Assembly: GCA_007674295.1 (NCBI GenBank) | Contig: CM017451.1 | Location: 1-64,000, forward strand | DNA from: Antonospora locustae | Taxonomy: Eukaryota > Microsporidia | Length of the DNA stretch: 64,000 nt | Direction: 5' to 3' | In this document: piece after piece, positions 1 through 64,000 of the stretch | Numbering within the stretch: the first letter of the stretch is position 1 | Layout of the letters: each line of letters opens with the position of its first letter | Program-made: the position numbers and the translations under genes | Notes under the pieces: model-generated | The model's input: only the letters and a program-made list of their open reading frames with translations | Database searches by the model: none | Told to the model about the DNA's origin: nothing

Positions 1-1872
1 GCACCAGTCTCCTCGCTGGCTGTTACCAAAGTGCAGAGACACTTGGCTGTACATGGCCACACAGTGTCTTTTCGGTCGGCCGTTCTAGCACCTCGTATTG
101 GTTTTCTCTTTCGAAATGCTATTTTTCTATGTGACATCTGAGTCCTCCAAGATATCTCGAAAACTGCTCTTCTTGACATCACAACCACTTATGTTCAGCT
201 TCTTGAGATTTGTCATCTCTCCCACTGTCTTCCAGTCTTTGTCGCTTAGGTTTTTGTTGTGCGAAACATTCCAGCTCTACGAGATTCAGACTCTGCATGT
301 TTTTCGATTACTCCTGCTTCTATGTTACAATATCCCTATGTTCAGCCTCTTAAGCCTCGTCATCCTTCCTATTGTATCCCAGTCCTCGTCGCTTAGGTTT
401 GGTGTTGAACGAGACACCCAACTCTACAAGGTTCAGATTATGCATGTACCATGCGATTGTTCTTGCTTCTATGTCACAATCACTTATGTACAGCCACTCA
501 AGCTTTGTCATCTTTCCTACTGTCTCCCAGTCGTAGTTGCTCAAGTTTCTACTAAAAGACACACCCAACTCTACGACATTGTTCTTCAGCATCTCTATGT
601 GCTGTGAAATCACTCCTGGCTCTACTCCCCCGCACTTTATTCTCAGATCTGTCTTCTTTCCCTTGGAAATGATTCTTTCCAGCATTACCTTGTCTTCTGG
701 CTTCCACCCCTCTAAATCCACCTCCACCATGTCCATCACCTCCACCAACATCTCCGCTACTTCCTGCACTTCTGTCTGTCTTCTGTACTTTTCGCTCACT
801 TCCACTCTCAGTACCCAGTCTCCTGTCCTCTTCTCTCTCTGCTCTTTCTTGCTATGAGTGCATCGAAGATCGAGTGTCTTTCTCTTCTCATCCACTGTCA
901 AACGCATTCCGTGCTCCTCTAAAAAACGGTCTCAGAAGATGTTGTGTGTATAGCAAGAAGCTTTGTGGCCTTGTGTCCTCTTTCGCCACTTTTTTTTACG
1001 AACATCTCGTTGTATGCTGCAGGTGCTTTTTTCTGCTCTTCCTTTCTCTTTACTTCCACATACAGCCCCTGAAGATTCTGCATATGTGAAAACAAAAACC
1101 TCCATAGCTTAACTGCTTTTTTCGCAAGCGGCTTTGTGTACCCCGCTGCTGCCTTTTTGTATTCTTTCATTGTCTTTCTCGCCAGCTTTTCATAGCATGC
1201 CCCTTCCCACTCCTTTCGTACACACAGATAATCCATCAGATGCAGAATCTCCACCATGTCTTCTCCTTTCACCTTCACCTGTTCCTTTCCGACCATTATG
1301 TTGTATGTCTTATCAAAGATCACTGTGTCCCATGGGATCTCGTAAATCTCCCCATTGCGATTTGCGATGTTATTCATGTAATTAGACACACGCAGCACGT
1401 CGAACTTGCCTGTGCTCTGGTATGCCATTGCATGCAGAATCTCCTCCACCTCCTCGGCATCGACCTTGCTCTGCTGTCCTCCAAGCATCTTGACTGCCCC
1501 TGCAAACTTGTCTCTGTTCCACTGAATCTTCACTGCACCACCTGTACTGTGCACGTGTGCTCTCTCTGTCTCTGTGCTCAGATCAGCCATTGCTCTCAGA
1601 ATCGCCTTCATCTTCTCAGCATCAATACAGCTCTGCTGTCCTCCAAGCATCTCAACTGCTCTGCCATATACCTCTCTTTCCCACTGAAAACATGTGTCGA
1701 ATCTGTATGCTTTTTCCGCAACCACATTTTTCTTCTTATCCAAAAACTTGACTTTATACTCGCTTGAGAGGTGCACAGTGAGTGCACTCTCGTCTGGTGG
1801 CGTGCTGCTGCCCTGTGTGCCAAGACAACACAGTACATGCATTCCCGTGCACACGATTCTTTGCAGATACAT
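1..1872 (-). pseudogene. Secreted leucine-rich-repeat protein gene, broken by frameshifts, running off the window edge
   Basis: Reading leftward from an ATG at 1872 that is directly preceded by CCC, the gene starts with a signal-like segment (MYLQRIVCTGMHVLCCLG) and then a roughly 300-residue helical, lysine-rich region containing two copies of a segment around MLGGQQS. That frame stops at 919. One base shift at an A6 run (921-926) reopens it into a charged stretch and then LRR units of about 49 residues (core VELGVSF...MTKLEWLYIS). The frame shifts again near 397-402, 325-338 and 250-256, while each reading frame keeps the LRR pattern (NLSDKDWKTVGEM), and it stops before the edge. An ATG at 1887 is an alternative start. 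LRR families of this sort are common near microsporidian chromosome ends and are probably exported. I read it as a decayed copy; assembly errors could account for part of the damage. Confidence 0.65.
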
Positions 1873-3005
1873 GGGTTGCCTCTCCATAGTCTGTAAGTGT
1901 GGTAAAGGGGCTGTCGTTGTGTGTTGTCACCTCATTCGTGCACTTACATGCACAGACTCGATGGTATTCTAATTGTGTGTAATGAAAACTCGTGCTTGAA
2001 TGTGATGGATGTAGAAAGATCCTTTATTTGTTCATCTGCCTGATGCTGCTGTTGCACTGTGTCCACGCCTTTTCGTATGTCTTCCTTATTTGTCTCTGTA
2101 AGCCTGCAAATGTGCTTACTGGTCTCTTCTAGCTGACAGTATCATGATATCTTTTTCTCTTCTTGCTGGTGTTTAGCTGTTTGCACTCTCTTCACCACTC
2201 TCTGCCTGTCTCTGGATATTGGAATTCGGTAAATGCGGAGACCTACATTATGATTGGGCACTGGAGAACCGTTGTGAGTTGAGTATTGCAGCTGCGGGGA
2301 TGATCTGAGCACAAGGATGGCAAGGTTTATTGAGTATAGCATTGGAAACAATCTCCGGCAGACTGTTTATCAATCACCATTTGGGTGTATGGAATATGCC
2401 TTTTCTAAACAAACCACCATGTTTCCACTTTTTTCTAGTTCACTCTACCTTCTTATGGTTCTCCCACGTGTTCACGTCTCCTCTTTTCTCGCACCTCACT
2501 TTCCTTTTCTTTCTCTGCCTATCCTATCTGTATCTTCTTCCACTTTTGCACATACCTGGTATGTGTGACTTTTCAGAGATATTTTATGATGTACTCTTTA
2601 CAAAGCGAGAATGTTATCCGAAAGGCACTAATTTAAACTTGCTGCACATCAGCACTATAATTACCACATTAGAAAAATTATTGAAAACGGAGACACCACA
2701 CTGCCAGGCTGCACGGCGATGAAAAAGCAAGAGATATATCTATTGAGAGATTCAGAAACTACGTTTTGGCTACAGTTACTAACATCCTGTTCATTCTTGC
2801 GAATGTTTGTACAATAGACAGACAGGACATACAGTGACTCCTAGCACATAGTGGGCCTATGCCCTATATGTTCCATGGTGTGCTTTGTATCATAGTCTGT
2901 CACTGCGATCTACCGTTTTGATAACGAAGAAAATATGCTTTGATAACAGTGTCATGACTCATGTGTATATGCTGCATGTGTTTTGCATGTGAGATAAACA
3001 AGAGC
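1873..3005. other. Gene-poor accessory stretch
   Basis: I found no convincing protein gene or RNA gene here. Open frames near 2142-2351 (minus) and 2317-2722 (plus) are short, overlap each other on opposite strands and show no recognisable domain. An AATAAA on the minus strand near 2013-2018 suggests that a transcript may once have ended here. Confidence 0.4.
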
Positions 3006-3665
3006 TTATTTTGTGTGGCTAGCACAAGCATCGGGAGCATTTGCCTCTACAATCTCTATAATGCGTCTTTCTTTGTAGTAACAGTTATTGCATGCTGTGG
3101 AGATAATAAAACCACAAACGGAACAGCAAAAAAGAGTACTAAATGCACCAAAAGCTCCACATACAAGGTAGCCAGCACCAGCGCCAGCAGCGCTGCAAGA
3201 CACGCAGCAGACTTTATGTGCACATGGAAATCTGTTCACAATCACGCTATCATAAACCTCAGTGCACCGGCGCTCGCTACACCCAGAGCAGCGATGTCGA
3301 GCGCAGTGTCTCTCCCTCTTTCTTGAGAATGTTCTGGCCATCGCCACAACACTTTCTGCAGCACCTTCTCCATACATTGCGTCGTACCTGCCGGCATCCA
3401 TACAATCCCCGTCCCTCTCTGACGGTACACATATGCCCATCTCGACACCGTTGAGAGCGCTAACGTACTTGCCAACGTACACTCTTGCCCTTTCTGCATC
3501 GATTTTCCTTGCACTTGGGCTGAAGATAGAGCGGCGGCTGCGGAGCGAGAGTGCCTTTCTGTACAGCTTTGAGAAGAGAACTGGTCTGTCGACACCTGCG
3601 ATGTCAACGAGTGTGGAGAGCACTACGTGCGCAAGCAGAAGCACGCTTGCTGTTCTCATATGCAT
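3006..3665 (-). CDS. Cysteine-rich secreted protein, family member 1
   Basis: This encodes a predicted secreted protein of about 219 residues and unknown function. The ATG at 3665 is preceded by CCC and opens a signal peptide (MHMRTASVLLLAHVVLSTLV). A charged helical region of about 110 residues follows, and then a cysteine-rich, partly hydrophobic C-terminal half (HKVCCVSCSAAGAG..., CNNCYYKERR). Two relatives lie in the window at 42077 and 53544. The 5' half and start region match the 42-kb copy at 371 of 372 positions by eye, while the C-terminal halves are only distantly alike (shared pattern A-C-x-N-C-Y-Y-K). A longer product beginning upstream would need a TTG start, so I reject it. The function may be at the host-parasite interface; this is inferred from secretion and family behaviour only. 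Confidence 0.75.
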   Translation of the reverse strand: MHMRTASVLLLAHVVLSTLVDIAGVDRPVLFSKLYRKALSLRSRRSIFSPSARKIDAERARVYVGKYVSALNGVEMGICVPSERDGDCMDAGRYDAMYGEGAAESVVAMARTFSRKRERHCARHRCSGCSERRCTEVYDSVIVNRFPCAHKVCCVSCSAAGAGAGYLVCGAFGAFSTLFCCSVCGFIISTACNNCYYKERRIIEIVEANAPDACASHTK

Positions 3666-3688
3666 GGGCAGATAGCTGCTTGCTTTGA
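3317..3688 (-). repeat. Near-identical tract shared with 42054-42425
   Basis: This 372-bp segment covers the start region and the first half of the secreted gene. Read on the minus strand it matches 42054-42425 with a single difference (CTC versus TTC in the signal peptide), synonymous sites included, and with no gaps. Identity stops abruptly at both ends. This points to recent gene conversion or a recent partial duplication. Confidence 0.85.
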
Positions 3689-3890
3689 GCACCAAAAAGA
3701 GAAAGCAATTGACATTCTAAGAAGTAGACAATGAAATACGCTTGCTTTAAACCCGCTCGTGCATCGTACTTTCAAGAGCATTGCCGTAACAAGCACCGAA
3801 AAGATAACATGCATGTGTTGCCTCTATGCATATACTAACAAAAATCTTCTTCTCTGCCTCCGCAGAGAGCTAGAAAGTGCACACTGCTTG

Positions 3891-6890
3891 TCACCTTACC
3901 TGCTTGATTTGAGGCCTGGAGTCCTCCAACAAAACTCTGAATACATGCTCTGCATTGTCTATCATCTCGCTCTTGAGGCTCACCAGTATGAACTGAGACT
4001 TGAACTCACGTCTGATAATCTCCCCAATATTTTGTGTATACTTTACATCCAAGGCGGAGTCTATCTCATCAAACACATAGAACGGTGCCGGGTTGTACGC
4101 AAGCATTGCAAAGATCAGCGAAAGGGCGACTAGACTTCGCTGCCCCCCGCTGAGCTCCTCCAGATTCTCTTTCCACGATCCGATCTTGACTTTTATCTCG
4201 TAGTCTGTAGAAATCATAGCGTCTGCATCCTTTATAAAGTACCTGAGGAACTTTCCAATGCTTTTGTTCAGATATTCCAGTGCCTTATTTTTTTCCTTGA
4301 CACTCAGTGCACTCAGTCTGTCCATGCTGTGTTGTATCTTCATCCTGTCGGCCTCCAGCCTGCTTATCTTCTCCTCCAGCGACCTGACCATGCTTTCGTT
4401 CTTCTCCAGAAGTTCGAAACTTTTTGGGTCTGTTTTTTCAATCTTAATCCCCGCCAGGCTCCTGAGCTCTGCCATCACAAGTTCCAACTCTCTTGCAAGC
4501 TCGTCCTTGTTGCCTGCATTGGAAAAACGTTCGCTCACACCTCTGTGAATGTTGAGCTCTTCGCTACACTCAAGATGCACAACTTCGCATGCTTCTGCCT
4601 TAGTATTCAAGTTGCCTAGAAGATCCATGTAGCTTTGGTACTTCTCGCTGAAATCCTTGTTCAGCCTGCCCACTTCTCCCCTGCTTCCCATCATGCTCTT
4701 CACAAGCTGCTTCCGTTTTTCCTCAAGAATTCTGTCGTCTACCTCTCCTGGCCGCAATACACCTTGTCTTGCCTCCTTTTCCCTCAGACACATTTCAAGC
4801 TCCTGAATATATTTCACTATCCGGTCTCTGTTCTCTAGCTCCTTGCTCAGAATCGCAGTAAGCTTCTCCAACTCCCTGGTTAGGGCTCTTATCTGCTCCT
4901 GCTTCTGTGCATTCTGCTTGTGCACACCGTGCTCAGCTAGGAGTCTCTCTCTCAGACTCTTCAGCTCGTCTCTTAGGCTGCACTCTCCCTCTGCCACGCG
5001 TATTGCATACACAAGGCCTCTTTCTCTGGCCCTCAACATGTCGACTCTCTTCAGCACACCGAGCATCTCCTTCAGATCCCGCAGCTCGCCCTGACGTGAA
5101 TCGTAGATCACCTTGTTTTTCTCCAACTGTGTGATTCTGGCGCTTGCATCTCTCACATTCATTCCCCTGAATCTCTCTACTCTCACTTTTCCTGCACTGA
5201 GCGTCCCCTTTGGGTCGTAGATGGTGCCGTCCAGTAGGACACAGACGACCTTGTTTCTGAATGCCAGCTCTCTGGCTGTAGTCTCGCTCTCAACAATGCA
5301 GAAGGGGCCAAAGATAAACTCCATGGCACCCCTCACGTCCTCGCAGAAGTCAATTGTGTCCAACATCCTCACACCCTTTCCATCCAGCTCGTCTTCACTC
5401 GGTGCCTTGCCACTGCTTGTTATCTTATTGAGTGGGATTATGCTTATTTTTCTGTCATGATCAGCCAGAATATGCGCAGCCACATCGTCATTCTCCACGA
5501 TTACAAACTTCCCACGGCTCCCCAGAATAGCCATGACAGCCTCCTCGTACCTCTTCTCCCTCACAGTGAAGTTTTCCTCCACAGAGCCTAGGACTCCCTT
5601 GACCAAGGGGTAGTGGAGACCCCTCTTGTACTCATCAAGCTTTGCTTTCATGTCATCAAGTCCTGTAGGAAAGAGCATTTCTATCGCATCTATTCTCTTC
5701 TGAACATCCTCTACGTTACACTTCCTGCCATAAAGGCTCTCTTCCAGGACCCTGCATTCGCTCCTCACCCTTGCCAGCTCGTTTCTCCTTTCCGCTACAC
5801 TTTCGAACCTGGAAATCCCGTTTTTTGTGCACGCCGTCAGCTCATCAAGCAGTGCAGTCTCTTTCTGCTTAAGGTCCTCGTACTCGCAGGGTCTGAGCAC
5901 AATGCTTCTGATCTCAGACTCCTTTGCTGCAATTTCACGCTCTATCTCTTCAACACCCATGCTCTCGGCCTTTCTCATTGCATTCTCAAGCTTGATCCTC
6001 AGGCCGAAAATACTCGCATCCTCGCTTTTCCTTGCCTCTTCGAGTATTTTCTCTGTTTCAGCAAGTGCCTTCTTATCCTCCATGTATCTTGATACGCCTG
6101 CAAGTAGCCTCTGCTGCAGAGAAAACAGCGAGCATTGCATCAGCGCTGCTCTTATTTCTCGTTCCCTTGCTCTGCACCTCCCCTGCGCCTCCAGAGCACT
6201 GACCGCACTTTTGTACCGCTCCCTTCTTTCTCTCAACTTGTGGACAAACGGCGATATCCGCGCACTCAGGTTGCTCTTGGCCTCCTTTAGCTTGGCCTCC
6301 TTCCTGTCCAGGTGCTCCAGAGCCCGGCTTTTGTTAGTCTCGTATGTTCTTATTCCGGCTGTTTCCTCTATCAGGCTGTTGAGGTCGTCTCTTCGCATGC
6401 TCAATACCTTTGTTATGTGGCCCTGGAGCACTGTGAAGTACGCGCTGGACCCCAGATGGACGCTATCTAGAAGTTTGGTTATTGTCGCAAGTGTGCATGT
6501 TGTGTTATTTATCTTGTACTTTGACTTTCCGTCGTATGTCCTTGTCAGGGACATCTCGCTCATGGCCTTGTGTTCCTGTGGAAAGACACCATCGTTCTGA
6601 AAAACTATGGTGACAGTGCACCTACTTGAGTTTGTGTTGATAAGGTCCTTCAGAGACTGTATGCGCAGGAGTCTTGGGGTGTCAAACCCCATGCAGAAGA
6701 GAATGGCATCAATGACGTTGCTCTTTCCGGACCCGTTCATTCCGGTTATTGCATTGAACCCGGGACCTATGTCTCGTATGACTGTTCTGTGCTGGTAGCA
6801 CTTGAATCCCTCCATCTGTATCTCCCTGATGTACATAGAGGGCATTCTATTTTTTGCATCATCGTAGGTTACGTTGCTCAAAAACTGCAT
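3891..6890 (-). CDS. SMC2: Condensin ATPase subunit SMC2
   Basis: SMC2 pairs with SMC4 as the ATPase core of condensin, which compacts mitotic chromosomes. The protein of about 999 residues starts with an ABC-type head carrying Walker A GMNGSGKSN near residue 52. SMC2-type segments follow (VLQGHITKVL and IEETAGIRTYE). Then come a coiled coil, a hinge, a second coil, and a C-terminal head with signature LSGGQRSL and Walker B FYVFDEIDSALD. It is shorter than the usual 1170-1200 residues, mainly in the coils. The ATG at 6890 lies 5 bp from the start of the divergent HIT gene. An ATG at 6845 or 6836 is also possible, since the conserved part begins at YIREIQMEGFK. The identity is secure; the start is less so. 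Confidence 0.93.
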   Translation of the reverse strand: MQFLSNVTYDDAKNRMPSMYIREIQMEGFKCYQHRTVIRDIGPGFNAITGMNGSGKSNVIDAILFCMGFDTPRLLRIQSLKDLINTNSSRCTVTIVFQNDGVFPQEHKAMSEMSLTRTYDGKSKYKINNTTCTLATITKLLDSVHLGSSAYFTVLQGHITKVLSMRRDDLNSLIEETAGIRTYETNKSRALEHLDRKEAKLKEAKSNLSARISPFVHKLRERRERYKSAVSALEAQGRCRAREREIRAALMQCSLFSLQQRLLAGVSRYMEDKKALAETEKILEEARKSEDASIFGLRIKLENAMRKAESMGVEEIEREIAAKESEIRSIVLRPCEYEDLKQKETALLDELTACTKNGISRFESVAERRNELARVRSECRVLEESLYGRKCNVEDVQKRIDAIEMLFPTGLDDMKAKLDEYKRGLHYPLVKGVLGSVEENFTVREKRYEEAVMAILGSRGKFVIVENDDVAAHILADHDRKISIIPLNKITSSGKAPSEDELDGKGVRMLDTIDFCEDVRGAMEFIFGPFCIVESETTARELAFRNKVVCVLLDGTIYDPKGTLSAGKVRVERFRGMNVRDASARITQLEKNKVIYDSRQGELRDLKEMLGVLKRVDMLRARERGLVYAIRVAEGECSLRDELKSLRERLLAEHGVHKQNAQKQEQIRALTRELEKLTAILSKELENRDRIVKYIQELEMCLREKEARQGVLRPGEVDDRILEEKRKQLVKSMMGSRGEVGRLNKDFSEKYQSYMDLLGNLNTKAEACEVVHLECSEELNIHRGVSERFSNAGNKDELARELELVMAELRSLAGIKIEKTDPKSFELLEKNESMVRSLEEKISRLEADRMKIQHSMDRLSALSVKEKNKALEYLNKSIGKFLRYFIKDADAMISTDYEIKVKIGSWKENLEELSGGQRSLVALSLIFAMLAYNPAPFYVFDEIDSALDVKYTQNIGEIIRREFKSQFILVSLKSEMIDNAEHVFRVLLEDSRPQIKQVR

Positions 6891-6894
6891 CCCC
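6891..6894. promoter_or_regulatory. C-run shared by two divergent starts
   Basis: CCCC lies between the ATG of the HIT gene (6896, plus) and the likely ATG of SMC2 (6890, minus). It reads as CCCC for one gene and GGGG for the other, matching the C/G-run seen at other starts in this window. Its role as a core promoter or start-site element is inferred from its position and from earlier descriptions in microsporidia. Confidence 0.5.
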
Positions 6895-6895
6895 A

Positions 6896-7285
6896 ATGGA
6901 GAGCTGTGTGTTTTGCAGAGTCTACAAGACGAGACAGGGTATATTGTACGAGGACGAAAACACGTTTCTTATAGCTGATATTGCGCCTCTTTCCTCGGGG
7001 CACCTTTTGCTTGTAGCAAAGGGTCACTTTGAGTTTCTCCACGAGGCACCCGACAGTGTGCTTTCCAGTATTATCCTGAACACAAAAAAGGTTGCAAAAG
7101 GAATGGGGTACAAGAGATACAACTTGCTGCAGAATAACGGCCATATGCAGAGCGTGCCCCACTTTCACCTTCACATTATCCCGGCAAGCGAGGACAGCTC
7201 GCTTTTGGTGAACTGGAAGACGATGAATGTATCCGAGCAGGAGCTTGAATGCTTCCGTGCTAGAGTAAGACAGGCACTCTGCTGA
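6896..7285 (+). CDS. HIT-family nucleotide hydrolase (HINT-like)
   Basis: This is a 129-residue histidine-triad protein of the HINT type, expected to hydrolyse purine nucleoside phosphoramidates or related adenylated compounds in the cytosol. It begins MESCVFCRVY, keeping the CxxC often found at the start of HIT proteins. The fold's middle part follows (DIAPLSSGHLLLV), and the catalytic triad is HFHLHIIP near residue 95. The length is typical of a single HIT domain. The ATG immediately follows CCCCA and sits back to back with SMC2, so the two genes probably share a promoter. Substrate preference cannot be read from sequence. Confidence 0.9.
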   Translation: MESCVFCRVYKTRQGILYEDENTFLIADIAPLSSGHLLLVAKGHFEFLHEAPDSVLSSIILNTKKVAKGMGYKRYNLLQNNGHMQSVPHFHLHIIPASEDSSLLVNWKTMNVSEQELECFRARVRQALC

Positions 7286-7444
7286 TGGTTTTATGCTGCT
7301 GCATACTTCCGTGCCCACACCCATGACTAAAGAACTTGCTGTCTCCGCTTTTCTGCTCAAGTTCCACAGACAAAGATGTCTGTCTCTGCCGCTGCCACAC
7401 CAAGACTCTAATGCAGCAGCCAAATCGTACAAGCCATGCACCCC

Positions 7445-8038
7445 ATGAATGTAATGTGTGTCCGCCCAGACCTTGACAAGTATCTGGTGCTAATTCACAA
7501 AATCACGGAAGACCTACACATACCGCTGAAGTCCAGGCTCATTGCCCTGATTCTCTATGCCAATACGTTCAACAAGGTCAAGTGCAGCCATCTCTTGCGG
7601 CTTTCGCTGGTCTGCATCAACCTTGCATGCAAGATAGAGGAGACATACTACCGCCTAGAAAAGATAATTGAGCATTTTTGCATGTCCTTCAACAACTTTG
7701 AGGTAAGAAAGGACGAGCTTGCAATGTTAGAGGTCGAGGTTGCAAAAAAAATCGACTTTGTGTTTGAAGTCACACCTGTGCACTTTGTGTACTTCAAGCT
7801 GCTGAAGACTCTCCGCATTGCAAGGCCATGCGCCTACAAGATGAAGGTAATAGAGGCTGTTCACCTTGACTCCAGAATCCTCAAGCTGAGGTACTTTCAG
7901 AATGGCGAGTTCAGCCCAGGAGATGTTGCGCTTTCGCTGATTGATGAAGTTGATCTGAGATGCCTTGTCGCCTCACATGGAATGTTTATTGACTTTTACA
8001 AGCTCAGCAGAATCAGGTCATCACTTTTTCACATCTAG
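7445..8038 (+). CDS. Cyclin-fold protein
   Basis: This is a cyclin-like protein of about 197 residues. The cyclin box is visible around residues 20-110, with helices containing LIALILYANTF and the signature LVCINLACKIEET, which corresponds to the L-A-x-K-x-E-E core of cyclins. A less conserved second helical half follows. It should bind a cyclin-dependent kinase, but whether it acts in the cell cycle or in transcription (C/H/T/K types) cannot be decided. The short length and single well-kept box favour a transcription-type or minimal cyclin. The ATG at 7445 is immediately preceded by CCCC; the in-frame ATG at 7436 would add three residues. Confidence 0.7.
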   Translation: MNVMCVRPDLDKYLVLIHKITEDLHIPLKSRLIALILYANTFNKVKCSHLLRLSLVCINLACKIEETYYRLEKIIEHFCMSFNNFEVRKDELAMLEVEVAKKIDFVFEVTPVHFVYFKLLKTLRIARPCAYKMKVIEAVHLDSRILKLRYFQNGEFSPGDVALSLIDEVDLRCLVASHGMFIDFYKLSRIRSSLFHI

Positions 8039-8353
8039 CTGGTCTCATGTCTGTGGCTGTATACTGCTGCAAACAAGTACTTGGCTTTCGGCCAGCATAT
8101 TTGGCATGCACCAGCCGTATTCTCTCAAAAATGCGTATCTCTGCAGAGCTTTCTTGCTGTTCTCTGAAGACTTTTTTGGGTGTCTTGAAAGCAATCTGCA
8201 GCACAATGCAGATGTGCTTGTCGTGGACTCCAACAGTGCAGGCCACAGTTGCTGTGGTCGCACATATGCAACAAGGATGCTCCAGTTTCTTTTCGTTTTT
8301 GCAGCCGTAGCCATCTTGAGTGACAGCCAAAAGTGCTCTCTTGGCCAGCCCAT
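8039..8353. other. Spacer without a recognised gene
   Basis: Several overlapping open frames on both strands cross this stretch but none has a domain, a start signal or composition that supports it. It probably contains the 3' end of the cyclin transcript and the promoter of the next gene. Confidence 0.4.
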
Positions 8354-9007
8354 ATGGAACATCTTTCCGAGAGAAATTTTGTAAAGGTTCTTGAATACAT
8401 GTCTATTGCGAGAAACAACGGACTTGAGATGATTGCCAGGCGGCTGTCTCTCCAAGTGTTCTACGAGACGCAACCTGGGGTTATATACACAATAGCAAGT
8501 GTGTCCTTCGTTGTAGACGTGTATGCAGACTCAATCAAGGTATATTTTGTGGACAGCACCTTGCAAAGCAACTTATTCTATGTGGAGAAGTATATGAACT
8601 ACTACTTTGCAAGGCACAGATACAAGACGCTCTACTTCATACTTAAGTATCTCATGAAATGTGAGGGAGAACCCAGCACGTGCAGTCTTGCATGCAAGGG
8701 TGTGATCTGCGAGTGCATATACACAGGCAATTCCGGTGTCGTACATAGCTTTCGCAGCCCAAAGAAGGCCCCAAGTCATCACATATTTACACACAGAAGA
8801 GGAGACTGCACCACACTTCCCGAATCAAGCATGACAGACCTGAAGGCAAGAGGCGAAGTCAGAGTAGCAACTATAATCAATGGAGACGAGGTTGTAGCTG
8901 ACACATCAAGCGGCGTGTATGTAAATGGCACAAGAAATGGCCCTATAACATATCTTCACAACAAAGGTATTGATCTTGAAATATGCTATGACTTTATTAT
9001 GAAGTGA
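8354..9007 (+). CDS. Uncharacterised protein, possibly MED1-like
   Basis: This is a 217-residue protein beginning at ATG 8354 (GCCCATATG, with a C-run 3 nt upstream). The first half alternates helix and strand: LEMIARRLSL, then a strand pair around YTIASVSFVVDVYADSIKV, then a helical LYFILKYLM. This resembles the N-terminal part of Mediator subunit MED1, where a helix ending near R-L-x-x-x-A-x-x-x-G-L precedes a Y-x-I-x-S-x-x-F-x-V-x-V strand. The resemblance is weak and comes from reading, not from a search. The second half (residues 105-217) is unfamiliar and rich in glycine and threonine. I treat it as a real gene with unknown function. Confidence 0.6.
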   Translation: MEHLSERNFVKVLEYMSIARNNGLEMIARRLSLQVFYETQPGVIYTIASVSFVVDVYADSIKVYFVDSTLQSNLFYVEKYMNYYFARHRYKTLYFILKYLMKCEGEPSTCSLACKGVICECIYTGNSGVVHSFRSPKKAPSHHIFTHRRGDCTTLPESSMTDLKARGEVRVATIINGDEVVADTSSGVYVNGTRNGPITYLHNKGIDLEICYDFIMK

Positions 9008-9102
9008 GAGCCTGTTTCTCGACATGTCCTTTGTGCAGTAGATTTTCATGAGTCTCCAGTGTTTCTACAAGTGCCTGTGGTATGACAGACGTGGGCTTGT
9101 CT

Positions 9103-11013
9103 CTAACTAAAAACACTGTCTAGTCTTCTCATCAGCTCCTCTACTCTATCCTTGACTCTTTCGTTGCCGCTCACCACTCCGTTTTCAATTTCTGCTTCCC
9201 CGACTCCGTCGCTCACCACCATTTTATATCCATGCTGCTCCACTCTGCAGAAATGATTCTTCAAGACGTCTAGAAGTGCCTCCCCCTTGCTCATTTTACA
9301 GTACCTCACGGACTCTACGTTTTCCTCCACACTTGTCACAACTCTGGTTATTGACATCGCAAGCACGTCAGACACATACCCACCCTCCCACTCTAGGCAA
9401 ACAATTCCGTTCTGAATAGTGACCTTGATGTCTTTCACTCTGATTTCCGCATCATTCTCGATGAAATCGTCATCAAAGTAGCACATAAGAGCCCGCCTGA
9501 CCAGCGCAGGCGTTGAGTTAAACCTGACGGCAAGCTTCTGCACAAAGCGCACTCCAACAGAGGGGTCTAGGACCTCAGCTTCGTCGTTTCTGAACACAAG
9601 AATGCCGTCAAACTCGGAGGTGTACCTGCCGCTGGGCACCTTTGCCCTGATCTCCTCTTCAACGCTAAATACTCCGCACTCTCCATTTCGCAGAAGCAGT
9701 ATTTCCATGTCCTTATGCTTGTGCTGAATGGCATTGCGGAGCCTTGTCATCTCGTTCACCTCCCCGTGTACCAGTATGAGATGTTCTGGCGAACAGTGCT
9801 CGATAAAGGCGCTGTTCTGTATAAAGTCCACATGTGCGCTGAAGCTTATGAACGACACAGACATCCGAAGTGCAAGACGCTGTCCATTCATGCTCTGCAC
9901 ATATGTAGGCTCGCTGAGAATTTCCTTTGCCAGCGTGCCCGGAACACAGTATCCTGTTATGATCGTACCGTTTGCCTCGCTCTCGCACCACCTTTCAAAG
10001 AGCTCTCTGCTTACTCCGCTCTGCAGCATTCCCGGACTTGCGACCATAACACACGATCCCCTATCCTCAAACTGGCTCAGCGTCTGGATGTTCTTAACAT
10101 GGTTAAACACAAACGGGTTCTTGGTCTCGCCAATCTTCTGAATGCGCTCGTTCATCATGTTCAGGTATGTCTGGTACACGTTCATGCACTTCTTAGCAAG
10201 TGCGCTGACATAGTATATAGGAACGTTCATACGATGTGTCTCCCAGTGCTCTTCAAGTATCAGAAGCAGCTCCTGTGCACGGCCTAGGGCAAAGACAGGA
10301 AGCAGGCACCTGCCGCCCTTGTTTACTATTCTTGATATTTCGCCTATAAACCTACTTTCTCTTTCCCTCTTGGGGAGGTGACATCCTACTCCGTATGTTG
10401 ACTCACAAATTAAGATGTTTATTTTTTTTGTCGGAAGGTCTGCTGCTCGGAGGTGCCTGTCTTCCTCTCTTGAGTAGTCGCCTGTGTACAATATCTTGCA
10501 CAGCCCAACTTCGATCAGAAACATCGCAGCACCCAGCACGTGACCTGCGTTCAGGGCCGTAATTCGAAAGTTCTTGATTCTTATCTCCTGGTAGTAGTCA
10601 ATTGCCTTGATTCTGCCGGTGCAAGACGCAAGATCCTCGTCTGTAAAGATGTCTGTGTCGCTGGTGACATGCAGCAAGCGAATGTAGTCGTTAAGAAGCC
10701 ACTTCAGAATTGTCTTTGTGGGGTGTGTCATGTAAACATCTCCACAGAATCCTGTTTTTTCTGTCAGAAACGGTAGGGCTCCTCCATGATCCAAATGAAA
10801 GTGTGTCACCAGTACCGCATCGACCTTTGAGAGATCAATCAAGTCAAAAAACGGCAGGGATGATTGTCCCGTGTATGCAGGATGAATGCCGCAGTCAAGA
10901 AGAATCTCTGTGTCTCTATACTTCATGTGAATGCAGGATCGCCCAACCTCGTTTCCAGCACCAAGCGGCGTGATGTAGATCTTTGAGTCGTTGTCCACCT
11001 GATCTTTGTCCAT
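9103..11013 (-). CDS. YSH1: Cleavage and polyadenylation endonuclease CPSF73/Ysh1
   Basis: This nuclease cuts pre-mRNA before polyadenylation as part of the cleavage and polyadenylation factor. The 636-residue protein shows the metallo-beta-lactamase motif THFHLDHGGALPF, a later ligand in NAGHVLGAAMF and the aspartate in LYTGDYSREEDRHL. The beta-CASP region follows, with CESTYG, VFALGRAQEL and the terminal metal-ligand histidine in SFSAHVDF. A CPSF73-type C-terminal domain completes it. All catalytic positions look intact. The ATG at 11013 directly follows CCCC; a longer reading to 11070 needs a TTG start. The gene is divergent from the VEFS-like gene, with about 100 bp between them. Confidence 0.94.
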   Translation of the reverse strand: MDKDQVDNDSKIYITPLGAGNEVGRSCIHMKYRDTEILLDCGIHPAYTGQSSLPFFDLIDLSKVDAVLVTHFHLDHGGALPFLTEKTGFCGDVYMTHPTKTILKWLLNDYIRLLHVTSDTDIFTDEDLASCTGRIKAIDYYQEIRIKNFRITALNAGHVLGAAMFLIEVGLCKILYTGDYSREEDRHLRAADLPTKKINILICESTYGVGCHLPKRERESRFIGEISRIVNKGGRCLLPVFALGRAQELLLILEEHWETHRMNVPIYYVSALAKKCMNVYQTYLNMMNERIQKIGETKNPFVFNHVKNIQTLSQFEDRGSCVMVASPGMLQSGVSRELFERWCESEANGTIITGYCVPGTLAKEILSEPTYVQSMNGQRLALRMSVSFISFSAHVDFIQNSAFIEHCSPEHLILVHGEVNEMTRLRNAIQHKHKDMEILLLRNGECGVFSVEEEIRAKVPSGRYTSEFDGILVFRNDEAEVLDPSVGVRFVQKLAVRFNSTPALVRRALMCYFDDDFIENDAEIRVKDIKVTIQNGIVCLEWEGGYVSDVLAMSITRVVTSVEENVESVRYCKMSKGEALLDVLKNHFCRVEQHGYKMVVSDGVGEAEIENGVVSGNERVKDRVEELMRRLDSVFS

Positions 11014-11113
11014 GGGGTACAATTCCTTTTTTGTAATGGCAATGGAAAAGACGCAGTAGTCCTCATGCAAAACACCTGCCCTCTGCTAAAATCCCGTATG
11101 TCTGTCCACACCC

Positions 11114-12397
11114 ATGTCAAATGCGTTGCCGCCAGAGAAATGGTTTCTCGAAAACAGATTGGGGGTCTCGCCATCCTTTTTAGAGAGAAGCTTGAAAAGA
11201 TATGTTGAAACGCATGCTGTCCAAACGCTACTCGTAGCCGAATGCTCTTCTATGTTTATTCAGGCGCTTATTCCGCTGGGCAGTTTATCACAGCATCTTC
11301 ACAGACGCATGCGCATGCATGTGCACGGATACCAGAAAAACAACCGCTTCTACAACGCAATTGAAATGTCTGCAGAGCTCACTGAGAAAAATAACTCTCT
11401 GGTGCTGGATAATCCCCTGGAAACAAGGCTAGGCATATTCTCGTGCCACAATGAGATCACCCTGTTCGTGTTTCTGGCTGCAGGACGATGCACCGAGCTG
11501 CACTATGCATCATTTTTTCCCTGCAGACTCCTTCGCCACCATGAGGTGTTTCTGAGAAAACTTTATGTGCAAGTTCCAGGACGCTTTTTTGAAATAGATG
11601 AGACACCATCCTATAAGATAGACGTTCGGGTGTTCAGTTCAAGAAACCTGCACTACAACTGGAATGACCCAGTTGAAAAGCCCACTGGTGATGGGTTTTC
11701 TTTCGTGTTTGAGAATGCTGTGTACAGGCTGGCCAGTATACGTTGCATTTTTTGCCTCAAAGAGCAGGCAAGCGAGGAGAGTCTTTGCCAGCACATAGAG
11801 AATGTACACATGTACTTCAAAGCAGTGCTCTGCGAGGCTGCACATGCAAAGGAAGAAGACTCTTCACAATGCGAAGTTAGCGGGCATGTCCCTGTAAGAA
11901 GCAGCGCTAGCATTTTCTACAAGACAAAGAATGCACAAAGTGTTTCCGCAACGAGACGTATGATAAAAATCATCCCTGTGAACGGAAATGCATTACAAAA
12001 TGTGCAGGGCATATTTTGCTTCTACAGAAGACAACGCAGAATTGACAGAAGTCGCATATATACATTTCCATACACAAACTACCTGGAGCCTGAGACTTTT
12101 GAGCCGCTTGGGACGAAAAAGATATCTTTTCCATGGCAGAAGTGGTTGATGGGTAAGAGGCTAGATGAAATAATCGATCTTCCGGCAGAGCAAGTGAGAA
12201 TCATCAAGGAGTGGAACATCTTTATACAAGGCAAGAAGGTCAGCCCGTCCAGTAGAAACATTCTCTGCTATGTGAAAGAGTTTGTGAAGATGCACAATCC
12301 CTCGTTTGAGATGTTTATGTTTATTACATGTCTGTACAATAATGCAGTGCTGAGCATAGAGGAGGTCTGCGAGGTTATCATGGAAAAAGTTCTGTGA
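11114..12397 (+). CDS. SUZ12/VEFS-box-like C2H2 zinc-finger protein
   Basis: This is a 427-residue protein with the layout of the VEFS family (VRN2, EMF2, FIS2, Su(z)12), the scaffold subunit of Polycomb repressive complex 2. A single C2H2 finger lies at C211, C214, H227 and H232 (CIFC...CQHIENVHMYFK), comparable to the SUZ12 pattern with F two residues after the last H. At the C-terminus (about 339-427) a VEFS-like helical block contains WQKWLMGK, IIKEWNIFIQG and ILCYVKEFVKMHNP, comparable to the W-N-x-F-V and F-V-x-x-H-G segments of VEFS boxes. The N-terminal 200 residues contain beta-rich stretches without a clear name. The CCC sits directly before the ATG. The assignment rests on domain order and a few motifs; no EZH2 or EED gene is in the window. 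Confidence 0.6.
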   Translation: MSNALPPEKWFLENRLGVSPSFLERSLKRYVETHAVQTLLVAECSSMFIQALIPLGSLSQHLHRRMRMHVHGYQKNNRFYNAIEMSAELTEKNNSLVLDNPLETRLGIFSCHNEITLFVFLAAGRCTELHYASFFPCRLLRHHEVFLRKLYVQVPGRFFEIDETPSYKIDVRVFSSRNLHYNWNDPVEKPTGDGFSFVFENAVYRLASIRCIFCLKEQASEESLCQHIENVHMYFKAVLCEAAHAKEEDSSQCEVSGHVPVRSSASIFYKTKNAQSVSATRRMIKIIPVNGNALQNVQGIFCFYRRQRRIDRSRIYTFPYTNYLEPETFEPLGTKKISFPWQKWLMGKRLDEIIDLPAEQVRIIKEWNIFIQGKKVSPSSRNILCYVKEFVKMHNPSFEMFMFITCLYNNAVLSIEEVCEVIMEKVL

Positions 12398-12538
12398 CTG
12401 CGCATGCATCAAAAATTTACAGACATAATTTCAAGCACATATTCACGTACCATGCTCTAGCACAGAACGTTTCCAGAATAAGTACACACAGTTGCTCAGA
12501 AGATGCAGACGGATATTGCGTGTGCTGGGCTTGCGCCT

Positions 12539-13743
12539 CTACAAGCACAGGAGCTTAGATATGCTGATATCCCTCCGCACGGCCATCGAGTATCCATCTT
12601 TGTATCTGTATCTGAATTCCTTTTTTCTCTCTACCTTCTTGACGAAGACGAAGTTCTTCACAAAGACGACCCATTCAGTGTCCTCGATCTTGTAGCGGTT
12701 TATTACGAACTTGAGGTGTTCGATGAGGACATGGTTGTTTCTGTCCTCCTTGAAAAGCTTGAAGAAGGGGAGTATGTGTGTACAGTACACAGCATGGTCG
12801 CTCCGTGTCCTATGCGCACAGGGAACAGGCTTTTGTGCACTCCACATGTTGCTTCGAGCACCTGTTTTGTAAACCTTGTCTATTGGCAGAAAGTGGTAGT
12901 TTTCTGGAAGCAAATCTACTGTCGAAAACGACTCGCAGATTTCAGCAAGGTTTGCAAGTGATGTGTCTATGCTGGCATAGCTGTTTCCAATGATGCTTGA
13001 CACGTGTAGAGTGCAATGTTTCTCATAGTATGCGAATCGGTTTGCACGCTGTGCCAGCGCGTCTTTCACGATCTGAAAGTGGCTTCTGACCAGCGTTCTC
13101 ACCGTCTGCACGCCCGACGACAGCGCTTTAGACGACATGACCTGAAGCGTATTCAAAATACTTCTGAAGTCTCCTGCGCATTCCTCTGCAAGATAAAGCA
13201 GTGTCCTTCTGTCAAAGACAACCTCTTCTTGCTTTAACACTAGCGCCAGTCTGTTTGCAACATCCATTGCACTGGGCCTCTGCACAATAATGACATCAAA
13301 GCAGCCTGTCTGGAGATTGTATCTGTCGTTACACGTGAATACTACTGGCACAAATGTTCTTTGCGAGTTTTTTGTAAGATTTCTAATAAACGCAATGTCT
13401 TGTGGAATGCAGTCAACCTCGTCAACCAAAACAAGGTTCTTTTTATTAGTTATTGTGTTACAGTGCGACAGTCCAATTACTTTGTCTGCAAGTTCCTGCG
13501 TTCTGCAAGTTCCTGCGTTTATCTCTACGACGTTATATCCCAGCATATTTCCAAAACAGTCACAAGCGTGGTTTTTCCATATCCTGATGGCCCGCAGATG
13601 AGCAAGGGCTTTGCACACGGTTTCCAGCTTTTTAGCCATCTCAAAACATCGCACTGGATGTTTTTTGAAAAAAGCAGCTCCGTGAACTTTCTTGGCCTGT
13701 GCTTTTCGGACCACAGGCTGTGCAATGTGTTTTGACGAGTCAT
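12539..13743 (-). CDS. RFC1: Replication factor C large-subunit-like protein (one apparent frameshift)
   Basis: The protein starts at ATG 13743 (CCCCTGTCATG) with SLWSEKHRPRKF, LRWLKSWKP and Walker A GPSGYGKTT, as in RFC1. The frame then breaks at a T4 run on the coding strand (13553-13556). One base later the next frame continues without loss into GNMLGYNVVEINAG, Walker B LVLVDEVD, sensor 1 VVFTCNDR and the collar helices, with the RFC1-like LLPENYHFLP. The joined product would be near 400 residues, lacking the N-terminal BRCT region of larger RFC1 proteins. RFC1 loads PCNA onto DNA with RFC2-5. Because both halves remain well conserved, a sequence error is as likely as a true break; programmed slippage cannot be ruled out. 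CTF18 is the main alternative identity. Confidence 0.75.
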
Positions 13744-13866
13744 GACAGGGGTTGCTTGCTGACCACTACTGACCCCTGCTGCATGGATGCAGAAGCTTGC
13801 TCAGGTGTTTTGCAGCCCTTACTGGTATCCCTCTGTAAGATAAACTATGATTTAGTTTCTTGGTTT

Positions 13867-13946
13867 GACGGCGTGGTGGAGTGGTTAACACGTTAGACTG
13901 CTAATCTATGCCTCAGGGCTCGTGAGTTCGAATCTCACCGCCGTCG
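13867..13946 (+). tRNA. tRNA-Ser (anticodon GCT)
   Basis: The acceptor strand GACGGCG pairs fully with CGCCGTC, followed by discriminator G at 13946. The D arm (GTGGAGTGGTTAACAC), anticodon loop CTGCTAA with GCT, a long variable arm and the T arm (GTGAGTTCGAATCTCAC) are all present. The extended variable arm and the anticodon fit a class II serine tRNA reading AGC/AGT. It has no intron. It lies between the RFC1-like and MscS genes. Confidence 0.95.
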
Positions 13947-13978
13947 TTTTAGAACAGCTGTCTGACAAAGTCCTGCTC

Positions 13979-15754
13979 TCACTTCTGCTCGCTATGCACA
14001 GTTTTATCGATTTTTACCTTCTGCACAGGCAACGCATAGTCTATGCCAAGGTCGTGCAAGTATTCATTGAGCATAGAGATAAAATCTCCCCGCTTCTCAA
14101 GGTAAAGTTCGTAGTTCTGCCAGTTTCCTCTAAATTGTACCCATATGCACAGATTGAGCTTGTTAGAGTTCTCGATCGAGTCGTAGAAGATGCGTAAGTA
14201 CTCTGTAAACACCTCCGAGTTGCTTTTCAGGTAGTTTTTCAGCTTCTGGGCAAGCTTTTCTACTTTTTCTTTTTCTGTCAGAGAGCTAACCTGAATCTTG
14301 TGCTGCTCTAGAAGCATGTGGCTTCGCTTAATGTTCAAAATGGGCTTTCTGAGCAGCACAAAGTTTGGAATGTGTATAAACGTCCCGTCCCACCGGTAGA
14401 ACGTGGTGGACACAAGGTTCAGCTCGGACACTACAAGGTTTTCGATCTCCTTCTCAAGCTTGATGAAAACACGGTCGCCTATTCCAAAGGGATGTATCAC
14501 AAAAAGCAGAACTATGCTGTCAATTGTGTTTCTGATGCTTTCCTTGAATACTATCACAACTCCAAACATCGCAGAGAAAAAGCCAGTCACCTGCTTCAGA
14601 CTCTTACTTCCTCTGAAAACAATGCACATGAGAGACACAAGGATTATAAATGCGTATATGATCATCTGCAGCTTTTCCGATGCAAGCAGCATCTGCTTTA
14701 TGCTGTTTCTGAGGTAGAAGTGCTCCTTGTAGTTTCTCTCGACAAGCTTGTATATCTCGCTGTATGTCAGCTCTAGGTCCTCACTCATTCCGAGGTAGTC
14801 CAGCAGAGCCTTAAAAAGTTCGTTGCTTGGCGCACACTCTCTGAGATCGCGCATATACCTGAACTCGCCCTTTCTGCTTATTTTCTTTGCACGGGACTTG
14901 ACAAGCTTCGTAAACTCCCTTGGACTTTCGTGCGGACTGGGCACTACTCTGGTTCGGTTCTTGAATTCCTTGAAAATGATGCGCCAGCTATCTCCTGCTC
15001 CGTCATCAAATGTGTAAGCATCGTTTTTCCTTGTTGCCAGGTTCCATGGAATACCGTACTTGAACACTCTGTTTGAAAATGTGATGATGTCCTTGCTCCT
15101 GAGAAAGTCCAGAATGACATTCTCAAGTAGCTGGCGCTTGACTCTGTTCATGTACATGTTGTAGTTGAACGACCCCCGTATCTTCAGCACGAAGACCTTT
15201 GAGAATCCCATCAGCAGCGAGGTCATGAACAGAATCTTCATTATGTCAAACAGCTTTATGTCAAATGACTCGTCTCTGTTCAGATAGAAGTCGACGTCTT
15301 TTCTGAACATAAACACAAGAGCAGTCATCACAACAAACGAGATGTGCTGGTCCGTCTCGTTTACGTAATACGCTAAAGTGCTGTTTGGCACAAGAGTGTT
15401 CATAAGAAAGCGCGATGTGTAGAAAATGACATATGACAGAAGTACATGGAGAAACACAAATGCAGATATGTGGAGAGTAACGGTCCCAATGTTGGCTGGA
15501 TTTCCATGCATGTCGTGTCCTCTTTCTGTGTTCCTCACCAGAGGGTACATCGCAAGAACCAACAGTCCGATAACGATGTTCTGAATGTACTTTATAGACG
15601 AGACAAACTTAACAACCACGTTTTCCTCCTTTATCACATCGTCATTTTCCTCTTCGTGATATGTGTCTTTCGTAGATGCCGAAATAAGCGTGTAGTTGTG
15701 GCTGTCGCTTTCACTCATCTCTTCCTCCGAGTATGAAGAAGCAGACCTAGGCAT
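13979..15754 (-). CDS. MscS-family mechanosensitive ion channel
   Basis: This is a 591-residue membrane protein. After an acidic, serine-rich N-terminus there are several hydrophobic helices: around IGLLVLAMYP, the VTLHISAFVFLHVLLSYVIF region, FVVMTALVF and the segment near LFMTSLLMGF. A loop region follows, then the MscS core with TM helices (IIYAFIILVSLMCIVF, FFSAMFGVVIVF), pore-helix segment IRNTIDSIVLLFVIHPFGIGDRV and a beta domain. This is the layout of fungal endomembrane MscS-like channels, which release ions in response to tension. Microsporidia carry several such genes, possibly for osmotic handling during spore germination (inference). The CCC-ATG start at 15754 is clear. No EF-hand is obvious. 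Confidence 0.88.
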   Translation of the reverse strand: MPRSASSYSEEEMSESDSHNYTLISASTKDTYHEEENDDVIKEENVVVKFVSSIKYIQNIVIGLLVLAMYPLVRNTERGHDMHGNPANIGTVTLHISAFVFLHVLLSYVIFYTSRFLMNTLVPNSTLAYYVNETDQHISFVVMTALVFMFRKDVDFYLNRDESFDIKLFDIMKILFMTSLLMGFSKVFVLKIRGSFNYNMYMNRVKRQLLENVILDFLRSKDIITFSNRVFKYGIPWNLATRKNDAYTFDDGAGDSWRIIFKEFKNRTRVVPSPHESPREFTKLVKSRAKKISRKGEFRYMRDLRECAPSNELFKALLDYLGMSEDLELTYSEIYKLVERNYKEHFYLRNSIKQMLLASEKLQMIIYAFIILVSLMCIVFRGSKSLKQVTGFFSAMFGVVIVFKESIRNTIDSIVLLFVIHPFGIGDRVFIKLEKEIENLVVSELNLVSTTFYRWDGTFIHIPNFVLLRKPILNIKRSHMLLEQHKIQVSSLTEKEKVEKLAQKLKNYLKSNSEVFTEYLRIFYDSIENSNKLNLCIWVQFRGNWQNYELYLEKRGDFISMLNEYLHDLGIDYALPVQKVKIDKTVHSEQK

Positions 15755-15851
15755 GGGTGCTCTGACAAAAATTATTAAGACCGCGCTGAATGCTCAAATT
15801 CTATCTGAATAGGTTTATTATTATAAATACAGACTCATGCTTTGCAAAGAG

Positions 15852-16115
15852 TCACAACTCCCTGAAGTCCCTCTTTCCGACGGGAAACTCGTCCAGCTTC
15901 TCGAATATGGCACTTATCTCCTCGTCTGGCACGTCATCCACTTGCGAATCAATGCTCTTCTTTGCAGAGCGCATCGTCACTTCCCTTAGCACGCTTGTCC
16001 TCTGGCATTCCTTCTTCTTCTGCCTTGGCGACAGCGTGCCACTTGTGGGATCGATGTTTTCCTTGTCGCATGTGCTTCTACTAGATGCACCCTCCATCTG
16101 CTCATTACGCATCAT
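15852..16115 (-). CDS. Small acidic protein with a KEN-box motif
   Basis: This is an 87-residue protein with no recognised domain. Near residue 17 it contains DKENIDP, which fits the extended KEN degron (acidic residue before KEN, proline three after). A possible CDK site (TLSPRQKKK) comes next, and an acidic C-terminal tail (DEEISAIFEKLDEFP) ends it. Proteins with this make-up are often cell-cycle regulators destroyed through APC/C, such as securin- or sororin-like factors, but nothing else here supports a named function. The start has two adjacent ATGs, with only a GG upstream. It is real by spacing and composition, though short. Confidence 0.55.
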   Translation of the reverse strand: MMRNEQMEGASSRSTCDKENIDPTSGTLSPRQKKKECQRTSVLREVTMRSAKKSIDSQVDDVPDEEISAIFEKLDEFPVGKRDFREL

Positions 16116-16294
16116 ACCTTCTTTGCAATGTTCGTTTTAACACGTTGGCGGGTGTTTTTCCCGCCAAACAAATTCGACTCCTTTTCGTAAGGTTCAGGGG
16201 CCTGCCTGAATATGCACTTGACGGAAGCAGATTGCAGCTCGAATAGCTTTTCAGATCAATGCATGAGCTCAGTGGCGAAGTCGGCAGGCGTTCT

Positions 16295-18106
16295 CTATAC
16301 TTGCTTTATGTTGCGTATTGTCTCTTCGACCATTGCGACCTCTTCTTTTAGCATGGATCTTCTTTCTTTGACATGCGGGTCTTCAAGATTTCCCATGCTC
16401 ATGTTTGCAAGCTCCGCACTAATGGATGTCGGTAGACTCTCCTTCATGTAGCTGAGGTAGAAGTAGTAGCACGACTTAATTGCAAAGTCAACAAACGACT
16501 TATTGAACATCTTGTAGTACTCATCAACCAGCCCAAGTACAACCTTAAGCTCAAACATGCTATCAAGCACAGGCCTTTCGTTTTCTGTATCTCTGCTCAA
16601 AAACCCCCATATCTCGTTCTTTCTTGGTTTCTTGCTCTTGGCCGAACTCTCCAACACGTTTGCAATGATTCTGCTTGTTGAGAAGTCAGGATGGTCAAAG
16701 TTGAGAAATGACGTCTGGATTTCAAAGTGCTCGCCAATGGCACTGCCTAGTCTCGTACACTGCATGCATATGGCGTCTCTGGTACTTTCGTTCAGTCTGT
16801 CAACAAGCAGAGGATACTGCGCAGATGCAACATTCAGAATGCTATCTACGACTCTGGCATGGAACCTGTCGATTGCCGCATTCACACATTCTCTGAGATA
16901 CGCTGCCTTTCTGATGAAGGCCATGTGTAGAATTCTGTCAGACATGAACAGCGAGCTTGAGTATGTAAGCTCTTCCTTGATGAAGTTGTTGACATTGAGG
17001 TCGCCAAAGTCACACTTGAACTCCTTCTTTAGCTCGCACACTAGGTTAACCTTGTTTCTCAGCGTGAAGCACGGGTTCTTTGATGGGCATCCATCGATAA
17101 GCTCGCAAATTGTTCTGTGATAACTTAGTGATATCTCGTGCCTATCTGTGTCTGTCAGGTCTCTAGGCTCCTTTGTCCTTCCAAGTTCACTTCTAAGTGC
17201 AGCCAATCGCCCGTGCAGCCTATTTTCTATGCGGGGCATCTCTGCAGTCACCATGGACGAAAATATCTCAAAGAGCTTTGAAGTAAGATATCGAGACCCG
17301 CATCGCTCAGAAACACATCTGTATACGGCACTTCGTGCAAAGAACCGCTCCTCCTGCTTCTGTGCATCTGCAAGACTTGTCTGCATGTTTATCTGCGCTT
17401 GTGTCCTGTTGATTACACCCACATAGCCGTGCTTCAGTGGGTGTGCAATGTTCTTCAGGATGTCAAGACAGTTTGTTCCGTCATCCATCAGATCGATTTT
17501 TGTAACTACGCCCAGCGTTCTCATGCCCTCTGAATCCACCTGCGATGCGATCTTCAGGGCCTCGCTGTTGGCAATGTCGACGTTTGCACTTACGATGGCA
17601 AGTATAAACGTGTTTTTTTCTCTTGCATACTCGACGATCAGGCTTGCAACTCTGGTCTCGATATCAAGCGGCTGATCTCCCTTTGGAATTTTCGTCAGTC
17701 CAGGTAGATCAACAAGAGTTAGCTGCAGAGCATTCTTCAAGTGCACAAACATCGTGATTGCCTCTGCAGATATTCCCCTGTTTGTCCCGCAGACACTGTT
17801 CATTCGCCTCTCTATCTCGTCTCGAACGCACTCAAGCTTGTATATTCGGCATCCGTCGCCAAACTCGACAAACTCTTCTCCGTTTGCGGGTCTCATGTTG
17901 ATGACTACGGGGCAGCGCGTGACTAGATCGTGTCCGCGTGGCAGAATGTCTCGCTGAATTATTTGTTCAAGAACCGAGCTCTTTCCACTGCTCTGCGGCC
18001 CAACAACAACAATTTGCGGCAGACTAAGTGCAAGATCTGGATATCTTGCGCAGAGACTCTGTATTTTGAGGATGCTCTGGAGGCTCTGGTCTCGCCTTCT
18101 CATCAT
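16295..18106 (-). CDS. Dynamin-family GTPase (Vps1/Dnm1-like)
   Basis: This is a 603-residue dynamin-related protein that would assemble on membranes and drive fission using GTP. The GTPase domain occupies about residues 25-300, with G1 GPQSSGKSS, switch threonine in the TRCPVVI region, G3 DLPGL and G4 TKIDLMDD. A stalk follows and a short GTPase effector segment closes the protein. No PH domain or proline-rich tail is present, as in Vps1/Dnm1-type proteins. It is about 100 residues shorter than yeast Vps1. Whether it serves vacuole/Golgi traffic, peroxisomes or mitosomes cannot be told. The start at 18106 follows CCCCCA, and the gene is divergent from the RMD1-like gene. Confidence 0.92.
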   Translation of the reverse strand: MMRRRDQSLQSILKIQSLCARYPDLALSLPQIVVVGPQSSGKSSVLEQIIQRDILPRGHDLVTRCPVVINMRPANGEEFVEFGDGCRIYKLECVRDEIERRMNSVCGTNRGISAEAITMFVHLKNALQLTLVDLPGLTKIPKGDQPLDIETRVASLIVEYAREKNTFILAIVSANVDIANSEALKIASQVDSEGMRTLGVVTKIDLMDDGTNCLDILKNIAHPLKHGYVGVINRTQAQINMQTSLADAQKQEERFFARSAVYRCVSERCGSRYLTSKLFEIFSSMVTAEMPRIENRLHGRLAALRSELGRTKEPRDLTDTDRHEISLSYHRTICELIDGCPSKNPCFTLRNKVNLVCELKKEFKCDFGDLNVNNFIKEELTYSSSLFMSDRILHMAFIRKAAYLRECVNAAIDRFHARVVDSILNVASAQYPLLVDRLNESTRDAICMQCTRLGSAIGEHFEIQTSFLNFDHPDFSTSRIIANVLESSAKSKKPRKNEIWGFLSRDTENERPVLDSMFELKVVLGLVDEYYKMFNKSFVDFAIKSCYYFYLSYMKESLPTSISAELANMSMGNLEDPHVKERRSMLKEEVAMVEETIRNIKQV

Positions 18107-18303
18107 TGGGGGTTTTCGCGCACAGACGCTTTGTTCGCTGTCTCTTGTTTCTGGAGAAAAATGTTTACAGGCCCGCTGGGTGCTGGTGGCTGTCGCTTGA
18201 AAACACCAGACCAGTGCTGTAAGATTGTTGGCGGATAATGCTCTGTGAGAGCATGCTGCAGTACCCCTTTTGAAGGCTTTCGCGCCTCAGAGAAGGAACC
18301 CTC

Positions 18304-19305
18304 ATGGTCAGCGAGAACTTGAACACAACACAGAAAATACCACTGAAAAACACATACGAGCCAGAGGCGATTGGAAAGAAACAAGCACGCATCGAGCTCA
18401 GGCTGCTCAAGGACGCAATACCGCTTACAACTGTAACTGACACCAACCTTGCGTCTTCCGACAGAAATATCAGCACCAACTTGAGACGTGTGACTGCATA
18501 CTGTGTGGCAGACAAAATAAACATCCGCGAGTTCTACAAGGACTGCCAGAAAAATGGAAACTTCAAGAAAGTCACAATATACTTCTGCGAGTGCATCTAC
18601 ACATCGTACACGTTCAAAAACGAGGACTACGACTTGTTCTTCTTCGACTACGGCGTTGTGATATTCTGGGGGCTCAACGAGTACCAGGAAAGCATTCTGC
18701 TGAAGCAGGTGAAGAATTTCGAGGTCAACAGCTACGAGGCATCCAAGGTTGAGATTGAATCTTTCAAGTACGGCATAGTCAAGGAGAACCCTATGGTCAT
18801 CAACGACATCATATACCTGAGTACGGACGATTTCTTTAACAAAATGGTGATCTCGTGCGCAATTGCACAAAGCCTCAAGCTGGACTACTTTGAGAATCTA
18901 GTAGACAGTGCCATAGAGGGAATACGTGACCTTCCTGCGCATGTGGAGCATGTAGGAAAGGTGGGAAAGAACAGAAGGGAGATCATGAAGATCATGGGAC
19001 GACTGCATTGTCTGAAGCTCAACCTGAATCTTGTTTCGAACATTTTGGACGAACCAGACCTTCTGTGGCACTACCCCCTCTTTTCCAACCTCTACGAGAC
19101 ATTCAGGCGATATCTGGAGATTAAGATCCGTGCAGACGTTCTGAACCAGCGGGTAGACGTCATCCGAGACGTTCTTCAGCTTCTCAGTGAGAACATCACG
19201 ACAAGAAACAGTGAGAAGCTGAAGAAGATTATGATCTTTGCTGTCATCACAAACAGCATGATAATGACTGTGCTGCTGCTGTGGCTGTGCAAGAGCTACG
19301 CGTAG
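18304..19305 (+). CDS. RMD1/RMND1-family (DUF155) membrane protein
   Basis: This is a 333-residue protein of the DUF155 family, related to yeast Rmd1 and Sif2 and to human RMND1. Diagnostic parts are RVTAYCVADKINIREFY, the FFFDYGVVIFWGLNEYQE segment and the following conserved helical half. A single C-terminal transmembrane helix (IMIFAVITNSMIMTVLLLWL) ends in a short tail, typical of the family. Rmd1 is linked to TORC1 signalling and pH sensing at the vacuole in yeast, while RMND1 acts in mitochondria; with no mitochondrial translation expected in microsporidia, the Rmd1-like role is more plausible (inference). A CCC lies 2 nt upstream of the ATG. Confidence 0.88.
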   Translation: MVSENLNTTQKIPLKNTYEPEAIGKKQARIELRLLKDAIPLTTVTDTNLASSDRNISTNLRRVTAYCVADKINIREFYKDCQKNGNFKKVTIYFCECIYTSYTFKNEDYDLFFFDYGVVIFWGLNEYQESILLKQVKNFEVNSYEASKVEIESFKYGIVKENPMVINDIIYLSTDDFFNKMVISCAIAQSLKLDYFENLVDSAIEGIRDLPAHVEHVGKVGKNRREIMKIMGRLHCLKLNLNLVSNILDEPDLLWHYPLFSNLYETFRRYLEIKIRADVLNQRVDVIRDVLQLLSENITTRNSEKLKKIMIFAVITNSMIMTVLLLWLCKSYA

Positions 19306-19377
19306 TGGCGCCTGGCTGTACGGCGTACCTGCCGCGTTCGTGATTTAATTTGTCAACAAGAAAAGCCCCAGAAACAG

Positions 19378-20505
19378 ATGCGAGAGTCGATTTTCAGCGG
19401 ACGAATACCCTTAACAAGTCCCAACGAGGAGATACCTTGGCAAATGAAATGCGACATTGTGCGCCACGAGGACAGAATAGAGATCAGACTGATAGACATT
19501 CGAGATCTCTTTTCGTTTTACATATGTTCGATATCGTCGGGCGACTACTACATTCTCAAGAGAGAGCAGGACATTCGGGTTGACTTTGAGACATTCGTGA
19601 GAAAGATTGTGGAGATGTTCCATGTGCTGTCGAGAAACAGGCTGCAAGCGGTGTTTTCAAAGGACAACAACAGGTTTTTGTTTATAGAGAAGAACGACTT
19701 CAAGAACATTGTAAGGCTGGAGCTGAAGTTTGTGAAGCCTGAGGAGGTGCACTACAAGCGGTATCTGAGCGACATAATATACAGAATGGAGAGCGACAAC
19801 ATAAAGCTCATAAAGGAAAATAGCTTTTTGAAGGAACAGTGCAAGGCAGGGGACAGAGAGCTGCGCGAGAAGATCAGGTACATGGAGATGGATCTGAGGG
19901 AAAACGAAAAAAAAATAAGTAGTCTCTACAGAGAGCTTGGAAATCTTGAGGAGAAGTACCTTTCCAAGAGCGTTGAAAATGACAAGCTCATTAAGAAGAA
20001 CGTCGAGCACGAGAAGGAGCTGAGCAAGCTGAGCTACGAAATGGAAAAGATCAAGCTGCGAGAAACCAAAAACGAGGCAACAAGCAGAACAGTGAACGAG
20101 CTGAATGCCGAGTGTAAGAGGCTTAGTGATAGGGTTCGCGAGCTGGAGGACGAGAATAAGCAGCTGGAGGACGAGATTCGGAGAATGAGGGACACAAGTG
20201 AGAGCAGAGCCCGAGAAAACAGAGAAGTTAGGAGCAGCAATAGCAAAATCAAAAAGGAGCTGGAGGAGCTGCGAGAGCGGCTTCGAGGCTCGGAGGAGAA
20301 GGCAAAGAGTGCGAAGCAGTCTCTAAAGAGTGCAGAGACCCGCATTAAGGAGCTTGAAGAGGAGAATAGAAGCCTGCGAAAGAAGCTAGAGAACGCACAG
20401 AGCGTGTACCACCATTTCTACAATAAAAACACAGAAAACAACAAGCAAGAGTCGGACAACAGCACACTATTCTCAAGCATTCATCCAGACTCCCCGCCCC
20501 GCTAG
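19378..20505 (+). CDS. SAS-6-like protein (N-terminal head plus long coiled coil)
   Basis: This is a 375-residue protein whose residues 24-135 read like the SAS-6 N-terminal head. A strand region IEIRLID leads into LFSFYICSISSGDYYILKREQ, then VDFETFVRKIVEMF, then FLFIEKNDFKNIVRLELKF and the helix KRYLSDII. The corresponding SAS-6 pattern (F-x-L-x-x-L-x-x-x-x-F-x-x-L-K-x-x-Q, V-D-F-x-x-F, I-V-E-x-N-x-F-K-x-L) is well kept. A charged coiled coil of about 210 residues follows, then a short polar tail. SAS-6 dimers form the nine-fold centriole cartwheel. Microsporidia organise spindles from a plaque at the nuclear envelope without centrioles, so a reused spindle-plaque role is my inference. XRCC4/PAXX-type relatives share the fold and are the main alternative. 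Confidence 0.7.
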   Translation: MRESIFSGRIPLTSPNEEIPWQMKCDIVRHEDRIEIRLIDIRDLFSFYICSISSGDYYILKREQDIRVDFETFVRKIVEMFHVLSRNRLQAVFSKDNNRFLFIEKNDFKNIVRLELKFVKPEEVHYKRYLSDIIYRMESDNIKLIKENSFLKEQCKAGDRELREKIRYMEMDLRENEKKISSLYRELGNLEEKYLSKSVENDKLIKKNVEHEKELSKLSYEMEKIKLRETKNEATSRTVNELNAECKRLSDRVRELEDENKQLEDEIRRMRDTSESRARENREVRSSNSKIKKELEELRERLRGSEEKAKSAKQSLKSAETRIKELEEENRSLRKKLENAQSVYHHFYNKNTENNKQESDNSTLFSSIHPDSPPR

Positions 20506-20984
20506 CCCTGCCAGGACAGTGGCTTTTGGAGACAGAGCAGCATGTATATTCTGCCTAATAAACATTTAAACACACAAAGACATTACTATGGACCTGAGTC
20601 TGGTACAGCGTGCATTGCAAGTCACAACAACTCTGCACATGCGCAGCCCTGCTGGCGTTCATTGGAGCGAGCCAGCAAGAAGCGTTGTAAAGGGCCTACG
20701 CCACGTGCCTGATTGTACAGTACGATAAACGTCAAGATGCTTTCGCTTGACATTTGTACGTGCTGTCTCAACACGAGCCATTTTGAGAAGCTCAATTGTG
20801 TCAGACCAAAATTGCCTGGTGCTGCTTTAGCGCAGCTGCAGCTAGGGCAAGTCTGCATCTCCTGCGAAGCGAATTAACGCAAAATGTCATGGAAAGCAAT
20901 CCACGTCTGGAAATGGCTTTGACAGCAGCTCAAGACTCTGCTTGGAAACCAGTGCTGAGCAAACAACACCAGAAAAACAGTTTA
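20506..20984. other. 480-bp spacer with a small hairpin
   Basis: No gene is supported. AATAAA at about 20556 serves the SAS-6-like gene. A short inverted repeat (GCTGGC ... GCCAGC, about 20651-20676) might belong to a structured RNA, but I could not match it to SRP, RNase P, U-RNA or snoRNA signatures. The region is longer than most spacers here. Confidence 0.35.
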
Positions 20985-23742
<2,758 letters not shown>

Positions 23743-23750
23743 TATAAATA
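23743..23750 (+). promoter_or_regulatory. TATA-type box of the repetitive surface protein
   Basis: TATAAATA begins 27 nt upstream of the ATG at 23770. The same element at nearly the same distance precedes the two small membrane-protein genes at 44759 and 45431. This suggests a shared, possibly stage-specific promoter type; that reading is inferred. Confidence 0.5.
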
Positions 23751-23769
23751 TCCATGCAACCCTAGAGCG

Positions 23770-24651
23770 ATGAACATTTTGCATGTTATGATTGTAGCAA
23801 TCGCTCCTGTCTTAGGTGCAGAGGAGGGCCATGCATACTATATCTTTACATGTCCGCCTGCAGTGGTCCCATGTGGGGATGCCTCCGATAGTGTTATCAT
23901 CAGCAACAAGGACAACTCAATAACATATTCGGTGTACGATCCCAGTGCAGATGGCTGGTCTTCTGGGCAGCCTGCGCAGGGTGTTCCTTCCACCAGCTAT
24001 GCAAAACAGGAGAGTGCGCAACAGTGGACGGGTGGTGAGACACCTGGTGGTGGAGAAGCTCAGCAGTGGACCAGCGGACAGGCATGGACCGCCGGACAAG
24101 CATCTGGTGGTGGCCAGCAGCAGTGGTCCGGCGGACAGACGTCCGGCGGTGAGATGCAGCAGTGGTCCGGCGGACAAGCATCTGGTGGTGGCCAGCAGCA
24201 GTGGTCCGGCGGACAGACGTCCGGCGGTGAGATGCAGCAGTGGTCCGGCGGACAAGCATCTGGTGGTGGCCAGCAGCAGTGGTCTGGTGGGCAGGCGTCT
24301 GCCGGACAGCCAGGAGGTGCAGGTTTGAGCTACGGCACTGTTGTTGATGTCATGGACCACAGCACATCTGCTGCGATTCTTGGACCTAGTGCTGCAGGTG
24401 CCACTACAGGTGCCACTACAGGTGCCACTACAGGTGCTGCTGGTACATCTCAGGGACAATCTGGCCAGCCATGTTCTGGAAAGTCTGGACAAACAAGTGC
24501 TGGAAAATCAGGAGACAAGGACAGTAAGAAGAGCAGCGACAAAAAGTCCAGGTCTCGCAGTGGTTCCAGAGACGACGAAGACAACGGAGTACCTCAAGCT
24601 TCGATTTTCATGGCACTTGCTGCTGGCGCTATCTCCATGCTACTTGTTTAG
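23770..24651 (+). CDS. Repetitive, GPI-type surface protein (spore-wall-like)
   Basis: This is a 293-residue secreted protein. A signal peptide (MNILHVMIVAIAPVLG) is followed by a short cysteine-containing region (FTCPPAVVPCG), a Gly/Gln/Ser/Trp-rich middle with 13-residue tandem units (residues 119-183, WSGGQ...), a TGA-type threonine/alanine repeat, and a lysine/serine/arginine stretch (KKSSDKKSRSRSGSR). A hydrophobic end (ASIFMALAAGAISMLLV) looks like a GPI-attachment signal. The build matches microsporidian spore-wall or exospore proteins such as EnP2/SWP3, though sequence identity to a named one cannot be claimed. The basic stretch could bind glycosaminoglycans (inference). The chosen ATG gives the signal peptide; upstream in-frame codons add nothing plausible. 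Confidence 0.75.
   Translation: MNILHVMIVAIAPVLGAEEGHAYYIFTCPPAVVPCGDASDSVIISNKDNSITYSVYDPSADGWSSGQPAQGVPSTSYAKQESAQQWTGGETPGGGEAQQWTSGQAWTAGQASGGGQQQWSGGQTSGGEMQQWSGGQASGGGQQQWSGGQTSGGEMQQWSGGQASGGGQQQWSGGQASAGQPGGAGLSYGTVVDVMDHSTSAAILGPSAAGATTGATTGATTGAAGTSQGQSGQPCSGKSGQTSAGKSGDKDSKKSSDKKSRSRSGSRDDEDNGVPQASIFMALAAGAISMLLV
24124..24318 (+). repeat. 39-bp tandem coding repeats
   Basis: There are five 39-bp units, each coding 13 residues. They alternate between two forms, WSGGQTSGGEMQQ and WSGGQASGGGQQQ, with a last, degenerate unit. Pairs of units are almost identical at the DNA level, so the array seems to have grown in 78-bp steps. Length variation between isolates is likely. Confidence 0.85.
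24397..24432 (+). repeat. Three copies of a 12-bp coding repeat
   Basis: GGTGCCACTACA is repeated three times perfectly and codes for Gly-Ala-Thr-Thr units inside the surface protein. A fourth, partial copy follows. Confidence 0.8.
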
Positions 24652-25052
24652 ATGAATAAACAACCCGAAGTGTTTGTAAAACCCTCGCTCTGTGTAGATT
24701 GTGTTGACAAACTGCAGTTCTGTCCTAAATAAAAGAGCTTGTTGGCGTAACCTTTGCCATAAGGAGCTACAAACCACTGGGTCTCTTTCCTGTCTGTCTG
24801 CCAAGGGCTGCTGAAACCAAATCCATTATTTACGCAAACAAAGTGCAGAACACATAGCTAGACTTCGTCCTGCATAAAGACCTTACTTACAGGTTTCACT
24901 GGTTTTCAAAACAAATGTTCTTTAAAAAGCAAGAAAGGACACAGCAGCGCATGGATGAAAAAAAGGTTCGAAATCTAGAGAACACGTTGATTTATTAGAT
25001 CATACAAACACGGTGAGCTCTCCAGAATACACTGGCCCACACACAGCTCTGC
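24652..25052. other. Spacer between convergent genes
   Basis: The two flanking genes point towards each other. AATAAA at 24655 and again near 24730 can end the surface-protein transcript, and the minus-strand equivalent near 24990 can end the tricalbin-like transcript. I see no gene or repeat. Confidence 0.4.
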
Positions 25053-28000
25053 CTAGAAGGAAAGGAATGCGCTGAAGATGTTGTTGTTGCTGCTGTTGTT
25101 TTTCCTTCTTCTCTGGGGCGCCTCATCTCGCGAGAAACAGAATGTCAGGTCGATGCACGAGCCGGTGTGCTTCAGTGTACTAGGATCTAGCAACTTCAGC
25201 CTGTGCGAAAACACTCCTTCGTCGAGAAAATGCAGAGGTGTTTCAACAACTCCCAGTGTGTGCGAGGCTTCAAACTGTGACCAGTCCTGAACAGCTATCT
25301 TCAGAATGTCGTATCTCTTGTCTAGTATGGCATAAACCTCTTCGTTGAAAACTGGGTTTTCTTGTTTCTTTACGATTTTTGTTCTGTGCACCTGAGTATT
25401 GTTTATGAAAACCTTGCAGAACGAGTCGCATGGCCCAGCACCGGCAGGGCTTCTGAGGTCTTGGACACTATTGACAGTGAGCTTCATACACCCCCTTTTG
25501 AGAGAGGGTTGTAGCCAGAACCTTGCACACTGCACTCGCACCTCAACCATGCAGAACACACCCGTTTCGCTGAGCAAGACCTTCTCGTTCATCTTCCTTT
25601 TGGGAACAGCACACTCACCTACAATAATGTCCTTGCCAAGCACAAGAGACCTGAACCATGCTCTGATGTCCTCTCGTCCTGTGACAAACGTGAACACTTC
25701 TTGAATCTCTCTCTGAGAGCTTACTGCCGAGCATGCAACAATCTCCTCGGAGTTTCTGAACTCGATCACAAAGTCGTCCTCCAAACCCTGAACGCTAGAG
25801 AACCGTGCCTGTATGATTTTTACCTCGTCCTTGCTGTCGCTCACACCCTTGTACTCCTTGAGATTCTCCTCCTCCACCGTCACAAGGACAGAGCCAGTGT
25901 CCACCTCGCTGCTTCTTATCGCTACCTCTCTCAAGAAGACGGAAGAGGTGCCCTCATCTGCGGCCAGCTCAGAGCCTGCAACGCTCTCGTTCACCGAAGT
26001 GTCCAGTGCAACATGCACACCATCCTTCATAATAAAGCCAGAGCCCACAAATATCTCGTCCTTTAGGTTCTCTCTGTACAAAAAAAGCTCAACATCATCT
26101 CTGTCCTCGACAGGGACGAGCACTCTCTTGTCCAGCTTCACAATGCCCACTGCAAAGGTGTCTACTGGAAATGCCCCGCTGCGTGTTCTAACCATGGCAG
26201 AGTAGCATCCACTCCCATATATTGTGGACACATCACGAAGGCTAATTTGCAGCACCTTCTTGTAGTCCTTGAAACGCTGCTCAGTGCCTGCAAGTTCGAT
26301 GTAGCTCATGTTGAACTGCAGCTCCATTCTTCCCATCTTCGCATCCCGCAGTCTGTACCACTCCTTCATTCCATCAAAGACATTTGCGACGGGGATCTCG
26401 AGGTTTGCAAGGACACTTGTATCCTCGCCGTCGCGGTTTACTACTGTGATTCGAATCGCATCTGCGGCGATATTGCGGGAGAGGAAGGTGCACTTTTCAC
26501 CAAACTTTGGAGAGTTTGAGTCGACTATTGTCTTGGTTTTGTAGACAAAGAACGTGTTTCGCGTCGCTGGCGGCAGCGTTTCTCTTTTTGAAAACCATGA
26601 CATCACGTCAAGACTTGCAATCATTGTGCTGCCTACGCTCCTAATGAGGGGCAGCGACGACTCCTCCTTCTTTGCCTGCTCAGGCTTCTCAGGCGACACA
26701 ATAACTGTGCATGCTGTTGTGTATGCACCACGTGGTGCGTTCATTGCATGCAAGTTTTCAATCTGGACTATTGTCATTGTCACCAGGGCGGCGCTTGCCA
26801 TGTGACGCTTTCCCTCAGCCTTCAGTATCGGATAGTAGCACATTGCGCAATGCAGCGTTGCCTTGGTGGTGCCCTCCTTTCCAATAATTCTCATTGTCTC
26901 CAGCCTGCTTCCGCCCATAATTTTCTTTACATGGAGACTCCCCCGCGAGGCTTGTCCGCCTGCAACCAGGTTGAAATTCACAAAGTCGTCCACGTTCGAC
27001 AGACTCAGATAGAAGAACTCACTAAACGAGAAGCGAGCACCCTCCCTTGTGCCTGTTGCATAGAGCCTCCGTCCGTCAATGTCGATTTCTCCGTGGCACT
27101 TCTCGTTCTGCCTACTCTCGAAGTCGAGGAGCTGCAGACAGAGAACACCAAGTGCCTCTGCCTTTGCCTCCAGAAGCTTTTCAAGGTTTATCTTCAGAGA
27201 CTGCGGGTTTATCAGGTTGCTCCGCAGCCCAGAGATTATTATGTTATTTATCCAGTTCGACAGTCCGGGAAGGTCCATAAGATCCACCGCCTTGAGCGGC
27301 TTCAGCGTGAAGTCGATGTACGGCTCCTCCAGCATGCAGGCCTCAACCTCCCTGACAAAGAAGCTCCGCTTTGTTATTGAAAGAATCACACGTAACTTTG
27401 TCCGAAATGCGATCTTTTTCATCAGAATGGGCAAATCCACGCCAAAGTGCGACTTCATTCCAAGGCGCGCGACCAGGACCACACGCGAGTTGTATTCTGC
27501 TCTGGAGGAGGGTCTTTCAAAGAGCATGTGTGTCTCCTTGCTTGTTTCCAGAGGAATGAAAAACAGCTCGACATCAAGCTGGACTGTGTCATCCCCAGTG
27601 CTTTCGTAGAACATGATTCCAGTGATCTTTGGTGGCTGCGACCCCAGCGTGAACTCGGTGAGCCTGATCGACCTCAGAAACGGCGGGCAGTTTTCGTAGA
27701 AGAACGTGTTGACGTTTCGAAATACCTCCTCGCTCACAAATTTCTCCACAACCGGCCAAAACCTCCCGACCACGTAGTTGATCCACTCAACAGACTCCCA
27801 GTTGTTAAGTGCCTTTTCCTTCCGGGCCTGGTTGTACACAAGCGCCTGCAGACTCACCTTAAACTGCGCCATGCTCCTGCGAAACTTGAATATGATTGCA
27901 TAAACCAGTGCAGCAAGGAAAAGTATGCTGAATCCCAACCTTCCAATGAGATACGCAAGCAGCACTCCTACCACAACAACAGAGGGGGCCTTTATGTACT

Positions 28001-28172
28001 CAAAAACACCCTGTGGAACATCAAGGTCCAGTGCACTCTGCGTCTCTTCAATGCTCCGCCTGTACATCTTCTGTGCCTCCTCTTTTGTGAACACAGGGTC
28101 TCTCTTGCTCACATCCTCATCCTTTCTTACCTGTGTGTTGCTTTTGTGTGCATGTTTCTCTGTTTCTGCCAT
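25053..28172 (-). CDS. Tricalbin / extended-synaptotagmin-like ER tether
   Basis: This is a 1039-residue membrane protein with the layout of yeast tricalbins. A hairpin membrane anchor lies near residues 62-97 (APSVVVVGVLLAYLIGRLG, FSILFLAALVYAIIF). The lipid-binding SMP domain follows from about 110 to 350 (ESVEWINYVVGRFWPVVEKF, LPGLSNWINNIIISGL). Several C2 domains come after it, the last near the C-terminus (LTVNSVQDLRSPAGAGPCD, FNEEVYAILDK, LKIAVQDWSQFEASHTLG). Such proteins tether ER to plasma membrane and move lipids. In a parasite with few membrane systems the partner membrane is unknown. The start ATG follows GGGG within 5 nt and is divergent from alpha-COP. Confidence 0.85.
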   Translation of the reverse strand: MAETEKHAHKSNTQVRKDEDVSKRDPVFTKEEAQKMYRRSIEETQSALDLDVPQGVFEYIKAPSVVVVGVLLAYLIGRLGFSILFLAALVYAIIFKFRRSMAQFKVSLQALVYNQARKEKALNNWESVEWINYVVGRFWPVVEKFVSEEVFRNVNTFFYENCPPFLRSIRLTEFTLGSQPPKITGIMFYESTGDDTVQLDVELFFIPLETSKETHMLFERPSSRAEYNSRVVLVARLGMKSHFGVDLPILMKKIAFRTKLRVILSITKRSFFVREVEACMLEEPYIDFTLKPLKAVDLMDLPGLSNWINNIIISGLRSNLINPQSLKINLEKLLEAKAEALGVLCLQLLDFESRQNEKCHGEIDIDGRRLYATGTREGARFSFSEFFYLSLSNVDDFVNFNLVAGGQASRGSLHVKKIMGGSRLETMRIIGKEGTTKATLHCAMCYYPILKAEGKRHMASAALVTMTIVQIENLHAMNAPRGAYTTACTVIVSPEKPEQAKKEESSLPLIRSVGSTMIASLDVMSWFSKRETLPPATRNTFFVYKTKTIVDSNSPKFGEKCTFLSRNIAADAIRITVVNRDGEDTSVLANLEIPVANVFDGMKEWYRLRDAKMGRMELQFNMSYIELAGTEQRFKDYKKVLQISLRDVSTIYGSGCYSAMVRTRSGAFPVDTFAVGIVKLDKRVLVPVEDRDDVELFLYRENLKDEIFVGSGFIMKDGVHVALDTSVNESVAGSELAADEGTSSVFLREVAIRSSEVDTGSVLVTVEEENLKEYKGVSDSKDEVKIIQARFSSVQGLEDDFVIEFRNSEEIVACSAVSSQREIQEVFTFVTGREDIRAWFRSLVLGKDIIVGECAVPKRKMNEKVLLSETGVFCMVEVRVQCARFWLQPSLKRGCMKLTVNSVQDLRSPAGAGPCDSFCKVFINNTQVHRTKIVKKQENPVFNEEVYAILDKRYDILKIAVQDWSQFEASHTLGVVETPLHFLDEGVFSHRLKLLDPSTLKHTGSCIDLTFCFSRDEAPQRRRKNNSSNNNIFSAFLSF

Positions 28173-28300
28173 GCCCCTCTGGCAAAAATTGTTTATTTGT
28201 TTGCTATAAGGAAATGCAGCGGAACGCTATGCCCAGCGTGCGGCGGTCCAGAGGCATCCCTGCTAGGGATCGAAATTTGACCCGAAAATGCACCCTGCAA

Positions 28301-31066
28301 ATGAAGGCAAGTGCAAGCTTCTACAAGGTGGTGGAGAAGGAAACACCCCGTGTGAAGAGCGCAACGTTTCATCCAAAGAAGCCTGTTGTCATTGTGGCGC
28401 TGCACAGCGGTGCAATACAAGAGTACGACTACCAGCTGGGTCTCCTTGTGCACGAGTTCAGGGATCACACCGGCCCTGTGCGTGCCGTTGTGTTCCACCC
28501 GCTTCTTAACATATTTGCGAGCGGGGGAGATGACACGAAGATCAGAGTGTGGGACTATCACGCAAAGCGGGTCATTTGCATGCTTGAGGGTCACAAAGAC
28601 TATGTCCGCTCACTGGATTTCCACCAGAGCCAGCCCTTTCTCCTGAGCACATCAGACGATCAGACAGTGCGTGTGTGGAACATCCAATCCAGACGTCTCT
28701 TGGCAACGCTTCCGGGGCACACGCACTATGTGATGTGCGGCAGGTTCTTTCTCGATGACTTCATCGTGAGCGGGTCTCTCGACCAGACTGTCCGTGTATG
28801 GGACTACAGAAACATAAACGAGAAGAAAGGCTCGATTCTGGGTCTTCCCAACGTGTATGTCAAGCAAATTCTGGATGCACACGAGAAGGGCATAAATGGC
28901 ATTGCAGTGCACCAGAACACCTTTGCAACGGTCAGCGACGACAAGGAGGTCAAGGTCTGGGAGTTTGATGGGAATACCGTCTCTGAGAAGGAGGTGTTCT
29001 ACCATCACCAGGGAATTGTCAGCTCGGTTCTTCTCATAAACAGATGCCTTATCAGCAACGGAGAGGACGGAATTCTGGCGATGCATTCGTTCGACACAAA
29101 GATTACTCGGAAGTTTGTCATTGAGGGTCGTTTTTGGTGTCTTGCTGGACACAAGAACCTCTACTGTGCGGGGCACGACACAGGATTCTATGTATTCTCG
29201 CTGGAGAATACGGAACGCATCTTCTGCTACGACGACGGGCTCTACTACGTGCGTGACAAGTCTATCTACTTTAATAACTTCAGAACAGAGGAGAGGCTCT
29301 ACACCGCGCCACAGGAAGTTGCTGGGCTCCAGAGGGCATCAGGTATCTATGAGGAGGAGCCTGCAATTCCCCAAGGTGTCCTGCGTAAAAACTGTCTTCT
29401 TGTTCAATATTCAGATACCTTTGACCTGATTGTAGATGGTGCAGTTGCCATCTCGGAAAGTGGAACCGGCCTGCTGTACAAAGGCCACATTGTGCTGAAG
29501 AGAGACTCCCTTCTCTTCACTTTAGATCTCTCTGGACGTGCACTTGCAGACAGAGTAGAACTCGCATGCGATCAGATTTTCCGTGCACACGGCTGCATTA
29601 TCGCTGTGCGGGGCCATGCTCTGCTGCTTGTGTCACACAGCAACTATCAGATCACCAATCTCAGAAACATCAGCTTCGACGTGAAGACAGTGGTTGCATG
29701 CGAGACGGCTATCGCAGTCATTGGGCGCAATGACGTGCTTCTGCTGAATTATAACCTGGCACCCATCGCTGCTGTGCAGGAGATCGCGCCGATCAACTCT
29801 GGATTTTTCAGCGAGGGTACATTCTTCTATTCAACAATCAGGCAGATCAAGTTTCTCAACAACGATTCTGGAATACTGAAAAGCCTTGACGATTCATTTG
29901 TGTTCCACAGAGACGGCAACACCATGTACTACCTGGGCAGAGAGGTGGGCGCCACTACAATTGACATGACTGAGTTTCACTTCAAGGCTGCGGTCAGAAA
30001 GAACTACGACGACGCAGAGATCCGCGCCATAATAGAGAGCGGCGACCTTCCAGGCCTTGCGCCGCTTGCGTTTCTTATGAAAAACCATCGCGGAGACATG
30101 GCACTGCCTTACGTCACAGACCCCAGACAGAAGCTCGAACTGTGCATGTCAAATGGACGGTACCTCGAGGCTCTTGAGCTGTGCAACGATATCGGTGACG
30201 AGACGCTGTATCGAAAGCTGGCAGATGCAGCACTGAAGGATTGCCACACAGACATTGCAGAAAGCTGTCTGATGAGGCTTGGTGACTTTCAAAGCCTGTT
30301 CATGCTTTATCTGTGCTCTCGACAGGACGCAAAAATTAGAGAGCTGTACAACTGTGTTCCACTTGAAGTCAAGGTCGGAATCGCAAAATACCTTCGTGAC
30401 GACAACTTTGTTATAGAAGCGCTTGGTGGCACTGCAGAAAAAAAGTACACGTCACACAAGTCAAAGCTAACATGCGAGGACGCTTCAGAAGCAGGCAGCA
30501 CCTTGTATAGCATGGAACTGCTGCTGCAGAAGAGGCAGGCTTTTGATACAGCAGAAATGGACTGGAGACAAGCCTTTGAGAAGGCATTGTGCCTCACCAC
30601 AGAGGGGAAGTTCAACCAGGCTCTGTGTCTATTTCGTAGCATCCTCTACTCAAAAATCGACGACGAGCATGTGAGAAGAGAGATTGGCCCATACATTGTT
30701 GGTCTTTCTGTTGAGAAGAAGAGAAGGAAGGTTCAGGACCCGCAGAAAAATGTCGAAATGTCTCTTTACTTTTCTTCTCTTCCTCTTCAGGAGGTGCACA
30801 AAATGCTTGCGATGCGGAGTGCAGTGAAGGTTCTTTTCAAGAACGGAAACATCAAGGATGCAAAGCAGATAGCACAGCAGCTGGGCACAGGCTCAGACGA
30901 GGGTCTGGAAAACAGCTCCTGCGAGAACCGCTTTGAGGTTGTTGGAAACGTGTTCTGCTACGACGTCTGCAGATTCTGCGAGAGCGGGCACCAGTGCCTT
31001 GTGTGCTATGCATGGTGCTCTGAGAAGGGTGTCTGTGCATGTTGCGAGGTCGGCCTTCTCCAATAA
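28301..31066 (+). CDS. COP1: Coatomer alpha subunit (alpha-COP)
   Basis: Alpha-COP is a scaffold of the COPI coat for Golgi-to-ER traffic. The protein of about 921 residues starts FYKVVEKETPRVKSATFHPKK and has WD40 repeats with characteristic pieces HTGPVRAVVFHP, GGDDTKIRVWDY, TSDDQTVRVWN and GSLDQTVRVWDY. A second propeller and helical solenoid follow. The C-terminus has a zinc-binding-like cysteine cluster (YDVCRFCESGHQCLVCYAWC) as in alpha-COP. It is about 280 residues shorter than yeast Cop1. The chosen ATG 28301 has CCC 7 nt upstream; the frame is open further upstream but those residues are not alpha-COP-like. The stop codon overlaps AATAAA. Confidence 0.93.
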   Translation: MKASASFYKVVEKETPRVKSATFHPKKPVVIVALHSGAIQEYDYQLGLLVHEFRDHTGPVRAVVFHPLLNIFASGGDDTKIRVWDYHAKRVICMLEGHKDYVRSLDFHQSQPFLLSTSDDQTVRVWNIQSRRLLATLPGHTHYVMCGRFFLDDFIVSGSLDQTVRVWDYRNINEKKGSILGLPNVYVKQILDAHEKGINGIAVHQNTFATVSDDKEVKVWEFDGNTVSEKEVFYHHQGIVSSVLLINRCLISNGEDGILAMHSFDTKITRKFVIEGRFWCLAGHKNLYCAGHDTGFYVFSLENTERIFCYDDGLYYVRDKSIYFNNFRTEERLYTAPQEVAGLQRASGIYEEEPAIPQGVLRKNCLLVQYSDTFDLIVDGAVAISESGTGLLYKGHIVLKRDSLLFTLDLSGRALADRVELACDQIFRAHGCIIAVRGHALLLVSHSNYQITNLRNISFDVKTVVACETAIAVIGRNDVLLLNYNLAPIAAVQEIAPINSGFFSEGTFFYSTIRQIKFLNNDSGILKSLDDSFVFHRDGNTMYYLGREVGATTIDMTEFHFKAAVRKNYDDAEIRAIIESGDLPGLAPLAFLMKNHRGDMALPYVTDPRQKLELCMSNGRYLEALELCNDIGDETLYRKLADAALKDCHTDIAESCLMRLGDFQSLFMLYLCSRQDAKIRELYNCVPLEVKVGIAKYLRDDNFVIEALGGTAEKKYTSHKSKLTCEDASEAGSTLYSMELLLQKRQAFDTAEMDWRQAFEKALCLTTEGKFNQALCLFRSILYSKIDDEHVRREIGPYIVGLSVEKKRRKVQDPQKNVEMSLYFSSLPLQEVHKMLAMRSAVKVLFKNGNIKDAKQIAQQLGTGSDEGLENSSCENRFEVVGNVFCYDVCRFCESGHQCLVCYAWCSEKGVCACCEVGLLQ

Positions 31067-31084
31067 AGAACTGTGATTTCTGTG

Positions 31085-31420
31085 CTACGTGTCCCGCTTG
31101 CAGTTCTGCACAGCCAAGCGTCTCTTGATCTCGTGGATCTCGCTCTCCATGAACTCGGACAGAGACCTTCTATTTCGAGTGTCCACCCACGTCTCTGCGT
31201 TTACCTCAAACCGTACCGGACCAGTCACCGGCGAGGAAGCCCACAGCTGTCTCAGTGGTGTCTGCTTATTGAACACGTACTCGCCAACACCGTCTACTTT
31301 CCATGACAGAACACCGTCGTGGTGGTCAATCTCGCCTGCAAGCGGAATGGTGGCAAGCTTTTCACTCAGAACGTCGAGTGTCCTGCTAACGAGACGCGCA
31401 TATTCTAGCTTTGGAAGCAT
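31085..31420 (-). CDS. YFH1: Frataxin
   Basis: Frataxin supports iron-sulfur cluster assembly, in microsporidia inside the mitosome. The 111-residue protein has the acidic first helix (LEYARLVSRTLDVLSEKL). The sheet follows with the family hallmarks GVLSWKV, GEYVFNKQTP, QLWASSPVTGP and WVDTRN, and a last helix. The order and spacing fit frataxin throughout. Almost no targeting sequence precedes the first helix, which suits the reduced import signals of mitosomal proteins. The ATG at 31420 has CCCC 3 nt upstream and is divergent from the RPC17 gene with a 50-bp gap. Confidence 0.93.
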   Translation of the reverse strand: MLPKLEYARLVSRTLDVLSEKLATIPLAGEIDHHDGVLSWKVDGVGEYVFNKQTPLRQLWASSPVTGPVRFEVNAETWVDTRNRRSLSEFMESEIHEIKRRLAVQNCKRDT

Positions 31421-31470
31421 GTCGGGGCTTCTGGCTACACTTCAACATTTCAATAATGGGCCCATAGACA

Positions 31471-31797
31471 ATGAGGGTTTTGCAGACGAATGCTGGGTTT
31501 ATGTCAAAAAGCAAGGTTGCCCGCATACTCTCTGCACAAAAGGGAGGTGGATCAAGCGACGAGGAGACAATAAAGCATCTCGTGCTCGAGTACTGCCGGG
31601 ACGCTTTCGATGCAAACGCCGTAGAGGCGCGCCTTCGCGAGGCAGGCCTGTTTGAGTTCGAGATCTACCAGCTGCTTGACGCATGTCCACAGTCGCTTCT
31701 GACGCTGCAGCTGATAATCGACGAGATGGAGGAGCGGTATTCGCAGGAGGAGCTGGAAAACATTATAGAAATGTTCAGAGTGCAGAACAAGTGCTAG
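31471..31797 (+). CDS. RPC17: RNA polymerase III subunit RPC17/RPC9
   Basis: This is a 108-residue member of the RPB4/RPC17 family. The N-terminus MRVLQTNAGFMSKSKVARIL matches the RPC17 beginning (M-K-V-L-x-x-x-x-A-F-L-S-x-x-E-V), and the C-terminal half has the HRDC-like fold with FEIYQLLDACPQS and MEERYSQEELENIIEMF. The RPC17-type start, more than the shared helical domain, decides for polymerase III over RPB4. It would form the Pol III stalk with RPC25 and take part in initiation of tRNA and 5S genes. The ATG has CCC 8 nt upstream and lies 50 bp from the divergent frataxin start. Confidence 0.8.
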   Translation: MRVLQTNAGFMSKSKVARILSAQKGGGSSDEETIKHLVLEYCRDAFDANAVEARLREAGLFEFEIYQLLDACPQSLLTLQLIIDEMEERYSQEELENIIEMFRVQNKC

Positions 31798-31892
31798 TAC
31801 TTCCTTGTGATTGACTTGCCGCGCATTCTTTCAGGCGCTCTTTTCATATCTTATTTGCCGAAGCTGGTGGGCATCGTTATTTTCAAGAAAGT

Positions 31893-33158
31893 CTATTCTA
31901 AGATTTTATTGAAGTTGTACATGGCTAAACAGCATCTATAGTCTAATTTGTACCCGATTACAAGCACGTCTGCAGAAACGTCAAGCTTGTACACCTGGCG
32001 TACGTTGTCTAACAGCATCCGGATGAGAAGCCCTGTCTCGATGTCGTAGAGCTTGACCGTGCTGTTCGTACCCACAACAAGAAGCCCGCGAAACACCTTC
32101 AGGGCAGTGACAATGCCGTTCTCCACGATCTTGTGCACAAGTGTTCCGGTTTGTATGTTCCACACGCCGACTATTCCATCAGCACCGGAGGTGACCAGAA
32201 ACCTCTCTTCCTCCGTAGCAGTGTCAAGGACGATGTCAAGGTACGCAACAATCGAGCGGTGAAGCTTGCACACAAAGACAGTGCGGTCCATCTTGGAGGA
32301 AAGGTGTATTGCTGCGTCCTGACCGCCCGAAACCAGGTAGTTTTTGGATAGCATTACGCAGTAAACGCGCTGTGAGTGTCTAAGGAGGCGTCTCAGAAGC
32401 ACGCCTCTGCGGAAGTCCCAGAGAATCACAGAGCCGTCGTAGGACCCGCTAATCAGATGTGTCTCGTCTGTATCGATGCATCTGACACTCTCGTTGTGGC
32501 CGCGCAACACGAAGAGACACTCGCCGTCCATGCTCCAGACTCGGATGTCGCCGTCGCGCCCTCCGCTGATGACAACACCGCCTGCGACCCTGACTGTCCT
32601 GACGGTGGATCGGTGCCCTGTGAGCACCCTTTCACAGACTCCAGTGCACATGTTCCATATACGCACGGTCTTGTCAGTACTTCCCGTTGCTAGTACGTTG
32701 CCGCTGAACATAAATGCCCACACGCCGCCAAAGTGTCCTGCAAACGCATACATCTGCGCGCTCCTGATGTCCACCATCTTGACAGAGTGGTCGTCAGAGG
32801 ATGCAACAGCACGTGTTCCATCTACTTGCAAGTGCGTGATGTCACACTGCCCGGTCTCAAGAACAGTTCTCTGCACGCCAGTTCCCTTTGTCCACGCCCT
32901 TGCGAGTAGATGCTCCCGCCGAATCGCGCCGATGATCTCGCACAAGTCTGCATTCTCCATTGGCTTCGGGCACTTATTTCTCCACAGAACATAGTTCTTG
33001 CTTATTCTTTCACACCACTCGTCAGATACTCTCATGCACTTTTTGATTGTGCGATATCGAAGCTTGGAGAGAATGTACGTGCAGAGCTCGTTCGGCATAG
33101 ACGCAACACCGTGTCTCTCTTCCTTACTGTTGTGTGTATGAAAATGAGTGGAATCCAT
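31893..33158 (-). CDS. F-box/WD40 protein (CDC4-like SCF substrate receptor)
   Basis: This is a 421-residue protein with an F-box near residues 20-65 (SMPNELCTYILSKLRYRTIKK, then WCERISKNYVLWRNK). Seven or so WD40 repeats follow, with clear blades GHFGGVWAFMFSG, ATGSTDKTVRIWNM, GHRSTVRTVRV, GGRDGDIRVWS, GHNESVRCID and GSYDGSVILWDF. This is the layout of CDC4/FBXW7 and MET30-type receptors, which bring phosphorylated proteins to the SCF ubiquitin ligase. No substrate can be named. The ATG 33158 has GGG 6 nt upstream; the longer reading needs TTG. AATAAA lies inside the coding sequence a few codons before the stop. Confidence 0.88.
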   Translation of the reverse strand: MDSTHFHTHNSKEERHGVASMPNELCTYILSKLRYRTIKKCMRVSDEWCERISKNYVLWRNKCPKPMENADLCEIIGAIRREHLLARAWTKGTGVQRTVLETGQCDITHLQVDGTRAVASSDDHSVKMVDIRSAQMYAFAGHFGGVWAFMFSGNVLATGSTDKTVRIWNMCTGVCERVLTGHRSTVRTVRVAGGVVISGGRDGDIRVWSMDGECLFVLRGHNESVRCIDTDETHLISGSYDGSVILWDFRRGVLLRRLLRHSQRVYCVMLSKNYLVSGGQDAAIHLSSKMDRTVFVCKLHRSIVAYLDIVLDTATEEERFLVTSGADGIVGVWNIQTGTLVHKIVENGIVTALKVFRGLLVVGTNSTVKLYDIETGLLIRMLLDNVRQVYKLDVSADVLVIGYKLDYRCCLAMYNFNKILE

Positions 33159-33270
33159 TGCTTTCCCTCGTGTTTGGGTCAATTTTGTATTTTTATCCTA
33201 GTGTACTTCAGCTGTGGCAAGCTCCTGCGCGGATGCCATCAGTGCCGTTTCAGAGAAAAAACAAATAAGA

Positions 33271-35034
33271 ATGAAAGCCCTCAAAAGCATGGCCAGATCG
33301 TTTTTGGAGAGCACACTTGATGCCTACGTGCTCCATAATGCAGACAGACATCTGAGTGAGTATATTAGCCCTGCAGACAAGCGTGTCGAGAAAATCTCAG
33401 GCTTCACAGGATCAAATGCGGTAATTGTTGTTACTGCAGAGGAAAGCCTGCTGTATACAGACTCCAGGTATTTCATACAGGCAAGGGAGGAGCTGAAGGA
33501 CGGTTTTCGCCTCATGCGTATGGGAATAGACACAGACCTGGCGCAGTATCTTGTTGAGAACGCAAGGCATCGCAAGGTGGTGGGAATAGACAAATCTCTT
33601 GTTTCGCAGCGCGAATTTACATCGCTAAGCGATAAGCTGAATGCAGAGGGCATCACGCTCGTGCACATGGACGCCAGCGAGTTCTTTGCAGAGAAACTTA
33701 CGATGATGCCTGTGCGGCAATTCAACGAGATACTCGACCTGGAGAGCATCGAGCTTGGTTCGTTTCTTCGTGCAGACAATGTCCCCGAGAGCCTGGACAG
33801 TCGCACCTGGGGCAACGTGACAGGCACCTCCAGGCAGGATAAGATTCGACGCATCGTGGACGACCTGAAGGAGGGCGAGGCGCTCCTTGTCAGTGAGCTT
33901 GACACGATCGCATGGATTTTCAACCTCAGGGGCACTGATATCGAGTACAATCCCGTGTTCTTTTCGTTTGCATACATCACGCAGGAGACAACACGACTCT
34001 TTGTGGGTGTTGAACTAGAGATCCAAGGCGTGGAAATCCGCAAGTACGACGAGCTGGAAGAGTTTCTGGAGAGTGTGCAGGAAAGAGTCCTTGTCTCAGG
34101 CATGTGCAGCGCCCTTCTGGCAGAGAAAGCACGGGACCCGCAGTTTACAGATACGGTATCGGAAAGAAAGAGTATCAAGAACGAGACGGAGGCAGAAGGG
34201 TTTAGATATGCGCATATCCTGGACGGCCTTGCGCTAACAGCCCTCTTTGAGTGGCTACAGGACGAAGTGGCTCGAGGAAATGTGAAGGAGACAGATGTCA
34301 GAGACAAGCTTGTCAGGCTCAAGCAGAGTGCTCCTGGGTACCGGGGAGAGAGCTTTGAGGTGATTTGCGGCAGCGGCCCAAATAGCGCGATTGTGCATCA
34401 CAGCGCCGGTGAGCGTCTTCTGAGCACGGACGACGTCGTACTTCTGGACACAGGTTCGCAGTATCTCTTTGGAACGACGGACGTGACTCGCACTCTCCAC
34501 TTTGGACATCCCACAGAGGAGCACCGTAAAGTGTTTACAACTGTTCTGCGGGGAAGTCTGCGCGCACGGAGCCTTGTATGGGCACAGGGCATGCAGGCCA
34601 CAGTGGTTGACGCGCTTGCACGCATGGATCTCTGGCGCGAGCACCGTGACTTCGGGCACGGAACAAGCCATGGCGTGGGGCACTTTCTCAATGTGCATGA
34701 GTCCCCGCCAAGCTTTTCGAGCAACTATAAGCTGAAAAAGGGGCAGGTCATGAGCATCGAGCCTGGGTTCTACACAGAGAACCACTTTGGCGTGCGCATC
34801 GAGGACCTTGTTCTTGTTGCCCGCGCCAGCGACGGCTTTCTCAAGTTTGAGCAGCTTACATGCGTGCCACTGCAGCTAGGGCTGATTGATACCGGTGCCA
34901 TGAGTATGGAAGAGCTGAGGGAGGTTAATATGTATAGTGCATGGGTCCGAAAGAAGCTAGAGCCTCTTATTAGGGGACGTCCTGGGCACAGATGGCTCAT
35001 CGAAAACACAAGGGAGCTCACTCACACGTCCTAG
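33271..35034 (+). CDS. Xaa-Pro aminopeptidase (aminopeptidase P)
   Basis: This metallopeptidase removes the first residue of peptides with proline in second place. The protein of about 587 residues has the N-terminal creatinase-like domains (YISPADKRVEKISGFTGSNA, LYTDSRYF) and the C-terminal pita-bread catalytic domain. The metal ligands are all visible: both aspartates in LLDTGSQYLFGTTDVTRT, histidine in GHGTSHGVGHFLNVHE, and the two glutamates in SIEPGFY and FGVRIEDL. The start may be ATG 33271 or ATG 33289; the latter has CCC 9 nt upstream. It is probably cytosolic, as there is no signal peptide. Confidence 0.94.
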   Translation: MKALKSMARSFLESTLDAYVLHNADRHLSEYISPADKRVEKISGFTGSNAVIVVTAEESLLYTDSRYFIQAREELKDGFRLMRMGIDTDLAQYLVENARHRKVVGIDKSLVSQREFTSLSDKLNAEGITLVHMDASEFFAEKLTMMPVRQFNEILDLESIELGSFLRADNVPESLDSRTWGNVTGTSRQDKIRRIVDDLKEGEALLVSELDTIAWIFNLRGTDIEYNPVFFSFAYITQETTRLFVGVELEIQGVEIRKYDELEEFLESVQERVLVSGMCSALLAEKARDPQFTDTVSERKSIKNETEAEGFRYAHILDGLALTALFEWLQDEVARGNVKETDVRDKLVRLKQSAPGYRGESFEVICGSGPNSAIVHHSAGERLLSTDDVVLLDTGSQYLFGTTDVTRTLHFGHPTEEHRKVFTTVLRGSLRARSLVWAQGMQATVVDALARMDLWREHRDFGHGTSHGVGHFLNVHESPPSFSSNYKLKKGQVMSIEPGFYTENHFGVRIEDLVLVARASDGFLKFEQLTCVPLQLGLIDTGAMSMEELREVNMYSAWVRKKLEPLIRGRPGHRWLIENTRELTHTS

Positions 35035-35081
35035 CACTGCAACTAATAAACACTTAACAGTACATAGAAACCAGAAACCCC

Positions 35082-37604
35082 ATGGCCGTAGCACGTTCGG
35101 AAAAGGGACCGGGCAGCGTTAAAGGCGAGCGCAGATGGGGCGCAGAGGTGCTTTGCACCGGACTTTTCTCGGGCAGCGAACATATTTTTGCAGACGCATG
35201 GAATGCTGCACAGGGCATGGGCGACACATCTATGACAGCTGAGCGCGTGAAACAATATTCAGAGCGCATGCTTCCGAACATAGAGAGTGGTGTTGTAAGA
35301 GATGTCCTTGCTGTGTTGTGCGGCACGCGTCGTGAAATGCGGCGTGGTACAAGACGCTTGAAGTCTAGTGAAGTAGACCACAGCACAGTCGCGATGTTAG
35401 TGCTGGTGTCTTTTGCAGTGCTCTGTGGAGACGCAGCAGAGAGAATTCGGTGTCTAAACCTCCTTCGAGAGCTCGCTGCGTATGTTGTTGCTACAAACAC
35501 TCTCCGCATGCTTCTTCTTGTGCTTGCGCTGGAACTCGTCCGCGGCAATATGGACACGCGAGCAGTGCTTGTGCTGCTTTGCGAAGCGCGGGGTTGCGAT
35601 ACAATGTTGGGTGTTCTGCATGAGGATCTACATGCTAGGTCGCGTCTGCATGGGGAAGTGGTATCTCGTGCTCTTGCAGTAATGTGCACGGTCTTTAGGC
35701 CAGGGCCTCTGCTTGTGACACTGCGTCGTCTTGCTGCATCCGAGGACGACAGAGAGGCTGTGCTTGCGATGCAAACAGCTGCATGTCTTCCGGAAATGCT
35801 TGGTGCAGCTCTCCTGCCGTACATGAACTTCTTCTGTGACATTGTGAGATCTCTTTTGAATGCAAAGAGCAGGACACTGCAGGCTGCGGCTGCAGCATGT
35901 GCAGCTGCACTTGGAGACTGCACAGGGGCTCTGGGACTTGGCGACCTGCGCACGCTTTACAAAGAGCTAGCTTTGCACATGGCGAGGACATTGAAGGCAG
36001 ACGGGCACGCCATGCTACGCTGCAGACAGCGTGAGCTATTGTTTCTGAGAGCAATGGCACATCTAAGCCACGACAGCCAACAAGCTGCTGAAGTGCTTGG
36101 GCTTCTTCCACATGTACCGCTTGGAGACAAACACGCACTTTCAGTGTATCTTCACGTACTTGATCGCGTGGGTACCCTTGCAGGGCGCTGCAATGCAGAA
36201 GAGGTGCTTGCGCGGCGCATGAATGAGATACTGACAACTACTGTCTTGCCACACACTGCAGAAGACGTCTTTGCGAAGCTGTTTGGAGATCGTATGGGCC
36301 CGCTTCTGCTCTGCTTTCTGAACAAGGAAGGCGTGGCCCAAGAAAACTGTTGCAGAATTTTTAGTGCTGTAGAAAAACTTGTGCTCTGTGGCCAGGAGAT
36401 CGAGAGCTACTATGCGGGCGTGCTGTCCTTTCTCGGAAAGGCACATGCACGTGTTCCACGAAACGTCACTAGGCTTCTGATTCGAGAGTTCATGCGCACA
36501 GAGGATATCCGCCGCATCTATGTGTTCGGCGCCGAGGCAGCAAGACATCCTGACGCATGCAAAAGAGCATTAGGGTTCAAGGTCCTTGGCGCTGTGCAGT
36601 CCCATTTGGAGAAAGAGGAAAAGGTACGCTGTTTGGAGACCATGATAGAGGGCATATGCGAGAAAGAAAGTAGAGTGCTGCGCGAGGTGCTCAAGGGGCT
36701 TGCCGGTGCTGATTTTCACGGGGCAGGAGAGCTCCTTCACCACGTGGTGCCCCTCCTCCAGAGGCGAGAGGAGCTTCCTGCAGCACTGATGTTTGCAGAG
36801 AGCGTTCTGAAAGAAGCGTCCACAGGGCGGTGTGTGGAGAGGGAGTGGCTCCGCATATGCAACGAACTTGTAGGCTGTCTGTGTGCTGCTCGCAGCACTG
36901 CACGGACCCGGTGCGCGGAATGTCTGGCGCTGGTAGCAAAGAATGCTGGCATTCAGCATGTCCTGGATATGCTGATCGAGGGGTTGGATTCCACACATAG
37001 GACACATAGGTTAGGATGTATCCAGGCAATAGGCACGATTGGACGTTGCTGCGGGCTTGTAGAGATAGCTCTCCCACTGATATGTAGCTACTCGGTGCCA
37101 AGTGCACAGCTCAGATGCGGGATTATTCAGGCACTTGCATCTGCGTTGCGGAGCACCAGATTCTGCCTACCAAGTTGCACACACATGCTGCTGCCTCTCG
37201 TTGAGGATGCGCTTACAGAGCCAGATGTCGCACATCGTGCACTTGGAATGCGCCTTGTGCAGTGCATTGCGATGTGCAACCGCACAAACCCCAACGTGCC
37301 TGTGCTTGTGCACCTGCTGAACTACGTGTTTCCTAACGTGCTCGAGACAGAGCGCACAATTCGCATCGCATTTGACCAGTGCATAGAGACTCTCTGCGCC
37401 GTGCTCGGAGGACATTATATATACAAATACGTGGTGCAGGGCCTGTATCATCCCGCACAGCGCGTGCGGAAGCGGTATTGGGAAGTGCGCTGCATGGCTG
37501 AGAAGCACCATCCTGGCCTCTTTGACATGTTCATTGGTGAAGAAGCACGCATACTGGAGGGCCTGCCTCTGCCTTCTGGTCTGCAAAATCTTAATGGTGC
37601 ATAA
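35082..37604 (+). CDS. SF3B1: Splicing factor SF3B1 (U2 snRNP HEAT-repeat scaffold)
   Basis: SF3B1 clamps the branch-point/U2 duplex in the spliceosome. The 840-residue product is almost entirely helical HEAT repeats. The C-terminus is diagnostic: VHLLNYVFPNVLET, then YIYKYVVQGLYHPAQRVRKRYWEV, which matches the human N-Y-V-W-P-N-V-F-E-T and C-L-Q-G-L-F-H-P-A-R-K-V-R-x-x-Y-W pattern. It lacks the N-terminal U2AF-ligand region of larger homologs and is about 450 residues shorter than the human protein. The CCCC directly precedes the ATG. Its presence argues that splicing persists in this organism even though I found no intron in the window. Confidence 0.88.
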   Translation: MAVARSEKGPGSVKGERRWGAEVLCTGLFSGSEHIFADAWNAAQGMGDTSMTAERVKQYSERMLPNIESGVVRDVLAVLCGTRREMRRGTRRLKSSEVDHSTVAMLVLVSFAVLCGDAAERIRCLNLLRELAAYVVATNTLRMLLLVLALELVRGNMDTRAVLVLLCEARGCDTMLGVLHEDLHARSRLHGEVVSRALAVMCTVFRPGPLLVTLRRLAASEDDREAVLAMQTAACLPEMLGAALLPYMNFFCDIVRSLLNAKSRTLQAAAAACAAALGDCTGALGLGDLRTLYKELALHMARTLKADGHAMLRCRQRELLFLRAMAHLSHDSQQAAEVLGLLPHVPLGDKHALSVYLHVLDRVGTLAGRCNAEEVLARRMNEILTTTVLPHTAEDVFAKLFGDRMGPLLLCFLNKEGVAQENCCRIFSAVEKLVLCGQEIESYYAGVLSFLGKAHARVPRNVTRLLIREFMRTEDIRRIYVFGAEAARHPDACKRALGFKVLGAVQSHLEKEEKVRCLETMIEGICEKESRVLREVLKGLAGADFHGAGELLHHVVPLLQRREELPAALMFAESVLKEASTGRCVEREWLRICNELVGCLCAARSTARTRCAECLALVAKNAGIQHVLDMLIEGLDSTHRTHRLGCIQAIGTIGRCCGLVEIALPLICSYSVPSAQLRCGIIQALASALRSTRFCLPSCTHMLLPLVEDALTEPDVAHRALGMRLVQCIAMCNRTNPNVPVLVHLLNYVFPNVLETERTIRIAFDQCIETLCAVLGGHYIYKYVVQGLYHPAQRVRKRYWEVRCMAEKHHPGLFDMFIGEEARILEGLPLPSGLQNLNGA

Positions 37605-37625
37605 ATTTCAGAGGCACATTTATGC

Positions 37626-38153
37626 ATGGCAAACAACTCAAGAAAGACACAGACGTCGCTTGGCAAGGACCTGGACATCATACAGAAGCTGAAGAAGAAG
37701 ATCGAGAGCCACAACAGCCGGTTTGCAAAGAAGCTTGCTCTTGACATCGAGAAGACGTACAAGGAGAAGAAGAGGGAGATTGAGGAGCTTCATGACGCGC
37801 ACATCAAGGAGATCACGGGATATGCAAGCAAGAAATATGAGACGCTGCGGAGCCTGGCGGCCAAGCACGAAGAGAAGATGGCTGCATGCACGCGGGAGTG
37901 CAAGGTCCTCGTGAAGCGTTACGAAGAGATTTCCAAGGAACGGAGGAAGATCAGCAGAATGATAAGCAACGGAAAAAGCGAGCTGAAGAGCTACATGAGC
38001 AGGGCCCTTAAGAAGGCACGGGCGGCAAGAAGTGCCCAGAAGCGCGACTTGAAAAGGTGCAAGGAGGGTGTTGAGAATAAAATCGAGGACTATGTAGCAG
38101 ACAAAGGAGAGGGAAGGAAGGTGCAGAAGATATTCTCAGAGGTGTTTCAATAG
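37626..38153 (+). CDS. Lysine-rich coiled-coil protein, unknown
   Basis: This is a 175-residue, very basic and almost entirely helical protein. Heptad-like stretches run from LDIIQKLKKKIESH through IEELHDAHIKEI to VLVKRYEEISKERRKI, and the C-terminus has an arginine/lysine run around SRALKKARAARSAQKRDL. I do not recognise it. It could be a structural, chromatin- or kinetochore-associated small coil. The ATG is set by the frame; no C-run is near it, unlike its neighbours, although the gap to SF3B1 is only 21 bp, so it may share read-through transcription. Confidence 0.65.
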   Translation: MANNSRKTQTSLGKDLDIIQKLKKKIESHNSRFAKKLALDIEKTYKEKKREIEELHDAHIKEITGYASKKYETLRSLAAKHEEKMAACTRECKVLVKRYEEISKERRKISRMISNGKSELKSYMSRALKKARAARSAQKRDLKRCKEGVENKIEDYVADKGEGRKVQKIFSEVFQ

Positions 38154-38369
38154 GGTCTACGCTCTGATTCAGACAGGTGTTTTCAGTAAACATGCATGAA
38201 CATTACCTTCTAGATGTATGTAACTTCAGAAACAGCGAGACTGCGGTCAATCTGGCAGCATACAGAGCGCTGTTTTTTCATTGACTGTGCTCTGTGTATC
38301 TGCCCTGCATTGCGCCTGACGTCCCATTCCTGGCGGCATGGATATGCAGTCCTTCTTTTTCAATCCCCA

Positions 38370-40709
38370 ATGAAGGACTGGAAAATGATCAACATGCTTA
38401 TGGACAGTGCATATGCGGTGTACAACGAGCTGCTGCGGGGAAGGTACCAGAACGTCTCGCATCAGCTTGCAGAGCTTGCGCGTCTGCATAAGGAGCATGG
38501 ACGCGTGTGCCTAGACGACTTTGAAATTGTAGGTCTGCTGGCAAGGGGTGCGTACGGGGAGGTCTTTGTTGCACGGCGCAGCGATGCCGTGTATGCGATC
38601 AAGCGTGTGTTGAAGGAGACTGCTGTACAGCAGCCGTTCACGGCACTGTTCATGGCAGAGAAGGAGCTCATGGTTGATGCACGCGGAAGCATGTGGCTCC
38701 TACACGCCCATTGGACGTTTCAGGACGAGGAGGCGGTCTACTATGTCACCGACTTTCTCCCAGGAGGCGACTTCATGGGGTATCTTGTCCGGCAGGAGTG
38801 TGTGACAGAGCACGAGGTGCGGTTCTACGGGGCGGAGATTGTTGCGGCGCTGGAGGAGCTGCATGGTCTTGGGTATGTGCATCGTGATTTGAAGCCTGAA
38901 AACATGCTGATAGATGCCAAAGGACATATTCGTCTTGCGGATTTTGGAAGCTGTGCGCGCATGGCAGACGGCTCTGTACGATGCAGGGCAACTGTTGGGA
39001 CGCCCGACTACGTGAGCCCAGAGGTTCTGTGCGGCACAGGATGCGAGGTTGAATATGGGTGTGAGGTCGATCTGTGGGCACTGGGTGTTGTTCTCTATGA
39101 GATGCTTTACGAGGCGCCGCCATTCTATTCAGAGACGCTCCAGGAGACATACGAGAGGATTTCGAGCATCGATCTCCGCCTTCCTGCGCATGGAAGTGCG
39201 GAGTTCAGGGACCTTGTTGTGCGCTTGCTGTGCAGACGGGAGGAGCGCTTGTCGCTTGAGGATGTCAAGGCACATGCGTTCTTTGCAGGCACTGACTGGG
39301 AGTCTTTGCACAGAAGACAGTCGCCATTTGTGCCGAAGGTGATGGGAGACGCAGACATGAGCAACTTTGAGAGGGCAACAGAGGGCTCCACGCTTGCGGA
39401 GAGCGAATGCGGTAGAGGGGGTGATGCGCACTTTCTGAACTTTGTGGGCTTCACTTTTGACCCTGACTGCTTGAGGAGCTGGACAGAGGGGCTGTTCTCT
39501 GTAGACAGGAACACATATGATGTCCGCGAGGCTGCGGTCACCACGCGAACCTCCTTGGTGCAAAATGTGTCTGTCCAGTGTGTGGCACCAAGAAATGTTC
39601 CGTGCACGGACAATGTCGCACAGCTCCGCAGACGTCTAAAGAATGCACAGACATGTCTTGATGCTGCAGCACGGGGCATGAGGGAGCTACATGCTGCACT
39701 GGAGCACGCTGCTGCAGAAAGCAGGCTTTTGCGCCTGGACCTGGGCGATGCACAATCTTACAACACGTCTCTTGTGGACTCGCTCAATGCCGTGTCTTTG
39801 GAAAACAGAGCTCTGAAGGAGCGCGAGAGAAGCTCGCGGGTCCAGGCATATAAGAAAGAACTGAGAATCAAGCGCACAGAGGTAAAAGAGTTTCAGCAAA
39901 AGCTTGAGGCCGAGATCATTGCAAAGAAAAAAATGGAGGACGAAGTTGTCATGCTGCGGCGGGAGGTCGAGAGGCTCTGCCGATGCAGAGACACATTAGA
40001 AAGAAAGGCAAGCTTTCGTGTGCGTGTTGTTGGCGAAGATGGTACGCTGACCGCGGCAGAGCTTTCGGTAGAGGGCCTTGTGTTCAGCCTGCTTGGAAAC
40101 GAGGTGAATGTGAATAATGTGGTTGTTAGACCGTTGAAGGACAACGAGCTCTTCAGAATGGGAACCAGAGAGCGGGGCCTAGCGCTCTGTGTTGCTGTGA
40201 TAGACGAGGTGCCGCGCACGGCAGCCCCGTGCACACGTGCAAGCATGCATATGCTGGAAGACGCCATTCGAAAAGAGGAGTGCATCCAGGAGGGCATTGA
40301 GCGAATCATGCTTGTGTCAACAGGCGTTGGGGTTGCAGATGCGCAAGCTCAGCTGGAGGGCTCACGGCGGCGCCTCGCGTATCTCAAGGGCGAGCTTGAG
40401 CGGGGCAGGCGTGAGTGCACGGACGCTGCAGATGCATGTGAGAAGCTATATGAATACAACAACCATGTGTTCCGTGTGCAGACATTTCCGCCGCAGACTC
40501 TCTGCGAACACTGCAACGACGTGATGCGGGGAACATGCAGACAGGGTCTTGAATGCGACGAATGCGGAATGGCTGTGCACCGAAACTGCTACGTTCTGAC
40601 AGAAACCAGTTGCGAGATGTTCAGTGCGCTGAGCCGTGGAAAGCGGTACTATGTAGTAATGCGTAGCCTTGAGGAGCGCGAAAGGCTGCTGCGGTGGGCA
40701 CGCATGTGA
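38370..40709 (+). CDS. ROCK/MRCK-like AGC kinase with coiled coil and C1 domain
   Basis: This is a protein kinase of about 779 residues in the layout of Rho- or Cdc42-effector kinases. The kinase domain spans about residues 50-310: glycine loop LLARGAYGEV, VAIK-type lysine in AIKRVL, catalytic YVHRDLKPENML, DFGSCA in place of the usual DFG-x-C, and PDYVSPEVL. An AGC tail follows, then a coiled coil at about 410-545. A zinc-binding C1 domain at about 697-750 has every ligand at consensus spacing (H-x12-C-x2-C-x13-C-x2-C-x4-H-x2-C-x7-C). ROCK and MRCK regulate actomyosin through small GTPases. The ATG 38370 follows CCCCA; upstream residues in frame look non-coding. Confidence 0.85.
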   Translation: MKDWKMINMLMDSAYAVYNELLRGRYQNVSHQLAELARLHKEHGRVCLDDFEIVGLLARGAYGEVFVARRSDAVYAIKRVLKETAVQQPFTALFMAEKELMVDARGSMWLLHAHWTFQDEEAVYYVTDFLPGGDFMGYLVRQECVTEHEVRFYGAEIVAALEELHGLGYVHRDLKPENMLIDAKGHIRLADFGSCARMADGSVRCRATVGTPDYVSPEVLCGTGCEVEYGCEVDLWALGVVLYEMLYEAPPFYSETLQETYERISSIDLRLPAHGSAEFRDLVVRLLCRREERLSLEDVKAHAFFAGTDWESLHRRQSPFVPKVMGDADMSNFERATEGSTLAESECGRGGDAHFLNFVGFTFDPDCLRSWTEGLFSVDRNTYDVREAAVTTRTSLVQNVSVQCVAPRNVPCTDNVAQLRRRLKNAQTCLDAAARGMRELHAALEHAAAESRLLRLDLGDAQSYNTSLVDSLNAVSLENRALKERERSSRVQAYKKELRIKRTEVKEFQQKLEAEIIAKKKMEDEVVMLRREVERLCRCRDTLERKASFRVRVVGEDGTLTAAELSVEGLVFSLLGNEVNVNNVVVRPLKDNELFRMGTRERGLALCVAVIDEVPRTAAPCTRASMHMLEDAIRKEECIQEGIERIMLVSTGVGVADAQAQLEGSRRRLAYLKGELERGRRECTDAADACEKLYEYNNHVFRVQTFPPQTLCEHCNDVMRGTCRQGLECDECGMAVHRNCYVLTETSCEMFSALSRGKRYYVVMRSLEERERLLRWARM

Positions 40710-40789
40710 GCTCGAGACATCGCTGCACCGCCTTGCACATGTCCACAGACTCTGCTTTTTGGTTCTTGCAACTCTGCAGTGCGCAGCCC

Positions 40790-41179
40790 ATGAAATTCCG
40801 GGAAAGAGGAAAAGCGGGCCTTCGCAAAAAAGAACGTCCTCTTGGAAGACTGACTCTTCTCGGCCATATTGAGCACATGTGTGGAAGTAGTGCTGTTGCG
40901 CGTGTTGCAGGCGAAGGTGTTCCGCTTCCGGGGACGCCACTTTTTGCAGAGAGCGGAGAGCGAGTTGGAACAGTGGACGAGGTTCTTGGCCCCATCTGCA
41001 ACGTGCATGTGAGCTTTGTGTCTGCAAAAAGGACATACAGATGCGGAACTAAGCTGATGGCGCCAGAAACAAAGATCCTGCCTGCAGAGAGATTTCTTTC
41101 TCGAAGTGAGGCTATAGCAGAAAAGGAAATGCACGACCGCCTCCGTGTGGTGAAAACGAGCAAGGAAACGCGCATGTAG
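40790..41179 (+). CDS. GAR1: H/ACA snoRNP protein GAR1
   Basis: GAR1 belongs to the H/ACA RNP that makes pseudouridine in rRNA. The 129-residue protein carries the core beta-barrel signatures LGHIEHMCGSSAV, VPLPGTPLFAESGERVGTVDEVLGP and the family's closing segment (APETKILPAERFLS). The glycine/arginine-rich arms of other eukaryotes are missing or reduced to a basic N-terminus. The CCC directly precedes ATG 40790; the frame is open to about 40694, but those residues overlap the kinase end and are not GAR1-like. Confidence 0.9.
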   Translation: MKFRERGKAGLRKKERPLGRLTLLGHIEHMCGSSAVARVAGEGVPLPGTPLFAESGERVGTVDEVLGPICNVHVSFVSAKRTYRCGTKLMAPETKILPAERFLSRSEAIAEKEMHDRLRVVKTSKETRM

Positions 41180-42049
41180 ACCACAGGCCGTAAGGGTGCT
41201 ATTTGTTCTTGCTATAATTGAAACAGTGTATCTGCACCAGATTCAGTGCCTGAAGAGCATACGTTGGAGTTGCAGACTGTAATGCATTTATAAACGTTTT
41301 AAAGCAACATCCTTTATTCTTTTTGCTGTATTCACATTTGCAACGACGTAATCGGTAACTAGAAGTGACGAATGGGTTTTACGAAAATATAGCCGATGCT
41401 GGATGGTGGTGTGAACAGCATCTTGAAGAACAACACAGGTGATTTCCCTATCAAAATGGTACACAGAGTACGAGGTTTCGAGAAAAGGTGTCTGAGAAGG
41501 ATTTTCCAGTGTTCCAAATATGAGAAATCTACTTACAGACTACAGTGACATTATCTCAGCTTGTGTAGAGCAGTATAGCGGTCTTGGTGGTCTGCACAGT
41601 CTAAGATGCAGAGGTGTTGGTGACCAATGGCATTTTCAGCAAGGACAAGGATGTTCTAGGTAAACTAAACATGAAAGGTGTGTTACTAGGTCATCTGGAG
41701 AAACCAAATAGCGTGCCTATAAAATGATTCCAGAACAGCTCGTGCGTTGCAAGGACTGCGTCTCTGATCACTGTGTGCTGTCATGTTTTACGAAATAAAG
41801 TAAATTGCCGGCCAAAGGATAATAACATATTACCTTTTAGTGAAGTTACAGCCACTAGGCATAAGTTTTGTCCTTCACATATTTGCATGCGAGTAGTGTT
41901 TGCTCTCTGGTGATTCAGCAACGTTAATAGTGAAGTAACTAGGGTGCCATGTAGCAGTGTCCTTCTAGAAAACATCTGTAGTGGCTAAGGTACAGACCTA
42001 GTAAATGCAGTTTGAGAATGACACTTTCCAATTATATTTCTGTTTATCG
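41180..42049. other. 870-bp gene-free stretch
   Basis: This is the longest plain gap between the second core block and the second accessory island. Stops are dense in all frames. A minus-strand AATAAAGG near 41310 hints at an old transcript end. The change in composition to A/T-richer, non-coding DNA coincides with the change from housekeeping to secreted genes. Confidence 0.45.
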
Positions 42050-42053
42050 ATGA

Positions 42054-42425
42054 TCAAAGCAAGCAGCTATCTGCCCATGCATATGAGAACAGCAAGCGTG
42101 CTTCTGCTTGCGCACGTAGTGTTCTCCACACTCGTTGACATCGCAGGTGTCGACAGACCAGTTCTCTTCTCAAAGCTGTACAGAAAGGCACTCTCGCTCC
42201 GCAGCCGCCGCTCTATCTTCAGCCCAAGTGCAAGGAAAATCGATGCAGAAAGGGCAAGAGTGTACGTTGGCAAGTACGTTAGCGCTCTCAACGGTGTCGA
42301 GATGGGCATATGTGTACCGTCAGAGAGGGACGGGGATTGTATGGATGCCGGCAGGTACGACGCAATGTATGGAGAAGGTGCTGCAGAAAGTGTTGTGGCG
42401 ATGGCCAGAACATTCTCAAGAAAGA
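42054..42425 (+). repeat. Near-identical tract shared with 3317-3688
   Basis: This is the plus-strand partner of the tract at 3317-3688, with one mismatch in 372 positions by eye. It starts just after the ATG at 42050 and ends at AAAGA, where the two genes suddenly diverge. Confidence 0.85.
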
Positions 42426-42772
42426 TGATGAGACGCCGTTCTCGAGGTCACTGTTGTAGCTGCTGTTCCAATTTATGTAACCATGTTGCTGAAAACAAGA
42501 TGTTTTGCACATATCAGGTTCTTCGCATATTAGGCAGTATTGTTGCTACGAAGGTAGGCTATGTTGCATGCGGCCCCCCAGGTGCCTTGGCTATCGTATG
42601 CTGTTGCATGGTCTGCGGTGGCGTTATTGACGGTGCCTGCCACAATTGCTACTACAAGGGGTTGCGCTTCAGAAACATCTTAGAGGATCAAGCTTCTGCA
42701 GTGTGTGCTAAGTGTTGCAGTGACTACAGTATGCAATTATGTGCGAAATGTACGGGGCTGAATGCTTTGTGA
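42077..42772 (+). CDS. Cysteine-rich secreted protein, family member 2
   Basis: This is a predicted secreted protein of about 231 residues, paralogous to the gene at 3006-3665. The first 120 residues are the same apart from one signal-peptide residue (Phe instead of Leu). The C-terminal part is its own, with CCSCCSNLCNHV, a hydrophobic cysteine-rich segment (IVCCCMVCGGVI) and the family pattern ACHNCYYKG, then an extra tail with CAKCCSDY. An in-frame ATG at 42050 would add nine residues; I prefer 42077 because it matches the paralog and follows CCC. The cysteine-rich hydrophobic section could be a membrane anchor or a disulfide-rich domain. Confidence 0.75.
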   Translation: MHMRTASVLLLAHVVFSTLVDIAGVDRPVLFSKLYRKALSLRSRRSIFSPSARKIDAERARVYVGKYVSALNGVEMGICVPSERDGDCMDAGRYDAMYGEGAAESVVAMARTFSRKMMRRRSRGHCCSCCSNLCNHVAENKMFCTYQVLRILGSIVATKVGYVACGPPGALAIVCCCMVCGGVIDGACHNCYYKGLRFRNILEDQASAVCAKCCSDYSMQLCAKCTGLNAL

Positions 42773-42889
42773 ACAACAACATTCTTTGGCACACATAAAT
42801 CTGCTCCGAAAATCGGCTTGTGCTTATCTACTGTCAAAGATGTACACTTGCATGGCGAAACATGCCTTTTCTGCTTTGAACTGCGGCAG

Positions 42890-43273
42890 TTACTTATTGT
42901 TGGCGAAGTTTAGTAGGTTTCCTTGCTTTGCTCGCTTGGCAGATCCTTGAATGCTGGGCACTTCTTCCGTCTCCCTCCTGCACACCTCCTTTTCACTGGG
43001 TATGCCGAAGTGCTCCAGCAAGCAGCGGTGCTTGCAGTTGCTCACACAGTACAGCCTCTCGCCTCTGCCTTCTGATAGGGACAACTTTGTCACGCCCGTT
43101 TCCTTTGTTACGTTGAGATAGATGGGCACAAGCGTGCTGTCTCTGGCAAGCTCGTCTTCAAGTCGCTTTTCCACATCGTATATAGTGCAAGTCACCCCCA
43201 TTGCGTACGGTCTTTCTGCGTCTAATAAGGGGTGTGACAGCGCTTCCAAACCGAATGTACTCTTGCTTGACAT
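42890..43273 (-). CDS. Unknown small protein with a PIP-box-like end
   Basis: This is a 127-residue protein I do not recognise. The middle contains a strand-like segment (GVTCTIYDVEKRLEDEL, VPIYLNVTKE) and a cysteine group (CVSNCKHRC) that could bind zinc. The last residues, KRAKQGNLLNFA, resemble a PCNA-interacting peptide (Q-x-x-L-x-x-F-x) but miss the second aromatic. A DNA-replication or repair link would follow if that were functional; this is speculation. The ATG at 43273 has no C-run. It stands alone among accessory sequence. Confidence 0.5.
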   Translation of the reverse strand: MSSKSTFGLEALSHPLLDAERPYAMGVTCTIYDVEKRLEDELARDSTLVPIYLNVTKETGVTKLSLSEGRGERLYCVSNCKHRCLLEHFGIPSEKEVCRRETEEVPSIQGSAKRAKQGNLLNFANNK

Positions 43274-44728
43274 TGTCTGAGCTAGCAGACATAGAATGTG
43301 TATGGTTAATATGGCTTTTCCTCACAGGTCTATCTGCATAGTGTGCTCTCTGCACCGAACATTGTATGCTTAGTGCGTAGCATGCAGAGACTCTCATGCA
43401 TTCAACTCATTAGACACCAAGGACACGAGAAAAACTGATTGCAGGCAGTGGTGTTTTATTTCTCTTACACAATGAACCGAATTCAACTGCTTAATGCGAG
43501 AATTGTAGTGCTGTGGATTTGTTCAATTCAAAACTTTGGACATCATAGAACGCAGCAACATAAGAGAAAGAATCAACACGTTTTGAGCAATGATATCGAC
43601 ACCACATGATCATGAGCGTAAGATCAGCACTCCATGATTGTCAGCATCTTAGACATGCATTCAAAGCTCTTTAATGTATTGTGGCAGCCGAATTGCGCTC
43701 ATGCGAACCATGTCAAAAAAGTCCGGTATGTGTCCGCTTACGTCTGTGTTTTCCAGTAGGGAAACGATAGCTAGCTCCTCTTGATGCAAAGAGTCCGCTT
43801 TATGACAGGACCATATTCACTGCACAACATGCAAAGGCTGCTGGATATTTTGGCCAAGACAAGCTACATTTCATATGAAAAAACTCAGGCACTGGATTTC
43901 GCCCATCGGCAAGAACTCGACACACGTCGTGTCTAAGATTGTCAGTAAAGTTCTTGGCTCTGCTTCCGGTGGAAAAGGCTGTACGGAAGGTTTGAGTATA
44001 AGCAACGCAATAGCAGAGAAAAGAGCTGGAGAAAAAGCTGCAAGCGAACCTACAAACGACAGAAAGCCATAAAAACTGAATGTGTGAGAAAGTGTTGAAA
44101 GAGAAGATGATGAAAGGGTGCTTTTTAGAGTTCTTTTGACATTTGTCGGAAAAATGTAAGAACAAGCAAAAGAAAGTTCTGTTAATCACTACATTAAACA
44201 GCACAAAATAGTCACAAGAGAAGCTTCCATCGAAGGTATCTTGTCTCCATTCTGATGCGAAACTGTATCTGTCTTTTTTATGTCTGGGAGAATGAATGCA
44301 CACAACGGACTTTTCGTCAGTATACGGCCGCTTTTTGGTCCAAATACACAATTCTGCAAATGTTGTCTGTGCAGTTTTCACAATTTGGGCTAAGCAGACT
44401 GGTCTACAACTTTGTACCTGCATACATACAGCATTCCACAGAGAGCACCACGTGCTGCAGTCAGTGAAAAACCGCAGCTACTGGGCATCCTGATCTGCTT
44501 TGCTGGCTTACAAAACGACGCGTCGTGTGTCTCTAGTTGCTGCAAGAGCATTTGTTGGAGTGCACACAGCGCCATGTTCTATTTGTAAGTGCACATAGGC
44601 AGAGCTACTGAGCCTTTGCCATAAAAAGGGGCCCTGAGTTACCCACATATTGGTTTAAGCGCAGGGAGATGCTTGCAATTGGATTTCGGAGTCAGGTGGG
44701 GCTTTTGGTCTCATTGGTCAACAACATA
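43274..44728. other. Mostly non-coding accessory stretch
   Basis: Apart from the possible gene remnant at 43661-43900 I see no supported gene. Open frames on both strands between 43800 and 44500 conflict with each other. A short plus frame at 43875-44072 begins with ATG and is basic, but has no supporting feature. AATAAA on the minus strand near 43455 would fit the end of the remnant's transcript. Confidence 0.4.
43661..43900 (-). pseudogene. Frameshifted remnant, possibly leucine-rich-repeat related
   Basis: On the minus strand the frame ending with TGA at 43661-43663 reads 48 codons of protein-like sequence (ELAIVSLLENTDVSG, then HIPDFFDMVRM and AIRLPQYIKEL). There is no ATG before an upstream stop. 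Just upstream the other two minus frames also read protein-like for short spans (LAKISSSLCMLCSEYG; ADGRNPVPEFFHMKC). This looks like one decayed gene crossing frames. The NTDVSGHIPDFF stretch is LRR-like in rhythm, so it may relate to the gene at the left end of the window. Evidence is thin. Confidence 0.3.
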
Positions 44729-44736
44729 TATAAATA
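44729..44736 (+). promoter_or_regulatory. TATA-type box of small membrane protein 1
   Basis: TATAAATA starts 30 nt before the ATG at 44759. It is part of an 11-mer ATAAATACCTG shared exactly with the promoter of the next small gene (45404-45414). Confidence 0.55.
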
Positions 44737-44758
44737 CCTGGTGCCTGAAGATCTCACA

Positions 44759-44947
44759 ATGAACAAAATGATCATGATAGCAGTCTCAGTTGTAGTTGTC
44801 TTACTGATTATAGTAGCTCTTATCTTCTTCTTCTATCATAGCAGAAGCAAGTCGGGTGAGTCCGGTAGCCCTGGAATATTGAATGGAAGCGAGAATGCAA
44901 CAAGTGCTGGCAGCGGCAATTCCAATATGACTTCCAAGGACAAGTGA
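44759..44947 (+). CDS. Small single-span membrane protein 1
   Basis: This is a 62-residue protein: MNKM, then one long hydrophobic helix (IMIAVSVVVVLLIIVALIFF), then a short, serine/glycine/asparagine-rich tail ending TSKDK. It is built like the next gene, 45431-45631, and shares its promoter sequence. The frame is open to 44669 but that would place the TATA box inside the coding region, so the ATG at 44759 is preferred. AATAAA follows at about 45000. Function is unknown; its place beside secreted proteins suggests a surface or secretory-pathway role. Confidence 0.6.
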   Translation: MNKMIMIAVSVVVVLLIIVALIFFFYHSRSKSGESGSPGILNGSENATSAGSGNSNMTSKDK

Positions 44948-45402
44948 TGCTGTAAACAGGCTGAGACATGTTATGGCAGTCATTTCCAGATAAAGTGAAT
45001 AAAAACAGGGTTGACCAACGTTTATTTCACCATTTACAGGACTTTGCAGAGTCTGTATCTAAACGGGCTTTCTGCAGCACCCAGGTAAACAATTTGATTT
45101 TTGCTGCAAAGCGACATGGCAGGTTCTGTCCATGTATGCCAGAGCAGCTTAGATTCCGACACAGAGATGTGTACGGCTGGAGAAAAGAGCCATTGAATCC
45201 CATCAAACAACCGAGCTGCTGCCTATTTATGTGCTTGCGCATCGCAGAAGCATGATACCACTGTACAGACACTCCATGCATCTGCGGATCTCTGTGTTTC
45301 TTGACAAAACACAGAATCTCTGTGCATTGGTCTAAATCACGTAAGTGTTCAATTGAATTCTGCAGCATAATGGCGCTGTTACACCTATTGGTTGGCATCA
45401 CA

Positions 45403-45410
45403 CATAAATA
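45403..45410 (+). promoter_or_regulatory. TATA-type box of small membrane protein 2
   Basis: CATAAATA lies 28 nt before the ATG at 45431, followed by CCTG as in the upstream paralog. Position and sequence conservation support promoter use. Confidence 0.5.
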
Positions 45411-45430
45411 CCTGTATTCTACGGTTTGAA

Positions 45431-45631
45431 ATGAATAATATAGTTGTTATAGTGATATCTGTCGTAGCGGTCTTAGTGATATTGTATCTGCTCTGGTTCT
45501 TCATAATAGCTGCGTTTCTCCACAAAAACTTCCCTAAGGCCCTGGGTGAGAAAGACTCAGGCGACTCAAAGAAATCATCGTCTAAGACTAGCGAGGGTGG
45601 CGCTGCCGGTGTTGATCCCAATAATAAGTAA
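45431..45631 (+). CDS. Small single-span membrane protein 2
   Basis: This is a 66-residue protein starting MNNIVVIVISVVAVLVILYL with a hydrophobic span, followed by HKNFPKALGEKD and a serine/lysine-rich tail (SKKSSSKTSEGG). Similar start, size, topology and promoter make it a likely paralog of 44759-44947, although the tails differ. AATAAA follows at about 45678. Function unknown. Confidence 0.6.
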   Translation: MNNIVVIVISVVAVLVILYLLWFFIIAAFLHKNFPKALGEKDSGDSKKSSSKTSEGGAAGVDPNNK

Positions 45632-45847
45632 TGGCAGGGTAAACCTCTGTTTGGCGACTCTACGATCGTATAAAGTAAATAAATGAACATTTTAGCTGTC
45701 TTATAGCGGGCGGTTTTGCATTGTTCCTGCGTGTCAGCTACTCTACTTGAAGCAAAAACAGCATGCACTCCCACGGAAACTCCAAAGAATCAGCGTACTT
45801 GGTTGTGACATGCGTGCCACACAAACTCAAACAACCTGGAGCTCAAT

Positions 45848-47437
45848 ATGAAACAGCTCTTGTTGATAAACAGTCCCAAATGGAGAAACATGTTGTTTGC
45901 GCTGCTTCTCGTGCTTGCACAGTCGGTGGATATCCCCAGCAGCACCTCTAGGTACATTGTCATGTTCAAAAGGCCCGAGGGCGTTGCGATTGCAAGCACC
46001 GAGGAGTCGCTTGTCTACACAATGAATGTGGAGAGGAGCAAGAAGCTCTTTGAAAAGGGCGACAGGATACTAGCAAGGCTTGGAAACGGATATATTGGAC
46101 AGCTGTCGCATTCAACCATACAAAAGATCGAGCAAGATCCTGCGGTTGCTGTTGTGGAGAAAGACCAGGATGTTTCGATACTGAAGGATTTTCGAGTCTC
46201 CACGGTACAGATGCTGGGCGCACCCTTGAAAGAAGCACAGGTCTCGGAAGGTATTCTTGTTCAGAAGGGAGCACCATGGGGAATAAGCAGACTGAGCAGC
46301 AGACTGCACCCTGCTGCCAAGAGACTAAGCTTCAGGTATCCAGCGAATGCAGGCAAGGGGACAAAGATCTTTGTTATTGACACAGGCATCGACGTGAATC
46401 ACCCTGAATTTGAAGGGCGTGCACGCTGGGGAATCAATCTTATCGAGGGATCGCCCGACACCGACGAAAATGGCCACGGAACGCATTGTGCTGGCGTTAT
46501 TGCGGGTACGCATGTGGGAATTGCAAAGAAGGCCGAGGTTGTGGCTGTCAAGGCCCTTGACAGAGACGGTGGAGGCGTTGTTTCGAACATGATTCTTGGT
46601 CTAGACTTTGTGATGCGAGAACATTCTAAGGAGCAGGAGAAGATAGACCGTGTCCGCCTAAGGAGACATCTGCAGAGAGGCACAGAAACCGGCTTTGCGG
46701 AGTGGAAGCGCAGGTTTGTAGAGGACTTCAGGCGCTTTGACAGCAGCAAGGCACCCGGTGAGGTGGCGGAGGCTGTTGGACGAATGGAGAGAGATCTCTC
46801 AACTTTTAGAGAGGAGAGCGGCAGCATGCTTCGTGATCTAGAAAGGTACGTGGGACTCCGCACTGCAAATCCCAAGACAATTGTCAATATGAGCATCGGT
46901 GGAATCAAAAGCAAGGCATTGAACTTGGCAATGGAGTATGCAAGCAACATTGGAATCCACTTCAGCGCTGCTGCGGGAAATGACAGTGAGGATGCGTGCG
47001 AGTATTCGCCTGGATCGTCGAGAGCTGCGCTCACAGTGGGTGCATCGAACATGTTTGACCAGGTTGCGTTCTTCAGCAACTACGGAGACTGCGTTGACGT
47101 GTATGCGCCTGGCTTTGATATACTCAGTGCATGGATTGGCGGCGGGTACAGAACGGCATCTGGCACGTCTATGGCTGCGCCGCATGTCTCGGGAGTCATG
47201 GCACTGTATCTTGACGAGAAAAGCTACATGCCCCGTGAGCTCACAGATAAGATCATGGAGGACGCTCCACGTGTAATCGAGAACAATTACCAGGGCGGCA
47301 GAATAACCGTCAGTGTCTCTCTCTTTGACCTGATCATCAGTGAGCAGAGAACAAAACTACCACTTGTCACGATTGAAAAGCTTCTAAGCAGAATGAAGAA
47401 AAGACACGCTTTCCGGGAGACTCACGAGGATACGTGA
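45848..47437 (+). CDS. Secreted subtilisin-like serine protease
   Basis: This is a 529-residue preproenzyme. A signal segment (WRNMLFALLLVLAQS) leads into an I9-type inhibitory propeptide (YIVMFKRPEG, IGQLSHSTIQKIEQDP), and then the S8 catalytic domain with Asp in FVIDTGIDVNHPEF, His in NGHGTHCAGVIAG, oxyanion Asn in AAAGNDS and Ser in GTSMAAPHVSG. The triad is complete. Between the His motif and NMSIGG there is an extra charged helical block of about 85 residues (HSKEQEKIDRVRLRRHL to MLRDLERYVGLR), longer than in proteinase K. Spore-wall subtilases of this kind are known in microsporidia and are thought to act at spore maturation or germination. No C-run or TATA box stands at the start. Confidence 0.93.
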   Translation: MKQLLLINSPKWRNMLFALLLVLAQSVDIPSSTSRYIVMFKRPEGVAIASTEESLVYTMNVERSKKLFEKGDRILARLGNGYIGQLSHSTIQKIEQDPAVAVVEKDQDVSILKDFRVSTVQMLGAPLKEAQVSEGILVQKGAPWGISRLSSRLHPAAKRLSFRYPANAGKGTKIFVIDTGIDVNHPEFEGRARWGINLIEGSPDTDENGHGTHCAGVIAGTHVGIAKKAEVVAVKALDRDGGGVVSNMILGLDFVMREHSKEQEKIDRVRLRRHLQRGTETGFAEWKRRFVEDFRRFDSSKAPGEVAEAVGRMERDLSTFREESGSMLRDLERYVGLRTANPKTIVNMSIGGIKSKALNLAMEYASNIGIHFSAAAGNDSEDACEYSPGSSRAALTVGASNMFDQVAFFSNYGDCVDVYAPGFDILSAWIGGGYRTASGTSMAAPHVSGVMALYLDEKSYMPRELTDKIMEDAPRVIENNYQGGRITVSVSLFDLIISEQRTKLPLVTIEKLLSRMKKRHAFRETHEDT

Positions 47438-47719
47438 CTTGATTCCGTCTCTTTGACGGAAAATGCTGGCAATAAATTATCTACTGACTTCATTCTGCAA
47501 ACAGGGTCTGTACCTTTCTCAACAGAAAAAAGGTGCATTGAATACACGCTAGTTCAGCTGACAACGCGAACCTACTTTGAATAAAGCGTCTGCCAAAACG
47601 GCCCATTGCATGTGCAAAAAAACAACGAGATCACATGAGATAAGCTGCACGGCACGCTGTCAAAAATGGTTACGTCTGGAGTGACTGCGTGCATCCGGCA
47701 ACCAGAACGCCTCCCCTTG

Positions 47720-48466
47720 ATGAAAAAGCAGGGCGGCGATTCAAATCGCAGAAAGGAAGACACAGGAAAATCACATTCCTCACACAAGAAGGCGTCTCTA
47801 GATGCAAAAAGAGGTGCCGAAGGCAGTAACGAGCAGCTATGTATGGAGGACATTCCAAAGCTGAGCCCGGCAGAGGTCTGGAAGAACGCCTCCAAAATAA
47901 TCAACACAAAAAAGAAGGAAATAGAACAGGCAAAGAAGGAGGAGTTTCAGAGACGGAACGAGCTGACAGCAATAAGGGAACAGCTGGAGAAGTGGGCGCA
48001 GAGGAAAAGTGGAGAGGTGGAGAAGTCTGGAATGGGCATGGATGAGTACAGGAGCGCTCATATGGAGAACGCACTGAGGTTCTACGACGATGGAGCAGAC
48101 TTCAACAGGCTGTATGTACCAGCTTCACCCTTTGATGCGCCAGATTTCTTTCCAAAAACCAAGCCATGTGTCTTTGAGCATCAGGACATTTACAAGAAGC
48201 TCGACATCGACACGTTGTTCTACATCTTCTATACAGAGCGGAACACCGTCCATCAGTATTTCGCAAGCAAGGTGCTAAAGAACCGCTCGTGGCGGTTTCA
48301 TACAAAGTATAACACCTGGTTTCAGAGGCTTGAGGAGCCTAAGTACATCACCGAAGACTACGAGCAGGGTTCTTACATGTTCTTTGACTATGACACAACA
48401 TGGACAATAAGAAAGAAGACAGACTTCACGTTTGAATACAAGTATCTTGAAAACACAGATATCTAG
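47720..48466 (+). CDS. NOT5: CCR4-NOT subunit NOT3/NOT5
   Basis: This is a scaffold subunit of the CCR4-NOT deadenylase that shortens mRNA tails. The 248-residue product keeps a charged coiled-coil part (TKKKEIEQAKKEEFQRRNEL) and the C-terminal NOT box, with DIDTLFYIFYTERNTVHQYF, SWRFHTKYNTWFQRLEEPK and YEQGSYMFFDYDTTW, which follows the NOT3/NOT5 pattern closely. Most of the large N-terminal region of NOT3/5 is missing. ATG 47720 has CCCC 4 nt upstream; an in-frame ATG at 47666 is the alternative. Confidence 0.88.
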   Translation: MKKQGGDSNRRKEDTGKSHSSHKKASLDAKRGAEGSNEQLCMEDIPKLSPAEVWKNASKIINTKKKEIEQAKKEEFQRRNELTAIREQLEKWAQRKSGEVEKSGMGMDEYRSAHMENALRFYDDGADFNRLYVPASPFDAPDFFPKTKPCVFEHQDIYKKLDIDTLFYIFYTERNTVHQYFASKVLKNRSWRFHTKYNTWFQRLEEPKYITEDYEQGSYMFFDYDTTWTIRKKTDFTFEYKYLENTDI

Positions 48467-48516
48467 GCATGGTTGCTGTAACACCGAAAGCTTGATGTTA
48501 AATCTGGCCCTTGCGG

Positions 48517-49677
48517 ATGGGAAACCCGGCAGACATCACTGCTGTTAAGCTTGAGAACAAGAAGGTATATCTGCAGGAAGGTCTCAACGAAACGTGGGCC
48601 ATTGCCCAGGCATTTCCACTCGAGAAAGTGGCAATGTTTATCACGAGTCTCAACGGAAAGATAGCAGACATAGTTGGAAGCATGGATCCCAAAAAGTCGG
48701 AGGGCACACGCACTACGGAGATATCGAGCGAGGACTACAAGCTCATAAGCGAGAGTGAAACGGTGGTCTCTCTGCACGAAGGAAGCTTTGGCAAGCTCAT
48801 CAGGGTCAAGAACGAAAATATTTTAAGAGGGCCATCGAGAAACGATGTATTTGAGGAAGAGGGCTTTGAGACAGAGCGGACAGATGACGAGGAGGAGTTT
48901 CTCACTGTGCTGCGCGGAAGATGTCCAAGCATGGGTAAAAGCACCCTGCAGAGAAAGAAGGATGTATCTGGAACATCTTCCTCTAACCCTGACGCCTTGT
49001 GTGAAGAGGCAACCAAGAAGAGCAAGCTTCGCATGTGCACTGACAAAAAAGCCTCTGAAACAGTTGGCATGGACCAGGGCGAAGACACATCGGACCGACA
49101 TTTCGATATGCACATTCACAAGTCCTTCTTCTTCAATAGAAAGCGACGTACGGCAATAAACTGGAAGCTCGAGCGCGCAGTGAAATTCGCAGAGACGGGA
49201 ATCACAGGTCCCTGTATCAGAAACGTCAGAGTCAGGAAGACGTTGCTTTATGCAGAGAAAAGAATTGTGCATATTGCAGAAGTTACAAAGAGTCCTGACG
49301 TTGTCCAGGAGAATGGCAGTGCTCTGCACAGCGAAAAGCCAGCACCTACTGTTCAGAATGCGCTCATGGAGGGCAATGTGCAGGAGAGGGCATTTTCCTC
49401 AGAGAATGCAGAGAGAGGAGACAATGACATGGTGATGGAGGACATGGAGAGCCAGAGCACAGTCCGAAATCAAGCACACAGCAGAAGCAAGCTGCAGAGG
49501 AAGCACAAACTAACCATAATGCATGAAAAAAGTTCATGCCGTGCTGAGAGCGCTGATAGCGACACAGATGGAGACATCGACTCTTTTGACGCAGTGACAA
49601 TCAGCGTCCCAAGGCTTTTCACTGTGTTTGATGTTCTTTTCGACAATGATTCCCTTTCTAACGAGCTTGATGAGTAG
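48517..49677 (+). CDS. Unknown acidic, partly disordered protein
   Basis: This is a 386-residue protein. The first 55 residues look folded (ITAVKLENKKVYLQ, ETWAIAQAFPLEKVAMFI). The middle is charged and low in structure with acidic runs (ERTDDEEEF). A conserved-looking island, RTAINWKLERAVKFAETG to LLYAEKRIVHIAEV, lies near residues 208-255, and the end is a short hydrophobic segment (VPRLFTVFDVLFDN). I recognise no family. The ATG at 48517 has CCC 7 nt upstream, as for housekeeping genes, and it lies directly behind NOT5, so a nuclear or RNA-related role is possible but unproven. Confidence 0.7.
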   Translation: MGNPADITAVKLENKKVYLQEGLNETWAIAQAFPLEKVAMFITSLNGKIADIVGSMDPKKSEGTRTTEISSEDYKLISESETVVSLHEGSFGKLIRVKNENILRGPSRNDVFEEEGFETERTDDEEEFLTVLRGRCPSMGKSTLQRKKDVSGTSSSNPDALCEEATKKSKLRMCTDKKASETVGMDQGEDTSDRHFDMHIHKSFFFNRKRRTAINWKLERAVKFAETGITGPCIRNVRVRKTLLYAEKRIVHIAEVTKSPDVVQENGSALHSEKPAPTVQNALMEGNVQERAFSSENAERGDNDMVMEDMESQSTVRNQAHSRSKLQRKHKLTIMHEKSSCRAESADSDTDGDIDSFDAVTISVPRLFTVFDVLFDNDSLSNELDE

Positions 49678-50051
49678 TACTGCACAAGGATTGCAGCAGT
49701 GCTTGATGCCTTTTTCACATAAAGAGGTGATGTTTTGCGCTGGTTAGTGCCCTCAGAGCATAAGGAGACATCACAGATAGCAAGGACAAACCTTTTATCA
49801 CTACCTGGGAACGTGTGCTCGATGTGTAATAAATAATGTGGGAAAAGTAGGGTTAGACATCTCTGAGATGTTGTAGAGCACTTCCTGTCTCCTCAGCGCA
49901 TCATCACCGGGGGGTTCTCATTTCTGCGCTATAAAACAGCCGTGAGGAGGGTTGGACTACGCAGCCTGCAACCGGAAACAGGTGTCTAGAAGGGGTCTAT
50001 CGCACACGTCAGCATTGTGTCTCCGTCAGATTCACCGCCTGCTTGCATACC
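49678..50051. other. Spacer with a TATA-like element
   Basis: No coding signal is visible. TATAAAA at about 49930-49936 lies 120 nt upstream of the next start, which is far for the promoters seen here, so it might instead serve a small RNA; I could not identify one. Confidence 0.3.
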
Positions 50052-51299
50052 ATGACAAAACAGCCACCTTGGTTCATTGAATTATCAAACCCTGCGATGG
50101 CAAAGGATGCGCTCCGCAGCAAAAGAGAGAGAATATTCCAGGACAAGACAAACAGGGGCAGAGGAGACGGCATGGCTACACTGAGATGTATGGACGGCCG
50201 GCCACACAAGCATCTTATCTCAAGCGAGACAAGCCAGGAGCCTTTATCATTAGATAACGAACCTTACGAGGAGAGCGACAAGACTGAAATTTACAGTGCA
50301 GCGGAGAACCGCCACCATTCTAGAAACAACGATGAGTTCAGCAGCGATGGACGAAGCATGGGCAGCAGGCGTATTGATTTTGGCGAATACAAACAAAGAT
50401 GGCGCAGGGTGAAAGAAGGACACGAGTACAGGACACTAAGCGAGCGACACATGCGGACTGGTGCTGAAAAGGACACAGAGACAAGCTGCTGGGACTGGCA
50501 GAGCGAGAACATGCACCGCAAGTACGGTGCTGACCGCTACCACAGCAGCAACGCAGCAAAAAGACACAATGTAAATATACACACAGAGAGTGAATTCAGG
50601 ACAAGAAGCGCTTTTCCAGGGATAAACCCCAATGCGCTGCACGCACGAAGAGAACGCTTCTGCTTGCAAGAGAACGAAAGCACCGGTGCATTCTACAGAA
50701 GAAGGGAAACGCATCAGGAGGAACCGTACGATACAAGGAGCTGGAGTCAGAACTACAGGCGCAAGGGTGCGTGCCATAAAAGCCCCACATGGAGCCCTGC
50801 AAGGGAGACACGTTGGGGCCGCAAGAAGAAGTATGAATGGGACACAAGTCTCTTGCGTTTTGGCAAAGACAGATGCAGCATGCCGCTTGCGGACTACAAC
50901 GGCGACAGAAGCGGCCACCGAGAGACGCTGTGCTACGACTACGGTCAGATTGAAAACCACACAGACGACTCCATGGTGAACTGGTATAACCAGGACACAC
51001 CTGCATCCAAGTTCGAGTTTATCAAGCAGTTTCTTGCCACAGAGAAGCTGAAAGGAATTGTGGAAGAACTTGAATCTGAGTTTAATTCAAAGGCTGCAGA
51101 AGTCGAGAATCTGAAGGGCAAACACAGCGATGTCACAAGAAGCCTGGAGAACGAGAGGAAAAAAGTCTCCAAACTGAAGGACCTTTGCCGAGACCGTGTT
51201 CTGAAGGAGCGGAGTATTTTTCAGGAGCGGATTCGGGAGCTTTCGGAAAAGGTCAAGAAGTACAAGGCATACGTTGAGAAGATGCGGAGCCGTACCTAG
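50052..51299 (+). CDS. Unknown arginine/glutamate-rich protein with C-terminal coiled coil
   Basis: This is a 415-residue polar protein without hydrophobic core segments until the end. The first 320 residues are rich in Arg, Ser, Asp, Trp and Tyr and look disordered, with repeated W-containing pieces (YKQRWRRVK, SCWDWQSEN). The last 90 form a clear coiled coil (FIKQFLATEKLKGIVEELES, NERKKVSKLKDL). It reminds one of splicing- or cytoskeleton-associated adaptors but carries no nameable domain. ATG 50052 is the first in frame; no C-run is near. AATAAA follows at about 51332. Confidence 0.65.
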   Translation: MTKQPPWFIELSNPAMAKDALRSKRERIFQDKTNRGRGDGMATLRCMDGRPHKHLISSETSQEPLSLDNEPYEESDKTEIYSAAENRHHSRNNDEFSSDGRSMGSRRIDFGEYKQRWRRVKEGHEYRTLSERHMRTGAEKDTETSCWDWQSENMHRKYGADRYHSSNAAKRHNVNIHTESEFRTRSAFPGINPNALHARRERFCLQENESTGAFYRRRETHQEEPYDTRSWSQNYRRKGACHKSPTWSPARETRWGRKKKYEWDTSLLRFGKDRCSMPLADYNGDRSGHRETLCYDYGQIENHTDDSMVNWYNQDTPASKFEFIKQFLATEKLKGIVEELESEFNSKAAEVENLKGKHSDVTRSLENERKKVSKLKDLCRDRVLKERSIFQERIRELSEKVKKYKAYVEKMRSRT

Positions 51300-51415
51300 G
51301 TCTGTGTGGACAGATCTTCACAAACAGAAACACAATAAAGAGCGTTCTTAAAATAGACGCTGTTTGCAATTCTGGAGGCTTCTGCACACAGCATTTATTC
51401 TGCAGTTTTGCTAGG

Positions 51416-52150
51416 CTACTCGAACACCTCCTCAACGAAATTGAAGACTTCTTCTTTGCTGATCATAACCGAGTCCTGTGGATAGCGCATTCTTTCGCTT
51501 GCCTCCCGCTTTGCAACCACCTTTGCGTTGCGAAAAAGGCGGGAACCTCTTCCATCGATCACCACGTAGTCGATGTTTGAGCCTGAGTATAGGTCGTTCA
51601 TGATTCCTGCCTCGACAGCAGCCATTCCAAGCGCAACAGCACTGTGCTCGTCCATGTCCCTGCAGAAGCCCGCATCAAGCACGCCCATCGCAGCAAGGCT
51701 TCCGCTTCCCATGGACGTGTACCACATCGGCGCGCTTGAGCCGTGTGGCATGATGTAGAGGAGGTGGGGCCCTGTGCAGTCCACGCCTGCAAGAATCAGT
51801 GCTGCGCCAATTTCCCCGCGGTATCTATGGAGGTGGTTGCAGAGAAAGCGCTGTGCGGTGTGCACAAAGGGTTCTCTGCAGTACTTCCGTCGAAAGAGTA
51901 TGAGAAAGCGGGCACATGATGCCGTCAGGTGTTCTGTGTCTGCAGCGGTGCCTGCGCCTGCGCAATGAATTGTATCAGCAAGCTGGTGGAGCTTGAAGCA
52001 GTTCTTGTCCTCAACAACGTCGCCAATTGTTGCGCGTGTGTCTGCAAACAGTGCAACACCTCCTGCGAAGCGGAGCCCGACGATTGTCGTTCCTGTCTTT
52101 TTGGGAGCAAGATGCGCAGAGAAGTGCACTGAGGGTACGGAGGAGTGCAT
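51416..52150 (-). CDS. PUP1: 20S proteasome subunit beta2 (trypsin-like site)
   Basis: This is the catalytic beta2 subunit of the proteasome. A short propeptide ends at G before Thr1 in KKTGTTIVGL; Asp17 (ADTRA) and Lys33 (DKNCFK) complete the active site. Beta2-type segments GAGTAADTEH, GAALILAGVDCTGPHL, MGSGSLAAMGVLD and GSNIDYVVI identify the subunit. Length is 244 residues, with a C-terminal extension of the kind that embraces beta3. The start follows CCC directly. It is divergent from RVB1 with about 100 bp between them. Confidence 0.95.
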   Translation of the reverse strand: MHSSVPSVHFSAHLAPKKTGTTIVGLRFAGGVALFADTRATIGDVVEDKNCFKLHQLADTIHCAGAGTAADTEHLTASCARFLILFRRKYCREPFVHTAQRFLCNHLHRYRGEIGAALILAGVDCTGPHLLYIMPHGSSAPMWYTSMGSGSLAAMGVLDAGFCRDMDEHSAVALGMAAVEAGIMNDLYSGSNIDYVVIDGRGSRLFRNAKVVAKREASERMRYPQDSVMISKEEVFNFVEEVFE

Positions 52151-52250
52151 GGGCGCACAGGGGCGACTTTTTTATTACCCGTCCACGCGGTTCCAATGCC
52201 GGCGCCTCTGCAGCATGCTGTGCCTGGAAATGCAGTGCGAAAAGCCACCC

Positions 52251-53387
52251 ATGCAAAACACACAGCTCAAGTCACTGCACTCGCATGTCCGCTCTCTCGG
52301 CATAGACAGCTTAAACACGCCTGTTTCAACAAGCTTTCACCTCGTTGGTCAGGAGAAGGCGCGGGAGGCGCTTGGAATCGTTGTTGACATGGTGAGGGCA
52401 AACAAGTTCAGCGGGAGAATGCTTGTTCTGAGCGGCCCGCCGTCGTGTGGAAAAACAAGCGCAGGCATCGCGATGGCACGGGAGCTTGGCGAGAGAATTC
52501 CCTTCACGTTTGTGACCGCATGGGAGATCCAGTATGGAACGAACCCAAGTAAGCTTGTACAGACGCTTCCAGACAACGCACCGCAATGCTTCAACCAGAG
52601 CGGCCACTCACAGGCGGAAATAATTGACCAGGCAGTGCGCAAGTCAATTCTTGTCAAGATGCGCGAGATAAAGGACACTTATGAGGGCGAGGTTGTTGAG
52701 ATTGAGGCTGGGTCGCTGAAGCTGCGGTCCAGAAAGGGTACCATGACGCTCTGCGACGTGCCCACCAAGGATATATCGCTTGGAGATGTTGTATATGTGG
52801 AGGGAAAGATCGTGAAAAAGCTTGGCAAGTGCGAGACGCGGTACCGAGATAACGACCTGGACTCGTTCAGATACCTCCCGCTACCTCGCGGAGAGGTGCA
52901 CAGAAAGAGAGAGAAGATAAGCTATGTCTCTCTGCACGACCTGGACCACTTCTACTCAGATCGACTTCGAAAGGAGGTTGATGCAATAGTGCAGCGCTAT
53001 ATGGAGAAAGGGCTTGCTGAGATTCACATGGGTGTTCTTTTTGTGGATGAGGCGCAGGTTCTCGACAGGTTCTCGCTTGCGTACCTGAGCAAGATTTGTG
53101 AGGGAGCGAGTCCGCTGATTGTGCTCTCCACAAACAAGGGCATCATGGACCACGACGTCCTGGGGCGCGCTGTAGTCATAAAAATGGATGCACTGGGCGA
53201 GAAGGAGATCGAGGAGATTATCAGAATGCGCATGGGTGAGGAGGGCTTCTGTGTCGAAGGCAGAGGGCTTGTGGACGTGTCTTTGCGCCATGGTCTGCGC
53301 TACGGCCTTTCGCTTCTGCGCGTGATGAAAACAGCAGATACCATGGATGTGGGCGAGGCTATGGCTCTTTTTGGGCCTGTTCAGTGA
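52251..53387 (+). CDS. RVB1: RuvB-like AAA+ ATPase 1 (pontin/RVB1)
   Basis: RVB1 pairs with RVB2 in INO80/SWR-type remodellers, box C/D snoRNP assembly and TTT/R2TP complexes. The 378-residue protein has LVGQEKAREALGIVVDM, Walker A GPPSCGKTS and the RVB insertion domain. The RVB1-type segment FRYLPLPRGEVHRKRE with SLHDLD follows, and Walker B VLFVDEAQVLD, sensor 1 VLSTNKG and sensor 2 near GLRYGLSLLRV complete it. It is shorter than the usual 456 residues. The CCC directly precedes ATG 52251; the frame is open into the divergent proteasome gene, so longer starts are unlikely. Confidence 0.9.
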   Translation: MQNTQLKSLHSHVRSLGIDSLNTPVSTSFHLVGQEKAREALGIVVDMVRANKFSGRMLVLSGPPSCGKTSAGIAMARELGERIPFTFVTAWEIQYGTNPSKLVQTLPDNAPQCFNQSGHSQAEIIDQAVRKSILVKMREIKDTYEGEVVEIEAGSLKLRSRKGTMTLCDVPTKDISLGDVVYVEGKIVKKLGKCETRYRDNDLDSFRYLPLPRGEVHRKREKISYVSLHDLDHFYSDRLRKEVDAIVQRYMEKGLAEIHMGVLFVDEAQVLDRFSLAYLSKICEGASPLIVLSTNKGIMDHDVLGRAVVIKMDALGEKEIEEIIRMRMGEEGFCVEGRGLVDVSLRHGLRYGLSLLRVMKTADTMDVGEAMALFGPVQ

Positions 53388-53543
53388 CTGTCCCATCATG
53401 CTGCTTTAAGGGAGACCCATGTGTCTGTTTAGAAGCGACGAGCTGAGCTTTATTCTCTGACCAAAACCATATGTCAGCAATGCACAGCATGACAGCTTCC
53501 ATTTTGAAAGACCCAGCATATCGGCGCCCTCCTGCTGCAGGCC

Positions 53544-54116
53544 ATGCACATTGCAATCTTCATATTTCCATTTCTTTTTCACCGAATATTCCAAACACAA
53601 ATCGATATATCAGGTATCGACAGGACTCTTCTGTTTATGGAGCTCTACAAGCATGCGCAGTCATCGAAGCGAGACTCCTTATTTAACTCGAGGCAGAAAA
53701 GGATTGATGCCAAAGAGGCATTTACATGCCTGGGAAAGCACGTGGAAGAAGTCAACGGCGTCGTGATGAGCGTCTGCATTCCAGCAGAGGGATGTGGAGA
53801 CACCCTGAACGTAGAGAAGTACGATGAAGTATGCGGAGTTGGCGCTGCTGACAGAGCTATCAATAAGGCAAGAAGAAAGACTTTGAAACAGATAAAAAAA
53901 CTCTCAAAACAATCATCAGGATACTGCTCTGAATGGAGATGTGATCCCTGCGGCTGTTTTCTTGCTTGTATTGGGGCTGGTGTTGGTGCTATTGTCTGTG
54001 GAGTTGCTTCTAACGTTTGCTGCAGCTTTATAGACGCAGATATTGCCATTGATGGCTATAACAACTTTGCTGGTGGAAGTGATGATTTATCTAGCAAGAT
54101 TAAACCAGATACTTAA
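53544..54116 (+). CDS. Secreted family member 3 (diverged)
   Basis: This is a 190-residue relative of the genes at 3006 and 42077. A signal peptide (MHIAIFIFPFLFHRIFQ) is followed by the shared pattern D-I-x-G-x-D-R, L-Y-x-x-A, R-x-x-x-I-D-A, V-N-G-V-x-M-x-x-C-x-P and V-G-A-A. A hydrophobic, cysteine-containing segment (CGCFLACIGAGVGAIVCGV) is probably a membrane helix, and an acidic tail ends it. The same frame continues past the TAA for 69 more codons interrupted by one TAG. The ATG is unambiguous. It sits between RVB1 and NOP2, apart from the two accessory islands. Confidence 0.72.
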   Translation: MHIAIFIFPFLFHRIFQTQIDISGIDRTLLFMELYKHAQSSKRDSLFNSRQKRIDAKEAFTCLGKHVEEVNGVVMSVCIPAEGCGDTLNVEKYDEVCGVGAADRAINKARRKTLKQIKKLSKQSSGYCSEWRCDPCGCFLACIGAGVGAIVCGVASNVCCSFIDADIAIDGYNNFAGGSDDLSSKIKPDT

Positions 54117-54326
54117 GAACATGGCGAGTACACTGATGCAGGTTTTGATAAAGATCATTCTAAACCGCTACTAGTTGATGCTTCTAAGTCAGCGTGTAAT
54201 AATTCCTAGTCTTTTACAAGTCCAAACGATGCTGTTGGAGCCAACGAGATTGATGAAAGTTATACTTCTAGTAATACTAATTTTGGCATCGACAACAGTC
54301 AATTTTTAAACGACCTCATAGTTTGA
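54117..54326 (+). pseudogene. In-frame tail of secreted family member 3 after two stop codons
   Basis: Reading on in the same frame after TAA at 54114, the codons give an Asp/Ser/Asn-rich sequence like the tail before it (EHGEYTDAGFDKDHSK, then, after a TAG at 54207, SPNDAVGANEIDESYTSSNT), ending at TGA 54324-54326. No other stop occurs in the 69 codons. It looks like a recently lost C-terminal extension; stop readthrough is a less likely option. Confidence 0.55.
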
Positions 54327-54773
54327 ATTTCCAGATACTAAATTTATTTTGAGCTTTGGGTTAGCTAAGAAAACAGTTACCGGGCAAGTGGAGCGAACAA
54401 CGAAATTGGCGCTTCCAATGCTTGTGGCAGTAGATGTGTTCGGCTTGGCCAAAGTCTGCTCGATGCTGCTGGCGTTCTCTATTGCACAAATGAGCTAGCT
54501 TCGTAAGATGCACGAGACCATGCATGGCGATAGATTCCACAACAGCATCGCGCAATGAGGAGCCAAGACATAGTTAATAAATGCTATCCAAAAACTCGTA
54601 ATTGTGTAAGCGAGCAAAACCCTCTTTCTGATCAACAGGTGCGTTGTGTTCAGAACTAGCTTGCTACAGATGTCGCAACGCATTGGAATCTGTCCATTGC
54701 TGATGTTGTACAAGGTGCTCTCTGTCTGAAGAGACAATAGCTTCGGATTTTCGACAGACGATGCCCCTTCACA
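54327..54773. other. Spacer upstream of NOP2
   Basis: A minus-strand frame from ATG 54683 to 54495 would give a 62-residue protein starting MRCDICSKLV with a hydrophobic span (LLAYTITSFWIAFINYVL). It could be a small membrane protein, but no start signal or relative supports it. Otherwise nothing is visible except the NOP2 promoter C-run next to 54774. Confidence 0.35.
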
Positions 54774-55700
54774 ATGTCGCTCGACAGTTACAATGAGTTT
54801 CTTCGTGAGAAGATTGAGCAGATGTTCAATAAGGAGGAGGCAGCTGCATATGTAGCAGAAAGCGATAAGCCGCGGCCAAATGTCATTCGTGTGAATACGC
54901 TGCTGAAGCGCCCGAAGGAGCTTGCAATGCTCCTCAGTGCACGCGGAATGGAGCTCGAGAGCCTCGCATGGTGTGATCATGCATTTGTTGTCTACGGAGC
55001 ACGAGTACCTATCGGAGCAACTCCCGAATATCTCGCAGGATACTATGCAATACAGGGTGCATCATCGCTGCTTCCAGTTATTGCGCTCGATGTCAAGCCC
55101 GGGCAGGTTGTCTTGGACATGTGTGCAGCGCCTGGCGGAAAGGCTGCGTTTATTGGCACAATGCTCAAGAACACAGGGACGCTTTTCTGCGTAGACGTGA
55201 ACAAGGATCGTGCAAAGGCGCTGCGTGCAAACCTGCAGCGGCAGGGTGTTATTGCAATAATCATGTGCAAGGATGCGAGGAAGATCGAGCTGCAGAAAAT
55301 GGATCGCGTGCTTCTTGATGCGCCATGCCTTGGAACAGGAATCGTCTCGCGAGATCCTAGCGTGAAGGTGACCAAGGATGAGGCGGAGCTGCGAAAGACA
55401 ACGTGTCTCCAGAAGGAGCTTCTGCTGAAAGCCTGGAACATGCTGAAGGAGGGAGGCATTCTCGTGTACTCTACGTGCACGATTCTAGTAGAAGAAAACG
55501 AGGAGGTTATCGAGTACCTGTGTAGAAAGGTCTCCAACGTGAAGATTCTCGAGGGTCCTCCTGTCGGAAAGCAAGGCTTTGTGAGCTATAGAGGAAAGTT
55601 TTTCAACAAGGACATGGCAAATTGTAGACGAGTGTATCCCCACGTGTACAATATGGATGGGTTTTTCGTGGCCAAACTAACGAAGATCAAATCAAAATAA
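54774..55700 (+). CDS. NOP2: rRNA (cytosine-5) methyltransferase NOP2
   Basis: NOP2 methylates a cytosine in 25S/28S rRNA and is needed for large-subunit assembly. The 308-residue protein keeps the catalytic unit: N-terminal RNA-binding part (RVNTLLKRP), SAM-binding VLDMCAAPGGKA and LFCVDVNKDR, motif IV DAPCLGTGIVSRDPS and catalytic motif VI YSTCT with its cysteine. NOP2-type RDPSVK and the C-terminal RVYPHVYNMDGFFVA support NOP2 over other NSUN enzymes. The long charged N-terminal arm of yeast Nop2 is gone. CCCC lies 6 nt upstream of the ATG. Confidence 0.92.
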   Translation: MSLDSYNEFLREKIEQMFNKEEAAAYVAESDKPRPNVIRVNTLLKRPKELAMLLSARGMELESLAWCDHAFVVYGARVPIGATPEYLAGYYAIQGASSLLPVIALDVKPGQVVLDMCAAPGGKAAFIGTMLKNTGTLFCVDVNKDRAKALRANLQRQGVIAIIMCKDARKIELQKMDRVLLDAPCLGTGIVSRDPSVKVTKDEAELRKTTCLQKELLLKAWNMLKEGGILVYSTCTILVEENEEVIEYLCRKVSNVKILEGPPVGKQGFVSYRGKFFNKDMANCRRVYPHVYNMDGFFVAKLTKIKSK

Positions 55701-55716
55701 GTAGCAAAAGTGCTAC
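55701..55716 (+). repeat. Perfect hairpin directly after the NOP2 stop codon
   Basis: GTAGCA and TGCTAC pair over 6 bp around a 4-nt AAAG loop, starting at the base after the TAA stop, followed by a T-run. In a eukaryote this is not a usual terminator; it may affect mRNA 3'-end formation or be chance. Confidence 0.4.
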
Positions 55717-55990
55717 TGTTTTTCTGCTGTTTCAGGTGCTTTCTCAATGTCCGCTCACTGTAAACAGAGAACAGAGCAGCAGGATGTAGTCAAATCTTGC
55801 TTTTATTCAGTGAAAATGCCTGTATGGGAATGCTGCAAATATGAACAGCGCCTGTCTCGAAGATTGCAACGCAGAAATTTCTCTAAGCCACAACTGCAAG
55901 AAGAACAACCAGATTAATGATCTAGTGCCAAGCTCACTATAGCTTTACCATAGCAGTAAGTAAAAACATGTGGCCATGATGAAGAGCGTT
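55717..55990. other. Spacer between convergent genes
   Basis: Between NOP2 and RPL3, which converge, no gene or RNA signature is visible. A minus-strand AATAAA lies on the RPL3 stop codon at the right end. Confidence 0.4.
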
Positions 55991-57148
55991 TTATTTAATC
56001 TCTTCTGAAACGTCTTTCTTTGTGATTCCGAAGAAGGCGCGCTTCTCCTCGCTTGTCTGGAACCTCCCCGACCCTATCTTAGAAGATGTGTCGATGAACT
56101 TGATCTGTATATTCTCATTGTTCTTTTTCCCAATTAAATTCTTTCTGATTGCAAGGACACGCTTTACCGGACCAGTGATGCCGCCTTTGACCATCAGAAA
56201 GTCGTTGTTTACAAGGCCATAGTGGGGAAAGCCACCCATCGGGTTGATGCTCTTGAGAGTAGGGTCGAAGTCGGTTTTTATCTCTTCCTTTCCGTTGCCT
56301 ATGAGATATATCAGCTTGTTCAGCTCAGTTCTTCGGTGAAAACCCAGCTGCCCTGCTCGGGGCACGGTGCGAAGCACATTGGCAGGGTGCCATGCACCAA
56401 TGCATGCAACCTTGCGCCGGCCCTTGTTGGTCTTTCGCGGCAGAATTCTTGTTCCAAACCTCTTTGTTACACCCTGAAAGCCCTTTCCCTTTGTCACGCC
56501 AATGGTGTCAACAAACTCATTTGTGCTAAACACGTCTGAGATCTTCACTTCTCTCTCAAGCATACTCACGGCCCACTCCACCTTGTCGTTCACAGTGCCC
56601 CCATTCACCTGTATCTCGCTTATGTGAGCCTTCTTCGTTCTGATGCTCTTGATCTTCTCGACCTGCGTGTGCGCAAGCACTCGAATCACGTCAGAATCCT
56701 TCAGTACAAGGATGTCTGCATCAAGCTCCTTCTGCCCCGCCTTTCTTCTGGCCGATGAGAACATTCTCTTTTTCGATAGATAGAACTTCCTGTAAAAGCG
56801 CCTCAGGACACTTTCGTTTATGTGGGATGAGAGAAGAGTCTTGTTTATCTTGAGGCCCTGCGGTGTGTTTACGTATCCAACAATTCCAAACACCACCATT
56901 GGCGGTGCCTCCAAAATCGTAACGGACTCGGTCACCTCCTTGATGGTGCCCTTCTTATCGTTCATCGCCTTATTTCTGACCACATGTGTCATTCCAGCCT
57001 TGTACACGTAGAATGCAGTGAGATGAATAGGGTCCTCTGGATTGTCCTTTTCAAAGGCCCGTATTGATTGCTTGACAGACCTGGCCCTTCTCCGCGGCAT
57101 GTACGCAAGAGATCCATGGCGAGGTGCCTCAAACTTCCTGCAGCTCAT
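55991..57148 (-). CDS. RPL3: 60S ribosomal protein L3 (uL3)
   Basis: uL3 lies near the peptidyl-transferase centre. The 385-residue protein begins MSCRKFEAPRHGSLAYMPRR, as in other eukaryotes, and contains the core motifs VTKGKGFQGVTKRFG, the tryptophan-finger region CIGAWHPANVLRTVPRAGQLGFHRRTE, and PHYGLVNNDFLMVKGGITGPVKR. Length is near the usual 387-403. ATG 57148 follows AGCCCCA. The stop codon is part of AATAAA. An open frame continues upstream without similarity to L3. Confidence 0.97.
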   Translation of the reverse strand: MSCRKFEAPRHGSLAYMPRRRARSVKQSIRAFEKDNPEDPIHLTAFYVYKAGMTHVVRNKAMNDKKGTIKEVTESVTILEAPPMVVFGIVGYVNTPQGLKINKTLLSSHINESVLRRFYRKFYLSKKRMFSSARRKAGQKELDADILVLKDSDVIRVLAHTQVEKIKSIRTKKAHISEIQVNGGTVNDKVEWAVSMLEREVKISDVFSTNEFVDTIGVTKGKGFQGVTKRFGTRILPRKTNKGRRKVACIGAWHPANVLRTVPRAGQLGFHRRTELNKLIYLIGNGKEEIKTDFDPTLKSINPMGGFPHYGLVNNDFLMVKGGITGPVKRVLAIRKNLIGKKNNENIQIKFIDTSSKIGSGRFQTSEEKRAFFGITKKDVSEEIK

Positions 57149-57327
57149 TGGGGCTAAAATTTTTTGACCAAATTTGTATTCTGGTGCATGCGCCGAAGCA
57201 TATGGCCATTTGCAGCACACATTTCAGCTAGTGATGTGGAAGAGAGTGTTTTAGAGTGTGGCTTCGCTGCACGCGAGCGCCTTAGCTTATTCTTCTTTGT
57301 GCATGAAAATGCAAATGCTTATGCCCC

Positions 57328-58782
57328 ATGACAAACACTAGAGACAGAGAAAGCGAAGAGTGTCTAGAAAAGGGAGCAGAAAGTACAATTCTTGCCGTAA
57401 AGACAGATGTTGAAAATATTGCGAATCACTTGCCGGGCAGGGCAGTGTCTCTCCGAGGATTTGTACACTGCATCAAGGTGAAGGGCAAGCGTGGCTTTCT
57501 CATTCTGAGATCAGGCACAGACACTGTGCAGTGCACGTACTCGCACATCGAAAGAGAGGGTGTGTGTATCGATGAGGATAGTTTTTTCTTTCTGTCAAAG
57601 ACACCGTTAGAGAGCTTTATTGAGATTGAGGGCATTCTGCAGGAAACAGGGTTTCCCATAAAAAGCTGCACAGTGCAGGACAGGGAGGTAGTTGTGCGTT
57701 GCTTTAGGACGATGTCGGTTGCAGTAGATCTTCCTTTCAGCCTGAGAGACGTCTCCACACCGGAGAAGGAAAGAAAGGACAGAAACGTTGCAACCGTTTC
57801 ATACAGTAAGTGTCTTGACAGTCGTGCTCTTGACTTGAGAGCTCCTCATTCACAATCGATTTTCAGAATTGTCGACAGCTTCATGCACATGTACCGTTGC
57901 ATTCTCAGAAAAAATGGGTTCGTAGAGATAAAGACCCCCAAGCTAATAGAAACCGCATCCGAGGGTGGCGCCAACTGCTTTAGTGTCGACTTCTTTAAAA
58001 GGAAGGCTTTTCTGGCACAGAGCCCGCAGCTGTATAAGCAGATGGCAGTTATAGGTGGGCTGAAGCGCGTGTACGAAATAGGGCATGTGTACCGGGCCGA
58101 GGAATCAAACACGAACAGATACCTCTCTGAGTTTGTTGGGCTAGACCTAGAGATGGAAATCAGGACCACATACACAGAGGTGTATGTTTTTGTGTACAAA
58201 CTGCTGACAAGCATCTTCAACTATTTGGAGTCTGAGTGCAGAGAGGATTTGGAGACAATAAGACGCTTCAGGCATTTTGAGAATATCAGGTACAGAAGCG
58301 ATCCTCTTGTTTTGACATATAACGAATGCGTAGAGCTGCTCAGAAAGAGCGGTTTCATTATGGAATATGGTACGGACTTCAACAGAGAAGCAGAGAAGAC
58401 ACTAGGTGCTATTGTAAAGAAAGAACATGGTGTCGATCTGTTCGTCATAGAGAGCTATCCTCTGGCTGTGAGAGCGTTTTACACGAAGAGATCCGACTCG
58501 GACAGTGCGTTGTCAAACTCATATGACTTCATTCTCCGTGGAGAAGAGATTCTGTCTGGTGCACAGAGAATAAGCGACTACGGTGAGCTTCTGGAAAGTG
58601 TTGACCGCGCAGGAATCAGTAGAGATTCCATTAAGGGGTATCTCGAGGCATTTAAATTTGGAGTGCCTCCTCACGGTGGAGTCGGAATCGGTCTTGAAAG
58701 ACTTCTGAAGGCGTATTTTGGATTCAGCGACATCAGGTACTTTAGCATGTTTCCACGCGAGCCTGCACGCCTGTATCCATGA
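57328..58782 (+). CDS. DPS1: Aspartyl-tRNA synthetase, cytosolic
   Basis: This class II synthetase charges tRNA-Asp. The 484-residue protein has an N-terminal OB-fold anticodon-binding domain (about 35-150, VSLRGFVHCIKVKGKRGFLIL), then the catalytic core with motif 1 around FRIVDSFMHMYRC, EGGANCFSVDFF, FLAQSPQLYKQM, motif 2 VYEIGHVYRAEESNTNRYLSEF and motif 3 GVGIGLERLL. The eukaryotic-type DLEM after motif 2 and the C-terminal RDP-like FPREPARLYP fit AspRS. The CCC directly precedes the ATG. Confidence 0.95.
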   Translation: MTNTRDRESEECLEKGAESTILAVKTDVENIANHLPGRAVSLRGFVHCIKVKGKRGFLILRSGTDTVQCTYSHIEREGVCIDEDSFFFLSKTPLESFIEIEGILQETGFPIKSCTVQDREVVVRCFRTMSVAVDLPFSLRDVSTPEKERKDRNVATVSYSKCLDSRALDLRAPHSQSIFRIVDSFMHMYRCILRKNGFVEIKTPKLIETASEGGANCFSVDFFKRKAFLAQSPQLYKQMAVIGGLKRVYEIGHVYRAEESNTNRYLSEFVGLDLEMEIRTTYTEVYVFVYKLLTSIFNYLESECREDLETIRRFRHFENIRYRSDPLVLTYNECVELLRKSGFIMEYGTDFNREAEKTLGAIVKKEHGVDLFVIESYPLAVRAFYTKRSDSDSALSNSYDFILRGEEILSGAQRISDYGELLESVDRAGISRDSIKGYLEAFKFGVPPHGGVGIGLERLLKAYFGFSDIRYFSMFPREPARLYP

Positions 58783-58854
58783 CAAAATCACCCTGTGTCT
58801 GTGTTAAAGGCTATTATCTATTCATAATAGTTTATTGTACTATAAACATAGGGT

Positions 58855-59790
58855 CTATATCTGCTCACACATCAGGGTCTTGAGGCACCAGTTTTTGGAT
58901 TTATCAACACAGCACATCCAGATACGTGTTTTATATGTCTTGTAGAGATCTTTCACCAGTTCTCTGAAATCAACACGATCGTCGCTCACAAAAAAAAACG
59001 TAAGTTTCTTCATGTCCCACTGATACTCACAGCTGACGACCTCCATGTCAAGATAGTTCCTTGCCATGCAGTACTTGAGCGCCTCTCCCTCCAGCTCCTT
59101 CTTCCGGGCAAGAATCTTCAGGTCTTCGCTGTTCGCCACTCTGAGAATTCTTTTCGGAATTATCTCGTCGTTTATCGGGTATGTCTCTATAAGGCTCATG
59201 TACCTCTCAAGGCTTGTCATGAACTTTATTCTTCCACAATCCTCTCCCCTGTCTGCCTCCAGTATCACATAGACTCCAATGCCAATGCTCTCTGTTGTAA
59301 AGCCAATGTCAAGTCTCTTGCTCTCGAATTCGATTATGTACAATGTCTGGCCAACAAGCAGGCGGGGCTCGAAGCATGTGTTTTTTCCCTGGTACTTCTT
59401 TGCGTCTCTTGAGCAAAGTCCTATGGCCCTCCGGTACTCCCTTTCTGCAGCCTTTCCCTGCGCATGGCCCAGTTCCACAAGGTCTGCTCCTCGAATGGCA
59501 GAGACTCTGACACTTCCAGGGCTATGCTCCTCGCTGGAATGGAAATTTCCGCATGACCTGTTTTCTTTGCCATGATCGTTCTCGCAGCGGGCATTCTCTT
59601 TTCCACGGCTTACAGAGGAGGGTATGCTCTTTGTTCTTCTTCTTAACCTGTGTCTAGCAGGTTTGTATGTACGAGACCCTACTACACGCCAATCAGCAGC
59701 ATCAACAGGGACATCGCTGTAGTTCCACCGTTCATCCGTCTCCGACCACAGGTTGTTCTCCGAAAACGGCTCAAGTCCATTGCTCTCCAT
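58855..59790 (-). CDS. PSP1 C-terminal-domain protein
   Basis: This is a 311-residue protein with a variable, polar N-terminal half (two KEN-like pieces, GKENARC and GKENRSC) and a well-kept PSP1 domain at about 145-300. The domain shows LYIIEFESKRLDIGF, the stretch VYVILEADRGEDCGRIKF, RILRVANSEDLKILARKKELEGEA in sections, LDMEVVSCEYQWDMKKLTFFF and RVDFRELVKDLYKTYKTRIWM. Yeast PSP1 suppresses DNA polymerase defects and is tied to P-bodies; bacterial relatives act in sporulation and RNase regulation. The molecular job is unclear. CCCC lies 5 nt before the ATG. Confidence 0.88.
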   Translation of the reverse strand: MESNGLEPFSENNLWSETDERWNYSDVPVDAADWRVVGSRTYKPARHRLRRRTKSIPSSVSRGKENARCENDHGKENRSCGNFHSSEEHSPGSVRVSAIRGADLVELGHAQGKAAEREYRRAIGLCSRDAKKYQGKNTCFEPRLLVGQTLYIIEFESKRLDIGFTTESIGIGVYVILEADRGEDCGRIKFMTSLERYMSLIETYPINDEIIPKRILRVANSEDLKILARKKELEGEALKYCMARNYLDMEVVSCEYQWDMKKLTFFFVSDDRVDFRELVKDLYKTYKTRIWMCCVDKSKNWCLKTLMCEQI

Positions 59791-60101
59791 GAGTAGGGGC
59801 CCTAAATTGTTTAAATGTATCCTTTGAAACTTAGTTTTGTCTCTGTTTTAGAAGGTTGCCGTCACAAAACAGAAACGAGATGCAGGTTGCATGTGTTTCT
59901 GGAAAAACAGAGTCTGGAATGCGAAAATGTGCGTACATGTTCAACTTATCGAGCCTCTATGCTTTGTACTGGCAACTCTTTTGTGCATTCCAAAGAGAGA
60001 CCTGTATGGTACTCGCCCTTCTGATCAAGCCTTGCACAAATTTCTCTCTGCTGACGTGCACTCCTGTACAAGGGCTGTTTATAATCTTCGGCACGATGCC
60101 C
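59791..60101. other. Spacer with a TATA-like stretch
   Basis: The frame of the large downstream gene stays open here from about 59856, with an ATG at 59880, but the residues are hydrophobic and cysteine-rich, unlike what follows. I read it as promoter DNA. Confidence 0.35.
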
Positions 60102-63100
60102 ATGGACAAGAGAATTCAAAGGCTCAAAAGCATTCTCTTTGACACGGTTCCGTTTTTCTTTCCAGAAAATGGCTTTGGAAACATGAGTCTTGAGGACGTT
60201 TTGCTAGCTCACCAGTCACCCTCTGTGCGTGCGCTTGATTTTATTGAGTGCAACATTTCAAGTAACGGCGATGAAAGCTTTACGTTCAGTGTAGATGTAC
60301 CCAGAGATCTCTTTTATGCACAGCACAAATGCCGAATCAGACAAATTGACGATCTCATTTATGCAAAGTTCATGAGTAAAAAAGTGAAGGAGACTGTTTT
60401 TGCGAGAAGCAGTCTTTGTTTTGGAAGAGAGGTTCCAGCAGCATGTGCGGAGAATATAGGAGGAAGACACACGGCAGCTGTCTCTACACTAAACACACGT
60501 GGAATTGCCCTGCGTGATGCAGGACCGGAACAAGCTACATGCTCCTCACCACGTGGCCGTTTGATGCCTTTTACATTGAAAAGACTAGAGACAGTGTGTA
60601 GTGCTACTGCGTGCGTAGAAGAGCATGAAGAACACGCTCTCGAAAGCACAACAGCAAAGATGCTTGAGTCAGATATGCAGATGGAGGACAGTTTGGGCAC
60701 TATAAAGAACATTTTAAAGGGCATGCTCGAAAGCAGTGACACAAAGAAATCTATGCACATGCTACATTCCGTCCTGAGCAGCACATACCTTTCTAACAAG
60801 GACATAGTGGAGCTTTGTGACTTCTCATTTGATGTTCTCCACACTGACTCGGCGTCCTTGCTTCAGGTTTACTTTCTCTTTCTCGACAGAATAGACAAGA
60901 TGGAGCTGCCTGCAACTCTCTCGCCTGTTCTGAACCTTTTGGAATCACATCTATTCAGCGGCACAAATCTCCATCACATTTTTCGCGTTTTCAGAAAAGT
61001 TCATCCACCGAAAGTGCTGAACCTTCTTGAGCTGGTCCTGAAAAAGATATACGAGGTCGACATTGGAATAAAGCTGGTCGCATTGGACATTCTGCTGAGA
61101 GAAAGCAATACACCTGTGTTTTTCGAGGAACTTGTATCGCTCTACGACAGTCTTGACCTGAGAAAAGTCGGGGGAATGGAATTCAGGCATTTTGCAATAA
61201 TCAAGTGCTTTTCATTGTGTATTGTTTTCGGCAGAGAGACTGCAGGTGGCTCAAGGGACAGTGCTCCATCTGCAGCCGCATGCAATAAGGGCCCGTGCGT
61301 AGCATCTGCTGTCTTCTCAGAAGACAACTACATCAGATGCACCAACATCGTCTTCACACTTCCCGAGAACAGTTGTATCAGAGGACTTGTGGCCTCGTGT
61401 CTCAAGAAGATGAGAATCTGCGGCCTATCAAGGACATTTGTCGTTGCGTTCATAGTGTTCAACATTAACAAGCTGAGGTCAACAAAGAGGAGTCCATCCA
61501 TGTTTCTGCTCTCTGTGTTTGGCAAGTTTCTTGGGGTGGCACACGGCCTTAAGGAAAGAATATATGAAACTGTCGAAGAGAAAGTTGTGTACAAGGGTAT
61601 ACTGAAGCTGAACGACAGAGTTGAGTCTCTTGCATATGTAGCACGTGCAGTCTTCATGTTTCTTCTGAAAGTACTTAAGAGGAGCAAGGGTGTACGCAGG
61701 GGCTATGGCATCTGGCGCAGGCCAGAAGTGCGAGAAGGGGACAACGTACCTGAAGTGCACAAAGAAGCTTCTACGAAAAGCTCTTCTGCATGTGCAGTTC
61801 CAAAGATAACACACTCTGTGAGTAAGATCATCAGGACACTGCTAAAATCCGATGTTGAATACATAGCCCTTGCACCAAGGGAAAAAGCAGCTGCCGCAGA
61901 GATCCTCAAGTCACACTTTCCATACCAGTCTCCCTTCATGAAAGAACTCATCGTCTCATTTCTGGATGCACTGGGATGCCAAAACACGTTTAGCCTTCTC
62001 AAGGACATAGCAGACGATACAAACATCACAACAAGAAAAAAGGTCTTCGAGAGGCTGTTTAAGTTTGCGAGCGACACTAAAAAGCTCCCGGACATTGTCA
62101 GAATGTATTTCTCACTGCTAAGAGACAAGTGTCATATCGACGTCAAGTTTTCCACAGAGGCACTTGCCGGGCCGTTCTACTTTGAGGTGGAGAAGGACAT
62201 CGCAAGATACTTCAACCTAAGCGACACCAGCATTTGCACGCTTGAGAAGGCTGTTTTGGTTAAGCACTATGCAAAATACAAGCCGGAGGAGGTGAGCCTT
62301 GACACAGTGGTCTGTGTCTTGGATGACGTGGAGATGGTCAGGGTCAAAAAGAACTCTGAGTACGTGAATACAGTGCTCAAGATTGCAGCCAATCTACTTG
62401 CACAAGGCAGCATGGATGCGGCAAAGTACCCTGTGGGGAAAGGTCTGAGAAAAAGGCTGGAGACCTTTTGTAGTCAGTTCATCTTCTATGACGTGTATGT
62501 TTCCCAGTGTGCTAAGATTCTTCGCCTTCTAGGGTATAAAAGCTTCAGCGGTAGCGGAGATTATTATACTCTGATAAACGTATGTCTTGGAAACAGAATC
62601 GAGACAAGACCCTGCACTGTATATGGAAAAAAAGCTCTGATTGCATTTCTTGACAACTACCCCGAGGAAATTCGTGTCCATCGGAAACAGGTTGCTGATA
62701 TGTTCAAGGACACAGAATTACTTCCGGATATCCTGAAGTTGCTACTGGTGCACATTCATGCACCAGATGCCACAGAAGGTCCACAACATGCGCACCTTGA
62801 GGTGCAGAGAAGCAGCACCGCGACAGAGCTCTACTTCAACTTTGTCTCAACGCACCAGGAATGCATATTTGAAATAGCCGACGCCGAACATTCCACAAAA
62901 GTGCTGGTTTTGGCATACAGACTGCTAGCCCGGGCAACACATGTAGGTGCAGTTCTCTCTCAGCTTTCTGTACCACGCATCCTGAAGATAATATACCGAT
63001 GCGATTCACTGCGTCCAGACCGCATTGTTGCGTTATATGCTAGAGATATTACTAATACGCTTCATGAAACTCTGGAATTTCTTCTCGGCACCGAGTCCAT

Positions 63101-63560
63101 CCAGAAGGAGGTCACCGTCCATGCCCAGCACAATTCCATGCAGCAACCCATGGGGACAGAGAGAAGATGCATTCTTGGTGAAATATTTAGCTCGATTAGA
63201 GGTGAAAAAGATAGGTATTTGTTTATGGAAAAGCTTATGTTGCTTGCAAATACAGAAAACGTGTTTCACATATCCAAGGCACTTGTAAGGTTGGACCTGA
63301 ACGCAAAGGAAGTAAAGGTCCTCGACATGTGCATGAAAGAGGCAATGCAATCCATGCTACTTACCGAGTCTGCAGAAATGCAGAACCTGCACAATGTTGT
63401 GGTTGCATATGTACTTGGCGGCTACAGAAAAATGCTAAGAACACGCAAACAGATATCCAACTTGGAGGAAGCAGAGAGACTAGCAGGCATCGATAAGTAT
63501 ACAGATCGCGATATGCAATTTATTCTTGAGCTTGGCAGCCCATATCAGTTTTTTGAATGA
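60102..63560 (+). CDS. Large helical-repeat protein, unknown
   Basis: This is a protein of about 1152 residues. After an N-terminal domain of around 100 residues (IQRLKSILFDTVPFFFPENGFG) and a polar linker, the remainder is an alpha-helical solenoid of HEAT/ARM type (VLNLLESHLFSG, KVLNLLELVLKKIYEVDIGIKL in parts, KKVFERLFKFASDTKKLPDI). The C-terminus is a charged helical segment. Candidates for such reduced solenoids include cohesin loader (Scc2), importin-like or nucleoporin scaffolds, but no diagnostic motif allows a choice. The start ATG is directly after CCC; ATG 60096 is two codons earlier. It is the largest gene in the window and clearly real. Confidence 0.75.
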   Translation: MDKRIQRLKSILFDTVPFFFPENGFGNMSLEDVLLAHQSPSVRALDFIECNISSNGDESFTFSVDVPRDLFYAQHKCRIRQIDDLIYAKFMSKKVKETVFARSSLCFGREVPAACAENIGGRHTAAVSTLNTRGIALRDAGPEQATCSSPRGRLMPFTLKRLETVCSATACVEEHEEHALESTTAKMLESDMQMEDSLGTIKNILKGMLESSDTKKSMHMLHSVLSSTYLSNKDIVELCDFSFDVLHTDSASLLQVYFLFLDRIDKMELPATLSPVLNLLESHLFSGTNLHHIFRVFRKVHPPKVLNLLELVLKKIYEVDIGIKLVALDILLRESNTPVFFEELVSLYDSLDLRKVGGMEFRHFAIIKCFSLCIVFGRETAGGSRDSAPSAAACNKGPCVASAVFSEDNYIRCTNIVFTLPENSCIRGLVASCLKKMRICGLSRTFVVAFIVFNINKLRSTKRSPSMFLLSVFGKFLGVAHGLKERIYETVEEKVVYKGILKLNDRVESLAYVARAVFMFLLKVLKRSKGVRRGYGIWRRPEVREGDNVPEVHKEASTKSSSACAVPKITHSVSKIIRTLLKSDVEYIALAPREKAAAAEILKSHFPYQSPFMKELIVSFLDALGCQNTFSLLKDIADDTNITTRKKVFERLFKFASDTKKLPDIVRMYFSLLRDKCHIDVKFSTEALAGPFYFEVEKDIARYFNLSDTSICTLEKAVLVKHYAKYKPEEVSLDTVVCVLDDVEMVRVKKNSEYVNTVLKIAANLLAQGSMDAAKYPVGKGLRKRLETFCSQFIFYDVYVSQCAKILRLLGYKSFSGSGDYYTLINVCLGNRIETRPCTVYGKKALIAFLDNYPEEIRVHRKQVADMFKDTELLPDILKLLLVHIHAPDATEGPQHAHLEVQRSSTATELYFNFVSTHQECIFEIADAEHSTKVLVLAYRLLARATHVGAVLSQLSVPRILKIIYRCDSLRPDRIVALYARDITNTLHETLEFLLGTESIQKEVTVHAQHNSMQQPMGTERRCILGEIFSSIRGEKDRYLFMEKLMLLANTENVFHISKALVRLDLNAKEVKVLDMCMKEAMQSMLLTESAEMQNLHNVVVAYVLGGYRKMLRTRKQISNLEEAERLAGIDKYTDRDMQFILELGSPYQFFE

Positions 63561-63631
63561 GAAAAGAGCGTCTCCTTGACACAAAACCTGAAATTGTACC
63601 AAATGAGCTACTTAAAGGCAGTGCCGCTGCA

Positions 63632-64000
63632 CTAATACTTGCTGTTTGCTATGAGCACAAGCTCACCCGTGGAGGTAAAGCAGTACTTTCTTGAGATAAG
63701 CTGTGATACATTCCGTGCAACCTCAAGCGGAGAGCCCTCTTTCATGTGCTCACTGCAGCTCTTCTCTATGGACACGAGTTCTCTCCCTGTGTCGGTGTTC
63801 CTCAGAACCAAGATTTTCTCTTCAGAAACTACAAAGTCCACAATTCCTGTGACTGCAACTCTATGTACGACTTTCCACTCCGAATTCAGCACTGTGATTC
63901 CTTTTTCAGTTTTCAAGTATACGAAGTTCTCTATGACTCTTACTCGCTCTATCCCTGTCTCTAGATGGACATGTCTTTCGTCTCGTGCAATGCCCTCTGA
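63632..64000 (-). CDS. C-terminal part of an unknown protein, running off the window
   Basis: From the right edge the minus frame is open for 122 codons and stops at 63632. The sequence alternates short strands (VIENFVYLKTEKGITVLN, KVVHRVAVTGIVDFVVSEE, KILVLRNTDTGREL), which suggests the end of a beta-propeller, followed by a short helical part. The true start lies outside the window. I cannot name it. Confidence 0.6.
   Translation of the reverse strand, partial: SEGIARDERHVHLETGIERVRVIENFVYLKTEKGITVLNSEWKVVHRVAVTGIVDFVVSEEKILVLRNTDTGRELVSIEKSCSEHMKEGSPLEVARNVSQLISRKYCFTSTGELVLIANSKY

Follow-up and report, generated by a model that had tools for sequence, protein, structure and literature searches.

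A SAS-6 orthologue in a microsporidian genome and a candidate SAS-4-like partner

In the textbook view, SAS-6 is tied to centrioles. An earlier note on the window (the whole stretch of 64,000 nucleotides that was analysed) had described one of its open reading frames as a SAS-6-type scaffold protein in a centriole-less lineage, and the locus raises the questions of whether the protein is in fact SAS-6 and why a reduced parasite would keep it.

Identity of the reading frame and its genome

The open reading frame (19378..20505, forward strand) is exact and intact as first reported, encoding 375 amino acids from an ATG start codon and remaining open throughout to a TAG stop codon at 20503-20505. 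A Pfam scan of the product matched the SAS-6 N-terminal family (PF16531, SAS-6_N) across residues 22-118 with 76.2 bits (E 3.5e-21) against a curated cut-off of 25 bits, placing the head pattern read from the sequence well beyond chance. The head (residues 1-122; 19378..19743, forward strand) has an XRCC4-superfamily fold, and the alternative that it belongs to CCDC61 (VFL3), XRCC4, XLF or PAXX was weighed through profile, sequence and structure comparisons. When residues 1-142 alone were searched against Pfam, SAS-6_N scored 80 bits (E 2.4e-22) and the sole further family at E <= 10 was TarS_C2, at 0.02. In a PDB sequence search with the whole product, all 27 rows down to E 0.11 were SAS-6 entries, led by zebrafish SAS-6 (E 1.3e-7), and structure comparison placed the head fold nearest to SAS-6 within the XRCC4 superfamily. 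As SAS-6 outscored the XRCC4, XLF, PAXX and CCDC61 heads in all of these comparisons, an assignment to one of those families is extremely improbable. A chance match or pseudogene is ruled out by the E-values together with 43 distinct homologous proteins, 39 of them found in a first search and four in another.

A profile search of the contigs (3.17 Mb, 17 contigs) yielded a single SAS-6_N match in the genome. The relatives of the reading frame include 13 named species, all of them microsporidia; lineage was checked for two of the 13. The genome also contains a 193-bit Pfam match to MICSWaP, a microsporidian spore-wall family. This match and the nearest named SAS-6 relatives together indicate that the genome is microsporidian, in agreement with the centriole-less lineage originally proposed.

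Across residues 1-150 the protein is 63% and 61% identical to the SAS-6 of Encephalitozoon cuniculi and Nosema bombycis, respectively, which represent the same protein in other species, and nothing distinctive was found in the window copy. A 2013 paper (PMC3697468) already mentions an E. cuniculi SAS-6, "as previously described", and N. bombycis SAS-6 is the topic of a 2019 paper (Dai et al., cited in PMC9272817). The surprise implied by the earlier note was therefore overstated; the presence of SAS-6 in microsporidia is confirmed here and was mostly already known. A 2023 study of the microsporidian spindle pole body (SPB) found homologues for four of 21 yeast SPB proteins, and SAS-6 is absent from its main text (PMC10618108); a term search likewise returned no mention of SAS-6 in PMC8371127, PMC13358043 and the first 300,000 characters of PMC9010356.

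Several neighbouring genes in the window were also assigned. The SAS-6 start lies 72 bases beyond a DUF155 (RMND1/Sif2-Sif3/Mrx10) reading frame, and a CDC48-type double AAA ATPase, with a CDC48_N match below the Pfam cut-off, follows on the other strand. Further Pfam assignments comprise an SMC protein (3891-6896), a CPSF73-like nuclease (9103-11070), a COPI alpha-like WD40 protein (28133-31066), an F-box WD40 protein (31893-33182) and an M24 peptidase (33214-35034); at E 1e-6, Pfam returned nothing for the reading frames at 11114-12397, 12539-13714, 13979-15754 and 23635-24651. A 1039-residue reading frame (25053-28172, reverse strand) carries a C2 domain together with a MUG190-like SMP domain, the build of membrane-contact-site lipid-transfer proteins. 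Two genes from SAS-6 lies a dynamin-family GTPase with Dynamin_N, Dynamin_M and GED domains (16295-18106, reverse strand); microsporidian dynamins have been linked to division of the mitosomes, which sit at the SPB (PMC10618108), and the proximity to SAS-6 may carry no meaning.

Head-to-head surface, coil and tail

In the SAS-6 proteins of C. elegans, human and Chlamydomonas, the beta6-beta7 loop bears at its tip one hydrophobic residue that inserts into a pocket on the neighbouring head, and the cavity residues named for the human protein are L76, V78, F83, K86, F87, L90, H136 and L137 (PMC7939395). These residues were mapped by hand through the zebrafish PDB alignment, on the assumption that residue numbers agree between human and zebrafish, giving I66, V68, F73, K76, I77, M80, R113 and L114 as equivalents in the window protein and F108 as the tip. 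The F108 codon (19699..19701, forward strand) aligns with the insertion residue (Cr F145; Hs F131). By this mapping, the helix side of the pocket that would take the partner's phenylalanine covers residues 66-80 (I66, V68, F73, I77 and M80; 19573..19617, forward strand), and a further pocket residue, L114, is encoded at 19717-19719 on the same strand.

Conservation was counted over 43 sequences, namely the window protein and 42 of its 43 distinct relatives, leaving out relative P0002, whose head is 99% identical to that of the window protein, and with relative P0040 lacking its first 60 residues. F108, V68 and F73 are unchanged in all 43; positions 66, 80 and 114 are hydrophobic in all 43 and position 77 in 39. 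Over the nine tip and pocket positions the mean entropy is 0.68 bits, whereas elsewhere in the head it is 1.35 bits (permutation P 0.009, uncorrected for burial). Two results count against the explanation favoured below: the pocket lysine at position 76 is retained in only 14 of the 43 sequences, and the loop bearing F108 (residues 107-111) has an AlphaFold2 (AF2) confidence under 50. The tip and pocket assignment is one of sequence mapping. In the AF2 input alignment the window protein was joined by 34 first-search relatives, five of the 39 (P0002, P0017, P0025, P0032 and P0040) being left out.

At the level of sequence, then, the dimer residue and pocket of the SAS-6 head are preserved, as the earlier note had expected of a true SAS-6, and because of these preserved surfaces the SAS-6 of this microsporidium likely forms rings or ring-like stacks. 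Neither outcome that the earlier note had named as refuting, a head grouped with another fold or one lacking the pocket and its hydrophobic residue, was observed. Profile scores, fold and the unchanging dimer residue all agree, and it is near certain that the reading frame encodes a true SAS-6 orthologue.

The head is followed by a coiled-coil spoke of about 226 residues (residues 123-348; 19744..20421, forward strand), for which single-chain AF2 prediction gave helices at residues 123-232 and 238-348, with a weak point of low pLDDT near residues 231-236. The coil that had been described after the head is thus present, slightly longer than the 210 residues proposed. Its hydrophobic periodicity has a clear peak at 3.5 residues, marking it as a heptad coil in which parallel pairing is putative; at the usual rise per residue, the coil would span roughly 34 nm. 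A coil of this length rules out a SAS6L assignment, as SAS6L shares the head and has no coiled-coil tail (PMC3697468).

Two elements beyond the head are also conserved. The end of the coil (residues 333-348, LRKKLENAQSVYHHFY; 20374..20421, forward strand) matches [VIML][YF].H[FI] in 43 of 43 sequences, with H346 invariant. The C-terminus is a proline tail, PDSPPR (residues 370-375; 20485..20502, forward strand), in which P370 is invariant across the aligned sequences; P[ED]S.P occurs in 37/43 and P[ED]SPP in 33/43, within the last 14 residues. Conservation of both the coil end and the tail suggests that a partner is bound there. The tail was compared with the CPAP-binding motif of STIL, whose contacts are P417, R418, P421 and P423 (PMC3776556), and was rejected as a copy of it, as PDSPPR lacks an arginine at that place and has no PRxxPxP match. 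Overall, the protein has in common with centriolar SAS-6 (SASS6, Bld12p) its head family, fold, tip phenylalanine, hydrophobic pocket and head-plus-coil build, and differs in being shorter (375 compared with about 600 amino acids; PMC3697468), in its short proline tail conserved among microsporidian sequences, and in belonging to an organism without centrioles.

A candidate partner and other centrosome genes

Outside the window, the same genome encodes a 156-residue protein consisting of a coiled coil and a CPAP/SAS-4-like G-box (TCP10_C) on the reverse strand (L007:2370-2840; contig C3 near 182415-182492). Its TCP10_C scores of 28.5 and 31.4 bits are below the curated cut-off of 36, and the domain is annotated in 25 of its 37 relatives in the database's precomputed column; eight named microsporidian species are among these relatives. 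Structure comparison found the open beta-sheet fold of the CPAP/SAS-4 G-box. In an alignment of the candidate with all 37 relatives, F120, Q124 and E126 are invariant (38/38) and in sequence register with the STIL-binding residues F1015, Q1019 and E1021; in the structural alignment, where residues 77-156 lie against 962-1042, this register is shifted by about one repeat. In contrast to CPAP/SAS-4, the sheet is shorter and only a coil precedes the G-box in a reading frame of 156-176 amino acids, the large N-terminal tubulin-binding part being absent. No paper on a microsporidian CPAP/SAS-4 was found among the matches listed, in a literature that lacks most subscription journals and makes this a weak negative; what we could not find in print is the retention of this SAS-4-like G-box protein.

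A tubulin profile search of the genome found three genes, whose best PDB matches are beta, gamma and alpha tubulin (contigs C4, C9 and C5), and no delta or epsilon tubulin; the same model matches 13 of 14 prokaryotic control genomes. At least one gamma-tubulin complex protein (GCP_C) is present, as is one polo-box protein (contig C10), a 469-residue kinase with a single polo-box match that we read as Plk1/Cdc5-type by its build rather than from a tree. Profile searches of the genome returned no match for STIL_N, the Plk4 polo-box (Plk4_PB1), CFA20 or PACT, the part of Pcp1 that binds SAS-6, and the last of these counts against the favoured explanation. These negatives are weak because the control genomes, all 14 of them prokaryotes, gave no match either; SAS-6_N, POLO_box and GCP_C matches in the same genome indicate that divergent eukaryotic domains can be seen. 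Five EF-hand matches were found. For the one reading frame compared with PDB chains, calmodulin-type entries rank first and a single centrin-2 appears among the best 60 matches listed, so no clear centrin is named.

A 623-residue coiled-coil reading frame (L015:3534-5405; contig C2 near 189151-189282, reverse strand) carries a CM1 (Cnn_1N) match near its N-terminus, which scores 21.7 bits when the genome is searched and 17.5 bits when the protein is scanned (cut-off 28.5), and a second, weaker match (17.2 bits) lies on contig C6 near 27464. As both are below the cut-off and sub-threshold matches also arise in three of the 14 prokaryotic controls, the 623-residue protein remains a candidate, by sequence, for an Spc110/Pcp1-type gamma-tubulin complex receptor.

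This gene set bears on the idea of a genuine centriole-like cartwheel, very small and short-lived, formed in a stage unseen by electron microscopy. The preserved dimer surfaces and the G-box-like protein would fit such a structure, yet a tubulin search that yielded only alpha, beta and gamma, the missing CFA20 and Plk4 polo-box matches and the plaque seen in published tomography (PMC10618108) make it improbable.

A possible role for SAS-6 at a spindle pole without centrioles

On balance, we think it probable that this microsporidium has kept a true SAS-6 orthologue that works with the conserved SAS-4-like G-box protein of the same genome. With STIL not detected, the two may link directly or via an unrecognised linker. 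SPB scaffolding would best account for the retention of both proteins in a reduced parasite, and the two may form a stripped-down centriole scaffold at the spindle pole. When Drosophila SAS-6 is produced in fission yeast, Pcp1 recruits it to the SPB (PMC6559791). Counting against SPB scaffolding, no report of a cartwheel in E. cuniculi SPBs was found in the accessible text of the tomography study, in which the SPBs are homogeneous and layers are seen only with another resin (PMC10618108), and the N. bombycis localisation of Dai et al. 2019 might point to a place other than the SPB.

Alternatively, the fold may be reused elsewhere, with SAS-6 building filaments or linkers in, for example, the polar tube, a mitosome tether or the nuclear envelope, comparable to the service of SAS6L in the Toxoplasma conoid. 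We regard this as unlikely, as the coil is retained, unlike in SAS6L, and the SAS-4-like G-box protein is also kept, so that a centrosome module fits better than unrelated reuse. A more specific form of the SPB reading has, in our estimation, a modest chance of being correct: the microsporidian SPB would be a cartwheel without a centriole, built as a ring or stack of SAS-6. A miniature SAS-4-like G-box protein would cap its spokes directly, with no part played by STIL, Plk4 or centriolar microtubules, and the G-box may read the conserved proline tail of SAS-6 in place of the proline motif of STIL. Direct reading of the tail is a guess, and the tail lacks the STIL contacts.

If a large parasite phylum has kept SAS-6 with intact ring surfaces and a trimmed SAS-4-like protein, while the search yielded neither delta nor epsilon tubulin, the scaffold job of these proteins would be separable from the job of building a microtubule barrel. 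The two proteins are named candidates for the microsporidian SPB, and the question of what builds it becomes testable.
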